Assembly: GCA_030386875.1 (NCBI GenBank)
Contig: CM059560.1
Coordinates: 35,148,183 to 35,212,182, forward strand
Length of the DNA stretch: 64,000 nucleotides
Reading direction: 5' to 3'
Source of the DNA: Morinoia aosen
Taxonomy: Eukaryota; Arthropoda; Malacostraca; Amphipoda; Talitridae
Made by a program: the position numbers and the translations under genes. A model generated the notes under the pieces. That model had not been told where the DNA came from, did not search any database, and saw nothing but the letters and a program-made list of their open reading frames with translations. Positions 1-64,000 of this stretch are shown here, one piece after another (the stretch's first letter is position 1; every line of letters begins with the position of its first letter).

Positions 1-289
1 GTAATTTTAAGTTCATACGTAAACGAGTAAGATTATTGAGCTCTTCTTCGTTTGGAGACAGTAACCGTGTACGTGTTGTAGTTAGAAAGCTATACACTGC
101 GCATGGTATACACCTATCCCGCGCTATCACATAGAACTTGTCGCACTAACTTGTGAACTATTTCTGTCTAATTAGACCTTGAGCAAATCAATCAGTCGTG
201 GGTTTCAACTTTTAAATTTGGTAAATTTCACCTTTGTTTTTTTCGCTTTTTGTTGAGTATGCCATTTCAGTGCGTTCTTGCATCTCCTC

Positions 290-757
290 CTCTGGAGAGT
301 CCAACTATTGCATCCATGGGAATTAGCCTCCCCCGCTAAGGAAAGATGTGAGGTCCTCTGCTGAAAATTAAGTAAGCCTGCCTTCCTTCTGCTGAAAGAG
401 ACCCCACAGGAAGATGCAACTATTGTCTTCATGGGAATTAGCGCTCACAGGGGAATATGTGAGGTCCCGACCTAAAGGTTACGTAGGACTCTCTAATGCT
501 GAAATAAAATAGGTTTTTCTTGGTTTTGTTACTGACCATCCTCTTTTTTGTTCACTGCTGTCTTGTTTTAACACGTATTACTTTTTTCTTCAACTTCTAT
601 CTTATTTCATAAACTTCTTTCTTAACATAATATTTCTATGTGCCTTGTGCATGGGTTCCGCGTTCCCTTAAGTGCATTGGAAATGGTGCCTTCCTCCTTC
701 CTTTTTTTAGAACAACACCTTTTTTGCGGTTAGGGATACGTAAACTAATATCTAATC
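290..757 (+). repeat. SINE-like repeat (family S1), copy with duplicated head
   Basis: This is a copy of a dispersed family of about 365 bp (S1) whose best copies are at 30232-30594 and 36463-36830. Shared blocks in order are a head with an ATTG(T/C)ATC motif and GGGAATTAG, a middle with TTCACTGCTGTC, and an end with GCGGTTAGGGA followed by a TCTAATC tail. The head is present twice, at about 300-375 and 410-480, so a local duplication of the 5' end happened in this copy. It has no coding capacity; short open frames here are chance. Confidence 0.75.
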
Positions 758-759
758 TT

Positions 760-950
760 TTTTTGCAAAGAATAAGTTTTTGTTTTGTTGCCATTTTTTT
801 GAGAGGGGTGGTCAGTTTTGTTTCAGCTCTCATAACTTTCTTCAACTTTTATCTTTGTTTATAAACTCCTTTCATTTTTGCTGTTTTCATGCTCATAGTG
901 TGGTGACATGCTTTTTACACAGATTCTTTGCTCCCTTAATTAATTTCATT
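760..950 (+). repeat. Degenerate S1 SINE-like copy
   Basis: A second, more decayed and partial S1 copy lies directly downstream of the first. The recognisable blocks are a GTTTTGTTGCCATTTTTTT segment, TTTCTTCAACTTTTATC and a GATTCTTTGCTCCCTTAAT stretch, which match the middle and 3' half of the family. The head and tail cannot be traced. Confidence 0.5.
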
Positions 951-953
951 CAA

Positions 954-1567
954 CAGGGTGTTTCAGAATTAGAGGTACGAAATTGCACACCAAGTAGAAA
1001 ATGACTAAATGAACACCTTTTCTTGTATGAAATTTTCCGACCAAAAATCGGGTTTTTGAGAAATTTGTTGTTTATTGTTTTAAAGGATGAAATTTAATTT
1101 CACAATTACTCGCAATGCTTATTTTGAATTTACGTAACAAACACTGTTGCATGGCCTCCTGGATCTTCTGGTATGATTCCACTCGATTTCTTTTTTGGGA
1201 CACATGAAGATTCTTGTTTATGCTACACCCACTGAATCTGAGGAAGATCTCTTGGCCAGAATTGCAGTGGCTGCTGGTGAGATTTCTGAAATGCCAGACG
1301 TGTTTCCTAATATCTGGCAGTCGTATAGGCTAAGATTTGAAAAGTGCATTAATGTTGTGGAACGCATTTTGAACAATTTTTGTGAAGTAAATTCAAAATA
1401 AATATTGCGAGTAATTGTGTCATTAAACTGGATCCTATAAAACAATAAACAGCTAATACCTCAAAAACCCGAATTTTTGTTCGGCAAATTTCATAGAAGT
1501 AAAAGTGTTCATTTAGTCATTTTTTACTTGGTGTGCAATTTTGTATCTCTAATTCTGAAACACCCTG
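954..1567 (+). mobile_element. Mariner/IS630-type element, internally deleted, long TIRs
   Basis: The 614-bp unit begins CAGGGTGTTTCAGAATTAGA and ends with its inverted copy. The inverted repeats continue inward for about 190 bp (954-1145 against 1376-1567) with scattered differences. Between them is only the tail of a transposase. The right flank starts with TA, the usual mariner target, while the left flank reads AA, so the duplication is not intact. It is a dead deletion derivative; mobilisation in trans by a full-length relative would have been possible only while the ends were intact. Confidence 0.8.
1152..1401 (+). pseudogene. Mariner-type transposase C-terminal remnant, frameshifted
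   Basis: From 1152 the frame reads WPPGSSGMIPLDFFFG, the mariner block WPPxSPDLxPLDFFLWG with the third catalytic Asp in LDFF. Reading then shifts near 1190 into the frame that gives GHMKILVYATP and runs to a stop at 1401. This tail (about 68 residues) matches the usual C-terminus of the family. The DNA-binding domain and the first two catalytic Asp residues are absent, so no active enzyme can be made. Confidence 0.75.
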
Positions 1568-2572
1568 TATATGGTGCCTACCTTTGTTTTGGTGGCTTAA
1601 AATAACATATATACTAATTCAATTGATAATCAAAAGCATCTTCTCTATTTGTACGCCCTGTTTTTGTCGCTGGAGGGCAGCATGGATCAAAACGTTCCTT
1701 GTCAGCGGGCCGTAGCATGTCCCTCAGTTCAGTGCTTGTCTAGATGCCTTGCTTTTGATGACGCTAACTCGGAGCGTCCCTGTGTCTGGTTACGAAGGAC
1801 GATATTCCTTCTCTTGGGCCTTCTCACAGCCAATTAACTTCTTTTACTAGCATTATTACAGCATTGTTAATTGGGCATTAATCTTAGCTATTCCGTATTA
1901 CTTTCAGGATTAAGTTCCTGGCGATGATCCTTTACTTGCACAATTATTGAGGCATTGTTAGCCGGTCATTACTCTTAACTGTTCCATATTGTTTTTCAGG
2001 GTTAAGTTCCTGGCGATGAATTATTTAATACATTTATGCTAAGCTTTAATGTAGAAACCTGCTGCTTCCATTCGAAGTGTATTAGACGCCCTCAATTAGG
2101 GGCATTGTCATTAGATGTTGTCTTCTTGAATGTTTATTGTACAGTTTTGATGTATTCTATATTGGCTTTGTCAAAATAACCTGATTGTTTTAAACATAAT
2201 TTAAGCATTAAACCTCTCTGTAAATATAGATCTTGTTGTACAATAGCTAACTTTGTATATTGCCTAGCAGGGAAACCTATTTCTGAAGAAGCACTGCAGC
2301 CAAAGCCTGTGTGTACCTGTACTGTAAATGCGTGTTAGTTTGTGTGGCTTCTCAATGGGATTTTTTCTAATGCTTCTTAACAACCAGTAGAATGCAAGTT
2401 CTTGCGTGCCATTGCAGACCTGAAGTTTGACGGTGTCACTATTTCAGTTTTGGGAGAGTTCTTCGCGTGTTATTCTGCATAATTGTGCTAAATTCTATTT
2501 AATAATGTCGTGTTGCACTTTTGGAGTGGTGGTAGTTTCTTCTCGTGTTTTTTGGGCATTCGTTAAAACGTT
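1568..2572. other. Non-coding interval with a 91-bp tandem duplication
   Basis: No gene is visible. Two diverged copies of a segment containing TTTCAGG(A/G)TTAAGTTCC and ending TGGCGATGA lie about 91 bp apart (about 1860-1928 and 1950-2020). The remainder is AT-rich unique-looking sequence. Confidence 0.5.
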
Positions 2573-2576
2573 GGCC

Positions 2577-2785
2577 GCGATTTGAGCCGCCGGTGTACAA
2601 TGAGGCGATTTTCGTAATGCTGCTGACCGACCAGTAGTCACCAACTCAATTGTTATAAAAACTTATCAAAGCTAAATGAAGGCATGATCCAGTTAATGTT
2701 GGCTATTCTAAAAATTACTTGCTAAAATTTACTTTAGAAATTTGAGTTGAATATTGAACTTCAGTTTAACCCATCGCGAATCGTG
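2577..2785 (+). mobile_element. TTAA-target MITE (family M1), copy 1
   Basis: A 209-bp non-coding unit preceded by TTAA at 2573-2576. It shares CTGACCGACCAGTAGTCAC, a GAAGGCATGATCCAG block and CTTCAGTTTAACCCATCG with copies at 40809-41020 and 44393-45440. The right flank has decayed to TTGG. TTAA flanks and short inverted ends of the type CACGTT...AACGTG suggest a non-autonomous element mobilised by a piggyBac-like transposase. Confidence 0.65.
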
Positions 2786-3327
2786 TTGGGACTGCGTCAC
2801 CATCGCCGTTACTCGTGTCTGGCTACTGAGGTGAACAGATCGTTGTAGAGCAGGGCTCAGGAACGGCAACCAAGTCTCTGAGCCACGTGGTGTACGCTTG
2901 TTACCAATAAGTTAATTAAGCAAAGTTTGACGCAATCACTTTACATACCTACATAGACCGAGCGATACGACCTTCCCTCCTCGGTCGAAGACTTACTACA
3001 TTAACCCTAGGGCACAAACCCGAGTAGATCTTCAGCCAAAGTCAAGGTCTGTGGTATTCTGGAAAGTTTTTACGAGTCACCCCTGCAGTATTATTTCATT
3101 GCTTAATTAAGTAACGTTGTGTAAGGAGGAATAAGAGTCGAGGAGTATTATTTTTCATGTTTTTTTATCCCTTTCAGTATAGATAATTTGCCCTCTTTTT
3201 CCATTATCCAAGAATTGGGTAATATTTACCCATAGCTTGTGACAGCATAACACCGGTCGTGTGACTTGTGTTCTAAGGTTAATGCTATGTTGCAGTACTG
3301 CAGGAGGCACACACAACTGTTATCTTC

Positions 3328-3549
3328 ACTAGTCCACCCCCCTTTATTTGAAATTTAAAAAGAGGGCGAAATGAGAAGAAGGCCGTAAGAAATTAAAAAA
3401 CACAATCTCTATTGAGTTAGTTGATAAGGCCGCGTGAACACGGCCCGTCAAAATATATAGGGCTGGAGTCTATATCACAGATACGCTCATCACACACTTT
3501 TGGTTGGCTTCGGACATACCGACGGACGGACGCGGCTCTTATTACAGTA
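3328..3549 (+). repeat. Dispersed repeat R2, copy 1
   Basis: This segment starts ACTAGTCCACCCCCCTTTAT and shares several blocks with 37395-37714: GGCCGTAAGAAAT, a hairpin-like GGCCGCGTGAACACGGCC (GGCCGAGTGCACACGGCC in the other copy), CATCACACACTTT and GGACGCGGCTCTT. Both copies share the same start. The class is unknown; it has no ORF. Confidence 0.65.
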
Positions 3550-3550
3550 G

Positions 3551-3582
3551 GCTAACTCGTAACACAGTCCCCACGAGTTAGC
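3551..3582. other. 10-bp-stem hairpin
   Basis: GCTAACTCGT and ACGAGTTAGC form a perfect 10-bp stem with a 12-nt loop just after the R2 repeat. There is no poly-T tract or gene context that would give it a role; it may be a remnant of an element end. Confidence 0.4.
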
Positions 3583-4401
3583 AGGGGAAGTCTGTCAGTC
3601 GTAAACGTACAGACGTCTATCTCCTTCTTGTGTTGATTTTAAGCGTGAAGATTAATATAATATATTCTCTCACTATGGTATACGTCTATGTGTGTTTTTT
3701 CCTGTATACATGACTTCAATCAGTGATTTTTAATTTGTTAATTCAATAAATGTATTGTACTTATCAAGTGAGCCTATTTTTTGCCTTCAATTCAGGTGGT
3801 AGCATTCTCCTATTCTAATGATTTAGAACCCCTGCTATTGTAAATTCATTGTTGCTTTAAGTTATAATTAATACATTCCCCGCGTATTGAGCTATATGTT
3901 TACCACTAGGTAAGTTGCTCATTCACTTACCGGTATAAATGAATGACATTTAATCTTTTTCGTGACCTTTTTCAAAAATAACTGTTATCGTACGAAGTGA
4001 AACGTTAACGTGCACTCGTGTTTTCTTTATATTTCTTAGGAAGGATATAAATGAATTCGAGCATTCGAGTCGATTTTCCTATTCTACTGCATACAACCCA
4101 ACCAAATGAACTGTTTGGAAACGCGGTGAACGTGTTGAACGCCTCGTTCGTTTTTTAGTTGAATTGGGCATTTGTTATATCGTTATATTTGGGACAATTG
4201 CTTTGCGGAATTGGTCATCAATTTATAGGTATATTGACCATTTATTTACTTGTAAAATGGTCATTTATTTATATTTAAATCGATGATATATTTAAAGGTA
4301 AACGGGTCATTGAGTTACCTACTTAAACCGTTTTCACAACGTTGTTGGTGCGTCATAGACAAATTTCTCTGTGCCGAGCTTTGGAGCGTCAGTTGCTGTG
4401 G
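3583..4401. other. Non-coding AT-rich interval
   Basis: No coding frame, RNA gene or dispersed repeat was recognised between the R2 copy and the hAT-like element. AATAAA-like hexamers occur but without any adjoining exon. Confidence 0.4.
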
Positions 4402-4409
4402 GCCTGGAG

Positions 4410-6031
4410 CATGGTAGACCTTTAAGGGGTGTTTACACTAGGGGACATTTCGGCTGTGAGGCGCGACTCGTGTAGATGAAGCTCACCACTGAGGCTCATA
4501 TTTGTGTGTGTGAGCCCGAAGTTCCCGATTCACTTTGATTGAATCCGTGGAGCGGCTGCAAGTGTGAGCGGCGCTGGCCGCGCTGCTCTAGACCGGTCAG
4601 ACCGGGTCAGTGTGCAAGTAGTGGTCATCAAGTGAGGTGGCGCCTCTCGCTCACCCGTAAGGGCTGACTGCCGCGAGAAACTACACTGCTTCTAATTGAA
4701 ATGTACTAAGCCCATCAATGCCTTTGGCAGACTAAAAGCTGTGAATATAAGGAGGCTGCTTTCCATTATATTTTAATGAAAATGAACGAATATAGTAACA
4801 TTACACTCATGCAAATAAAAAAGAGATTACGTAGCTACGATGCAGCAACAATATTCACACAAGCTCGTCTACAGCAATCCATATTTCAAAGCAGCAAGCC
4901 ACACTGACTGGTTTTGTACTGCATGGCTGCCACTTTTGTTTGACCAAAAAATCTAGTGTGACCTCAAAAAATATCGAGAAACATCTAGATTTAAAAATAA
5001 AACATCCAAAAATTTATCTAGAAATAAATTAATTATCTATTATAATAAATTAGTTGAACAATAGCATATAAGAATATTTATATCATAAATTGCTTTATAT
5101 TAGGCAATTTATCTTTATATAAATTATCTAGTATCCTGATATTTACCCTAATAAAGCTTGGTATCCAAATATTCTTCAATTCCACACGTGTTGCGAGTAG
5201 AAAGGTATGTGTCTATTGCATTGCAATTATCAATGCTCAGATTCCTACTTATCAACAATTGTTTTAAGGCTTTCACACCGCTACCTTCATCATTTTTAAT
5301 AATTTTGCAATTACTAAGTAGGTTGATTCTACTTTATTAGATGCATTACTTTAGTATATAGCTGATACACCATGTAGTTTCATGATAGAAATATCATTGC
5401 TTCCATCCAACAATAAACTGAACTCATTGTTACCAATATCATTGGTCAGTCTTTCGTAAAAATGAGGCCACAATACATTCTTGATAATGTATGTGCCTTT
5501 TATTCTATGATTTTTTGATATCACTAGTTTTGCAATTGGAGATAATGTGCTTTAGCTTATGAACCGTGAAATAGCCGTCTTGGTGTCGTTCATAATCTGA
5601 ACATAACATGATCAGAATTTGGTTGCTTCACTATTCAGACAATTTGCTTAAGTGAATTAACAAATATAATAAGAATGAAGTAGTAACCAACCATTATTTT
5701 AAATTCCTAATTCGAATTTACAGTAATTTATCATATACATAGCTTAAATGTAATTCTAGCTAGAAAACTTCTAGCACGCTGAAAAAACTATATAGATATT
5801 GTAGCTAATATCTAGGTTCGAAATTTTACATCTAGGCTTCAGCAAAAACATCTAGATCTAGCTATATAATATCTAGAGTGGCAGCCCTGTTGAGCAGCGC
5901 GCGCTCCATGGCTCGCTCCAATGGTGTCTAGTCTAAACGCACATGTCTCTTGTGAAGCTCCACACGAGGCGTCTACACGTGAGCCTGCAGCAAAATGTAG
6001 ACCAGTGTAAACGGCCCTTTAGTCTACCATG
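4410..6031. mobile_element. Non-autonomous hAT-like element, 1.6 kb
   Basis: The ends are inverted copies starting CATGGTAGAC and ending GTCTACCATG. The similarity continues inward through a GTGTTTACACT/AGTGTAAAC block to about 65 bp. The element is flanked by an exact 8-bp direct repeat, GCCTGGAG, at 4402-4409 and 6032-6039. An 8-bp duplication fits the hAT superfamily, although P and Merlin elements also give 8-9 bp. There is no transposase ORF. Most of its interior is a second element at 4922-5889. Confidence 0.75.
4922..5889. mobile_element. Nested hAT-like MITE
   Basis: The left end CATGGCTGCCACT and the inverted right end (read inward, CAGGGCTGCCACTCTAGA) are typical hAT-style termini. 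The interior is very AT-rich with many ATCTAGA-type motifs and no coding frame. The 8-bp flanks TTGTACTG and TTGAGCAG agree at only five positions, so the duplication has decayed or the call is slightly off. It lies wholly inside the 4410-6031 element and must be the later insertion. Confidence 0.6.
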
Positions 6032-6288
6032 GCCTGGAGGCGGCCGCCGCCACTGCCGTCCAGTGCGTCTCTCGCGCTGCACCGGCCCCGAGCTAGCGCC
6101 ACGGTATGGCTAGCGCCTAATGGGGATTTTTATCTTGACTACTGCGTCAGCACTGGCCGAAATAGCACGCTGTCTCGTACAAAACAAAAAAACAAAACCG
6201 TTTATTTCCAAGTTGTCACATGAGATACATATGCCAACATATTGGCTTTTAAAAGTTCCTTAATATAAGACGTCCTAAAACAAAAGAT

Positions 6289-6720
6289 CCATACGAGGAG
6301 TATTAATTGACAAACCATCCGAGGTGTAAAAATAGATAAGCCATACGAGGCATAATAATCGACAAACTATATGAGGTGTGCTAATAGATAAACTATCAGA
6401 GGTGTACAAATAGATAGACCATACGAGGCATATTAATAGACATAATATACGAGGCGTACTATAATAGACAAACCACACGTGGTGTGCTAATAGTCTAACA
6501 AAGTTCCATACGAGGAATACTAATTGACAAACCATACGAGGTGTACAAATAGATAAGCCGTACGAGGCATAATAATAGACAAACTATACGAGATGTAATA
6601 TTAGACAATACTATCATAGGTGTACAGATAGATAGACCATACGAGGCATATCAATAGAAAAAATATACGAGGCGTACTAATAGACAAACCATACGGGTCG
6701 TGCTAATAGTTTAACTCTGT
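6289..6720. repeat. Minisatellite with ~30-bp monomers in a 217-bp higher-order unit
   Basis: Monomers of about 30 bp follow a pattern of CCATACGAGG, then TGTAC/TATTA, then AATAGACAAA. Successive monomers differ, but whole groups of seven repeat: the unit starting at 6289 recurs at 6506 (CCATACGAGGAGTATTAATT against CCATACGAGGAATACTAATT), a period of 217 bp. Two higher-order units are present. A - strand open frame across this block is a by-product of the period and is not a gene. Confidence 0.8.
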
Positions 6721-7019
6721 CAAGGGTAGTTGAATGAGAAATGAGAAATATTATCTCTTGGATATTTTATATTCCAAGAGATTCCGGCACAGCGCTTCTT
6801 GCCTTTTTCCTACTTCGATAATTTCAACTAAGAACTTGGCAGTTTCGAAGAATTCTTTAGTATTTTTCGAATTATTTATAAGATCATCGAAGTAGGAAAA
6901 ATACAAAAAAACGCTACACCGTACTAGATTGAAACAACACCGTAAATGACAATCAAGTATTGAGAAAAAGATAGTCTCGAAATAATTTGTAAAGAACATC
7001 GCGCAACACAGCACGCACA
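6721..7019. other. Non-coding, with a spaced 15-bp inverted repeat
   Basis: TTTTCCTACTTCGAT (about 6806) and ATCGAAGTAGGAAAAA (about 6885) are inverted with a spacer of about 65 bp. No other feature is recognised. Confidence 0.35.
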
Positions 7020-9035
7020 TCTAGGAATGCGTAAACAAACTTACACTCAAAATTGAAATGCATGGCTTGTTCGGCATACAAATATAGAGATAATTTTTGC
7101 ACGAGTGCTTTATTTCCTTTGTCTGTTTATACTTTTTAATTTCTTCTGTTCACAGAAATGCCCTTCGGGGTCGTGATAGATCGATTTATAAATCATAAAG
7201 CAAGCGCAATCAATTTGTTTATTTCTGAAATTTGGTGCAGTGTTAACTGATCGCAGAGCTTTGGGTAAAATGTAATGTGTCTTGAGGTTTTGCTTTTTAT
7301 GCAAAAAGTAGAAATAGAAACCGATATATGTACATGTGCGCATATATGTGTGCGAAACGTGTGCATGTTTACACTGATACATAAACATTTATGTTTGCGT
7401 GCGCACACGTACATACTCACGCACACACTAACACACATATTCATATATATACGTATTGAAAACGAATATAAGAAAAATGCTAATAGACATGAAAAATAAT
7501 CTTACTCTTTCAATATTTAAAATGACAGTCCAAGCTCTGATGAATCGTAAGAAATAACCTGAGGAAAGATAAGGAATAGAAAAGGACTTCGAAAAACGTA
7601 TAAATGGAATGGTTTTTTAATTTCCTAAAGGAAATTTTAAGAAAACTCAAGTTACCGCTGAGGAACAACAACAAAAAAAAACATATATCTTCAATATATA
7701 TCATATATCATATCTTCTCGATATTCTCTGCAACATCATGCGGACATGGGTACATGGGATAAAATGGAGATACAGTGTAGGCCAGTTACCACTCATGATT
7801 GACAAATATCTACAAAATTTTGGCAGAAATGCGCAAACAAACATATACTCAACATCAAAATTTGCTTATACAACATACGGACAGAAAGATAATTTTACCA
7901 CGATTCATACGCTCAAATTACGATTAATTTCATTAATTGTATTTGTCATTAATCCGATTCACAGAGACGTCCTCTGGTGTAAGTGGGAGATCTATTTTTG
8001 AATCATTTCGCTAGTGCAATAAAATTTATTAACCGGATGGTTTTTGTGTAAAGAAATGAAATAGAAACATGTATATCTATTTATGTAGATATATATATAC
8101 CTATATACGTACACACACATATTAATATATGTACTTATTGAGAATGAAATATAAGAAAAAAATACAAATATAAAATAAGAGGATAGAAACAACCTACCAT
8201 CTATTACACCGATAATGACAGTTGAGCTCATTGTAATCCTAAGAAATTATTCGAAAAAAAAATAACTAAAAGGAAAAGAAGACTTCGGAAAACGTAAAAT
8301 GAACTGGTTTTTAGTTTCTTCATAGAAATTTTTAAGAAAACTCAGGTTACAGTCAAGAAACAACACAACTCTTCAGCATTATACAGACATGTGTACATGG
8401 GATAAAATGGAGTAACATTGTGGCCGGATATCACATTTGAGTTGAGAATATTTACAAAATTTGGCACATATAGGTAGATTAAGCAATGGTCCAAAGTGAT
8501 AATTTTGATAACAGAAATTAACAGTTTTTTTCGATTTTAAAGTTTAGTGCTGGTGTGCACTGAACGCACGGAAAAATATTAAAAGACTAAATGAAAGTGC
8601 TTAAATTAACCTCTCCCCCCAGCTCAGCCGAAATCGATTGAAAACATATTCGAGAATGATTTTGAAATTACGAGACAACGTTAGCCAAAATTTAATTCAT
8701 TATAAACGTTGCACAATCCTCACATTTATAAACCTGTATATTGGTGTACACATAGAATGTATTTCAGAGTATGTTTTCCATACGGATGTTAAATATTAAC
8801 ACAGAGAAGAAAAAATAACAAAATAAAAATGAGGAAATACTCCTAATTATGGAAAAAACGTCCATTCTGCTGTATTGAACTCACGGCTGGGGTGCTCATT
8901 ATTGTCGACAGAAATAGTTAAGATGAATGCACGAATGGCTTAGCAAACGTAAAATGAAATAGTTTCTAATTTTCTAACAGAAATTTCAGGAAAATTAAAA
9001 TTTCTGGTAAATGGGAAATTCACACCGAAATGCTG
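7020..9035. repeat. Degenerate tandem array, units of ~0.65-0.7 kb
   Basis: Three diverged units follow each other. Landmarks recur at similar spacing: ACATGGGATAAAATGGAG at about 7750 and 8395; an AATGACAGT block with CTAAGAAAT/GTAAGAAAT at about 7520 and 8215; an AACGTAAAATGAA-type block at about 7595, 8292 and 8945; and GCGCAAACAAAC/GCGTAAACAAAC at about 7030 and 7830. Each of the first two units carries a TATA/CA-rich microsatellite (7330-7450 and 8080-8130). The longest frames are short and not conserved between units, so the array looks non-coding. Confidence 0.65.
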
Positions 9036-9040
9036 CAGGT

Positions 9041-10666
9041 CTATAGAGATGCAAAATGACGTGACACATTTACTCTAAATTCTTTTCCAGTTTTAGAGTT
9101 TTTGATATGCTGGGGAAGCTTGTTCCACAAAAAAGCTCCAGAAACTGAGAGAGCTTTTTGTCCCACGTTAGATGAACGGTAACGGACTAAAACATCATTC
9201 CTCCGATTTGGTTTTTTGTTTGGGATATTAGATGGAAAAAATTTTACCACCTCTGCATTACTTTGGGGGAGGTACAGAGAGGAGAACACTCGTCGAGCTT
9301 TTTGGATCATTAATCTGTTCGGTATTGGGATCCAGTCGAGTTTTCTTAAAAGAGGGGTGACATGATCGTATTTATTGAAATTTCCTTTGCACACCACTTT
9401 GGCGGCGAATTTTAGACATTTTTGCAACTCTTCCTGACGATATTGAGGTAAATTTCCCCATACAAGACTGCAGTAGTCCAGGCGCGATAAAACTAAAGAC
9501 TGAATCACTAGCAACCTAGATTTTTCGTCAAGTGTGTTCTTAATGCGATGAAAGAACATTAAGGTTCCGTTTATTTTGTTGCACATTGTTTCGACGTGTG
9601 AATTGAAAGTCATATTTTTGTCAAACCAAACACCCAGATTTTTTACCGTCTCTACTGATTCAATTGTATCGTCTCCAAATGTTAGCTTGAATGGTGGTAA
9701 ATTTTTAGTCGCATTCTGTGATCCAAAAATAATGCATTGCGTTTTACTTGCGTTAAGTTTGAGGCCATTATGGTCATACCACAATTTAAGGTTTCTCAGA
9801 AGGTTTTCAGCGTTGGCTTGTGTTTCTTTTAAATCTGCTGTTGAGCTTGTCATGGCAATTTGTACGTCATCAGCATACATTGAGATTTTTGTGTTTGCCG
9901 GCATGGTGGGGAAATCATTGATGAAAATTGAAAATAAGAGCGGGCCGATGATTGAACCTTGAGGAACGCCAAAATTGTTTGGTATGAATGATGACATTTT
10001 GTTATTCAAGCACACTGCATGAGAGCGGTTTAGTAGGTAGCTTTCAAACCATTGAGTGTCAATTCTGAGGTTTGAAATTTTTTGTAGAAGTTTCTTATGC
10101 TCAACACTGTCGAAAGCTTTGGAGAGATCAAGCAATAGTAAGAGAGTTAATTTTTTTTGGTCAATATCATTGTAAATTTTTTCTGTTATGTTTAACAGGG
10201 CGTCCTGAGTACTGGTATTCCTTCTGTAAGCATATTGATTGCGATGCAGTAGATGTGACTCGTCTATGTAAGACGAGAGCTGGTTTGTTATTACTTTTTC
10301 TAATATTTTGGACATAACAGGCAGGAGACTGATTGGTCTGTAGTTTGACGCTATTTCGATATCACCAGATTTATGTAATGGCTTAATAATGGATAATTTC
10401 CATTGGTCGGGAAACTTGTTTGTGGCTATAGATGTATTTATTATCAAACGAATGAGGGGTGCTGTGACAGGGAAGCTGTCTTTTATATGTTGGAGGCTTA
10501 TGCCATCATGTCCAGTCGCTTTGGTATTCTTTAGTGAATATAGCACTTGAATAATGTTTAAAGTAAGAATAGAAGAACAATTCACCGGTAAAGTTGTTTT
10601 AAAATGAATAGTTTTAATACGTGGCCTTCCACCTTTCCGATGCTCTAATTTTGTGTTACGATTACT
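9041..10666 (-). CDS. Reverse transcriptase of a 5'-truncated CR1/jockey-group LINE
   Basis: An uninterrupted frame is open from just after a stop at about 10667 to TAG at 9041-9043. It encodes about 540 residues, with an internal possible start at 10585. It covers the RT of a non-LTR retrotransposon: KATGHDGIS, YRPISLLPVMSKILEK, the catalytic LLDLSKAFDSVEH, GVPQGSIIGPLLF and the MYADD box, then the thumb and C-terminal region ending in an LWNKLPQHIK block. The endonuclease and ORF1 are missing, so the copy is 5'-truncated, the usual outcome of target-primed reverse transcription. The RT itself has no frameshift, so the insertion is relatively young. Codon use and length fit the CR1/L2/jockey group; clade assignment needs a tree. 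Confidence 0.9.
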   Translation of the reverse strand, partial: SNRNTKLEHRKGGRPRIKTIHFKTTLPVNCSSILTLNIIQVLYSLKNTKATGHDGISLQHIKDSFPVTAPLIRLIINTSIATNKFPDQWKLSIIKPLHKSGDIEIASNYRPISLLPVMSKILEKVITNQLSSYIDESHLLHRNQYAYRRNTSTQDALLNITEKIYNDIDQKKLTLLLLLDLSKAFDSVEHKKLLQKISNLRIDTQWFESYLLNRSHAVCLNNKMSSFIPNNFGVPQGSIIGPLLFSIFINDFPTMPANTKISMYADDVQIAMTSSTADLKETQANAENLLRNLKLWYDHNGLKLNASKTQCIIFGSQNATKNLPPFKLTFGDDTIESVETVKNLGVWFDKNMTFNSHVETMCNKINGTLMFFHRIKNTLDEKSRLLVIQSLVLSRLDYCSLVWGNLPQYRQEELQKCLKFAAKVVCKGNFNKYDHVTPLLRKLDWIPIPNRLMIQKARRVFSSLYLPQSNAEVVKFFPSNIPNKKPNRRNDVLVRYRSSNVGQKALSVSGAFLWNKLPQHIKNSKTGKEFRVNVSRHFASL

Positions 10667-10679
10667 TTAGAATAAATTC

Positions 10680-10984
10680 CGATGTAAAGCAACTATAATT
10701 CAAAAACAGAATGTTTCACTTATGGGGTCTCCAGGCTTTATTTAGAGAGGGTCAGTAGGGATTTACGAACTAACAAGAGTGAACTGAGTATTATTTTATA
10801 GTTCAATCCGTATTTCATCATAGATGTGAATATTTCTTTTGTTTTCATAGACGAATGTTGTCTCTTAACCACCTGTTCGAATAAGAATACAAACGATTTG
10901 AATATTTGGCAAAAATATTTCATCAAATAAATGTAAGTCACTTTGAGTTAAAATGGTGTTTAAAGGCCTCGCCCATCCTTGAAA
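10680..10984. other. Non-coding interval
   Basis: No recognised feature between the truncated LINE and the SINE fragment. Confidence 0.35.
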
Positions 10985-11105
10985 GTGTCGAGGGATCGAA
11001 TACCAGCGCTGCGCGGCGATTTCCCCGTTGGGTATAAGATATCCAAGATGATATGTACCAGGCTTGATAGGAAATGTAGCATCCTTAGATGCCGATGTTT
11101 GTTTA
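10985..11105 (+). repeat. tRNA-derived SINE (family S2), body fragment
   Basis: The segment shares GGATCGAATACC, an AGCGCTG and TTTCCCCGTTGGGT with the SINE at 16050-16300. It continues into a downstream part (CAGGCTTGAT, GATGCCGATGTTTGTTT) that recurs at 20690-20750. The A-box end is not preserved here. Confidence 0.6.
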
Positions 11106-11131
11106 TTTGTTTGTTGGATAATTTGTTGATC

Positions 11132-11623
11132 AGGGTGTCCCACGAAAAATGAAACCTCAAATTGCAAAGAACATAATTCAAAAATTATTTGCTGCATTTT
11201 TATTCTGTATTGACCATAGTTTTTGTTGAAGGCTTTTCAACAAGTGCTATACTTTTTGATTAAATATTCTTACAAATATTTACCTGTAATTATTCTACTG
11301 ATGGATGTCAGAAACATGTTTCCTCGGTAAAGTAAATCAATGAAATGCACACACTGCAATTTAACTTCAGTTTTAGTTTTGGAAAAAATTGCAATATCGT
11401 CTGTTTACTGAACCTTGACATGTATCTGTGATATAAATATCTGACATAATATTGATAATTTTTTTGGTACTATACATTGAATTCGTTCGTGGTTTTTTCT
11501 TTTCATCAGTGTTTTAAGAGGGAATAAAATATTCGTCTCTATGTGTCGCCAGAGAAAATGATCAAACTTTGTTAGACCTGAGGATTTCGGAGGCCATTTA
11601 ATTTCTTGATTTAATGCAAACAT
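11132..11623 (-). mobile_element. Mariner-type relic, transposase C-terminus on the - strand
   Basis: The frame 11623-11405 reads IKWPPKSSGLTKFDHFLWRHI, the mariner block around the third catalytic Asp (FDHFLW), followed by about 50 residues of the usual C-terminal region. Downstream, at 11132, is a mariner-type terminus CAGGGTGTCCCA on the + strand, which would be the 3' end of this element. The 5' part with the other two Asp residues and the second inverted repeat are absent. Dead fragment. Confidence 0.65.
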
Positions 11624-12191
11624 GTAGTAATTAAAAGTTCTCAGCGTGGTAGGAAAGGTGTTTATTTCACCTTTATTGCATTATACGAAACATATTCTTA
11701 CTAAATGCGTCTTGTGTACTTGTGTACTAAATGCGTCTTGTGTAAATGTGTACGTGTCCACGCTATGCGTATGACACTCTGTAGAATGCGCATGTATTGC
11801 CTCGATGCATAGAAATGCATTTGTGTATGCTTACGAGTTAGGTGTAAATATGTGCGTGGGTATATGTGTGCATGTGTATGTGTAAATATTTACATGTATA
11901 CGTGCACATATGTGTGTGCTAGACTGACAACTAGCATTTTACTAGAGAAAATGGTCTTTTTTCTGTGCACTCTCAACATGTAACATTACCTAACTCGTCA
12001 TATCTTTAGTATTGTAAAGCATTCATGTAAAAACTATACATTTGTTGTGTGATCATCTATTTATATTTAAATAAAATGCTTGTTAACTAATGACCGTTAT
12101 GTTAAAATTGTTGAATCAGAAATACAAAACCTATAATCTTCTTGGTCCTCATGCTTATATGTACACATATGTATATATGTGTGTGTGTGAT
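11624..12191. other. Non-coding interval with TG-rich microsatellite
   Basis: No gene. ATGTGTATGTG-like simple sequence lies at 11830-11920. A TATATGTGTGTGTGTG tract at 12170-12191 marks the left edge of the LINE that follows. A short duplicated TACTAAATGCGTCTTGTGTA is at 11698-11740. Confidence 0.5.
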
Positions 12192-12388
12192 GAGGTAGAT
12201 GCCAACCTTGACCCGCCGGAACCAGCTGGCGCAGTTGGTAACCGCAGCCGCGGTACCAGTGACGGGGAAGCAATGAACTTCTCGGCTTTTTTAGGGTTAC
12301 GCCGGCAGGTGAGCGCCATAGAAGAGCAGTTGACCCGGTTACTGAGCTGGAGGATAGAGCGACCTCCGCAGGCGACACGGCCCGCAGC

Positions 12389-12976
12389 TTGCAGCTGCCA
12401 TGTTCACTGGTAGCGGGGGAGGACAACGCTGCGTTCTTGTTCTTGAATATTCAAGGTTTGAGGCCCTACAGGCAGAAGCGCAAGGTGGAAATGTTGAGGG
12501 AAAGGGCCTTGGCTGTTGGTGCGGGGCTGGTGGCCCTTGTTGAGACCCACCTTAACGAAGAAATCCTGGACGCTGAAGTTAAAATGGAGGGCTTCTGCCT
12601 GTTCAGAGCTTATCGAACAGCTGGAATAAAGAAGGGGGGAGTTGCATGCTATGTCAGGAACGACGTATCTCGACATGCTACAGTCCTCTCTGCCGGCACA
12701 AACTCGGTGGTGGAGCACCTGGTCTTGTGGTTTGCCGGCCTGGGCTTGGCAGTGGTGATTGTTTACCGCCCTCCAACTTGTCAACAGGCTAACTTTGAGC
12801 AGGCAATTAGCCTCATAACCTCGGCGCTCGAATCTCTGCCACCTCCACTCCCCAGAATCGCTGTTATGGGAGACTTCAACTTTCCAACCATGTGCTGGGA
12901 GTCGGGTAATGCAATGGGGGAACGAGAGAGTCAAGAGTGCAGAGCGAGTACCTCTGGAACTTTATGGAGAGTTTAG
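12389..12976 (+). CDS. LINE endonuclease (EEP domain), frameshifted end
   Basis: The open frame encodes the N-terminal endonuclease/exonuclease/phosphatase fold. Visible motifs are FLFLNIQGLRP (the N of the first strand), VALVETHL with the catalytic Glu, GGVACYVRND, VIVYRPP, and VMGDFNFPT with the catalytic Asp and Asn. The frame ends in a spurious tail after about 12905. The expected continuation, including the SDH motif (MSDHRCIL), is in the next frame from 12937, so a small indel at about 12905-12937 broke one ORF into two. Confidence 0.85.
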   Translation: MQLPCSLVAGEDNAAFLFLNIQGLRPYRQKRKVEMLRERALAVGAGLVALVETHLNEEILDAEVKMEGFCLFRAYRTAGIKKGGVACYVRNDVSRHATVLSAGTNSVVEHLVLWFAGLGLAVVIVYRPPTCQQANFEQAISLITSALESLPPPLPRIAVMGDFNFPTMCWESGNAMGERESQECRASTSGTLWRV

Positions 12977-15399
12977 CCCTGGAGCAATACGTCCGCCTCC
13001 CAACCCGACTAGACAATGTCCTAGACCTGTTTTTAACAAACGACGACGAGTTGGTCAGACGGGTTGAGGTTGAGGAGACTATTATGTCCGACCACAGATG
13101 TATCCTCATATATGGTGACCTTGGCCTGGAGCGGCAGACAGTCTGGGACCGGGGAGCGTCGGGAGGGTCGCTTGACTCTCTCAATTTTATGAGTGATCGC
13201 GTAGACTGGACTGGCCTATCGGGAGCGCTGGGTGACATTGACTGGGATGCACGTTTGGCTGGACGTACCCCCAACGAGATGTACGACGAGATCCTCGCTG
13301 TCTTGTCCGAGGTCTGTCCAAGATATGCCCCAACACGAAAGATTAGGGGGATAAACCCAATACCTAGGGACCGGAAGGTACTAATGAGAAAGCGCTCAAA
13401 GCTGCTTAAAAGAGTTGGGACGTTGGCGCGCTCAGGGACCGTCAGGGATGGCATCCTTGAGAGAGTGGCTGAGATCGAGAGGCAGCTCGAGGCGTCGCAC
13501 GAGGAAGAGGCAAGATCCTGTGAAGATAGAGCTATCGCCGCTATAACAAATAACCCTAAAAACTTCTACTCGTACGCCAGGAGGAAACTTTGCACAAAGT
13601 CGGTTGTGGGACCGTTTCGAGTCGACGGACGGAATGTGTGCACCCCTGAAGAGAAATGCGCTGTGATGCGCGCACAGTATGAGGCGGTATTTAGTCGGCC
13701 CAAGTTTGGGGAAGACGATGGCGGCTGGGGCCCGAATGAATGGCCGAGTACCACACCGATAAACCTCGTGGACTTTGAATCCGGTGAACGAGACGTTGAG
13801 GAAAGCATTGGCGAGCTCTCACCCTCGTCGGAGCCGGGTCCAGACAGTGTTCCGGCTGTCCTCCTATGCAACTGTAGAGTTGCCATCAGCAGGCCTTTGT
13901 TCCTGCTCTGGAGGGCATCACTGAGTGCGGGGTCCATACCTACCAAACTCAAGCTGGGAATTATTACCCCCATATATAAAGGTGGCGAGAAATACCTACC
14001 CCGGAATTATAGGCCGATCACACTGACCTCCCACATTATAAAGATCTTTGAGAAAATAGTAGTGAGAAGGCTGGTGGGATATATGGAGGATGCTGAGTTG
14101 TTCAACCCCAGTCAGCACGGGTTTAGTAGAGGGAGGTCCTGCCTCTCACAGTTGCTTGAGCACCAACGGCACATTACGGAGGCCCTCGGTCGTGGTCATG
14201 CAGTGGACGCTGTATACCTAGATTTTGCTAAGGCATTCGATGAGGAAGACCATGGGATCTTGCTTAGAAAGTTGAGGGCTGCTGGCGTTGGTGGCGACTT
14301 GTGGAATTGGATCAGGTGCTTCCTTACTGGCAGAAAACAAGTAGTGGCCGTTGACGGATGCCGGTCAGCCGAGTCGCGAGTGATAAGTGGAGTGCCCCAG
14401 GGCTCGGTGCTTGGACCACTTTTGTTCCTGGTCCATGTCAGTGATATTGACGTCGGATTACTTCACTCCTGCGCCTCATCATTTGCGGATGATACAAGAG
14501 TTTTTAAGGAAGTGGCGAGCAAGCAAGACTGCGAGGCCATGCAGCAGGATTTAATCAAAACCTACGAATGGGCCGAGGTGAACAACATGTGCTTCAATGA
14601 AAGCAAGTTCGAGCTCCTTCGTTGCGGTCACCATCCGGATGAAACCTTCCCCTACACAACTGCTGGTGGGGTGGTTGTGGAGAGGAGGTCACCAATCAGG
14701 GATTTGGGCGTGATCGTGGAGGACGGGGGAAGCTTCACAAAGCACATAGACTTGGTCTCAAAAAAGTGTCTAAGTCAACTCGGATGGATCCTCCGGACGT
14801 TTCGTGCCCGGGAAGCAGCGGCCATGATGACCTTGTATAGAGCGCTGATTTTGCCCCTGGCCGAATACTGCTGCCAGCTGTGGAGTCCAATTGCGACGGG
14901 GGAGATCCAAAAAGTGGAGGCAATTCAGAGAACGTTCACGTCGAAAATCGTCGGAATGGAGCGGTTCAACTACTGGGAGAGGCTCCAGAGGTTATCGCTG
15001 TTCTCCCTGCAGCGACGACGAGAGCGGTACTTGATAATTTACACCTGGAAGATGCTGGAGGGATTAGTACCAAACTTTGTTGACCCAAGTCTGGCGTTGA
15101 GAATTAGACAGCATCCCCGATTAGGGAGGTTATGTTTCGTTCCGCCATTCAACAACAGGGCTCTAGCCAGCGTGAGGACGCGGCATGAAAGATCTTTTTC
15201 AGTCATTGGCCGAAGACTCTTCAACTGCCTCCCAATCGAACTGAGGGAGTCCCGTGGGAAACTGGCTGCCTTCAAATCAAGGTTGGATAAGTTCTTGGCG
15301 TCGGTCCCGGATCGACCTCCGACACCGCATTACTACCAGCCTGCGGCGGGCAACAGCCTCCTGCAGCAGGTGGCGCAGCTGCGAGTGGAGGAAATGTAG
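12937..15399 (+). CDS. LINE reverse transcriptase ORF (820 codons)
   Basis: This frame continues the endonuclease above: EYLWNFMESLALEQYVRLPTR, a long linker, then the RT. RT motifs in order are PIYKGGEKYLPRNYRPITLT, QHGFSRGRSC, the catalytic YLDFAKAFDEED, GVPQGSVLGPLLF and SFADDT at about residue 515. A C-terminal thumb follows with AEYCCQLWSP, MERFNYWERL, RRERYLIIYTWKMLEG and FNCLP. Sequence style is CR1/L2/jockey group. The frame has no internal stop, so only the upstream frameshift disables the copy. Confidence 0.9.
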   Translation: MQSEYLWNFMESLALEQYVRLPTRLDNVLDLFLTNDDELVRRVEVEETIMSDHRCILIYGDLGLERQTVWDRGASGGSLDSLNFMSDRVDWTGLSGALGDIDWDARLAGRTPNEMYDEILAVLSEVCPRYAPTRKIRGINPIPRDRKVLMRKRSKLLKRVGTLARSGTVRDGILERVAEIERQLEASHEEEARSCEDRAIAAITNNPKNFYSYARRKLCTKSVVGPFRVDGRNVCTPEEKCAVMRAQYEAVFSRPKFGEDDGGWGPNEWPSTTPINLVDFESGERDVEESIGELSPSSEPGPDSVPAVLLCNCRVAISRPLFLLWRASLSAGSIPTKLKLGIITPIYKGGEKYLPRNYRPITLTSHIIKIFEKIVVRRLVGYMEDAELFNPSQHGFSRGRSCLSQLLEHQRHITEALGRGHAVDAVYLDFAKAFDEEDHGILLRKLRAAGVGGDLWNWIRCFLTGRKQVVAVDGCRSAESRVISGVPQGSVLGPLLFLVHVSDIDVGLLHSCASSFADDTRVFKEVASKQDCEAMQQDLIKTYEWAEVNNMCFNESKFELLRCGHHPDETFPYTTAGGVVVERRSPIRDLGVIVEDGGSFTKHIDLVSKKCLSQLGWILRTFRAREAAAMMTLYRALILPLAEYCCQLWSPIATGEIQKVEAIQRTFTSKIVGMERFNYWERLQRLSLFSLQRRRERYLIIYTWKMLEGLVPNFVDPSLALRIRQHPRLGRLCFVPPFNNRALASVRTRHERSFSVIGRRLFNCLPIELRESRGKLAAFKSRLDKFLASVPDRPPTPHYYQPAAGNSLLQQVAQLRVEEM

Positions 15400-15487
15400 C
15401 GGCGAGTCGTCGTTGAGGGCGGTGCATCAGCATGGCCCGGGCCTGTCGGGCCCGAACTACGTCCCAGGAATCCCAGGAATCCCAGGT

Positions 15488-15610
15488 GTGTGTGTGTATG
15501 TGTGTGTGTGTGAGTGTGTGTATGGATATATACACACATGCATACGTGTGTGTACATATGTATGTATATGGACATATATTTATATATTTATATATTTTTA
15601 TTTTTTTCAT
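15488..15610. repeat. TG/TATA microsatellite
   Basis: A TGTGTG run with interruptions passes into TATA-rich sequence. It is the right-hand partner of the TG tract left of the LINE. Confidence 0.75.
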
Positions 15611-16047
15611 GCTTCCTTAAAATGACACTTGTGAACATTGACCGAAACAAGCGATTTCATATATTATTTCCTGGCGTCAAGAATTGCGAAGTTTTATGTC
15701 ATGTACATGTAAACTGTCAAAAGTGTTTTCACCCCACAATGAAAATGCATCGTCCATGAAATTGTGTTATCTCTTACAACTATCATTACATGCATTATCA
15801 AATGTAGATTAAGCTAGATTAGGAGTTCATTGCCCTCAATCATTTCTTTTGACTAGTGACACGAGTTTTTCAATACTTGTGTGTGTGTATCATCTAAGTG
15901 TATTAATTTTAAGATATTTTAAAAACCAATGATGGTACTTTTGTACCATCTCTATTGGAAATAAACCGTTTTTCTTTTTCTTTTTTTCTTTCTTTTCTTT
16001 CTTGTACTAAGGGTTAAGGGTATACCGCTATACCTCGTTTCTGTTGG
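15611..16047. other. Non-coding interval
   Basis: No gene. There is a perfect short hairpin GATGGTAC-TTTT-GTACCATC at about 15932 and a CTTTTT/CTTTCTTT pyrimidine run at 15970-16005. Confidence 0.4.
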
Positions 16048-16049
16048 TT

Positions 16050-16300
16050 GTGTGCTCTCCGTGGCACAGTGGTTAAGGGATCAGCCTTGTATGTTGGAGA
16101 CGAGGGTTCGTATCCCGGCGCTGGTGCGGAGATTTTCCCCGTTGGGTGTAAGGGAAAGCTCAAGCACAATACCCCACTACACCCAGGTGTCGGAAATGGG
16201 TACCGGCTTTACGGGGAACCGTCATGGTGTCCTATATATAGGGTTAGTTATAAGACATTTGAAAAACCAATGCTTAAGATCATATGTGTAGTGATCGCCC
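16050..16300 (+). repeat. tRNA-derived SINE (family S2), most complete copy
   Basis: The head has a good RNA polymerase III A box, TGGCACAGTGG (16062-16072), and B box, GGTTCGTATCC (16105-16115), with the 32-nt interval expected in a tRNA. A CTCCG at the 5' side can pair with CGGAG downstream, but extra bases lie between the T arm and that stem. It is therefore a tRNA-derived head, not a working tRNA gene. The body contains ATTTTCCCCGTTGGGTGTAA, shared with 10985-11105. It resembles the mammalian MIR/CORE type only in layout. Confidence 0.75.
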
Positions 16301-16319
16301 TCAGCCACACTTCAGCCTA

Positions 16320-18986
16320 ATTTCATAAAATATTAAAACTAACATCCTAAAATTAAATTATACAAATGTAATTATTTTTATAATTTTACAAGACCAAATT
16401 AATTCGATTAAACCCAAAATTTTACCAAAAATGCGTTTCGAAAATATTTACCGATCACGTTTCCGTCAGTCACTTCCGTTGGAAACATTCGCGCAGAACC
16501 ATTTCGCAAGCTTCCGCTCAAAAGAGCATATAAGGCCGACTTTTCAGGCAGAGTCGTCATTCTCGTACAGATCCTCCTGAATAGTGCTTGGGCCCAGAGC
16601 GGGCATTTGTAAGTATCAAGTGTTAGAGTTAATTGTATTATGTCTTAACTTTCCTGTGTTGTGTCTTAACTTGTTCCTTGTTAGGGAGCGCTCGTTATTG
16701 TGTCTTAGGAACATTCACTGTGTTTATCTGTGCCGGTGTAGTTAGGCACAAGATTCAAGTTCACTGCGCCATTTCGTCAGTGTTTTTCCCTGAATTAATT
16801 TAGCCGTGCAAACTTGCATGTTCACTTTGGCATCAGATCCCAATTTGAATGTGTCTTTTACACGGTTTCGCACTGGTGTATTTACCAGTTCTGTTAGCCT
16901 TATAATTCAATTAACTTTTGGCAGTACAGTAGCTGGAATTTTAGTTATTTTATTTACTGTCGTGCATTGTGTAATTAAGTCGTGATTCAAACAAGTGTGT
17001 AATTCTTTTTAGTTTCACACTCAACGTTTAAAGTCCAAAAATCTTAAGAAATAAAATAGGATATTGCAGCAAATCGCGTTTGTATTTTCTGTAGTACGCA
17101 TTTCAAGTCAATTCACATAAATAATTGTTCCTTATAAATACCTAACTACATTTAACATGTCTTTTAGGAATAGAAGCAGTGTTCTTATGTGACAACATTT
17201 TTCCATGAATTAATTGAGCCTTTTTTAAATCACTGTAACTTTGTTCTCAGCTTAGTTGTTGTGACTTTCGTGTCTGTTTATGTGCTGCTTGTCGGGTTTT
17301 TATTACTTGCCGCTGGGTGGTTCAGTGTAAATATTAATTTGAACGGCAAAGAAAAAAAAACTCGATCGATTCTCGAAGCGTACTGGATAAATTACGAGAG
17401 TGATAATGAAACACGTTTGTGGACTCAGCTTAGTTTCCGTGGCGGAGTTTATTGTGGAAGCGGAACCAGGAAAAAAAAGAACTGGCTTCTTTGGCTCTTG
17501 ATCTCGGGGAGCTTGTTGAGGTGGCAATCCGTGCCGGAGGACCAGGCTGGAGTTGACGAAGGCCGGCACGCGATGCAGTAATCGTGGTGAGTGAGTTGTA
17601 TTTGGGGCAAAACTTGAAGGAGTTCTAAACAGTGACTTAAGGTGGTCACGTTATGAGGTCTGCTTTCCAAACGTCTAGCAGACAATCGAGCTTGGGTAAA
17701 TGGAGTAGCTCAAAGGTTTGAGGCTCAGGTAGATTTGCTGGCCTTTCCCAAGGTAATGCCAAATGGCTGGCTCAATAATAAGGTAAGTTGTGTGCAAGTT
17801 ACAGCATGACTCAGGTTAACAACGTAACGTTTAACATGGCACTCAGGGAAAACCCAGGGATGATGTGTGGTGGCGTTTGTTGACGTGAAAACTCTAGGCT
17901 GAGTTAAAGGCCAAGCTCAAGGTAAAGCCCAGGGATAATGATTGGTGTGTATGGCGATGCTGTAGAGGTCCTGCACAGGGGTCCAAGATGCTGGGTGAAA
18001 ACATTCCAGGAGAGGCATCAAGACATTCCAATCACTGACAATCCCAAATTATAATGACAACTTTTCCCACACGGAGACATCTGAAAAACTCCCACAGGTC
18101 TGGCTCCGGCTACATTGGGATTCTCACTTTTGGCACTCAAAAAGAGATAGGACAGACTTTAGGTTGACAGATTTTTAATCAAGAGATAAATTGTTTAATC
18201 AATAGTGCCTCTGGCTTTTAAATTCTGAGTAATGGCTTACGAATTTCCAAGAATAAAGATAGTGATTCCTTACCGAGACTACGGGCAAGTAAACACGAGA
18301 TCTACGAAAAAATGGTGAAAATATCGAATGACTGCACTTTTGAAAGCAGTAAGAAAAACATAAAAATCCTAAAGTTTATGGATATAAATCCTACTGAAAA
18401 ATCTTAGTAGATATCATATGCAATAATAAAGGAATTAAATAATAATATGTATCCCCAATGATGAAAGAAAGGGGACCTAAACGTTGATTTCACAGGCGGA
18501 AAATACGCGAAGAAAGAAAACACGAAAGCACGAAGTTACGCGTGGCAATTTAACCGGCGGCTTACGCGTTGGCCTAAGCCAAAACCGCCAGCAATTCGCA
18601 CACACTTAAGATAGGCAGATAGTTGGGTGCTTTTATCACAAGAATGCGAGGAGTTAAATTAAATTCCATAGAAAGGTTTCTCTATTGAAATAAAGGCGTT
18701 TACTTAAAGATTTCCAGAAGAGTATGGAATTAAGAAATGAAATACCAAAATGTATCACGCATAGGCATGAATACTTTTCGTAAATTTAAACTAAAAAAAA
18801 GAATAAATGCTACTATACACATGCCTATAGTATTTATAATCACAGAGTAATGACAAAGACGGCGATGCGAGGTTCCGCCATTCCACAAAGACGCTATCGA
18901 ACGAACGCCGGCAATTTTCGCCGCGTTCATTCAAGCAGAAAATTTTCGTGGATTAGTGGATTATCGAAAGGAAGAAAGAACGAGTC
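16320..18986. other. Non-coding interval with a possible promoter-like segment
   Basis: No supported gene. At 16525-16640 a TATAAGG is followed about 30 bp later by GGCAGAGTCGTCATT and, further on, a GTAAGT donor-like site. This layout would suit a transcription start, but no coding exon can be tied to it. The frame at 17189-17581 (130 codons with one hydrophobic stretch) has no recognisable similarity. At 18555-18592 there is a GGCGGCTTACGCGTTGGCCT stretch with partial inverted symmetry. Confidence 0.3.
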
Positions 18987-19080
18987 TGATTATGCTTTGA
19001 TAATAATTTCATGACACGGAAATGATATGCACATCAAACATGATTATGCTTTGATAATAAAATCATGACACGGAAATGCA
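18987..19080 (+). repeat. 54-bp tandem duplication
   Basis: TGATTATGCTTTGATAATAA, followed by a TCATGACACGGAAATG block, occurs twice with a period of about 54 bp and few differences. It is non-coding. Confidence 0.7.
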
Positions 19081-19849
19081 ATATCTTTACGCTAAGTCAC
19101 GCTGAGAAAAGATAAACACAGAATGAGACAAATGCTACATCAATATTCCCACGCACAACTACGTAACTTAATAATACTGCACTGTCACTTATTCATACTC
19201 ACTGACGCGACGACAAGGAACACGATAATTTTCTAACACATTTAAAAACTCACGAGAATTTGCTTGTAACACCGCAAGGTAGGACGCCTGAACCAAGAGT
19301 GGCTTTTTGAACCTAAGGCGCGCATTGCGCAGTATTGCCACCAGAGGGCTTCTCTCTCGAAAAATGTTAAGTGTTGCTTTTATTATTTCATGCATTTACA
19401 CAAAAACTTTAATGATTATGAATTAGAAGTAGAAAATAATTAATAATAAATTAGAGTAATATTTTTAATGCTACTATTTAATTATTTTAAGTATGAATGG
19501 CAAATTTATAATTTTTACACTTATGTAGCGGTATGCTACATGCTCCTTTTTACGTAACTTCTGCTGCAATTCTTGCTCATCTGAATAATAGAGTATAGAG
19601 ACTTCACCTTTTCTCATACTTATATTTTAGTACATTAATTATCTAATTACTTCAGTGCTTTAGCTATTATTTTGGCTGTAGTTCATTTAAACTCAGTTGT
19701 GTTGCTGCTTGTAATGTCAGGATAGAGCTTGTGACCAGTTGGTCTGGAACACTGATTCTGGTGTTAAGATGATTCAGGCTGCGACTCGGGCGCTAGAGTT
19801 GCGGACTGATTCTTATCACCAGACTTCTGCCATGGTTTATCCTGTTAAT
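19081..19849. other. Non-coding AT-rich interval
   Basis: Nothing recognised. Short frames such as 19189-19395 (-) lack any family motif. Confidence 0.35.
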
Positions 19850-20573
19850 GTTGCAGTTTGCGCAGTCTTGCACATGTGTATGAATGGACTCGTTTTTTGT
19901 TCAAAATAATCCAGCACGATGTCCCCTGACAGGATCTACTGGACCACACATTCATGCACTCACAAACACGTATGGAACCAAACCCTAATCTCGTAATTTA
20001 AGGAGCTTACCTCCTCCGGATTCACCCTCCTGGTTCACTCCTCCGAGTTCTTCTCCCAGTTGCTCCTCCTGTTCAAATTTCACTATACTGAAAGACCTGC
20101 ATCCCTGCAGCTAAGCCGCTAAAATCTCCAGTTGAGACCATTTGGGCGAGAGTCCCCATTTCTTACCGAGTTTTCCCAACCGGTAACAAATTCCCTACTC
20201 AGCACTCAATTCACTACTCACTTAGTGTCGGAACCTCCCACACTTACACATCATCGACTTCACACTCCAGCACGCGCTTCACAAGCCTGAGCTGAAGGAA
20301 TCGTCTGAAGTCCCGCAACCTCCTCGGACTCTCACCAAGATCGTCTCTCGAACAAGAATCAAGCCTCGCACTTCGGAGTGCAACCTTCTCCTCAATAAAT
20401 CCCATACCGGCGAGTGAAACTATTCTCTCATTTTCCCCCGGTGTTGGCTTGTGGTAATTTTGTTGTTGATTGTAGACGCTTGAAATATTGCGTCCGAACA
20501 CCGCCTAACTCCTTCTGAGTCAGAGGCCGTAATTCATTCATTTTGCTATTAATTGTGCTCTACCCAGAGCACT
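19850..20573 (+). mobile_element. Possible LTR (solo or remnant) with adjacent primer-binding-like site
   Basis: The C-rich block contains an AATAAA (about 20394) and ends GTGCTCT-ACCC-AGAGCA. It is followed at once by CTGGTGACCCGCC, which resembles the TGG-starting primer-binding site found just inside a 5' LTR. The left border, a target duplication and a gag-pol body were not found; only about 100 bp of possible internal sequence follows before an S2 SINE fragment. Retrotransposon origin is an inference from layout only. Confidence 0.3.
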
Positions 20574-20689
20574 GGTGACCCGCCTTTGTAAAAGAACATC
20601 TCCTTGTGAAATCGATAAATTCCTCGATATTCAACCTTTAAAAAAATCAAATTCAGTTGTTTCCCCACTTTGGGAGAAGTTTATATATG

Positions 20690-20750
20690 TATCAGGCTTG
20701 ATTGGAAATAAAGCATCCCAAAGATGCCGATGTTTGTTTAAAATGCATGA
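20690..20750 (+). repeat. S2 SINE fragment
   Basis: TATATGTATCAGGCTTGATT and GATGCCGATGTTTGTTT match the downstream part of the S2 copy near 11055-11105. Confidence 0.6.
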
Positions 20751-21528
20751 GGATGTTTCATTTCTAATTATTTCTTCAAGTAAGCAATAGGAAAAATTGT
20801 GTTTATTCTCATGAAAAGAGAATCTTTCAATAAAGCATTTAAATTAGAATACGACGTATATATATATATATATAAGATTTGAACGTGTGTAAATACACAT
20901 ATCATTTTACAAGTTCTCTAACTTATGCAAGTAGTAAAGGTTGTAGCATAAAGTTTTACATTCTGTTGGTTGCATAATATTAAATCAAAGTGTCAGTATT
21001 GCAATACGTAGCAGTTGTATCAACTGTACTCCTAGAATGCCGGTTTGAGATTTCTCATGGAATCACGCTTGTGAAACATTATATTTAAAAAACTCTAAAT
21101 CCATCTTAAACTTTTGGAACACTGCTTGTTAAAATGTCAAATTAGTTTCAAATTCCTTAAGATATAAGTGATACTCAGAGTTAAGACAAAATTAAATGCG
21201 ATTCATTCCTTAAATATGTAATTTCAAAACTATTTGGTAACACTGTACTACACACTGAGTTTTTGTGAAGTTAGTTTAAGTTACTTCATCAATGATAGTT
21301 CTGTTGCTAGATCTCTGAAACGTTGCAAATTCTAAGATGCAATTAATCGTTTATGGTTGAATGTCCCTATTCATTCTTGGAAGGTAATTTCCACAAAATT
21401 TATTCTGTGATCAACATAATCATATCACATTTATATAAGTTTTTTTAGTTTGGCATGCCGTGAGAGGCTTGTTTGCCTATAACTTTTTTGTGTGGTACAT
21501 TATGGTTAGATTTGTAAACAGTGCTTGG
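20751..21528. other. Non-coding interval
   Basis: No gene recognised. A (TA)n run is at about 20857-20873. The last bases, 21529-21540, are the left target duplication of the I-type element. Confidence 0.4.
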
Positions 21529-21902
21529 GGTGGAAAAACAGAGAGAGAGACAGTTGCGTTCGTTGAGATAAGACTGTATTGTGCCAAGCTCCTGTGAAAA
21601 GATAAAAGTAATTCCAAAATTAATCCTAGTAACATTCATTATTTTCCATTCCACGCGCAACCGGCTCTCTCCTCTCCATCTGAGGTGGTGTGGTAATTCG
21701 GTTGGGGTGGGAGGGGGTGCGGAAGGTGGTGTGACTAATTGTTTGGATTCTTCACCGTTCCCCTGACCACGTTATACTGTAATCATATATATATATATTG
21801 TAATTGTTTACCTTTTTTTTATAATTTCTACTTCTGCCCTGCTGATTGTTTATAATACTCTGTGTTGGTGGCCCCTTTCTGGGGCTACCTTTAAAATCTG
21901 AA

Positions 21903-23688
21903 ATGGCCGAACTGCCATTGGCAAATCGGTTTAGTGATTTGAGAGAGTCAGAAGATCCCTGCTCTGAAATCGAAGAAGAGCTGTTGCTAGCCGCCAATCC
22001 TGCCAGTGAAGAAGAGCAAACCGACGAAGAGAAAACAATGAGTACTGAAGAAATTAATGAATCTGTAATACAAGGGACTTGGTTCAAGGAGAACATCCCA
22101 TCAAAAAAAAGAGAAAGAACCAGTGTAAGCCTCTCAAGCTCAAACTCCGATTGTGACACATCAAAAAAGACGCGTAAAACTACTCAGTCTCCACTTGAAC
22201 CAAAAAAGATTTACCCAACTAATAAAACAATGGCATCCAAACAGAAAATGTGTAGTTACCTTGCTGATCACTCAACTACAGGAGTCAAGCAATGAATTAC
22301 TTGGAGCAAACAAGAAAAAAATGACCTATGACCCATTTGGACTGGCTCAAGGACTGAAACAAATACTGAACTATGACTACATTAAAGAGGTAAGAGTGAA
22401 CAAACGACGAAACCTGATTGCAGTTGAATTCAAAGAGACTACCGAAGAAGAAATAACAAGACTGTTGAAAATTAACAGCGTTGGAAAATTTGCAGTTAGT
22501 TGCTATAAACCACGCTCAGAATCCTCACAATCTACCTTTGGGGTTATTAGACCAATTGACTATGATGTAAATTTAAATGAGCTTATCCCAATTGCCAGCT
22601 GTGAAAATGCCAAAGTTATCAACATGGTCAGACTGCCAAAATTCTCTAATGGAAAAAAAGAGGATTCCCTCAGTGTAAAAGTACAATTTCAAGGCAGTGA
22701 TCTCCCAAAACAACTTAAAATAGAATACATGAATTTCAAGGTCAATCCGTATTCACCTCCACCTATCCGATGTTATAAATGCCAACGTCATGGACATTTT
22801 GCTACTGGGTGTACATCTGTTGAAAGGTGCCTTATCTGTGGTGGAGGCCATTCAAAAGACAAGTGTAGTGCCCCCACTCCCTTCTGTGCTAACTGCAAGG
22901 GGAATCATGTGGCCAGCTCTAGAGAATGCCCATATATTCAAAATGCTGTTCAAATACAAACACTGATGAAAGAAGGCGTCTCCTTTTCAGAGGCTCAAAG
23001 GCAAATCATATATGAGACCACAGATAGTCTAGAATCTATCTCGCAAAGAGCCAAAACCACTTACAATGAGCCAAGTTCTCAACTGAATCAATGGAACAAG
23101 GAAAAAACTGCCCCTACGCAAGAAAAAATGCAAATTCCAGAATCAAGGATTAATGAAAAAACATATGCTGCATCTCTGAAAACCACACAACCAAAACAAG
23201 TGACCGTTCCAGCTGATGTACACCAATCTCAAGGGTCCTACTACATACCAAGAAGGATTCCCCAGGTCAAACCCAACCAGCCTAAGCAGAATGTACTAGC
23301 CTCTCATTTTAATGATCGTCAGCCTTCGCAAGAAACAATGGTCACCAACGAAGATCCAATACAAGTAGTGCTGAAGAAAATTGAGTCCCAGGTACAAACT
23401 ATGTTTGAGGATTTCTTCTTCCGCCTGGGTAAATTCATGATGGAAGCATTTTCATCTAACTTGAACCATGAAAACAAGCGTGAGAGGAATCTTCTGCTGT
23501 TGGGAATGATAAGAAACCATCTTGGCCAAAAAATTGGAGCACAGCTACTCAGCGAATATCATAGTAATGTAAAATCTCAAAATAAAGGTGAGACTGTTTT
23601 GGAAAAAAATTCTAAAACCCCCTCCAAAATTCCTCTTTCTCATGCTAAAGGAAACAAAAGATTGGGAGCAATTCCAAGAAAGAAATGA
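21903..23688 (+). CDS. I-type element ORF1 (gag-like), one frameshift
   Basis: The ATG at 21903 opens an acidic N-terminal part (MAELPLANRFSDLRESEDP...) that stops at 22295. The main frame, open from about 22153, carries the rest to the stop at 23688. The +1 shift most likely lies in 22260-22295, before NELLGANKKK. The main frame holds an RRM-like region (about 22320-22760) and three CCHC knuckles at 22770-22935: CYKCQRHGHFATGC, CLICGGGHSKDKC and CANCKGNHVASSREC. The product would coat element RNA. The stop codon overlaps the ORF2 start as ATGA (23685-23688), which suggests reinitiation or coupled translation. Confidence 0.88.
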
Positions 23689-26600
23689 TGCGTAACTTTA
23701 AAATCTGTGATCAGAAAACCAAAAGAAGTGGTGCTTTGGAAAAAAATCTTCTTGTTTATCAACTAAATTGTAATGGTCTATCTTCTAAATTGTCAGAAGT
23801 GAAACTCTATCTATATACTAAGAAACCTGATGTACTGTGTTTATGTGAGACATTTATCAAAACTAAGGAGCCTAAATTTTTAGGCTATGAGTGTGTGTGG
23901 TCCCATAGGAATGATGGAGCCAAAGGTGGATTATGTTTCATTATTAGAAATGATATTAATTTTTCTGTGAATAATATAGATAGTTATTTAAATGGTAGAT
24001 TAGAGATTGCATCAATTAAAGTGTTCTGTTCCTTTGGTTATATTGATATATGTAATATTTACAATCCTAATGCATGTATTACTTATGAAGAATTTTATCA
24101 TTATTATGTTCAGATGAGTGATTTGTTTATATTCATTGGTGATGTGAATGCTCATGCGCCTTTGTGGGACTTTAAAGGCCGACTGAATGCTTCGGGAAAG
24201 AATCTCTGTAAACTTCTAGATGAGAACTCTCTCGGAATACTCAACCCTCCCAACTTACCCACTTACATAGACGCTCGAGTAGGGACAAGTTCCACATTAG
24301 ACTTGTGCATTGTCCCTCCAACTCTCCTTGCTTGTGGGTCTCTTCAGAGAGGTGCAGACCTTGGGAGTGACCATTATCCCATTGAATGTACTTTTGGTAC
24401 TGTAATACAAAAATCTGAAAACCATCTCTGTAGATGGATTATTAAAAATGCAAACTGGGTTGGATTCAGAGAAAAACTATCACAAATCCATACAAGTCAG
24501 ATAATGAATCTTTCAGTTGATGATCTAAATGCACTGTTGACAAAATCTTTACAGGATGCAGCTAACAAGTACATCCCCAAATCTTCCCCAGCTTGGGGAG
24601 CTAGGAGGAGGACACCATGGTGGGACAGAGAGTGCGCTTTGGCTGTAGCACAGCGAAGGAAAGCACGCAACAAGTTATCAAAATATCCCACGGCAGAAAA
24701 TCTACATCTGTACAAGGCATGTGAAACCAAAGCCAAAGAAATCATTAAGCAAAAGAAAATTAAAAGCTGGACTAGTTATGTAAGCACTCTGGACTCCAAC
24801 ACTGGTGTTGGTAATGTTTGGAGGCTAATACGCTCCATGAGGGGCAGTTATGTGAATCCACGCCCAACTGTTGGTGACATAGCTGACAGCACAGCAGACA
24901 AAGCTCAATTATTACTGGCCCATTTTTCTCGACACGAGATAAAATTAGGTGATGAATTTTCTGAAACAATCGAAAATACCATCTCAAATTTAGCAGCAGT
25001 ACAGGTAGAAGATACATATCTTAACTCTCAAATTGAACTGCACGAATTCCAGAAAAGTTTAAAACACGCAAAAAATACTAGCCCTGGTTTTGACGAAGTT
25101 CCTTATGCTTTTTTCACCAAAGCACCATATTCATTTCTGGAACATGTAATCTATTTATTCAACAAAAGTTACTCTAGTGGTTATTTCCCAGAAGCATGGA
25201 AGTTGGGGATTATATGTCCAATAAAGAAGCCTAAAAGAGATCATTCGATTCCCAGTGGGTATCGACCCATCACTTTGCTATCATGTTTCTCAAAAATCAT
25301 GGAACAAATTGTTAAACGCAGGCTTGATTATTTTTTGGAAAAAAATAAAGTTTTCTCTTGTTATCAAACAGGGTTCCGTAGAAAGCGATCTACATATGAT
25401 GCTCTTGCTCTAATTAAAAACTGTATCTCACAGGCCTTCTTCAAAAAAGTTTATTGTTTGATTGTTTATATAGATTTGGAAAATGCATATGATATTGTGT
25501 GGCATGCTGGACTATTGCATAAGCTAATAAATATTGGTTGTGACATTCGTATGGTCTTATGGCTACGATCATATTTAAGCAATAGGTGTGTTAAGGTAAG
25601 GGTGGCAGATGCTGTCTCATCTGGCAAAATTCTTGCTTGTGGTTTGCCCCAAGGTGCAGTCTTGAGCCCCCTGCTGTTCAATGTGATGCTTCATGATTTA
25701 CCTCAGATGGAGAGCATCCAATGCATTGCATATGCAGACGATGTGACTATAGTTGCAAGTGGGAGATCCCCAATCGAGATCCAGAGAACGATGCAGAACT
25801 ACCTTAATTGCCTTACGAAATGGCTGAAAAAGTGGAAACTTGCCATAAATGTGGATAAAACAAAGTATCAAATCTTTACACATAAAAAATATGTACCATT
25901 GATTAACCTCAGATTAAACTCTAAACCAATAAATAAAACTGATGAACAGCGTGTACTTGGAATAACATTGGACTCCCCTAAACTTACGTTCTTACCACAT
26001 ATACGAAGTGTCAAAACAGAGTGTCAAAGACGGCTGCAGGTTCTCAGGGCATTGTCTGGCGTCTCGTGGGGATCTTCTCAAAAATTATTGCGACAGGTAT
26101 ATATATCATTCATTAGAAGTAAACTTACGTATGGACATATAATCTTCACAAAGCTACCTGAAAGTAGTATGAAATTATTTGGTGTGATTCAAAATTCAGC
26201 TCTGCGATCTATCTTGGGTGCACGGAAAACATCTCCAGTTTCCTCAATGGAAGCTGAAGCATTCATTATGCCTCTGAGATTGTACCTTGATTTCTTGTTC
26301 CTGAAGTGGTGTTTGAGGTGCAGTTTCTCGGATGCTGAGCCCAATGAGTTCCCAGCAAAAATTGAGCTATTTAGATCTCCTCCAAAAAGTGAGCTTGCAC
26401 TAAAACGTGTAGAAATAATGAGCAAGATTCAGTTTAATTTTTTTCCTCCAGGATCCCAAATTGAATATTTCACTTCTCCATGTATTGAGATCTCATCTAA
26501 TGTGTGTGTTGAATTTCCTGATGTTAAATCTCTCTCTGCAGCTGAGGTAGATCATAAATTTGAAGAGTATGTAACATCAAAATTTTGTAACTTCTATAGG

Positions 26601-27470
26601 ATCTTCACAGATGGCTCCAAGCTACAATCAGGTTCAGCATCCGCTGCTATGTATGTACCACATCTAAAAATATGTACTTCTTGGCTCCTAAACCCAGGTC
26701 ACTCAATTGTGGGAGCAGAGCTATTTGCAATTTTACAGGCTGTAAATTATACGGTTGATAACTTATCAAATCATAATGTGGTCATTTTTGTTGATTCTAA
26801 ATGTTCCCTGGATATTATATTGAACTTGACTAACCCCACCTATGAGATCTTTAGTAAAAAAATTCAAAAAATGGTTGTTCAATTGAATAACAAGATTCAG
26901 TTACAATGGATCCCTGCTCATTCAGGCATAATGGGAAATGAGATAGCGGACCGATGTGCAAAAATGGGTCACCAAAACTCAAAATCAGTACTCACTTATC
27001 TTAGTTATGAGGAGCAGGTTAGCCAACTGAAAAGCAAAATGTTGGACTACTGGAGCGAGTGTTGGGGAAATCAAGTGAGGGGATCCGGAAAGGGGAGATT
27101 TATGTATGAGTTGTGTAGTAGACCAAAGTTTAGATTGGGTGACGCCATGCCACGAAAATTTCAGTGTATTATTAGCCGATTTAGAATTGGTCATGTTGGT
27201 GTTCTTTCTCATTTGAGTAGATTTAACCTGTGTCAAAGCCCTCTCTGCCCAGAGTGTGGTGTTCCAGAGACCATTGAGCACTTCTTGCTCAGCTGTCCGC
27301 AATATGAGGCTGCCAGACTCCATTTATGTCTACCTTTTGTAAAATTTAATCTTGAACTAAATCTGAAAAATGTCTTAGGATTTGGCGAATATCAATCCCG
27401 TGTACAATTTGCAATTCTCCGCTCCTTGGTGAACTTCCTTGGTGCTACTAATAGATGTAAGCTTCTATAA
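23685..27470 (+). CDS. I-type element ORF2 polyprotein (1261 aa), intact
   Basis: The order of domains is clear. The endonuclease lies at about residues 22-240 (YQLNCNGLSSKL, LCLCETFIK, FIGDVNAHAPLW, LGSDHYPIEC). The reverse transcriptase lies at about 470-760 (CPIKKPKRDHSIPSGYRPIT, TGFRRKRSTYDAL, YIDLENAYDIVW, GLPQGAVLSPLLF, and AYADDVTI at about 680). RNase H lies at about 970-1095, with FTDGSKLQSGSA, GAELFAILQA, VIFVDSKCSL and GNEIADRCAK carrying the D-E-D-D residues. It ends with a zinc-knuckle-like CPECGVPETIEHFLLSC. All catalytic motifs are present and there is no stop, so this ORF could still encode an active enzyme. Confidence 0.95.
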   Translation: MMRNFKICDQKTKRSGALEKNLLVYQLNCNGLSSKLSEVKLYLYTKKPDVLCLCETFIKTKEPKFLGYECVWSHRNDGAKGGLCFIIRNDINFSVNNIDSYLNGRLEIASIKVFCSFGYIDICNIYNPNACITYEEFYHYYVQMSDLFIFIGDVNAHAPLWDFKGRLNASGKNLCKLLDENSLGILNPPNLPTYIDARVGTSSTLDLCIVPPTLLACGSLQRGADLGSDHYPIECTFGTVIQKSENHLCRWIIKNANWVGFREKLSQIHTSQIMNLSVDDLNALLTKSLQDAANKYIPKSSPAWGARRRTPWWDRECALAVAQRRKARNKLSKYPTAENLHLYKACETKAKEIIKQKKIKSWTSYVSTLDSNTGVGNVWRLIRSMRGSYVNPRPTVGDIADSTADKAQLLLAHFSRHEIKLGDEFSETIENTISNLAAVQVEDTYLNSQIELHEFQKSLKHAKNTSPGFDEVPYAFFTKAPYSFLEHVIYLFNKSYSSGYFPEAWKLGIICPIKKPKRDHSIPSGYRPITLLSCFSKIMEQIVKRRLDYFLEKNKVFSCYQTGFRRKRSTYDALALIKNCISQAFFKKVYCLIVYIDLENAYDIVWHAGLLHKLINIGCDIRMVLWLRSYLSNRCVKVRVADAVSSGKILACGLPQGAVLSPLLFNVMLHDLPQMESIQCIAYADDVTIVASGRSPIEIQRTMQNYLNCLTKWLKKWKLAINVDKTKYQIFTHKKYVPLINLRLNSKPINKTDEQRVLGITLDSPKLTFLPHIRSVKTECQRRLQVLRALSGVSWGSSQKLLRQVYISFIRSKLTYGHIIFTKLPESSMKLFGVIQNSALRSILGARKTSPVSSMEAEAFIMPLRLYLDFLFLKWCLRCSFSDAEPNEFPAKIELFRSPPKSELALKRVEIMSKIQFNFFPPGSQIEYFTSPCIEISSNVCVEFPDVKSLSAAEVDHKFEEYVTSKFCNFYRIFTDGSKLQSGSASAAMYVPHLKICTSWLLNPGHSIVGAELFAILQAVNYTVDNLSNHNVVIFVDSKCSLDIILNLTNPTYEIFSKKIQKMVVQLNNKIQLQWIPAHSGIMGNEIADRCAKMGHQNSKSVLTYLSYEEQVSQLKSKMLDYWSECWGNQVRGSGKGRFMYELCSRPKFRLGDAMPRKFQCIISRFRIGHVGVLSHLSRFNLCQSPLCPECGVPETIEHFLLSCPQYEAARLHLCLPFVKFNLELNLKNVLGFGEYQSRVQFAILRSLVNFLGATNRCKLL

Positions 27471-27740
27471 ATGTCCTGAATTTGACTGTGTCATATCTGT
27501 CTTTAATGAAGTGATCTTGAGACAATAAGCTGTCAGCCTCTGCAGATAACAGCTTGAGGGGTCCCACAATATTGAGGACTCAAGAGAAAAGTGCTGCAGT
27601 ATTGGGGGATTTGCTTGACCCTGCTTATGCTGCCAAAGTACAAGCTGTCAGGTTACACGGATTTCTGCTGAAGAAGTCCAACGACTTTCAAGATCCCTCC
27701 GGATCCTCGATAAAGAAGAAGAAGAAAAGGTGGAAAAACA

Positions 27741-28320
27741 ATTTGAACATTGATTTTTTTCTTTGAAACATAAGGCTCGCAGATTTAAAAGTATGACGAC
27801 AGAAGATGTCAGGATGCTTCGAAATGTGATGAAAAATGGTGATGCTGTGTTTGTTAAGCTAAATATTTATTAGATTTAAATTACAATTTCAAAGTATTTT
27901 AATGGATTGGATGAGATGTACTTAACTACTGTGGGCCTGTCCAATGATGTTAAGAGCAGCCTATGCTAATGTTCTTTTTCAAATAGTGTCATTTATTAAA
28001 GAACTGGAATCAAATGTAGAGATGAACATATTTATTGTTGACTAATCTAATAATGTTTTGATGACTGGAGAATAATACAACTGTATTGACTGCATATTCA
28101 ATTATAAATTAAGGATTATTTTAGGTCAATTTTTACTTTAATGTTGTCAACAATTTTCATAATTTTGTTGCCATAGATAAGTAATATAGTCAATTTTAAG
28201 ATGTTTTACAAGAAGGACAATGTGCTTGAAAATGCTTAACTAGTTTTTTGAGTTATTTAAGTTTTAAGTTATACGAGCAGTGCTCCTGAATGATCTTTTT
28301 TGCGCAATTTCAGAGTTGAA
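27741..28320. other. Non-coding interval, right flank of the I element
   Basis: A short frame at about 27775-27873 (ARRFKSMTTEDVRMLRNVMK...) follows a T-rich stretch and an AG, so it could be a lone exon, but no partner exon is seen. The remainder is AT-rich and unremarkable. Confidence 0.3.
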
Positions 28321-28322
28321 AC

Positions 28323-28596
28323 GGAAGCTAATCCCCTATTATAATTTATAAACGTAAAGAGGTTGGGTCGTGAGGGATAGCCACAGTTCTTCTAGTGAAA
28401 ATTATAAAGGTTTCTAGTGACGTCCGTTTACATCGGCTCCAAGATGGCGGCCGCCATCTTTGGTACCGGGTAGCCGTCATTGGAGATTATGTAAACGGAC
28501 GTCACTCGAAACCTTTATTTATAATTTTCACTAGAAGAACTGTGGCTACCCCTCAAAACCCAACCTCTTTACGTTTGTAATAGGGGGTTAGCTTCT
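28323..28596. mobile_element. Foldback element with a 20-bp GC-rich palindrome at its centre
   Basis: Two arms of about 115 bp (28323-28435 and 28483-28596) are inverted copies: GAAGCTAAT against GGTTAGCTTC, AAAGAGGTTGGG against CCCAACCTCTTT, GCCACAGTTCTTCTAGTG against CACTAGAAGAACTGTGGC, and GTGACGTCCGTTTACAT against ATGTAAACGGACGTCAC. The centre at 28441-28460 is the perfect palindrome AAGATGGCGGCCGCCATCTT. There is no ORF. The whole unit could form a long hairpin. No clear target duplication was found. Confidence 0.8.
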
Positions 28597-28654
28597 GTTA
28601 TTATTTGACTAACGCTTGGCACGCTCACTTCCCTGGCACGCACAAGCCAACTTC

Positions 28655-29175
28655 AAAGTTGAATAATTGGAAAATAACGCATCAGTGAGCAGAATGTTAT
28701 TCTTGTAAAACGTTTTTTTCTGTCTGAAATGAGTTTTTTATTAGTTATAGCGGTAAATTACTGACCGCAACTCTTGTGTATGAAGCGGCAAGTAATTCAA
28801 GGAGCGCATCGGACGGCAACATTGCAATGCAGTCTCGCTTCCAGCGCGCTCGCCATCAAAGATTAAACCAAACCTACCGCTATACCTTGTTAAATACTCA
28901 TTTGACAAAAAAGTGTATAGAAGCAAAGTTGTTTATTTCGATGTTATTACCATGATTCAAGCAACAAAAATTCAAAAATCTCTGAGTAGCTGTTTATTTG
29001 AGTGCATTCGTCATCAAAGACGACACTAAACCTACGCTATAACTCGTAATATAATCATTTCAGACGGAAAGTGCATAGAAGAAAACATGTTTATTTCGAT
29101 TAAATCACTTATGTTATGAGACCAAAAAGTTGGAAATCAATTACTGTCCTTTCCTTCAAATTTACCCTATTTTTG
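28655..29175. repeat. Inverted and direct copies of dispersed repeat R3
   Basis: A block with TATAAC/TTATAG, an AAATACTCATTTG motif, GGAAAGTGCATAGAA and TTGTTTATTT occurs here about three times: reversed at about 28655-28780, forward at 28865-28985 and forward at 29030-29170. More copies lie at 29997-30145 (reversed) and 30655-30810 (forward). The class is unknown and it is non-coding. Confidence 0.55.
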
Positions 29176-29996
29176 AACTGTTAGCTAACTTAGCTTTTTC
29201 TATATATTGTTGTGAAGAGATATCTGATGCTCATTAAATATTTTACAACTTTTTTTCTCTCTAGCTTTGGAAGGCATTAAGTTCCAGGCATTATTTACAG
29301 TAAATTGAAAAGTAAATTGAGATTTGGTTTGGTTGTAGAATAGAGTATAAATTCACAATGGTTTCTAGTTCAGTCAATTAACTTAAATGATTGTTACTTA
29401 TGGCTGTTTGCTAGGATAATAATTTTTAAAGATCTTTATTCTTATTTTGTAAAGGTTTATGCACAGAATTACATAAAAAACCTGATACAAGACCTGAAAA
29501 CATAAGTACTTCTGTGTATATGAATGAATCAGTTTGTGGGCATTTTATTCAAAGTTTCTTGTTGCTCTATTATCTAATGATAAAATCCTAATAATTTTTT
29601 GCTTCTTATTAACTCATTCTCAGCTTAAGTGGTTGAACTACATAGAGTTTTTCAAAAACTGTTCCATTCATAGGTACATCTATAAATAGTTGCTGTTTTA
29701 TTCTGCCTGCTGCACAAAAGCAGCTACAATATAAAGACTGCGTGCAAAAAAGTTTTGTCTGGTAACATTTTCATTTCCTCAGACAATATCAAACAAGTTG
29801 AAGAATGGATTCAGTATCTTACTAGATATGAATGTAAATGATGCGTGATGCGGGTCAGGAGGAATAGCAGACTGGCTCCTTTACCTGCTTTGCCATCATT
29901 TTCTTATTTGTTTTCCTAGTTGTGTAGAAATTTCTTGACTTGTTGATATCACTATAACAATAAAAAAACAAATGAGACTATCCTTTTCTAAAGGTA
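29176..29996. other. Non-coding AT-rich interval
   Basis: No recognised gene or repeat. Confidence 0.35.
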
Positions 29997-30810
29997 TTTT
30001 GGTATTTGTGAAGGAGAGGACAGTAATCAATTTTCCAATTTTTGCTACTTAAATTTTGGTAATTAGATCAAAATAATAAATTTTTCTTTCATACACTTTC
30101 TGTCGCAAATGAGTATTTAGCGAGTTATAGCTGTAGGTTACCTACTCTAATTCTATTCCTTCAAGTGCGGAAAAAATCGGTTTGTGGGGAGGACCCTTTA
30201 TGGACTCTCCCTTCCGATGACTGTAATATGCCCCCTCAGGGGGATACAACTATTGTATCTATGGGAATTGGCGCTCCCAGGGGGACTATGTGAGGGCCTG
30301 AGCTAAAGGTTAGGTAGGCTTCCTTTTTGTTGTAATAAAATAGGCTTTTGTTTTGTAACGGACCATTTTTTTTTGGTTCACTGCTGTCCTGTTTTTCAGC
30401 ACCTACTACTTTCTTCTTCAACTTTTTTTCTTGTTTCATGAACTTCTTTCCTAGCTTACTGATACTGTGCACCTTGTGCATAGATTCTGCGTTCTCTAAA
30501 CTCCATACTAAATGGTGCCTTCCTCTTTCCTCTCTTGGAACATCTTTGTTGTGGTTAATGGAGGCTAAAACTATCTTATATAATAATAATAATAATGACT
30601 GTAATATGCTTGAATGATCGTTATGTTAGGTTACTCTAGGTTAGATTAGTTCAGTTACATTACATTATGTTACTGCTATAACTGGTTAAATACTCATTTG
30701 CGACGGAAAGTGCATAGAAAAAAATTGTTTATTTTGCTCTAATTACCTATATTCAAGCAGCTAAAATTGGAAAATTGATTGCTATCCTCTCCTTCACATT
30801 TACTGTTTTT
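29997..30810. repeat. R3 inverted pair enclosing an S1 SINE
   Basis: The arms 29997-30145 and 30655-30810 are inverted copies of R3. One reads GACAGTAATCAATTTTCCAA and the other carries its reverse complement as a TTGGAAAATTGATTGCTATC-type block. The interval holds an S1 copy with its own target duplication. The pair may be the ends of one transposon into which the SINE later jumped. Confidence 0.6.
30232..30594 (+). mobile_element. SINE-like S1 element, complete, with 15-bp TSD
   Basis: This is the best reference copy. The direct repeat ATGACTGTAATATGC lies at 30217-30231 and 30595-30609, which sets the ends of a 363-bp unit. It starts CCCCTCAGGGGGATACAACT, a head with consecutive small hairpins (CCCCT-C-AGGGG, then GATACAA-CTA-TTGTATC). 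It ends in a (TAA)n tail. A target duplication of this size plus a simple 3' tail indicates LINE-assisted retroposition. No clear tRNA A or B box is seen, so the source RNA is unknown. Confidence 0.85.
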
Positions 30811-30967
30811 TTTTGCGTAGATCATGAATATAACATTCGTTTCTTTCTGTGACCCTCCAGTTCTTCATAAATAGCAGTGCTCGCAATGTCTACCTGAACA
30901 GTATTTTTTATTGCTTTTACCATTTATATGATTTTTCACATAGCTACTTGTTTTATCTCAACAGGAT

Positions 30968-31773
30968 ACAGAGTTAAGATGCATAGAGAATGCAAGAATT
31001 AGCCAGACAAGTTTTGTTACATATGTGGGTCAGTTATCTTAAGGTGGTAGAAGAGACACAGTTGACTCATATAAGCTGTACTTAAAATGGATGCACCAAA
31101 CTGGAAATAGCAAATTTATGTGTTTTCTTTGCAAGTGGGACATTAGGGCCAGATCAAAACATAGATACGCTCAAAATGGCCATCTCATGAATCTATAACG
31201 TTGGATGCCATACTGTAATTCATGAGCCACTAGTTCAAAAGGAGAAAATCATTTTGCCACCACTGCATATAAAACTAGACCCAATGAAGAAATTTACCAA
31301 AGCACTACAACATAAGAAGCCGTGTTTCCAGTATCTCAAAGAGATCTGTCTTAAATTAGTAATGCCATGATTAAAGTGGGTATATTTGTAGGCACTGAGA
31401 TTTGCAAGCTTATAAATGATGACTTCAAGGCAAAGATGGATGAACCTGAGCTAGTGGCCTGGCAAAGGTATTCAAAGATGTATGCAAAGGGCTTCTGAGA
31501 GAGCGCCAAGAGCTCCATGAGAATAAAGTGGAAAGGCTAATCAAATGCTACTAAGATCTTGTATGCAATATGTCACTAAAGATACACTTTCTTCATTCTC
31601 ATCTGTCCTTCCCAGGGAATGCAGTAGGTGTGAGTGATGAACATGAGGAGAGGTTCCATCTAGATATAGCGTCAATGGAAAACGGGTACAAGGGAAATTG
31701 GAGCTCTGCTATGCTGGCTGACTTCTGTTGGAACCTGAAGCGTGAAAAGCCTGAGACATCTTATAAAAGATGA
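30968..31773 (+). pseudogene. Decayed copy of a multicopy arthropod protein family
   Basis: Broken frames give DKFCYICG near 31005, ILPPLHIKLDPMKKFTKAL at about 31250-31306, an MIKVGIFVGTEICKLINDD block around 31370, and an open end at 31570-31773 starting MSLKIHFLHSHLSFPGNAVG and continuing with SDEHEERFH, MENGYKGNW and MLADFCWNLKR. These blocks match, from memory, a protein family present in many copies in arthropod genomes and usually considered transposon-associated. Several stops and frameshifts separate them, so this is a pseudogene. The function of the family is not known to me. Confidence 0.65.
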
Positions 31774-31774
31774 A

Positions 31775-32665
31775 GTAAATGCTAGATTGTAGGTTAATAC
31801 ATTATATATTGCTAACAAACATGCCGATTCATTATATATTTATTAAATAAATACATTTAATCTGACTTTGGGAGCAAAATATATTTATGGAATCTTGGAA
31901 ATCTGTATTACTTGCATAATTGTTAAAACAGCAATTCACAAAAAATGGTGATGTGGTATGTAATTTTTATCAAATTTGAATTCAGTACACTGAACTTTAC
32001 AGTGAAACCTACATGAGAACTATGTTTTTTTTCTTGACCCTGAAATTTGTTGTACAGTGATATATTTATTGTTCTCTAATAAAAATAATAATGTCTTCTA
32101 ATAATAATATATGTAATAATTCCAAAAATCTCATATGCTTTTGTATATAAAATACTTAGGCATTCTGTTCAAGCTTTCAGCTTTGTATCTAGAAAATCAG
32201 TTATACTCTGGTACACCATTTCATCTGTGATCATGAAAACACATATTTGCGGTCTATCAACATACCTATAATTTTTACATCATTACTCAAGTCAAAGAAA
32301 TTATTATTTTGATTATTTTGAAATTCTTAGTAGTTCAGTTTTTATCGTATCAAAAATAAAAATCCAATACAAGTCTAGATTTAAGACATTATCCAAACTG
32401 AAATTTAATCATCCATCATATTCATGTATGATTCCAAATGACCTTTAAAAAATGCTGTTTTCATTCTTACATTTCAAAATATCAAGTCCAACTTAATATT
32501 ATTAAGTGGTAGAAATTATATATTGATTGCCTCAAAATTTGTGGGCTCTGGTAGATATCCTGCTACTTGGAAAGGGTTAAATACATTTATTTTTCAAATG
32601 TTTTAAAATGCTCAAAATGTTTTTTTAATGGTACAAATTGAAAGGTTGTTGAAGAAAGACTTAAA
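31775..32665. other. Non-coding AT-rich interval
   Basis: No gene or recognised repeat. It is rich in AATAATA runs. Confidence 0.35.
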
Positions 32666-32666
32666 T

Positions 32667-32962
32667 TAGCATTTTCATTGGGATTATTTGAGGTCCTAAG
32701 CTGAGAGTTGGGCAGGCCTTCTTTTTTTAAATAATTTTTTTTTTAGTTATGTTGAGGACCATCTTTTCTCAGTTCACTGCTGTCCGGTTATTCAGCCCCT
32801 ACTTCTTTCTTCTTCAACTTTTATCTTTCATGAAATTCATCCTCAACTTACATACTTTGTGCATAGATTATGCATTCCCTGATCTCCATACGGAATGGTG
32901 CCATCCCCTCTTAGGAACGTCTTTGTTGCGGTTAGGGAGGTTTAAACTAGCATCTAATCTAA
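32667..32962 (+). repeat. S1 SINE-like copy, 5'-truncated
   Basis: It begins within the head (TTTGAGGTCCTAAGCTGAGA), keeps GTTCACTGCTGTCC and GGTGCCATCC, and ends GCGGTTAGGGAGGTTTAAAC plus CATCTAATCTAA. Confidence 0.75.
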
Positions 32963-33309
32963 AGAAAGATTTATGGTGTAAAACTATGTTTTAGCTCAAT
33001 GTGCCCTCATTAAAAAGGAACTTGCGTGCCTCAGTTGCACATGCCAGCTGATCAGTTGGTGGAGGTGTGTGACTCCCATCCTATCAAAGTTCATTCTTCC
33101 AGTAAAGAAAGAAAAGCTGCTTGAAATTAGTATTACCATTATTGGTTCCATTATAAGATATGTTAACTTATTTGTTATCATTATTGATCAAAGTTATAGC
33201 ATCAATTGGGATTTTGAGGTACTTCATAAATTGTTCACTAAAATTTGTTTGACTGCTACTTGTAGCTTCAAGCTATTGTGTCCAGGCATCATAAAGTTCT
33301 CTGATATTC

Positions 33310-33657
33310 TTCCCTGGTTGGATGGAATTATTGTATCTATGGCAGTTAGCCCTCTCAGAAAAGATGCAAGTTCCCAAGCTGAAGGTTAGGTGTGTCTTTA
33401 TTTTGTTAGCATAGAATAAATTTTTTCTTACCACAAAATTTTTTCTTCACTGTAGTCATGTTTTTCAGCACCTATTATTTCCTTTTTATATTTTGATTTC
33501 ATTTTTAAAAATTTTATTCCTATTTTACTGATATTTTCCATAGCAGACCTTGTGTGATTACACACTTCATGCATAGAGTTCTTGCATTATAAATTTCATT
33601 TTAAAATAATGTCTTCCTTTCTTTGCAACATTGTGGTTTTTGTTTGAGAGGCTTAAG
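33310..33657 (+). repeat. S1 SINE-like copy, degenerate
   Basis: ATTATTGTATCTATGGCAGT, CTGAAGGTTAGG, TTTTTCAGCACCTATTATTT, GCATAGAGTTCTTGCAT and GAGAGGCTTAAG appear in family order. Divergence is higher than at 30232. Confidence 0.7.
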
Positions 33658-34041
33658 GTGACCGACCAGTCTGAATTACGTTTTCGTCAAAAAAGAAACG
33701 TCACATTTTTTCTATAGGATCTAGATCTATGAAATTTGGCATACGTATGTATTTTAGAAAATAAATAGGGGTAGTTTTGTACACTTTTTTCTATTTTCAC
33801 CATAATTACGGAGATAATGGGAAGAAAGGGGGCGGGGAAATGGACAATATTCAAGAGACTTCTTCTCAGAAAGTAGTTATTGCACAGTAATGATTTAGGT
33901 ATCATTAGATGCAAAAAGGGTTGCTGCATAAGGAGTCAGAGGATTATTTTGAAATTCATAGTAGTTCAATTTTTATAAAGTTTAAAAAAAATTCAAAGAG
34001 TCATTCATTTTTCTGTAGATTTTTTAATGTATCTAAGATAC
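33658..34041. other. Non-coding interval
   Basis: No gene. A GGTATCATTAGATGCAAAAA segment at about 33897 also occurs in the TTAA element at 45940-46785, so part of this interval may be a related remnant. Confidence 0.4.
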
Positions 34042-34043
34042 TA

Positions 34044-34935
34044 CAGTGGTACCTCGGTTCTCGACCGCCTTTATACTTGATCAAATCGGTTCTCGACCGC
34101 CTCTATACTTGATTAAATCGGTTCTCGACCAAAAAATTCGAGTAGAAAATGCTTTGGACCTCGAACAGATTTTCGGTACTCGACTAGCCGAGTCGATCCG
34201 AACGCGCTCCTTGGCCAGCGGGTAAGCGTCAGTTCAACTCTGACCGTGAGCGGAGTAAGACGTACGCAGTTTGTTCGAGTACTGTATTTCTTTCCAGATT
34301 TAAACTTTTTCGTGTTGCTCTAGCCCTTAATTATGGGTCCAAAGAAAGACAGTGATAAGGGGAAGGCAAAGAGGAAAATAGTGAGGACCACTATTGAACT
34401 GAAGAAGGAAATTATTGCAAAATATGAAAGTGGTATTCGAGTGTCCGACCTCGCGTCGCAGTACGAAATGGCAAAATCAACCATTTCCACTATCTTGAAG
34501 CATAAGGAAGTGTTAAAGAAAGCTGATGTTGCAATGGGGGTGACAGGAATTAGTAAGCAAAGGCCTGAGATAATGGAAGAAATGGAGAAGTTGCTTCTTA
34601 TCTTCATCAAGGAGAAGATGTTGGCAGGGGACAGCATTAGTGAAGCTCTCATCTGCAAAAAAGCTCTTCAAATTTACGAATCATTATGTACTGCTTGTGC
34701 ACATTTACGTCTTCATTGTTCTTTAGAAACACGTTCTTTTAATATTTTAGGTATTTTTCTTAATGGTAAGAACGGATTAAATTACTTTCCATTATTTCTT
34801 AAGGGAAAATTGGTTTCAGTTCTCGAACAAATCGGTTCTCGACCACCACCTCAGAACGGATTATGGACCACCACCTCAGAACGGATTATGGACCACCACC
34901 TCAGAACGGATTACAGTGGTACTGAGGTACCACTG
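34044..34935 (+). mobile_element. Tigger/pogo-type deletion derivative with subterminal tandem repeats
   Basis: The ends are CAGTGGTACCTC and its inverse, with TA on each side (34042-34043 and 34936-34937), which is the pogo/Tigger target. Inside the left end a 32-bp unit starting CGGTTCTCGACCGCCT is repeated at 34055 and 34087 with a partial third at 34119. Inside the right end a 25-bp unit (GACCACCACCTCAGAACGGA core) is repeated three times (34840-34914). The right terminus is doubled as CAGTGGTAC-TGAG-GTACCACTG. Only the N-terminal part of a transposase is left. Confidence 0.85.
34333..34686 (+). CDS. Tigger transposase N-terminal HTH (psq/CENP-B-like) fragment
   Basis: The ATG at 34333 opens MGPKKDSDKGKAKRKIVRTT and continues ELKKEIIAKYESGIRVSDLA, SQYEMAKSTISTILKHKE. 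This is the first helix-turn-helix of pogo/Tigger/CENP-B type proteins, which binds the element ends. Family-like sequence goes on to about residue 118 (EALICKKALQIYESL) and then breaks at an internal deletion. The same frame runs on to 34995 through terminal-repeat sequence, which is read-through. The second DNA-binding domain is partial and the DDE catalytic domain is gone, so at most a DNA-binding peptide could be made. Confidence 0.8.
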
Positions 34936-34937
34936 TA

Positions 34938-36000
34938 CTATGAATTTCAACAATATCCTCTAACTCTTTATGCAGCAACTCTGTGCATCCAATGATACCA
35001 AAATCATTGCTCTTCAATTAAAAGTTTCTGAAAAGAAGTGGCTTGAATATTGACGTTTGCATAGTTCAAAGAAATCAGCGCAGTTGACGTTATGAAAGCT
35101 ATTCTGAAATATTGACTTGACTTTGGCTATCTTTCATCAAAGTATTTTGTGGTTCCTTGAAGAAATCGGTACCACAAGTGGTACCAGGGGCCAGGCACCG
35201 AGCGAGATACACATGAGGCTCAGGGGTAATGCATCCCTCAGGTGCACCTGAGATGCACTTCAATCCTAACTAAACTTATCAGCTACTCAGAGCTTGACAG
35301 GCAGATTCAGCTTGCCGTTAGACATCGTAATTGCTTCGGCATTGATGTCACACTGAGCTCCTCGGAGGCCAGCAGTCTTATTTATGTCTACAGAACCAGA
35401 GGTTGGGAGGTCCATGGGAGGTACCGAGCGCTCAATGTTGCCAAATCGTAAAAGTTCTTGAACAGCTGAATGATAAATACATACGTCTTTAGAAATAAAC
35501 AGTTGGTGAGCAATATCTAGGTGAAATGATATGGCACATGAGCGCTGAACCCCATGTGACCCTTCCCGCCACTCCTTCTCCCCCGTTTACTTGCCTTAGG
35601 TGCTTCAGATGCTTCCAAATTTTTTACTGCGCATTAACTGTGCATTGCTCTACCGAATTAAGCAATAAAAGACAATTCATTAAATTTCGGACTTCCGGCT
35701 GAACTTAAACTAAAGGTTAGGGAGTTTAAGTGAGATGTTGAGGTAACCTTGCACTTGTAATTAAGTCCTTATCAATTGATGGTAAGTTGCATTGTCTCTG
35801 AAGTAAAATGAGTACAATGAACACCTGATTGAATTATATGGTAAAGTTGGATGAAAGTTCTCAAGAGGTTAGAATGAAGTATTGTGTAATTCAAGAATTC
35901 TTCATTTTTAAAGAGTTCAGTAGATTCTAAGGGACTATCTTAGTTTTTAAAGAAGAATGGGTTAGCAGATTTCAATTGGATTAGTGGAATTTAAATCCTT
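34938..36000. other. Non-coding interval
   Basis: No gene or dispersed repeat is recognised. Around 35160-35210 a GGTACCACAAGTGGTACCAG near-palindrome stands alone. Confidence 0.35.
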
Positions 36001-36003
36001 TAA

Positions 36004-36215
36004 GGACAGCATCCCCCATATGAACCATGGACCTTTTTTTTATTATTGAACCTAGAGCAATGAAATTTGATAACTGATTGGAAATGCAATTTGGAATCAT
36101 TTGTCTTCTATGAAAAAGTGCAATTTTCTTTAAAGAAAACGAGATATTTTCTTAGAAAACTAGATTTGGAAGCAGGGGTTTCAAAATGCATCTCCTCCTA
36201 CGGTTTTTTAGCTAT
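36004..36215 (+). mobile_element. End fragment of a TTAA-target element (family M3)
   Basis: TTAA (36000-36003) is followed by GGACAGCATCCCCCAT. The next 200 bp parallel the inverted right part of the element at 45940-46785 (CCTAGAGCAATGAAATTTG, AAAACGAGATATT). The opposite end was not found, so this copy is broken or recombined after about 36215. Confidence 0.55.
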
Positions 36216-36462
36216 GCAGTAAATGTAAATAAATTTTTCCAAAATGTGCTATTAGACTCAACAAATTTACTGGGAGCACAGGTTGTTGCCTGTTTCAATG
36301 AAGAAATTGGTGTGATAATTGATCTGGTAATTGTTGATGTGAAAGTAGACCAGACATGTCCTCTAAAATATGCTTGTGATTTAAAGATGTGAATTTTGAT
36401 TACTTTAAGCTGAAGAAAAATGAAAAGACTTAGTTAAAAATGTATACATTTTCTGTGAATTA

Positions 36463-36830
36463 GTCCCCTCAGGAAGATAATATTATTGTATCTATGGGAA
36501 TTATCACTCCCAGGGGGAAAATGTGTAAGGGATCAAGCTGAGAGTTAGGTAGGTCTTCTTTTTGTTGAAATAAAATGTTTTTTGTTATGTTAAGGACCAC
36601 CTTTTTATTTTTGGTTCTCTCCTGCTCTGTTTTTCAGCACCTACTGCTTTCTTATTCAAATTTTATATTTTTTCATGAATTTCTTTCTCAACACACTGTT
36701 TCTATACCCCTTCTGCATAAATTCTGCATTCCCTTATCTCCAAAGTAAATGGTGCCTTCATCCTTCCTCTCCTAGAAACACTTTTTTAGCGGTTAGGGAG
36801 GCTTAAACTAACATATAATCTAATCTAATG
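36463..36830 (+). mobile_element. SINE-like S1 element, complete, with 12-bp TSD
   Basis: TTCTGTGAATTA occurs at 36451-36462 and 36831-36842. Between them is a 368-bp S1 copy starting GTCCCCTCAGGAAGATAAT and ending GGCTTAAACTAACATATAAT followed by CTAATCTAATG. Together with 30232-30594 it defines the family length and the tail. Confidence 0.85.
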
Positions 36831-36842
36831 TTCTGTGAATTA

Positions 36843-37394
36843 ATTCACGTTGACATGGAGGGTCTCAGTTCTGTGGATGTCAGGGACCCTTAGGAATATA
36901 TTAAATGGGTTTTGTAATTTTGTATAATTCCATATGAAATATTGGATTTATTATATTGTTATATACTGATAATATTTACTTACCATCTATTTCAGCTGCA
37001 GGGAAAATTTTGATTTTAGTTAGTGCAAGGTTATTGTCAAATCTTCAAGAATGGAAGAACAGCAGTCCATCCAAGTCTCTAATGAAGGTTAGTGAATCTT
37101 ATTCATTTTTTGTGTGCTGCAGGCTTCAGAGTATAGGTCTATGCACGAGAATAAAATCGTTTCTAATATGAGCTACTTGGAAAAATTTCCATATTGTAGC
37201 TTCCTTAATAAATCTGTTCTTTATGACTGAGATCTACTGAAAAATCATACTTCTGAAACTCTCCCCCTTGTGAGATGCTTCAATGACTGAAAGACTTTTG
37301 GTATAAAGTTATGTTTTAATATGATGTGCCCTTATTATAAAGGAACTTGTGTTTCTCAGTTGTAGCTGCTGTTGCCTCCTGTCTTTTATCGTTT
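36843..37394. other. Non-coding interval with an exon-like but untied segment
   Basis: At 36996-37087 a stretch lies between an AG acceptor (TATTTCAG) and a GTTAGT donor and is open in one frame. Its end phase does not match the next supported exon at 39335, so it is not called as coding. Confidence 0.3.
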
Positions 37395-37714
37395 ACTAGT
37401 CCACCCCCCTTTATTTGAAATAAGAAGGATGGCAAAATGAAAGAAAGGCCGTAAGAAATAAAAAAATTAAATCACTTGAGAGTTGATGAGGCCGAGTGCA
37501 CACGGCCTGTCAAAACTGTATAATAATATTCCACAAATCACATGAAACACGTTCCTATTTCATAAGAATTCACAAGATTTTTTGTTCCTAGTCGAATCTG
37601 ATGGATTGATACACTGGAAATTGTGGAGTTGATGAAGCTTGTATCACAGATGCTTGTATCATCACACACTTTCGGCTGGCTTTGGACAGATGGACGCAGC
37701 TCTTGTTACAGTAT
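37395..37714 (+). repeat. Dispersed repeat R2, copy 2
   Basis: It starts ACTAGTCCACCCCCCTTTAT as at 3328 and shares the GGCCGTAAGAAAT, GGCCGAGTGCACACGGCC and CATCACACACTTT blocks. It is about 100 bp longer, with extra sequence at about 37528-37625. Confidence 0.65.
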
Positions 37715-38030
37715 AGATTGAACTATTCTTGCAGTTACACTGCAGAAAGAATGGACCCTTTGCATCAACTATATGCTCCTCTAGATCATAGCTTTTGTAA
37801 ATATAAATTACTTTGTAAATCATATTTTTTAATTAAAATATTCAGTAGTTGTGTTATCACTGAAGGTGGTAATTCCTAGATGGCTTTGAGAAAATGGTGA
37901 TAATTTGTTGCATTATTTGTAGATGGTTGTATAATACAAATACATTTTTTTGCATACGTGTTAAGAATAGGTTATCAAATCTTGGTCTATGCTGTCATCA
38001 TTATTGATCACAAGCTACTAAGGCTGCCAT

Positions 38031-38805
38031 CACACGGAGACCAAATGGTAACATCATTTAGTCATAATTGTCTACATAGCGGCACCGTTCAATCTATCGA
38101 GCTGTACAAAACCAAACCGTCAGATTTCCTCCATGAGCTTTGGCGCACTTTTGGTACGGTATCATCATCATTTGGTTACCAAAATGGTGGAGAACTGGGT
38201 TGGTGCCTACTTATTTACTTGTATTCAGGAGTAATTTCTTTTTCCTGATGCAGAAAACCAGTATAAAGTACTTAATTTGTGTTATTAATGCAGCATCTTT
38301 AGTTTAGTGTATTTTTTCCGTACTCTTGTCTGGAGGTCGCTGAAAATTAGCCAAGTTGATTTTGATGGTAGAGAAGAGAATTTGGTAAATGGCGACATCA
38401 ATGTGGGATTGATAATTGTGATTAAAGTAGTCTGACAATACAGTAGAAAAATGAATAATTTGTGTACATTAATTATAGAATTGTTAGAGCTATTATGCAC
38501 AGCTTGCAAGGAATTAATGATTCCTTGTCAACACTGTGAAGTTTGTGGAATTCATCATTGAACTTTGATGCACAGGCATTTGTATTGCTTAATGAGTTAT
38601 TTTGAAACTGAGTAAAACTTAAATTCTCCAACCTTTCATCCATAAAAAAAATTAAATTCAGAAAATTTATTAAAGTATTTTTTCTTCAATCTAATCCTCA
38701 AAATTTGAAAGTTCTCAATTTCAAGTGTCTTGTCAGGCTGCCAAATAATCATGCTACCGCTATGTAGACAATTATGGCAAAATGTTACCATTTGGTCTCC
38801 GGGTG
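38031..38805. mobile_element. Element with ~55-bp terminal inverted repeats
   Basis: CGGAGACCAAATGGTAACAT and an ATAATTGTCTACATAGCGG block on the left (38031-38085) are matched in inverted order on the right (38752-38805: CCGCTATGTAGACAATTATG and a TTACCATTTGGTCTCCG end). The interior has no transposase frame. No exact target duplication could be fixed. It is probably a non-autonomous DNA transposon of unknown superfamily. Confidence 0.65.
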
Positions 38806-38812
38806 GATCAGT

Positions 38813-39334
38813 GCACATCAGTTGGAGCTGGAGCAAAGATCCTTTATGATAAGCTTGCAATGCATTGCAGAGGGTGTTAATATTAGCAATCTTTGAGTAG
38901 CCTGTTATGAACTTTGCTGTCAAAATTCCTTTTAAGAAACTCCCTTGTCTACTAGCTTTCAAGATTTGAATAAGTATCAGTGCTAGTTTACATCAAGTCA
39001 GTTATTGGGAAGAGATAGTGTGGGAGTGAATTGATCCTCAAGCATCATTAGTTTGGCAAATTTAGGGAGATATGAAAGTCATTTGCAGTGGTTTGCTTGT
39101 GCAGTGAGAAGTGGTGGGTAGGAGTTATTCTTTTGAGAGTTACTTTCCATGATGCAGTGTTTGTGTCATTTCCTTGGTTGTTTCTGTTACCTTCCTGGCC
39201 ATTGACTTGAGGAGGCTCTTATAAGACTACTTGCATTTAATGCTGAAATCTTAGTGGCATGTGAGTTGGGTTGAAAATTGTTTTTTTTACAAATCAGTCA
39301 AGATTGCTCTTTCAAAATTGTTTCTGTGTTCTAG
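38813..39334. other. Intron sequence upstream of the THAP-like exon
   Basis: No recognised feature until the polypyrimidine tract and TTCTAG acceptor at 39331-39334. Confidence 0.45.
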
Positions 39335-40500
39335 ATGAACATGTTGAGGATGAAATCAATGCTGATGAAGAGATCAAAGAAGTAGTAGAGGATGATTCAG
39401 GGGAGTTGGACCAGTCAGCAGCATCTACCGCTGATGATGCTCTCAGCACATCCGAAGCTCAGTCAGGGACCAATGTTGCTGCAAGTAAGCATGAAGCATC
39501 AGAGAGTGAGGATGAGGGTAGCGCTCAAGGGGAAGCAGAAGAAGGTGATGCAACCAAAGAAGATCAAAGCTCTGAGAGTGCTAAGAAACTGTTGAGGATG
39601 CAGCTGTCAACGCAGACTTTGCAGAAATTGTTGAAAGAAGGTAAAATGGAGAAACTCCCCACTGGTTCTTTTCGCATCAGTTCAGAAGCATTAAAGGAGC
39701 TTCGAAGCGACTCACAAAAACCACAAACTGCGGTATCACCGAGTGGCTCGGAAGAGAAGATCAAGAAACGCAAACTGACCGAGGTTAGTAAAGTCCAAGC
39801 TTCTCCATCAAAAGCTGCGAAATACCGCAAGACCGTGCTTGGGCGGAAGCGTGGAGGTGGTGTTGCTAGAGGGGGAGCTCGGATGCATCCTAAAGCTGTG
39901 CCTCCTGTACTTACGGGGAAGAAACTCACAGCTAAACAGCTCCAGACTTTACAGTCAGCTCAACAAAAAATGCTTCAGAATAGACTTAAAAAGAGTAAAA
40001 AGCCAAAGGTGCATGATTATGTTTCAGATTTCAACAGCTCGGAAGATGATGATGGAGACCAAATAATCGCAGACTTAAAAGACAGCTTGGCTGAGCTCGC
40101 TCCACGGAAAAATGAACAATTCTCAAAGAACATGAATTTGCTTTTTGAGCAATTACACAAATCTATCTTTGGTAGCCTCAGCGACGAGTCTGACGACGAC
40201 GATGAAAAAGAACTTGGAGAAGAAGAGCGAATGAAACAGCTAGCATATTCTGACCCAGATTTTGAGGCTCCTGATTCGTCTACAGGAGAGCCTTCGATCC
40301 CGGACGATTTTTACATGACGGGCCGCGTGGGCAATGATGGTAAAACTGTTATGTGCATCCGCAGCAGTGGTAAACGGCGCACGTGGAACGGTGTTCAGTA
40401 TCCTGTGTACACAATCGACACTTCCGTCGAACAAAGCACGACCGTCACTCCCTTGATGGTAACCGCTCTCAGCACCTCACCGGGATGTGGCACAGATAAG
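39335..40500 (+). CDS. THAP/P-element-transposase-like protein, exon A (5' exons unseen)
   Basis: This 1166-bp exon runs from a TTCTAG acceptor to a GTAGGA donor. It starts in phase 1, so one base of the first codon comes from an upstream exon not identified here. The 388 residues are very acidic at first (EHVEDEINADEEIKEVVEDD), then carry a helical LLRMQLSTQTLQKLLKEGKM block, a basic segment (RKTVLGRKRGGGVARGGARM) and an acidic patch (SDESDDDDEKELGEEE). The exon ends with a region containing DDFYMTGRVGNDGKTVMCIR. Codon use is gene-like and GC is higher than in the flanks. It looks like a nuclear, chromatin- or DNA-associated protein. A THAP zinc finger is not seen here and would have to be upstream. 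Confidence 0.75.
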
Positions 40501-40675
40501 GTAGGAGTGTGGTTATTTCATGACATATTTTCTTCGACAATTTGAAAGGCATAGTATGTCTAAATTTACCCTTTCAAGCAATTGTTTCAATATTTTGGAA
40601 ATGAATTTTGTTTCATGACCTGAAAGTTGAGGGAATTAGCTAATGTAATTTTATGTTGTAAAATTTTGTTTCCAG

Positions 40676-40752
40676 GATCCTGAGGATAAAACTCTTGAAA
40701 TGTCTGATCCCGACCTGGTTGAGCAGCTCATGGCAAAAAACGTGTCCTTGAG
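40676..40752 (+). CDS. THAP-like protein, exon B
   Basis: A 77-bp exon between TTTCCAG and GTAAGT. It continues phase 0 from exon A (GTDK|DPEDKTLEMSDPDLVEQLMAKNVSL) and leaves two bases of an Arg codon that exon C completes. The intron between A and B is only 175 bp. Confidence 0.8.
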
Positions 40753-40808
40753 GTAAGTGTTGGAATGATGTTAGTTATGAATTTTTAGCTTGGTCTATGT
40801 TCTCATAA

Positions 40809-41020
40809 CACTTTGACCACGACGTGAGCCGCTGTTGGTCACCGAGGGATTTTTAATAATGCCGCTGACCGACCAGTAGTCACAAACTCAATTTTCATAA
40901 ATACTCAAAATTATATGAAGGCATGATCCAGGTAAGGCTTGCTATTTGCAAAATTGCTCACAATATATTTTAAATTTGAGTTGAGCCTCAAGCTTCAGTT
41001 TCACCCATTGCGGTAACGTG
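40809..41020 (+). mobile_element. TTAA-target MITE (family M1), copy 2
   Basis: A 212-bp relative of 2577-2785, ending AACGTG before an intact TTAA (41021-41024). The left TTAA has mutated to ATAA. Internal matches include GCTGACCGACCAGTAGTCAC and ATGAAGGCATGATCCAG. It lies in intron 2 of the THAP-like gene. Confidence 0.75.
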
Positions 41021-42099
41021 TTAATTTGGTTACCCTGTTCCTAACTTAGCCAGATTGAACTCAAAATATTGATAGCAAAACGGCAATGTCAGAACTCGAT
41101 GCTTTCCGAGAGCATGAGAACTCAAGTAATGGAAGGGAGCCAATGACAATGAACATTTCTTGGTAGTAAAATGGTCCAAGTGAGTATATTTCTAATTTTT
41201 TCTTAGGTTTCAAGTATTAAACAGTATGTGCTTGTTCGATGAACAGTGTGTGTTTTCTGGTCAGACTATAATGAATCTTATTAAGCTTTTACTTAAGATT
41301 AGCTCACACATTTGAGATTGAAAACAAAACTTTTAACTTCCTACAGTTTTCATTTTAGTACATTTACTGATCTACGTCCATTTTATTTTATTTTTGAAGT
41401 TTCTATTGTTCAGTACTGTTTTAACATTTTTACTTTGTTAATCCTAGAGATGTGACTCAAAAAAAACCATGCCGTTTTTTTTACAAAAAAACGTGGCCAA
41501 AAAAAACGTGTATATATTTTTTTTTAAATATTTTGTCTGAAAATAACTCAGCAAGAAAAAGAACCACATTAAATTATTTGTTTTCATGTCATATTACAAA
41601 ATAAAACAGCATACTTCTTAATTGGGGGTTTTCCATGGTTTTATGAAATTTTTTGTTTTCTGCGGTTTCATGCTTTGATATTTCATTTATTTTACAACAC
41701 ATGTGAATGACCTTCAACTCCCAAAATGGTGTGTTATAATAACAATCTTTACTTATGGTCATTGATAGAGATGTGACTAAAAAACCATGCTGTTTTTAAA
41801 AAAAAAATGTTATTTATACAAAAATTATGAATAAAAAACATGGATAATAATATATTTATGTGACCCTAAAAATCCAATGCTGTTTTTTCTAAAACATTGT
41901 TTTTTAACAGAAAAATCTTGACTAAAAAAACATGGCTATTATATTTTATGGGACCAAAAAAATTTTTTTTCTTAGACATTAAAAAAAATCATGACTAAAA
42001 AAACACGGATGTAAATATCAGGAAAGTTATTTTTCTTTAATCAAATTGTCTTTAGAAACTTATAAACAAAGGATGTTCTTAATATTGAAATCATGTTTA

Positions 42100-42358
42100 T
42101 TAGAACTGTACTAGGTCTTAGAATAAAATATCTACAAAGAATCTATTCACTCCATAAAATCTTTCGGAGACCAGCTCCATCCTCAGTCATTCAGTAAAAT
42201 TTGGTAAAATGGACAATGAATTTTCACTGTTCCTTTGAAAAACATTTGACTGAATGACTTACTGAGGATGGAGCTAGTCTCCAAAAGGTTTTATAGAGCG
42301 AATAGATTCTTTGTGGATATTTTATTCTAAGACCTGGTATGGTTCTAATGGATATTAA
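42100..42358. repeat. Long hairpin within the hAT-like element (left)
   Basis: Arms of about 100 bp (42100-42197 and 42245-42358) pair with few mismatches: GGTCTTAGAATAAAATAT against ATATTTTATTCTAAGACC, and a CTCCATCCTCAGT block against its inverse. The loop is about 50 nt. Confidence 0.8.
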
Positions 42359-42785
42359 TATATCTTATGTGACCAAAAAATCCATGCTATTTTTTGAATG
42401 ATTTTGTTACAAAAAAGTCATGACTAAAAAACACGGATATTAATATACTTTATTTTACCATAAACAACCATGCTGTTTTTTTTAAAGCATCTTTTTACAG
42501 AAAAATCATGATAAAAAATGTGGATATTAATATATTTTATGTGCCAAAAAAAACCATGCTGGTTTTTTTAATCATGTTTTCTTTACCAAAAAATCATGAT
42601 GTAAAAACATGGATATTAATGACTTTTTGTGAAAAACATGGTTTTTAAAATGTCATGTTTTTTTGGTCAGATAAAATTTAATAACACTCCTGGTTTTTGT
42701 AAAAAATCTTTTTTTCAAAAAGCATGGTTTTTTGGTCACATAAAATAAATTAATATCCATGTTTTTTTACAGATTTGATTAGTCA

Positions 42786-43049
42786 TTAGTTTTAGCCTCC
42801 CTACCCAGCAAAAAATGCGATCCAAAGAGAGGAAGGAAGATTATGAAACAAGATCAAAGTTGAAGAAGACAGTATTAGGTGCTGAAGAACAGGACAGCAG
42901 TGAACTGAAAAAAGGTGGTCCTCAACATAACAAAAACATTTTATTTCAACAAAAAGGAGGCCAACCTAACTTTCAGCTTGGGCCCTCACATTGTCCCCCT
43001 GGGAGCGCTAGTTCCCACAGATACAATAGTTGTATCCTCCTGAGGGGGT
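42786..43049 (-). repeat. S1 SINE-like copy inside the hAT-like element
   Basis: Reversed S1 copy of 264 bp, shorter than full length because part of the 3' half is missing. CACATTGTCCCCCTGGGAGC and GATACAATAGTTGTATCC at its right end are the family head. It sits near the switch of repeat orientation. Confidence 0.8.
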
Positions 43050-43493
43050 GTTTTTTTTACAAAGAAGTTGTGACCAAAAAATGAATCATAATTTTTTAAT
43101 AAAAAAACATGTTTAAAAAAAACAATGATTTTTTTGGTAACATAAAATATGTTAATATCCATGATTTTAAGACACGATTTTTTATGAGAAATACATAAAA
43201 TAAAACAGCATGGTTTTTTGGTTGCATAAAATATATTCATATCCAGGTTTTCTTATACATCATTGTTTGTAAAAAACATATTTTTTAAAAAACAGCATGG
43301 GGTTTTTTAGGTCTCATAAATATATTCATGTTTTTTTAGTCATGATTTTTCAGTAAAAAACATGTTTTTTAAGAAAAACTGCGTGGGGTGCTTTTTAGGT
43401 CACATAAAATATATTGTTTTTTAGTCATGATTCTTTGTAAAAAAAACTAGCATGGTTATATTTGGTACCAGAAAATATATTAACCCTTTAACG

Positions 43494-43704
43494 CCTACAT
43501 TTTTATACTCATATTATCGTTATGGCAACCACTACCACTAAACCTACACTGGCATTAGGTAGTCACTGTTACCAAGATGGGGAAGGAACTGCCACTTGGT
43601 AGTGAAGTTCAAAGGACACATTAGTGAACAAATTAAATAAGAAATACAATATATTATTGTTATTTTTGAAAGAGGACCGAATAGTCCAGTTGGGCATTAA
43701 AGGG
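43494..43704. mobile_element. piggyBac-type MITE with TTAA duplication
   Basis: A 211-bp unit with ends CCCTTTAACGCC and, inverted, GGGCATTAAAGGG. It is flanked by TTAA at 43490-43493 and 43705-43708. CCC-starting ends plus a TTAA target are diagnostic of piggyBac-like elements. It has no coding capacity. It lies inside the 2.9-kb hAT-like element. Confidence 0.85.
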
Positions 43705-43837
43705 TTAATATTCATTTTTATTAGTTAGAATTTGTTGTAAAAAACATGTTTTTAAAAAAACAGCATATTTTTTTGGTCACCTAAAATATATTAATATCTA
43801 TGGTTTTTAGTCATTTTTTTTGTAATGAAAACATAAA

Positions 43838-44170
43838 AAAGAAACCATACAGTAAAAGTGGTGGCAGATAACCCACAATTACCTAGAGGAGTCTAAGAGG
43901 TACAGCAGGAGCCACAGAACTTACCACAGAACTTATATTGATGGAGTCAAAATTCAGAGCTTATTATCTCTGCTATGTATGATTTTTTTGGTCACATAAA
44001 AATAAAATCAGACATAGTTGCTCTGTATTATTCTATTCTAGATATTCTAGATAGTAAGCTCTGAATTTTGACTCCATCAATATAAGTTCTGTGGCTCCTG
44101 CTGTTCCTCTGAGACGCCTCTAGGTAATTGTGGGTTATCTGCCACCACTTTTACTGTATGGTTTCTTTTT
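43838..44170. repeat. Long hairpin within the hAT-like element (right)
   Basis: Arms of about 115 bp (43838-43973 and 44053-44170) pair through GAAACCATACAGTAAAAGTG/CACTTTTACTGTATGGTTTC, TGGCAGATAACCCACAATTA and a TATTGATGGAGTCAAAATTC block. The spacer contains a tandem-repeat unit (TTTTTTTGGTCACATAAAA). The left arm carries a short internal duplication (ACCACAGAACTTA). Confidence 0.8.
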
Positions 44171-44392
44171 GACGTTTTTATAACAATAAAATGACTAAAA
44201 AACATGGATATTAATATATTTTAGGTGTCCAGAAAAAAAACACAAAAAAAAAACAAAAAAAAACATAAAAACACGTGTTTTTGCAAAAAAAAAACCGCAA
44301 TAAAATAAAACTGTTTTTTTTGCATCACTAGTTAATCCTCATCTGATCTCATTTGGTGTAAATCTTGGTGAAACTCGTAGATCAACCCTTAA

Positions 44393-45440
44393 CACATTTC
44401 CTGCAAAGTGACCAACCGGTGGTCACTTCGGTGATTTTCATAGTGCTGCTGACCAACCCGCAGTCACTAACTCATTTTTTATTAAAACTTAACCCGCGCA
44501 CTGTAACTGGTCGCCTCATTTACCAGGCTCACTGGTTGCCAGACGTAAGGCATAACCCCAAGTTGTTATACACCAAAATGATCGTCTCAGCGAGTGCTAC
44601 ACAGCTGGAGCCAGAAACCCCCACATTGTGGGGGTTAAGGCAGAGCTCCAACCACTTGGAAGTTGGGAGGGGTAAGCACAGTCAGTGTGGTAAATGAGGC
44701 GACCGTGAGAGGGTGTGCGTGCGAACAGTCAGTGGCAGCCTCAGTTACCAGCGAAACTACTCAGGGCCTTATTTCGCCTTATTTCGTAAAAATGGCAAAT
44801 AAGACAAATCTGAAGTCAGTAGCGTGTAGAGCAGTATTTTATTCATATTGTGTGAAAATTACAAGTTTCGAAACACTATACTTACAGTAATATAACCAGA
44901 CATGCAAACATGCATTTATGTAGGAACTAAAACGAAGAATGGATAACACCTAGTAGACATAAATGGTCATAACTTTTTTTCTAATTGTTGTAGAGGAAAA
45001 ATAAAAACATCAGCAGGTTTGGAAGGATTTTCTGCATAAAATAGCAGTGAAAAACATTACATTGTTCCCAAAACACAAAAATGGCCATTGATCTCTTTGA
45101 AGCAATGTTGTGCAAAAATCTACGGAGTTTGACTCCATATTACAAAGAAACGGTTCAAGTTATCAAAAATCTGACAACATCAAAGTGTAAAGCAACATTT
45201 TTTACTCATTACTTCATATTTTTACATCTCTGCCTATTACGGTAAGTGAACAGGGAACGGCAGAGTAACGCGGGTAAATTGACTACTTTTCTGAGGGATG
45301 CGCGACCGTGCGCGGGTTAATGAAAGCTATATGAAGGCCTGATCCAGTTAATGTTTGCTATTTTCAAAGTTGATAACCACAATTGACTTTAAATTTAAAT
45401 TGAATATTGAACTTCAGTTTAACCCATCGTAGTTAACGTG
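44393..45440. mobile_element. TTAA-target MITE (family M1), copy 3, split by another element
   Basis: TTAA flanks at 44389-44392 and 45441-45444 with ends CACATT and AACGTG. Once the insert at 44493-45316 is discounted, about 220 bp remain. These match copies 1 and 2 (GCTGCTGACCAACCCGCAGT; GCCTGATCCAGTTAATG; CTTCAGTTTAACCCATCG). Confidence 0.8.
44493..45316. mobile_element. Nested TTAA-target element (family M2), 824 bp
   Basis: The ends are perfect inverses, CCCGCGCAC and GTGCGCGGG, with TTAA at 44489-44492 and 45317-45320. A subterminal inverted pair (GGTCGCCTCATTTACCA at about 44509 and TGGTAAATGAGGCGACC at about 44688) is also present. There is no transposase frame. Ends and target point to a piggyBac-like mobilising enzyme. 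Confidence 0.85.
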
Positions 45441-45616
45441 TTAAAAAAAATTATCCATATGAACCAGTCTCATTGTTAAAATCACTTGAAATTCAACAAT
45501 AGTGGTTAAATAAGCTGCAATCTTTATTAGCATTTCCAAGTGCTTCCTTATTGTTAAGTTGGATTATATTTAATGAAGAGAGCCTTATCTGTATCATTTT
45601 GTGTATTAACACTCTT

Positions 45617-46870
45617 TCCCTCGAGGAGAAGACAACTATTGTATCTAAAAGAATTAGCGCACCCAGGGGGAAAACGCGAGGTCCTGAGTTTATGATTAGT
45701 TAGGCCTCCCCTCTTTTTTGTTGGTATAGAATGTTTTTTCATTTTGTTACAAACCATCGTTTTTTGTTTCACTTCTTTCCTGTTTTTCAGCTTACTTTAG
45801 TCTACTTCAAGCTTCACTTTACCACTTTAGTCTTCAACTTTTATCTTGTTTCATAAATTTATTTTCTAACTTGCAGTTTCTAAGCATAGGGGATTTTGTG
45901 TGAGAGCAAACCTCATGCATAGATTCCCCGTTCCCTTAAGGACAGCGTCCCCCATAGGAATCCATGTTTTTTGAGATTTCTTGAAAACTGGGATTTTTAC
46001 TGCTATGAGAAGTGTCAAAGGTCAGGTACATCCTGTGAAAAAATGAGACTCGTACGTCACTTGTTCGCCCGCTATGGGGGTTTGAAGAATGGGGGGAAGG
46101 GAGGGGGAAGGGTTATTTTATCATGTTTCACCTCCTCCTGGCACTTTCTTCACGGCTTGACGTTGCTATGTCATCTCCTATGTCTCTGGATTACTCTATA
46201 ATGATTTCAGGGGTCTAACCTGAACCAAAAATTTAAAAAAATTTTTAATTACAATTGTTTGTTTCTTTGTTTTGCTTATAATGTAAACAATGGATTTTGG
46301 GGTTTCAAAATGCTTCTTCTCCGCCAGTTTTTGAGCTACTGTGATGATTTCGGTATCATTGGATGTGGAAAGACAAGGGCTTTTATAGAAGCTAAAAATT
46401 TCTTCACAATTATTTTTTGTTCATAAGTTATGTCATAAATCCACATTTTTTTGAAAACAGAGCTTGCTCTAGAATTTTTTTCATTTTTTTAATGAAAACA
46501 GAAAATTTGAGAAATAAATTTTAGCTTCTATAAAAGCCCTTGTCTTTTCGCATCTAATGATACCAAAATCCTCACTGTAGCTCAAAAGCTCAAAAACTGT
46601 TGGAGGAGATTTTTGAAAACCCCCAAAAAAATTTCGTTTTCCATGAATATCTCGTTTTCTTTGAAGAAAATTGCATTTCTTTATAGAAGATAAACAATTG
46701 CAAAATGAATTTCCTCTCAGTATACCAAATTTCATTGCTCTAGGTCCAATAACAAACAAAAAGATCCGGAAGGGGGGTGCTGTCCTCAACTCCATGCAAA
46801 ATTATGCCTTTCTTTTTTGGAGCACTTTTGTTGTGGTTAGAGAGGCTTAAACTAATTTATCTAATCTATA
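45617..46870 (+). repeat. S1 SINE-like copy split by a TTAA element
   Basis: The 5' part (45617-45935: GACAACTATTGTATCTAAAA, CCCAGGGGGAAAACG, TTTCCTGTTTTTCAGC, GCATAGATTCCCCGTTCCC) and the 3' part (from 46786: CAACTCCAT, TTTTGTTGTGGTTAGAGAGG, TTATCTAATCTA) are adjacent in the family. The interruption sits exactly at the family's CCCTTAACTCC site. Confidence 0.8.
45940..46785. mobile_element. TTAA-target element (family M3), 846 bp, inserted in an S1 SINE
   Basis: The ends are GGACAGCGTCCCCC on the left and the inverse of GGACAGCACCCCCC on the right, in a TTAA that belongs to the SINE (left TTAA 45936-45939 intact, right TCAA 46786-46789 mutated). Inside are two arms of about 95 bp (46308-46403 and 46511-46612) that form a long hairpin. 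There is no transposase frame. A related end is at 36004. Confidence 0.75.
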
Positions 46871-47295
46871 TACTTAATAGCAAAACTCAAAATTTGTGCG
46901 AGTCCGTTTGGAAAATTGGCTGAGTCTACATGGTCGAGTGAGGTATTAAATTGAAGCCACTGGTGTCTATATTTGCAGAAAACTATTTATTTAATTTTTT
47001 TTTAATTTTTTTTTTTTATTTTGATTTTTTTTCTTCTTTATTTCTTTATTTTTTGATTATTTACTTTTTTTTTAATTTTTATTTATTTTTTATTTATTTA
47101 TTTTTTTTTCCATTTTATTTTTTATATTTTTTTTATTTTTTTTATTTTTTTATTTTTTATTTTTTTTTATTTTTCTTATTTTTTATTTTTTTTAATTTTT
47201 TTTATTTTTTTATTTTTAGGCAAGTCGGACAACCCGATACTCGGGTTGAACCGGCTTAAGCTTAGCTGGTTACCGGAGGTAACCAGCTAGTCTAA
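46868..47295 (+). mobile_element. Possible Helitron/Helentron-like insert with T-rich core
   Basis: It starts after the SINE tail with TATATACTTAATAGCAAAAC. It ends with a strong hairpin, AGCTGGTTACC-GGA-GGTAACCAGCT (47264-47288), followed by AGTCTAA and then T. A 3' hairpin just before CTRR and a T is the Helitron signature, but the spacing is shorter than usual and no Rep-helicase is present. Confidence 0.35.
46984..47218. repeat. Low-complexity T/A tract
   Basis: About 235 bp almost purely of T and A in TTTTTATTTTTTT-like units with few C/G. The phenylalanine-rich frame across it is meaningless. Confidence 0.9.
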
Positions 47296-47510
47296 TCTTA
47301 TTAGCACTTTTTAAATAGCCTTTAGCATCTAAAAACTAAATAATTTTCAACTCGGGCACATCAGCAAGCTAGCACATTCCATTTTACCTGGATAACATCT
47401 TTAACCTCACAGTGGCGTGCGTAAAAAATTGAAGTATTTTAATCATCATTTCAGCAGGTAAAAATATTTAGTGAAATCTTGTGTATTGTAAGCGCATTTT
47501 GTCCCCCCAG

Positions 47511-47699
47511 GAAGTACAAAGAGCAAGTGAAAGTGTTGAGGCGCCGCTACCTGCAGCTGGCGAGGCACTTGGCCAGCAGGCCGCAGCTGCAGACCATCGG
47601 TGACCTCGTAGCGGCGTCGTCTCGCTTCCTCACGCAGGACCAGCTCCTCTTCTTCACCATGCAGTTGAAGGCTGGCTGCGACTCCACTCAGGGAGCAAG
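47511..47699 (+). CDS. THAP-like protein, exon C (coiled coil)
   Basis: A 189-bp exon between a CCCCCCAG acceptor and a GTTAGC donor. It completes the Arg codon from exon B and reads KYKEQVKVLRRRYLQLARHL, then IGDLVAASSRFLTQDQLLFF and MQLKAGCDSTQGA. The LRRRYLQL coiled coil followed by a helical block with LTQDQLLFF is how the region after the THAP finger looks in THAP9 and P-element-type transposases. GC content is far above that of the introns, which supports a real exon. The intron before it is 6.76 kb and is filled with nested transposons. Confidence 0.85.
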
Positions 47700-47867
47700 G
47701 TTAGCATTCTATATTCTAATTGCAACTTTTAAATCACTCAGTGCCAGAGTGCGTAAATTCGATATTCTAATTGCAAATTTAGTTCACTCATTGCCAAAGT
47801 ACTTAAATGAAGGCCCTAGTCAGGTTTCTTCTCATGGCATAGGCAGTTAGTAGAAATCTCTTGTCGT

Positions 47868-48208
47868 TTATGGGAATTAGCGCTTCTAAGGAGAAAATGT
47901 GAGGTCCCGAGTGGAGAGTCAGGTAGGTAGGCCTTCTTCTTGTTGAAATAGAATATTTTTTTGTTGAGAATCGTTTTTTTTTATTTACTGCAGTAATGTT
48001 TTCAGCCCCTATCACTTTCATTTCTAGTTTTCATCTTGTTTCATTAACTTCCCTAACTGACTGTTTCTATGCGCTGGGGTTCTTGTTTGGGAAGTTACCT
48101 TGTGAAAATGTTACACGTTCCCTTAACTCCATACTAAATGGTGCCTTTATCCTTTTTTTTTGAATACTTGTGATTAAGAAGGTTGAACTAACTTCAAATT
48201 TAATCTCA
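47868..48208 (+). repeat. S1 SINE-like copy in intron 3
   Basis: TATGGGAATTAGCGCTTCTA, GAAAATGTGAGGTCCCGAG and a CATACTAAATGGTGCC block in family order. The hairpin head is missing, so the copy is slightly 5'-truncated. A further S1 scrap (CGGTTCGCCGCTGTCCTG) is at about 49070-49115. Confidence 0.75.
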
Positions 48209-49481
48209 TTTCTTGCCTTTTACCTGACAGTCGTGACACATATTGAATATTGAGCTCTGCTCGGGCGCAGTTTTCAATGTTCGTTAGCTCATGCGAAGTA
48301 CCTACCTTTATGTCATTTATCGCACGGTCTTTAATAAGTTTCTTTATCCTTGTTGTGGGTGCAGGTAAAGTTTTGATCTGTTGACTTTTCTGCTCGAATT
48401 TACTTCGTTTTGCACCCACAATAGGTGTAGGATGAGTGAGCGATCACCATAGTAGATGGATAAGTGGGGGAGGGATAACTGGGTAAGATAAGTGGGTGGT
48501 TTCAGTGTAGGATGTGTGGGTGGTCATGATATTGGGATGTTGGTGTTTAAATTTTCTCTAGTCCTACGGCTGAAGACATTAGCAATAAAATATAATTCGT
48601 GACGCATAACTACCGATTATGTTAATATGATGGCCAATAGTGCTGAGGCTTTTCCCTAGTTTTGTAAGTGACTGATGCAGTTCGCATCACTTGTTGATCC
48701 AGTAAAATCAATCTGGATGCTACATCCAAGAGACAGTAATTCTATGATCTCAGAGCATTCAAATACTTGGTTAATTCATCAAGTATGCAAACATTCAGGC
48801 TAATGATGAGTGTTCTTGCAGTAGTAGCTCCAGTATATGCGCGAAATAGGATTTGATCGAATTAAAAAATGCTATTCGTTTATCGAACTGAGTTAGTGCC
48901 TCGTGATTCGTCGTTGGTGAAGTATTCACATTTGTACGTTAATAATTTTGCCTTGAACTATACTGAGTTACGCAGGGTCTACATTTTCAAAAGTTTTAGT
49001 ATCTAAATATTGCATTAAAGCTCTGTAGATGTGTTACAAGTCATGTCTTAATTTTACACTGTGTTAAGAACCATCTTTTTTCGGTTCGCCGCTGTCCTGT
49101 TTTTCATCACTTTGAAAGTGAAATTAGAGTCAAACAGACTCCAGTTCAAGAATAACAGTCCTTTGGCGCTCATGCTTGTAAGTTTTCAGCTTCTTGGGTG
49201 ACTTCCTTCTTCACAAAAAGCTAGGATTCCTCTTTTAGTGTGGATTTACCATTTGCTTTCATTAGTACTGCCTAGAGATTCTTTTTCTATTCAGGGTTCA
49301 GTACTAGCATTGGGTCGAGTGTTTTTTTTTTCTTTCATTTTTTATAATCTTGTTATTCCAGAGATCTCTTGCTCAAATAAAATCGTTAACACTCATGCTA
49401 GTACATTCCTTCGAGCTTGGTTTCATGGCATTAAGTACTACTTTCCAATGGGTGTGTCTTGATCAAAATACTTTTTCACAG

Positions 49482-49716
49482 ATTCTCAACGCGCGAGAAA
49501 CTTCTGGCTTTAGGACTGTACCAGCAAGACCCTGACACGTACAAATGGCTGCAGCGACTCTTCCACTTGCCATCGTCCGCCGAACTGGAACGCTGGTTGG
49601 ACTCGATCGCGCGAGGTAACCCCTTGAGAGTGAAGCAGCTCATGTATCATGTATACACGCGCTACTGCTTTAGACCGAGGGATGATGTGTTCCCTCACAC
49701 GCTTTCCGGGTATTGA
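49482..49716 (+). CDS. THAP-like protein, exon D (C-terminus)
   Basis: From a TTTTTCACAG acceptor the frame continues R|FSTREKLLALGLYQQDPDTY, then KWLQRLFHLPSSAELERWL. This is the signature of the P-element-transposase family block (seEeKllALaLYxxSPxxYxxLxxxFxLPSxxTLxxWL). The frame stops at TGA 49714-49716 after a further 35 or so residues. A GTAACC inside the exon at 49616 could instead be a donor to later exons, so the true C-terminus is uncertain. As seen, the protein lacks the catalytic RNase H-like domain, so a domesticated or regulatory role is more likely than transposition. Confidence 0.8.
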
Positions 49717-52613
49717 ACTTGATTAGGTCGTTCGTGCTCGGCTAAATTTCTGTAATATGGAAACTGACGTCTCTTGGACAATTATTACTTGCTTGGGCAC
49801 AACATTTTCTGCCCTCTATTACGAGAAATGAAATAAATTGTAAACCCTCATCGGAGTAACTATTTCAAGTTCTTTGATAAATCGAACTCGTTATTTTCAA
49901 TCTATCCTGAATTAAAGAGTTTTGTTCTTATAAAAATGACACCGAAAACCCAGAATTACAAGATGATCAAGCATTCACTCAACTTCGTCCAAGGAGTAAA
50001 TATTTACTTATCAGCGATGTTTGATAATTTGCTGTGAAAGTGCATACAATCTTGCAGTTCAATCGGATAAAAAAACTTCTTCGGATCTTCATCTTATTTA
50101 TACATAATTACATTCTTTACACACTCTGGAATTAACAGGGATTCCTTTGTTTTATTATTGAACGGAATTCAAACCGCTGGTTTATACTGTCAAACAACAT
50201 AATCGCGGTCAAATGAACTTAACTCTTCTAAGAATAAATGTTTCGAAAAAAAAGTTACTTCAGAGCTGTTAGTCTGAAAACTCCCTCGTTTGTGATAAGA
50301 TGTTAATCAACGGGTCTCACGACCTTGAAATTATAAAAAAAAGCTGTGGCTGAGGTAATCTAAACAGCGCCCTCATTTGAGTTTGCCACGCTGAAGTGTA
50401 CGCTCTTATAACCACAAAGAAAGTGATCTTGGATGTATTTCACGCCTTACGACACACCTCAAGATTATGATTGTTATTATTATTATTAGACTGCGAATTT
50501 TTGGCTGAGAAGTAAAAAAACATTTTAAGGAAAGTTCTCCGCGTTATAGATCATAATGGTCTCTAAACTTACGGCTTTCCCTAACTCCGAAATTTGTAAA
50601 GTGCTGTTAAAAATATATTAGTGATTTTGCGTTTAGCCTTATTGCTGAGCTAGGACTTCTTCTTTTAAATGTAGGACGTCGTTTTAGCACAACTTGAATC
50701 GAGTAATGCATTTCGGTATGAATAAAATTGTTTAATTTCAGAAACATTTTAGACTCTTGTCCCGCGTACCTAAATTAAGTTTGTCTATGATAATCCCAGT
50801 TCTCTTTGTTTAAAGAATCATTAAATTCAGTTAGCGGTAAAACTCATTTGAAAGAATACAGCATTCATTTTTGAAGCGAATTGAGAAAGTCAGAAATTGA
50901 TTTGTAAATTGTATACACGTTTTACTATAGCTTTGTATAAGTTCACTTCAGTAAACCGTATTGGATACGAAATAACTATTCGCATTTACTGGCGTCGTAT
51001 AAGTTGTCTACAAATTACCCCTTATGAACACGCACAGGCATGGTTGGATCGTAGCTATGAAGCTTTGCAGCGACTATCCCCGTTTTCATTAACTCGTAGA
51101 ATATTTCTTTTACTTTTGATGAGTTATAAGCTCGATACTTTGCCACCAAAAATAATTTAAATTCCTCTACATGAATGCATAACGTAAAATTCAGCGGTTC
51201 TTGCTATCACGTGCAAAACATGCTTCCTAGAATATTACTCGTGATTAAATATCTGTGTACGAAGTTACAATTTCACTCGGCATTGAATAACAACATATTG
51301 AACTATGTGCATGACCACAAACATTATTCTACCTAATTATGGGTATATGTACAAAAAAATCTCGTAAATGTCAACATCAATGAACATTCTACTGGAAAAA
51401 AAGTTCCACGACGAAAACTTACCAAAATCCTTACAACTTTTGCTGACATTATTGATTTGGCAGCACAATACGGGAGTTCCAGAGGGTATTCTTATTGAGA
51501 ACCAGTATTATCTTCTCTCGCTAGTGCAGGAAGTTCAATTACATGCCAATTATCTTTGATAAAAATTGTTATATGCTCCTAACAATACCACCGTTAATTT
51601 CTAGTTCTAAAACTTTCTCATGTTACGCACTAGGTAGAAACATTTTTCGTTCTAAGAGAAGCTTGAAACTGAACCCATCAACCTTTTCCTGTTACAAGTT
51701 GAGGACGACAAAATGTAAAGAAAATAAAGTTTTATAAAAAAAAGACAGTAACTACTTACTCAATCTACCTTAATACAATCAATGGAACATCGTTCAGAAC
51801 TTCGTGCAGACAATAATATAAGTCACCATACGTGCAGGACAATTCAGAAGAGACAGAGTAGAGTTCCAAACAATCGCTTGAATAATATTACAGATGGTTC
51901 AGGAAATTAACTAGCGAACGCACCCCAAAAAAATGTGCATGACCAAAACTTGTTAACTCACAACTTATGCAATATCTATTTGCCGAGAAGTAACTGAAAT
52001 TTGCAGACTAGAAACAAGTTCCATGTTCTACGCACTGTGAACAGTACACAACAATGACAACACTCGAGCCAAGTTCTTCTAACAAAGATTTTAAACACAC
52101 AGGATTTGAGTTATTTGTCTACCTTCATTTTCTTATGCGGTTTATGTTGACTGAACTTGAACAATTTAAGTAAGGACTTCATTGTAGTATTTTTCTTGTG
52201 AATTTAGTTGACCAAAATATATATTTGTTGCACTAAAATTCAACTCATGAACACGTACAAAACTAAGAAATTAGAATTATTAGGGACTTCCGAACATCGT
52301 TGCATAAAAGGCAGCATGAGAATCTCCCAAGAATAAAATATTTCACGAGGTAGAAAGTAACAGTATTTCTTGCACAATGTAAGCTTTTTCGATATGAGAA
52401 ATGGAGAGCAGAAAAAGGAACACGAATTCTTAATTATTCTAAGTGCAGTGCCAAACAAAAGGTAGATCGTTCGTTCATAGTAGTTCTTCATAGTTCGGTT
52501 TGAAGTATACATTCTTTATTTATGCGAAATACTAGAGCATTAGCTAACAAAATCAGCGCGATCATTTACTTCGTTTGAACCTATGGGGGATGAAATAAAG
52601 AAAACAATTTCAA
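49717..52613. other. Intergenic, 3' side of the THAP-like gene
   Basis: A possible polyadenylation signal AATAAA is at 49832-49837, about 115 bp after the stop. No other gene is recognised; frames of 60-90 codons here have no family motif. Confidence 0.45.
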
Positions 52614-52945
52614 ATTAGATTAGATGTTAGTTTAAGCCTTCCTAACCGTTACAAAGGCATTCCCAAAGAGAGGAAGGTATCATTTAGTATTGGAACGCTG
52701 AACCTATGCACATGGTGCATAGAAACAGTAACTTAAGGAAACTCATAAAACAAGATAAGTGTTAAAGAAGAAAGTAGTAGGTGCTAAAAAACAGGACAGC
52801 GGCGAACCGAAAAAAGATGGTTCTTAACATAACGAAAAACATTTTATTTCAACAAAAATAAGGCTTATCTAACTCTCAGCTCGGAGCCTCACATTTTCCC
52901 GCTGGGAGTACTAATTCTTATAGATACAATAGTTGTATCACCCTT
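52614..52945 (-). repeat. S1 SINE-like copy, reversed
   Basis: Starts (3' end) ATTAGATTAGATGTTAGTTT, then AAGCCTTCCTAACCGTTAC, and ends with the head GATACAATAGTTGTATCA. Nearly full length. Confidence 0.8.
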
Positions 52946-55900
52946 GGAACCGGTTCAAATATCTAACATCGAATTCCAGAAGAAAACGCAACCGGAATCA
53001 ATCTATTCGGTACAGATATCTCCTCAAAACAGTTACACAGATTCGTTAAGAGAACTCAATTGTCCTACACTGTCTTGCTAAGTACAGATGAACCAATATC
53101 TACGTGAAATTTTAGGCCCCAGCGGCGAAATATGTAAAACGTGGTATAACAGTATGTATATCATTGTTTTACATGCATACCTTCATTCAAATCAATCATG
53201 CCTCCACCGTATGTTATATTTTTTGTTGTTCATCGCTATCCGGCGCTCTTTGAAATAAAAGAAATACAAAAAAAAACATCCATTTACATTTTTCTCTCAA
53301 TTGCATGATGTGCAATAAAATTAGATTGGTAAGATATTCTTCCTCATCAATCCCGACGACAGAAACCATTCAATTTTAGAAGATGTTTTATCAATACTTC
53401 ACATGTTCACTATAATTTACCAAGGCTCTTTTCACCCAATCACCCAAACATAGGAAAAGAGTTGCTAAAAACGGGTTGGACCATTCACACTAATTACAAA
53501 AACACTGGCCTAGAGTCATACATCATGGCCCTTTCGACGAGTTACGCAGAAAACCCCGGCATCTCGTGCTGGTTCACCCATTCTTACAACATTGTTAAAA
53601 TTCCTCTTATCTCTGCAGAAACTCAATCTGGAAAAAAATGTGGAATCCTAGCTACGGTCAAGATTTACTGGCCCATATGTATTACATCAGTCGTTTTAGT
53701 TTCTGGCTCATTTTCTCGATGATTCTTAAAAACTTCAAGTATTTCAGGTCTACGTCCAATGTATCTATGCTGGTAAATCTCTGTAAACCCATAGCACAAA
53801 CTATTTCATTCCGCTAGACACAAATTTTTTGATCAATTTCCGCTCTTCGCTCATCCTTCCTCAATTGCCTCTCACACAGGCTACGCTCAGCCAAGGAGCC
53901 ACTTATCTTCATTTTGCACAAAAACACTATGGATTGTTATAATGTTCTACTTCTTTCTTGGAAGATTCATTTCACAAAATAGATCCACGTTAGTAAAATA
54001 CAAGTAAAACCTACTAAGTAAATTTCATCCAATTGTACAACTCATGTAAAATAACGAATTATTTTAACCACCAGTTACGATTATAGCTAAAGCAATATGC
54101 ACTTCAATTACTTGTTTGTCAATAAAGCTAAATTTTCAAACACCAGCGTCACAAGCGTAAAATTGAAGACATTGGCTTACATCCATACCATTTATTATTT
54201 TCAGTAATCTTGTAATGAAGAACGAGTAAGCAAAATGCATAAATAAAATTAAACATAACTCATTTTAAAAGGAAAATAATTCTACACTTCAGTCACAGGA
54301 AATACTGCTACAGTATGAAGACATTTTGCTCGTGTTGCTCAACTTTTAGAAGTATATCTTTCATTTTGAATGCATACAAATAAAATTATTCAAAGTAAAT
54401 TTTAGCTCAATCCGAAAGTGGGTGAATTGAAAGTTGCATTGCCCTACTTAGCAGCATAGCCAATTGCGTGTATCCTCTGAGTTAAGTATTTGAATCTAAT
54501 AACAAACTCATGGCTGATAGCCTAGATTATTATTGTGTTAATTGGACATGATAATGGTTTCATTAATTGAGTCACAACAAAGGCGATTTAAAGAGCGAAA
54601 ACAAAAGGCCATTAGAATAGACTAGAAAACCAGGAACCTATACATGAGGTGTGTTCCCAAACAGGATCCTCTGCGCATAGAAACAAGTTAGGAAGAGGAA
54701 GAAAGGATACAACAAAAGACAGCAAAGGCTTGAAAACTGAAAGAAGCAAAAGGGACAAAAAAAAATAGTCCCGAAGCCCTAATTATAGCTGAGGTTACCG
54801 GACAGTATCCCTCCTGAGTACGCCCGTCCCCATAGCATGGGATAGACAAACTTAACCAACCTAAACCACATCACTTATCCGGCGCCCCCTAAGGGGACTG
54901 ACTGAGGGGCAAGATCTAGAACCGTTTCTTCTGATATGCCGATTAGAGTGGAAGAGTGGTAGAAATGAATGAAAGCGAATATTTTTTAAATGCTGAAAAC
55001 GACTTGCGTATTATGAGTGAATCGAACAATTTCAAAAGCGAGCTCAAATACTAAGCGTTCATTACGACGATAACACACATATGCCTGTCTGAAGGGATTA
55101 TATTTTTGTGCAACTGCAAGTAAATAGCTCTGTGGGAAAGAGTATATGGTTGAATTCAAAAGTAAATTATCAAAATTAGAGTTAGCTTTTGCTAATACGT
55201 TCAATTAGTTGTCTTAAGGTATACCAGAATGTCTACTATCGTGAGGTTAGCGATCAAACCAGAGCTACTTTTCAACAGACCAGAATTTTAGGACATTGAT
55301 AGTAGTATAGCGTTGTGTACTTTCAGGTCAACCCTGAAACCCAAATGTAACGCAGACTAAAGTGTAACGTATCAAAATTAACAGTGAGGGTAACTGATGT
55401 AATTTTTAAAACATATTTATCAATTACTTGAATAGATCCAACAAGTTGTCATTAGCAAACGAAAGACCTATTCGAGTGCCGAGCCATAGGTTTAAAAACA
55501 TCTACAGGCAAGAAGTAGTTCTCAATCAAACGGTGCGAAGACTCAAACTCTTGCGATAGGTTACAAAAAATATAACGTATGGTTTCTTCTTCGAAAGGTT
55601 ATCAAACTTTTTTTTGGAAAAAAGTTACGTGGTTGCATTGATGCTGCTAGGGTAAGATTGAGCTAGAAGACAGGGCACGGGGTGCAGCGAACCTAGAAAG
55701 CATATCTAATGAGCTACTGAACATCGAGCTTAAGAGCGCGCCCTGCCAGCAATACCGATTAAAGCGCTTCTAATAAATAATAACACACACGCTACACATT
55801 CAATACAAAAAATAAAATAGGACATTAGTCCGCTAAAATAGATTCATAGAATATATCTATTGACACCAGGATAGGTTTTAAAGTTCCCGTACGATGAAAT

Positions 55901-57870
55901 GTTAGCAATCATTCGTAATAGCATATGAGAAAAGGGCGGTAATATTAGTATATACAAAAGTCTACCATTAAAAATGTCTTTAGAATGGATGTATTTTATA
56001 GAGCTATTGTAGCTTAAATGCATCTAAATAGTTTTACGCATCACATTTTCTAAGTATTGCACGGCGTCAAGTAATATTGAGTATTGAAACGAGATATTTC
56101 CCAGAAAAATGGGTATTCATCAAATTTTAACTTTCGTGACCACGATCATAATTGGTACCTCGTTTATCTCAGAAAAACGGAATAACATGACATCTCGACT
56201 GAACTTGAATATGATGCAACGATTCTTCCTTCTGAAGACAGTTACAATCGGATTCGATTGGTAATTTCAGCATTAGTCCTCTTTTGAGGACCAGTTTGGT
56301 AGTATTCTATAATTTGCGTTCCAACCAAACCTCTAAATAAAGGTAATGCAATTAGAAAATCTTCACAAATCTAGTGACTTTCGTTTGCAACTTTTCCTCA
56401 ATGTGAACTTCTCTCATCATCATTCATTTAGATATATGAATGTATGCAAAATTCATTTCTTTTCATATGAGGGATTCAAGTATAAATAACCGACTTATAG
56501 TTGTTAGACGGGAGTAAATGTGAGAGCACAAACTTATTACACTTGGTCAGTCCAAATTTTTACAAAAAGATTCAAGAAAGCGAACTGTGATCAGGTGGAA
56601 ACTTTTTCCCAGTGCCTTCTATTTAACGTGCATGGTAAATTTAATAATGTCAAAAATTTTTTGAATTCTTATTACTTCAAAGACTCGAGGATAAATTTTA
56701 CGCAATGACGTGTCTCAGGCAGGTAATCGTAGAAAAGAGAAATAGTTTCACATCTGGTAACTCAAACATCTTCAGCATAGATTTTAACTAATACCAGACA
56801 GTATTTAAGCACTGACGATATGCCACCACCGTTTACTGATAACGCTTTAAAAAACTGAAGACAGCACAGTATAATTAAAAAATATAAGTAAAATCTTCAC
56901 CGTAAAGGATCGGCAGTTTCTTATGCAGACATTCCAACACTAAGAGGAAAATTGTCCATAAGCAAGACCAGATTCGAATGTACAGTATTCGATAGTATAA
57001 TTAGTATCACTTCCAGCTGACGTTATAAGTCCAGTCAGAGGCTTTTGGAACAACTAAGTATAGCAGTCTCACATTCTACAGTAATGGGGAAGGAATCATA
57101 GAAAGTTAACAACATTCAATATGAACATATAATAGCATTGAGTTCAATAATATCTACTTGGATAGGACAAAGAAGTATTTACCTGTGAACAAATAAATGA
57201 TGGATTGCAAATAATGCTCCCAGACCTACAAGAAGATCTTAGATTAGCCATAATTCACACATCTCTTAGTCATACGTTCTTCTGACTGCGTATACTTCTT
57301 CAAACGAGGAAAATAAAATCAATCCGCAAGAATACTCCTAATCGCTTGTATATCAAATGTTTAAAAATTGACGATTCATTTGACGATTAAAGCATTAAAT
57401 AAATCAACTCTTGCATCAATATAGCACGGATTATCCGGGATAGTAAAAACAATATTCTATGAACATTAAGTACGGTCTTCATCATTATATTAGCTAAGCT
57501 GTTAAAAGTCTCGAAACAATTCTTAAGACCTATTACTGATAAAACATTCGTCGAAACTTTTTGCTGCTTTATTACACTTTTATTAAACGCTTTACAAAAT
57601 AGAAAGCTGGGTATCATATTCAGTGGGCAACATTTATTACTACAGCCTGCGGCAGCCATGAAGATGTCAGCGTTAAGTTTGCCAACCGCTAATCAAACAA
57701 GAATACCCAGTATTTCCATCGAATCTCAACTAGACGTTCGCGAAACGTGTTTCGAACAGGTTCGCAGAAGCAAACGTTTCCCATAAAGAATGAGAAAAGC
57801 CGCTCGATAACACTTAGCACCCATGTCATTATTTGAAGATGACTTAGCCGTTCTTGAGTTGCTACTACAT
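52946..57870. other. Intergenic AT-rich DNA between the convergent genes
   Basis: No supported gene. A very degenerate reversed S1 copy is likely at about 54640-54800 (GCGCATAGAAACAAGTTAGG). TTTATT hexamers at 57568 and 57579 are candidate - strand polyadenylation signals for the kinase gene. Confidence 0.4.
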
Positions 57871-58059
57871 TTAACTGCCATTCCTAGTGAGATGTGCCTT
57901 TTGAATACCAGCAGCAGACCCTGTACAAACCGACGCTGGAGACTCTGCCCCAGCACCGTAGATCTTCCCAGCTTTACGTGCCATGTTGCCCAGCAGTTCC
58001 AAAGACATCTTGTGAGCGGTTCTCAGTGAATTGGCCCATTCTTTAAGTCCAATCTCGTC
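57871..58059 (-). CDS. Gprk1: Gprk1 last exon
   Basis: Follows a TTTTCAG acceptor in phase 0. [20 protein letters not shown] contains the C-terminal helix of the PH domain with its conserved Trp. The following [17 protein letters not shown] resembles the insect tail. Ends at a stop at 57871-57873. Confidence 0.92.
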
Positions 58060-61000
58060 CTGAAAAATAATAAGAATATTCGAGAAAAAATTCCTAGTTC
58101 CGAACACAAGTCGTCAAACCTTTGGATTAATGTACTTTTTCGGAATTTTAAATGATTGTGGCACAAATACTGACGTTCTTAGGTCCAATATTAGGGATTG
58201 TACAGGCTGTTAAAACAATGTACTTAAGTAACTTGTCAATTTCATAGAGTAAAATAGCGCACTTTGACAGAACCCTCAATATGAAGGGCAACCAAAAACT
58301 GAGTACAGCATTTCAAGCAACTAAAAAATTAAAACAAAGGCGTACGGTCGAGCTAACTCATAGAGCTAACTTTCTACGTTCCCTTCCATTTTCACAACAG
58401 TAAACGTAGTTTCTGCTTACTCTCCCGAATCGTTGATTTTCGAAACGGAAGATAGGATACGAGACGAAAATCTAATCTGACGGTTAATTAAACACTTACC
58501 ATTTGGCTAGTTCTCATTTAATCTATTTTTCGGTCTGTTCACTCCATACTTTTTCTCACAAGCAACTTCATCTCTTTTCTAATTAGATTCAGCTTGCACT
58601 TCCATTAGATGCCTCTAAACCTTGGAATACTCCTTTCTTGCAAAATGCAAAGTTGAAAATAACGTAATTTCTCAGCAACCCTGAATTTATCATCTCATAA
58701 AATCATTAGAAATTTTCATTTATGTGTTTATAGCTACAAAACCATGAAACTACATAAGATTGGTTTACCTTCTTAGAATAAAGCTATTGCTTAGAAGATC
58801 ATATTGAAGGAGTTAGTTTAAGCCTCCCTAACTACAACAAAAACGTTTCTAAGAGAGGAACGAGAACAGTATCATTCAGTAGGAAGTCAAGGGAACGGGA
58901 AATCTACGCACTAAGCGTGTTCTCACACAAGATCCCTTCGGCCTAGAAACAGCAAGTTAAGAAGTATTTGAAACAAGGTAAAAGTTGAAGAACATAATTA
59001 TAGGTACTGAAAAACAAGCAGCAATGAAAATGAACCGAAAAGATAGTCCACCAGAAAATAAAAATCACATTTTATTTCATCAAAAGGCCTACCTGACGTT
59101 CAATTAGGAACCTCTAATCTTTCTCTTGAGAGCCTTAACTTTCATAGATACTTTCGTTGAATTCCATCAAATTGAGGAGACTGTTAGCTTAGAATTAGCC
59201 TAATTTTTTCAAAGATCACACCTGTTTAATAGATGAAAAGAGTAACGTGTCTAAGGCAAAAATGTTAAGAAAAATTTCAATGAGCTGAAAATTTTTTTTG
59301 AAGCATCCTGATCATCAAGTGGTATTGAGAGTCACACTTAATGCCTTACTTAAGATGAGAGCTTATCTTTCGCTCCCGGGAGAAAATACAATGTAAAAGT
59401 GATACATTATAAAAAATCTAGTACTTACTGGATTAGTGAGAACGATTTTATTATCTTTGGTTTTGAGCACAATGCAGTTTTCGCCTTTATACTGCACCAA
59501 TTCGGACGACACTTCCTCCAGCTGATCCATGAAGATGAGTTCTGGTTTACCAGAGCTGGAGTCCGAGTGAAGTTCCACCCTGTTAGGGTAGAGCTTTGCA
59601 TAGCGCGTTTGCCAGGCTGACGTGAAGGGACCTCCTAGCTTCTTGATATAACCGTGTATGATGCAGTCCGACTCTGAAAACAGAGGGAAATCAAATTTAA
59701 AAACATTCCTGTTATCTGAAGAAGACAACTTTAAGTGCGGCAATTCAAACGCCATTAATAAGTGAATAACTAAATCGAGAATACAAACTCAACATAGCAC
59801 ACCCTTGTTGTGATGCTGACTACTTGCACTCATGATCAGTTGCAAATTAGTAAAAAATTTCACCAGTACTAAATCGACTTACTTTGTTCAAAAATTCATG
59901 CGATTTTACTATTCAAGTCGATAATTCAATTGTGGTGGTAAAGCCCAGATTTAAAAAAAACACCCTAATTTGAAATCAGAGCTATTAGGAATAATCACAC
60001 GGTCAGTTCATTGTAAATACACAATTTCTTGACATCAATTTAGGGCGATCGTGAGACGGCAAGTGAACAAAATTGTACCTTTTTCATCGGTGTCAAACTT
60101 ATGCTTGTGTTTGGCTTTCTTCTTGAGCTCGTGTTTGTCAGCCTCCTGGTTTATGGAGTCAAACACGGTCTCTGCGACCTCAGTCTGCCATCGCTCGCTG
60201 ATCACCAGAGGGAAGTTCCTGTACAGCTCCTGGTCCGCCTCCGTTAGCTAAAGCACAGGAAGTAATGAATTATGAACCATCATAATCATAATAATCATCA
60301 CTTCCCTTACGATTATCGGCTCAATTTTGGGAATTGTTATCAAAGCTGTTCAATAAATTTTTTGTAATCAAAACCCAAGGATCATACCAAACCTAGCGTA
60401 ACTTAATTTTGCCTCAAATTTAGCCACTAGACAGCCTTTTTAACCTTTAACCCTATACGGACGGACTACTGTGGATTGTAAAGGACATCAGAAATAATGT
60501 AATTCGGAAACTTCAAATGCATCGTATAAAAAATAACAGCATTTACTATTGCAAGTGTTAATTTATGTTAATTAAAACTAATTTAGGTTGTAAAAGGTTA
60601 TTTTTAACCTGAACTTTAACTTCACATAAAAGCCCACCAAACTTGGAGAATCTTTAACCCACTTCACAACCTCAAACCACCTGTCTTATTTCAACGATAA
60701 AAACTTGAAAATGAAAAAAAAATCAGACAGTACACGATATCACAATATAAAAAATCAGACAGTACATAAATCTGCTGGCGTAAATGAACTAGAGGCAAGT
60801 AAGCCTAGATTGGTACAACAGATATCCTAAAAGTACGAATAATTAATATAAATGCATGAACAGTAATTTAAAACTGCTACAGCCATGTACTTTCTACCCA
60901 TATGAAATATTAAACAATCCTATGCATTCCTTTCGCCATGAAGGCGTAGCCAATCAATCGAGAAACAGAGTCAACATCGCTCACTGTCAATCACGCTCGT

Positions 61001-63568
61001 TTTCAATGCGTCTTTTCAATAACAAGGCCCGACAGCAAAAACTGGTTTGTCCCTGCAGCTCCATGAGGACTCAAAGATTCCAGCCCTACAATCACAACAC
61101 GGTTGAGCCCCACCTGGACAGCTTCTTAATCTGACACAATCGCTCTCCGCTCTTCTATTGGTATTGCGTATCTTCTAACTTCTTCTGACGTAACACTTTG
61201 GTCAAAAATAAGTAAGTAACCACTGAACTTTTGACAGATGGTTGATTTGTCAAATGATAAACTTTTGACTACATAAGATCTGTGACGTGACAAAAAAGAT
61301 AAAATTCAAGTGGCAGCTCAGCGATATATTAATTTTGAAAACTGATGTAATTCTATGAAGTACATCCTGACCTAAAATTTTACAAATTTTGAATTACTTA
61401 TTATACGTTTTCTGACGCAAATCAGTACACAGTGTTTCACAACAGTCGTCGCATCAACGGAAGACAATAATTGACAGCCACACAAAACTTGACAGCCACA
61501 CAAATTACCTCGCTTGATAGAGATTATGAAGAAATCATCCAGTGCAATTTACGCGCAGTGATTACACTCAAAACAAAAGCTTACACTCGGAAAAATAAAT
61601 TTTTCGAGTGGGAACGGTTAACACTTAAAATTGGAATCATATTTGGACCTCAATCGAGCAGAACACAGTTCATGACAAAAACTTTCACAGGGAAGTAATG
61701 TCATGCTATGTTTTACCATTGCTAACTAAACAAACCACTGAAGAGCAAGCTAAATGGGCTGTACAGACGTTCGAAGCTTCACACTAATCACCCCAGTAAT
61801 TTAAAGAACTCGCGCAGCTAGAGTTTGTGCACTCATAAGCCTCTTACTTTGATGCCTTTTGTGTCCTCCTCATCAAAAGAGCCGATATCGAAGGCGTCCG
61901 CTGCGTTGACTTCTCCTCTGGGCGGCACAAGAGGAGGCTGGTACTGCTGCATGTATACCTGCTGCCAGTCTAAGCTGCGAAAGAACGCGTGCTCCTTGAT
62001 CTCGTCCGCTCTGCAATCAAAGTAAACTTTGTGAAAAAATATATGTATTATTGAATGAAATTTTGTCAGTAGTGTCATTTGTTTCACTAATTGCTATACT
62101 TAAAAAAAAGAAACAAAAGAAATTAAAAGGGAGAGAACAATGAGAAAGAAGCCAATTGGAAAAATGCATCAGACGAAAGGAAAAAAATAATTTATCCTAC
62201 AGTAATTGAGTGAAAAATTCTTAGCAAGGATACGTGTTTTGATGAAATAACTATGATTTATGCTGTGCGTACGTTCTGTTCTGACAGCAATAAACATTAC
62301 ATTTGAAGAAACTGAAGAATTTTGAAAATAGAAAACAGACAAATGAAAGACGAATTGGATCCTAAGGCATTTTGAGCTGCACAAAGTCTCTTGATAATGA
62401 GTATACCAGGTTGCCATTCAAACAGGGTTTGGAGATTTTTTGGTCAGAGTAAAGATCCTTGAGAAAGTCCTGCCCATCACGCAGCGGGAATGAAGAGTCA
62501 TCGGGAAAAATGGTCTAAGCTACATCAGGCGAAAGTGTGGAAGTTACAGAAAATATATATTTTTTTAAGACGCACCCTCTTCCTCGGCATCCCAGTCTTT
62601 TATCAACGTCGCGGTGCAGTAGGCCTTCCAGCAACGTCCTTAGTTCGTTAGTGAATGTGTCTGGCAGCTCGACGTTCTGGTAAAAAATAAATTTATTACT
62701 TGCTTTTCCGATTCGCCTGATCAGTGAATAAAGGCCACCATTCATCATAATTTTGATCAGAAGTCTCCAATGCGCGTGCAGCCTCCAGTATTTAAAGTTC
62801 ATTGGCAAAAAAAATTCGTGCCACAAACGTCATCGTCTACACGCGCGTGAAAAATAACAGATAAAAGAACAAATTATATTTTTCTCTGTCAGAGCAGCAC
62901 TAAATGACTCTTACCCTGCAAGTGTATGAAATTTATGCTCACGAAATGGCAAACCTATTTTTGAGCACAAGGATGAGAAAGAATGGTGTATACGATATCT
63001 ATTTTTAAATCACAAAAAAAGTCCTAGCACATAAACACTTTCAATAAAGAGTTTTCCATTAATATTTTTGATCATAAATCCAAAGGAAAGATAGGGAACA
63101 ATTATTATTTGTAGTATTTCACAACTATCAATTAAATTTCAGGAATATTTTTCCAGTAAAACAGTTCTGTAGTAGTAAACGCAATGAAAAAAGTAGTGCT
63201 TAACAGCAGGCGAAGTACAAAAGGCACTCGAACAAGGCTAAGAGGGCTTCAGTCTTTAAATCAGACGCCAACCCGATCTAGTCGTTAACAAGCTGTTATT
63301 CATCATCAGTAAGAAATGAGAATAAAAAACTATCAAAAGAACGATCATATTTTTGAGCCACAAAATATCCATGTATTCAATTGGAAGACTTACCATAGTC
63401 AGAGTCATGCGATCGATCTCGTGCTTATCTCGGGTCTTGTGTTGCCGGAACGGTGAGTGTCCCTTCAGCAATTTGTAGAGCATGCAGCCGAATGAGAACC
63501 AGTCAGCCGAACTGTCGTAGGCCGTGCCCTTGCTCAACACCTCTGGAGCCATGTAGCCGTGGGTTCCT
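57871..63568 (-). CDS. Gprk1: G protein-coupled receptor kinase, GRK2 type (C-terminal 346 residues)
   Basis: Six - strand exons join without a frame error: 63568-63394, 62676-62576, 62010-61848, 60247-60079, 59673-59429 and 58059-57871. They encode the kinase C-lobe from [10 protein letters not shown] on, the AGC tail ([27 protein letters not shown]), a PH domain ([10 protein letters not shown] to LKEWANSLR) and the C-terminus. Only GRK2/3 and fly Gprk1 have this PH tail after an RGS-kinase unit. The family phosphorylates activated receptors at the plasma membrane and the PH domain binds G beta-gamma and phosphoinositide. The N-terminal RGS part, the N-lobe and the catalytic loop lie beyond the window's right edge. 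Confidence 0.95.
58813..59160 (-). repeat. S1 SINE-like copy in the last Gprk1 intron
   Basis: Reversed copy: TTAGTTTAAGCCTCCCTAAC at the 3' end, TAAGAGAGGAAC, a GAAAAACAAGCAGCAATGA block, and a decayed head near 59150. It lies in the 1369-bp intron 58060-59428. Confidence 0.75.
59429..59673 (-). CDS. Gprk1: Gprk1 PH-domain exon
   Basis: A 245-bp exon between TTTTCAG and GTAAGT. It encodes [20 protein letters not shown], then [15 protein letters not shown] and the remaining beta strands to KIVLTNP, that is, nearly the whole PH sandwich. Confidence 0.94.
60079..60247 (-). CDS. Gprk1: Gprk1 AGC-tail exon
   Basis: Starts [20 protein letters not shown] and ends in a lysine-rich linker ([18 protein letters not shown]). 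Acceptor TTTAG, donor GTACAA; ends in phase 1. Confidence 0.94.
60250..61847. other. Gprk1 intron
   Basis: 1600-bp AT-rich intron with no recognised insert. A direct repeat of AAAAATCAGACAGTACA occurs at about 60718 and 60752, and TTGACAGCCACACAA is doubled at 61470-61505. Confidence 0.5.
61848..62010 (-). CDS. Gprk1: Gprk1 kinase-tail exon
   Basis: Encodes [20 protein letters not shown], then [20 protein letters not shown] and [14 protein letters not shown], among the most conserved segments of GRK2/3. Phase 2 in, phase 0 out. Confidence 0.95.
62576..62676 (-). CDS. Gprk1: Gprk1 kinase C-lobe exon
   Basis: A 101-bp exon: [20 protein letters not shown] then [14 protein letters not shown], the kinase subdomain XI region with the conserved Arg of RLGC. 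Donor GTGCGT is slightly weak. Confidence 0.94.
63394..63568 (-). CDS. Gprk1: Gprk1 activation-segment exon
   Basis: Starts by completing a codon (likely Val), then [20 protein letters not shown] with the APE motif and [20 protein letters not shown] with the subdomain IX Asp. Ends [12 protein letters not shown] at a GTAAGT donor. Confidence 0.95.
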
Positions 63569-64000
63569 CTGCAGCATAAATCAACATCATTATCTGAGGC
63601 GCTAAGTTCCAAAATAGAGCCTACAAGTGCTTCGGTAATGGAAAATAAACCGTATAAAATAATACTCACTAGAGGAACACAAGCAAGCCAAGCAGCAATT
63701 CTATGAGGAAAAACACCCGCAGTTCTACGTAGCAAGTCTCTTGAGTGACAGCCCAGTAGCTTGCGCAAGTGGGTTCAGTAACTGGATAAGTTCTGACTTG
63801 GTATGGTATCTGTTCCAACTCTTTCCCATCAAGACTAAAACACGCGTAAAGAATGAAGCAATTTTCCAAACTATACATTGACCCGATATACATACGCTAA
63901 TAGCATGTATTTCCAAACACTTCGGTAAAAAATGACGGGAATTATGTTAAGGAAAAATTACCACAGACTTTGCCAGTAATAGGGTATCATATACGCTAAA
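63569..64000. other. Gprk1 intron continuing past the window
   Basis: No upstream kinase exon (DFG or catalytic-loop HRD region) is present before 64000. The short - strand frames here carry no kinase motif and are not exons. Confidence 0.6.

Follow-up and report, generated by a model that had tools for sequence, protein, structure and literature searches.

A probable non-autonomous, foldback-like family of the hAT superfamily with facing arrays of a left-tip-like unit in the amphipod Morinoia aosen

The 64,000-nucleotide stretch of Morinoia aosen DNA analysed in this work (hereafter, the window; contig CM059560.1 of assembly GCA_030386875.1, positions 35,148,183 to 35,212,182) harbors a copy of what is very probably a non-autonomous, foldback-like family of the hAT superfamily, in which the transposase would be supplied from elsewhere and a unit resembling the left tip would have been amplified into two facing arrays and then copied as a block. 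This agrees in part with the first-pass annotation: a hAT-type mobile element, other copies with their duplications and empty sites, and facing arrays resembling the left end were all recovered, whereas the likeness of the unit to the right end was not.

The element spans positions 41445-44330 (2,886 bp). As had been claimed, it is bounded by an exact 8-bp target-site duplication, GTTAATCC, present at 41437-41444 and identically at 44331-44338, with TAGAGATG and CATCACTA at its ends. The TAGNGATG and CATCNCTA motifs occur four and three times, respectively, in the 64-kb window, and 41445/44330 is the sole pair of them no more than 15 kb apart whose flanking 8-mers lie within two mismatches, the match in this case being exact. 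The left tip (41445-41502, plus strand, starting with TAGAGATGTGACT) resembles the array unit; the right end (44238-44330, minus strand, starting with TAGTGATGC on that strand) is A/T-rich. Expressed as patterns, the ends of the family are TAGAGATGTGAC and TAGTGATGCAAAA. When the two ends are compared, TAGAGATG and TAGTGATG agree in seven of the eight terminal bases, and further in it is mainly A-runs and A-rich sequence that align; short terminal inverted repeats of 10-25 bp are reported for the hAT superfamily (PMC3942097). An inner element starting at 41766 was also considered and discarded: the 8-mer beside it, GTCATTGA, is absent from the right end and has just one further occurrence in the window, at position 4306. 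A tRNA scan of the window retrieved nothing, and an Rfam scan of it gave no family above the gathering score.

A profile of the ~85-bp unit yielded 16 matches at E<1e-3 within the element and none elsewhere in the 64-kb window; none of 200 dinucleotide shuffles of the element contained any match at this threshold. The repeats had been said to run one way in the left half and the other way in the right half, and the profile bears this out, with seven matches on the plus strand (41450-42605) followed by eight on the minus strand (42619-43798) and one more on the plus strand (44206-44236). This refined profile was trained on the window element's own units; the inversion does not stem from this training, since a first profile made of four forward units only already gave seven reverse matches, besides six forward ones, at E<1e-3. 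The forward units occupy 41766-42020 (unit matches at 41771, 41842, and 41940, after a second, internal tip that starts with TAGAGATGTGACT at 41766 and includes an internal TAGAGATG) and 42350-42608 (matches at 42350, 42435, and 42522), both on the plus strand. According to the profile, the reverse units, on the minus strand, lie at 42619-42758 (ahead of a SINE-like repeat), at 43084-43483, and at 43728-43798 (past a MITE). The lone forward unit at 44206 is explained by its position within the outer arm of a palindrome (palindrome 2, below) whose arms include array sequence.

Tandem Repeats Finder likewise detected arrays of ~84-90 bp in the element. The architecture of the element is that of a foldback, with long inverted tandem-repeat blocks around a middle, these blocks being diverged and interrupted rather than perfect inverted repeats. 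Moreover, the motif A5+C(C)RTG, which was picked post hoc, occurs 21 times in the element versus a mean of 0.32 and a maximum of 2 in 200 shuffles and, scaled to the length of the element, 0.19 times in the remaining window sequence. By analogy with Hermes, these repeated A-run/CATG motifs may represent putative subterminal repeats to which the transposase would bind through its BED fingers.

The unit had also been proposed to resemble the element's own end. This holds for the left tip, whose 58 bp reach 18.0 bits when matched to the four-unit model (8.2 for the highest-scoring of 2,000 shuffles), and fails for the right tip, whose 2.3 bits fall within the range of its 1,000 shuffles; the right tip was therefore rejected as the source of the unit. 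The left tip is followed by a left domain of ~260 bp (41503-41765, plus strand) that is common to the family and has no confident unit matches. The second TAGAGATGTGACT comes directly after this domain, and it is there that the array starts. In another copy (L064), tip and left domain are present twice, head to tail. The tip likeness, the internal TAGAGATGTGACT, and L064 favour an inward duplication of the left end, which probably took place via recombination between tip-like sequences, the partners of which would be the tip and its internal copies.

Searches of the host genome placed family sequence at no fewer than 78 loci, the window included (that is, at least 78). The full-length query, with 40 sequences scored of 8,480 first-look candidates, retrieved the window and 39 other loci, one of them compound; these are the best-scoring copies and lean toward window-like forms. 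The 266-bp left-domain query, with 40 sequences scored of 1,820 first-look candidates, matched 40 places besides the window at 93-96% identity; 39 of these were additional ones, two of which share a locus. Hence, 38 loci are known from the left domain alone, and the three that were read (0.7-1.0 kb each) all continue into the array. Viral contigs were considered as a source of relatives, and one 22-base pattern gave no matches in them.

The search for other copies with 8-bp duplications and empty sites, suggested by the first-pass annotation, succeeded on both counts. The 8-bp duplication typical of hAT elements, exact in the window copy, was also exact in 29 of the 39 other copies read, including one with a mutated tip (L033). 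Both ends were recognised in 29 of the 39, and 28 of these have exact duplications, all 28 different; the remaining one (L045) has both ends and no matching duplication. In L010 the duplication matches at seven of eight positions, and in eight of the 39 copies the search rule found no right end in the stretch examined. For the insertion in L042, unfilled paralogous sites were found in the flanks of L043 and L037; in the former, the first 60 aligned bases, spanning the junction, are identical, and the latter provides a second site with mismatches. One locus (L044) is a 5.9-kb compound copy, apparently consisting of two elements in opposite orientation between one outer pair of ends, with one exact duplication, GGCACCAC.

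The block order is constant: in 28 out of 28 copies tested, the forward block comes first and the reverse one second; this count covers the 28 copies with an exact duplication under the regular-expression rule and leaves out 11 of the 39. The number of units is similar but not fixed, since 26 of these 28 copies have 13-17 unit matches, the exceptions being the compound L044 (28) and a deletion copy, L047 (9). Corresponding units compared between copies show a median identity of 92.5-96.5% (six units, 34-39 copies each, local alignment), and different units within the window copy are 79-92% identical, in this case by global alignment, so that the two figures differ in alignment mode. Both the constant block order and the smaller difference between corresponding units than between units of the window copy indicate that the arrays predate the spread of the copies; the array does not look like one in ongoing expansion. 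Over about 2 kb, the identity of the window copy to the majority letters is 95.6%, and that between the closest pair of copies is 99.6% (in an alignment that omitted nine of the 39 copies), which implies recent movement in at least some lineages. The best-supported scenario is the following: a hAT transposase whose gene lies elsewhere would excise and reinsert elements with ends of the TAGAGATG / TAGTGATG type, leaving 8-bp duplications, and amplification of the left-tip-like unit in an ancestor common to the examined copies would have produced the facing arrays, which have since been copied as a block.

What the arrays do is a separate question, and one that leaves the hAT assignment untouched. 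The repeats might be passive filler, with just the outermost tens of bases mattering for mobility, a possibility that we rate only a little below even. L047, with its nine unit matches, still has an exact duplication, although the loss of units may have followed insertion; in Hermes, BED domains are bound by three repeats of the left end and by none at the right end (PMC10368747). Against this stand the array order kept across copies and the strong enrichment of the motif, although common descent alone would explain the conservation.

Concerning the enzyme, none of the six copies checked (of which three are incomplete where the sequence read stops) contains an open reading frame above 103 codons, measured from stop to stop, and hence none has a transposase gene of its own. 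Probing the genome for the hAT dimerisation domain (PF05699) gave 150 scored matches of 2,753 candidates, from which 13 loci were sampled; both flanks were covered for five of them, and 1.5 kb of downstream sequence for the other eight. The first-pass annotation had also called for a full hAT transposase with the same ends. No locus with the ends of the window family was found among these 13, eight of them seen on the downstream side only: the five hAT-transposase loci gave no BLAST match to the window element, and the eight 1.5-kb downstream stretches contained no family right end and at most one A-run/RTG motif each. One sampled element, covered by L048 together with L053, starts and finishes with TAGTGATG, is flanked by an exact CTTTGATT duplication, and encodes a BED finger (zf-BED) and a hAT dimerisation domain; it shares the 8-base tip, whereas its subterminal repeats are CCGATAC-like, unlike those of the window family. 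Several other sampled hAT loci have TAGTGATG-like right ends. The presence in the same genome of this TAGTGATG-ended BED/hAT element with its 8-bp duplication, and of the TAGTGATG-like right ends, makes the superfamily well supported. As a separate observation, many of the hAT dimerisation-domain matches listed lie on contig C21, in two broad stretches (about 62.8-83.2 Mb and 4.0-6.0 Mb), a pattern that would suit the local amplification of a transposase-derived gene family.

An origin from another cut-and-paste superfamily with 8-9-bp duplications, that is, a Mutator-like or P-like foldback of the kind of Tetris and Galileo, would suit the fact that foldback architecture is known mostly, with exceptions, from Mutator-like elements (PMC4079207); we consider it very unlikely in view of the TAGTGATG tip, which is also that of a hAT element with a transposase in this genome, and, as a modest signal, of the base composition of the duplications. 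Position 2 is T in 12 of the 28 duplications and position 7 is A in 14 of the 28, a bias (pooled p = 0.007 for a background set at 30%) toward the consensus nTnnnnAn of Ac-type duplications (PMC8961557), which fits the Ac group weakly. Finally, the notion that the units are a satellite or minisatellite grown locally, with hAT-like ends by coincidence, is in keeping with the arrays reported by Tandem Repeats Finder but is scarcely credible and was ruled out, given that no unit match at E<1e-3 lies outside the borders in the window and that the block recurs at other places within identical borders and between different 8-bp duplications.

Returning to the hAT-type element, the hairpins, the SINE, and the piggyBac-type MITE previously described as embedded in it are all present, with different ages: the SINE and the hairpins are ancestral, and the MITE is a later insertion in the window copy. 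Palindrome 1 (42099-42349, 251 bp) is imperfect and almost loopless, 83% self-complementary by alignment, and its sequence (query 655-905) was matched at many other copies. The SINE-like dispersed repeat (42772-43051) is flanked by a 10-bp TTTTTTTACA duplication (42762-42771 and 43052-43061) and has ten other matching places in the window, one of them over just 49 bp; with its flanks joined, the unit score showed no increase (41.4 bits). Both lie inside the stretch common to other copies and were thus caught before the copies spread. Palindrome 2 (43768-44237) has inverted arms and array sequence at both edges; it is also present in other copies, some of which (e.g., L019 and L047) lack part of the right side. 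Replication errors may alternatively have given rise to this palindrome and to A/T-rich repeats.

The MITE (43484-43704), which we take to be of the piggyBac type, has matching CCCTTTAA inverted ends and a TTAA duplication (43480-43483 and 43705-43708), and the unit scores 32.2 bits in the interrupted state and 36.1 bits once the flanks are joined. None of the 39 other copies has a match chain over that place (query 2040-2260), which points to a later insertion in the window copy. In L043-L046, a related MITE occupies a different unit. In L023 (2961-4000), another piggyBac-type MITE, with TTAACCCGCGCACG, apparently sits in the same TTAA of the corresponding unit as the different MITE of the window, with TTAACCCTTTAACG (43480). 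Sequence like the L023 MITE also adjoins the window element, from about 44487 on.

A sister form of the family, of ~4 kb, has two further palindromic inserts, A and B, both missing from the window copy. In L016, insert A (about 674 bp, element positions about 2164-2837) is bounded by CAGAATTT, and insert B (about 3065-3617), flanked by CTTATTAT, sits within the loop of palindrome 2; the two show 8-bp duplications and GGTCAATG / GGTAAATC ends. The unfilled sites are preserved in the window copy, that of insert A at 43724-43737, with an 8-mer one base off the CAGAATTT duplication, and that of insert B at 43956-43973, with CTTATTAT. Both exact junctions were found in 12 of the 39 copies for insert A and in 11 of the 39 for insert B. 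In a midpoint-rooted tree of 40 copies, given here without support values, the 21 copies with motifs of insert A or B form an exclusive group. The family then probably acted as a carrier, in which the SINE and palindromes 1 and 2 would have joined the master and a younger master would have gained the two further palindromic inserts. More speculatively, and in our opinion rather improbably, the facing arrays would themselves make it a carrier that collects such inserts: the number of palindromes grows from one master (2.7-2.9 kb) to the next (4 kb), each of the two latest palindromes having an 8-bp duplication of its own and one of them lying within the loop of an earlier one, and the dense putative transposase-binding repeats across the whole body would keep ever longer, hairpin-rich copies mobile.

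Elsewhere in the window, long reverse-transcriptase open reading frames were observed at 23649-27470, 12910-15399, and 9041-10666. The first of these combines endonuclease, reverse-transcriptase, and RNase H domains in one open frame, from which this LINE may be young. Two exon-like open reading frames on the minus strand (59363-59788 and 63256-63774) encode PH and protein-kinase domains, and presumably resemble an arthropod G-protein-coupled-receptor kinase. Another one, at 34324-34995, has a CENP-B N-terminal domain and is, we assume, perhaps a fragment of a Tigger/pogo transposase.

The window family is a clean, multi-copy hAT-type case, with duplications and empty sites, in which a left-tip-like unit in facing arrays has spread as a block. 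Its near-identical recent copies and deletion forms (L047) are material to test whether extra subterminal sites aid non-autonomous movement, and it displays an ordered series of masters gaining palindromic cargo. Foldback elements with 8-bp duplications and repeat-built inverted ends are also represented by the TU elements of sea urchins. Foldbacks of sea urchins are cited in the work on Tetris (PMC4079207). The window family joins a known kind, tandem repeats inside inverted ends being already present in Tetris, Galileo, and gadMor-hAT-1784 of the Atlantic cod, and the idea of extra binding sites is already published for Galileo (PMC3688188) and Tetris (PMC4079207).

Like the window family, the hAT-derived MITE gadMor-hAT-1784 is non-autonomous, with inverted tandem-repeat blocks of ~600 bp and no open reading frame; its unit is 167-169 bp long, compared with ~85 bp, and the terms "target site duplication", "TSD", and "8-bp" do not occur in the main text of its description (PMC12368964). 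Tetris, a foldback of Drosophila virilis, is non-autonomous too, with 8-9-bp duplications in complete copies and an external domain plus internal tandem repeats; a 37-bp stretch common to the external domain and the repeat led to the view that the repeats are end-derived. It differs in its ~220-bp repeats and in the Mutator affiliation suggested by its authors, and it is also a source of satellite arrays (PMC4079207). Galileo shares the long inverted repeats and the internal tandem repeats holding extra transposase binding sites; however, it belongs to the P superfamily, with a THAP domain, and its binding was shown by experiment, the window family being known from sequence alone (PMC3688188). 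Hermes and other hAT elements have the 8-bp duplication, short tips, and subterminal repeats near the left end, but the bound repeats of Hermes lie in the first 35 bp of the left end, whereas in the window family a larger unit is repeated throughout the element (PMC10368747). The captured SINE and the stacked, nested palindromes, which set it apart from gadMor-hAT-1784, are the window family's own features and, the literature covered being open-licence papers, with no claim that they are unreported.
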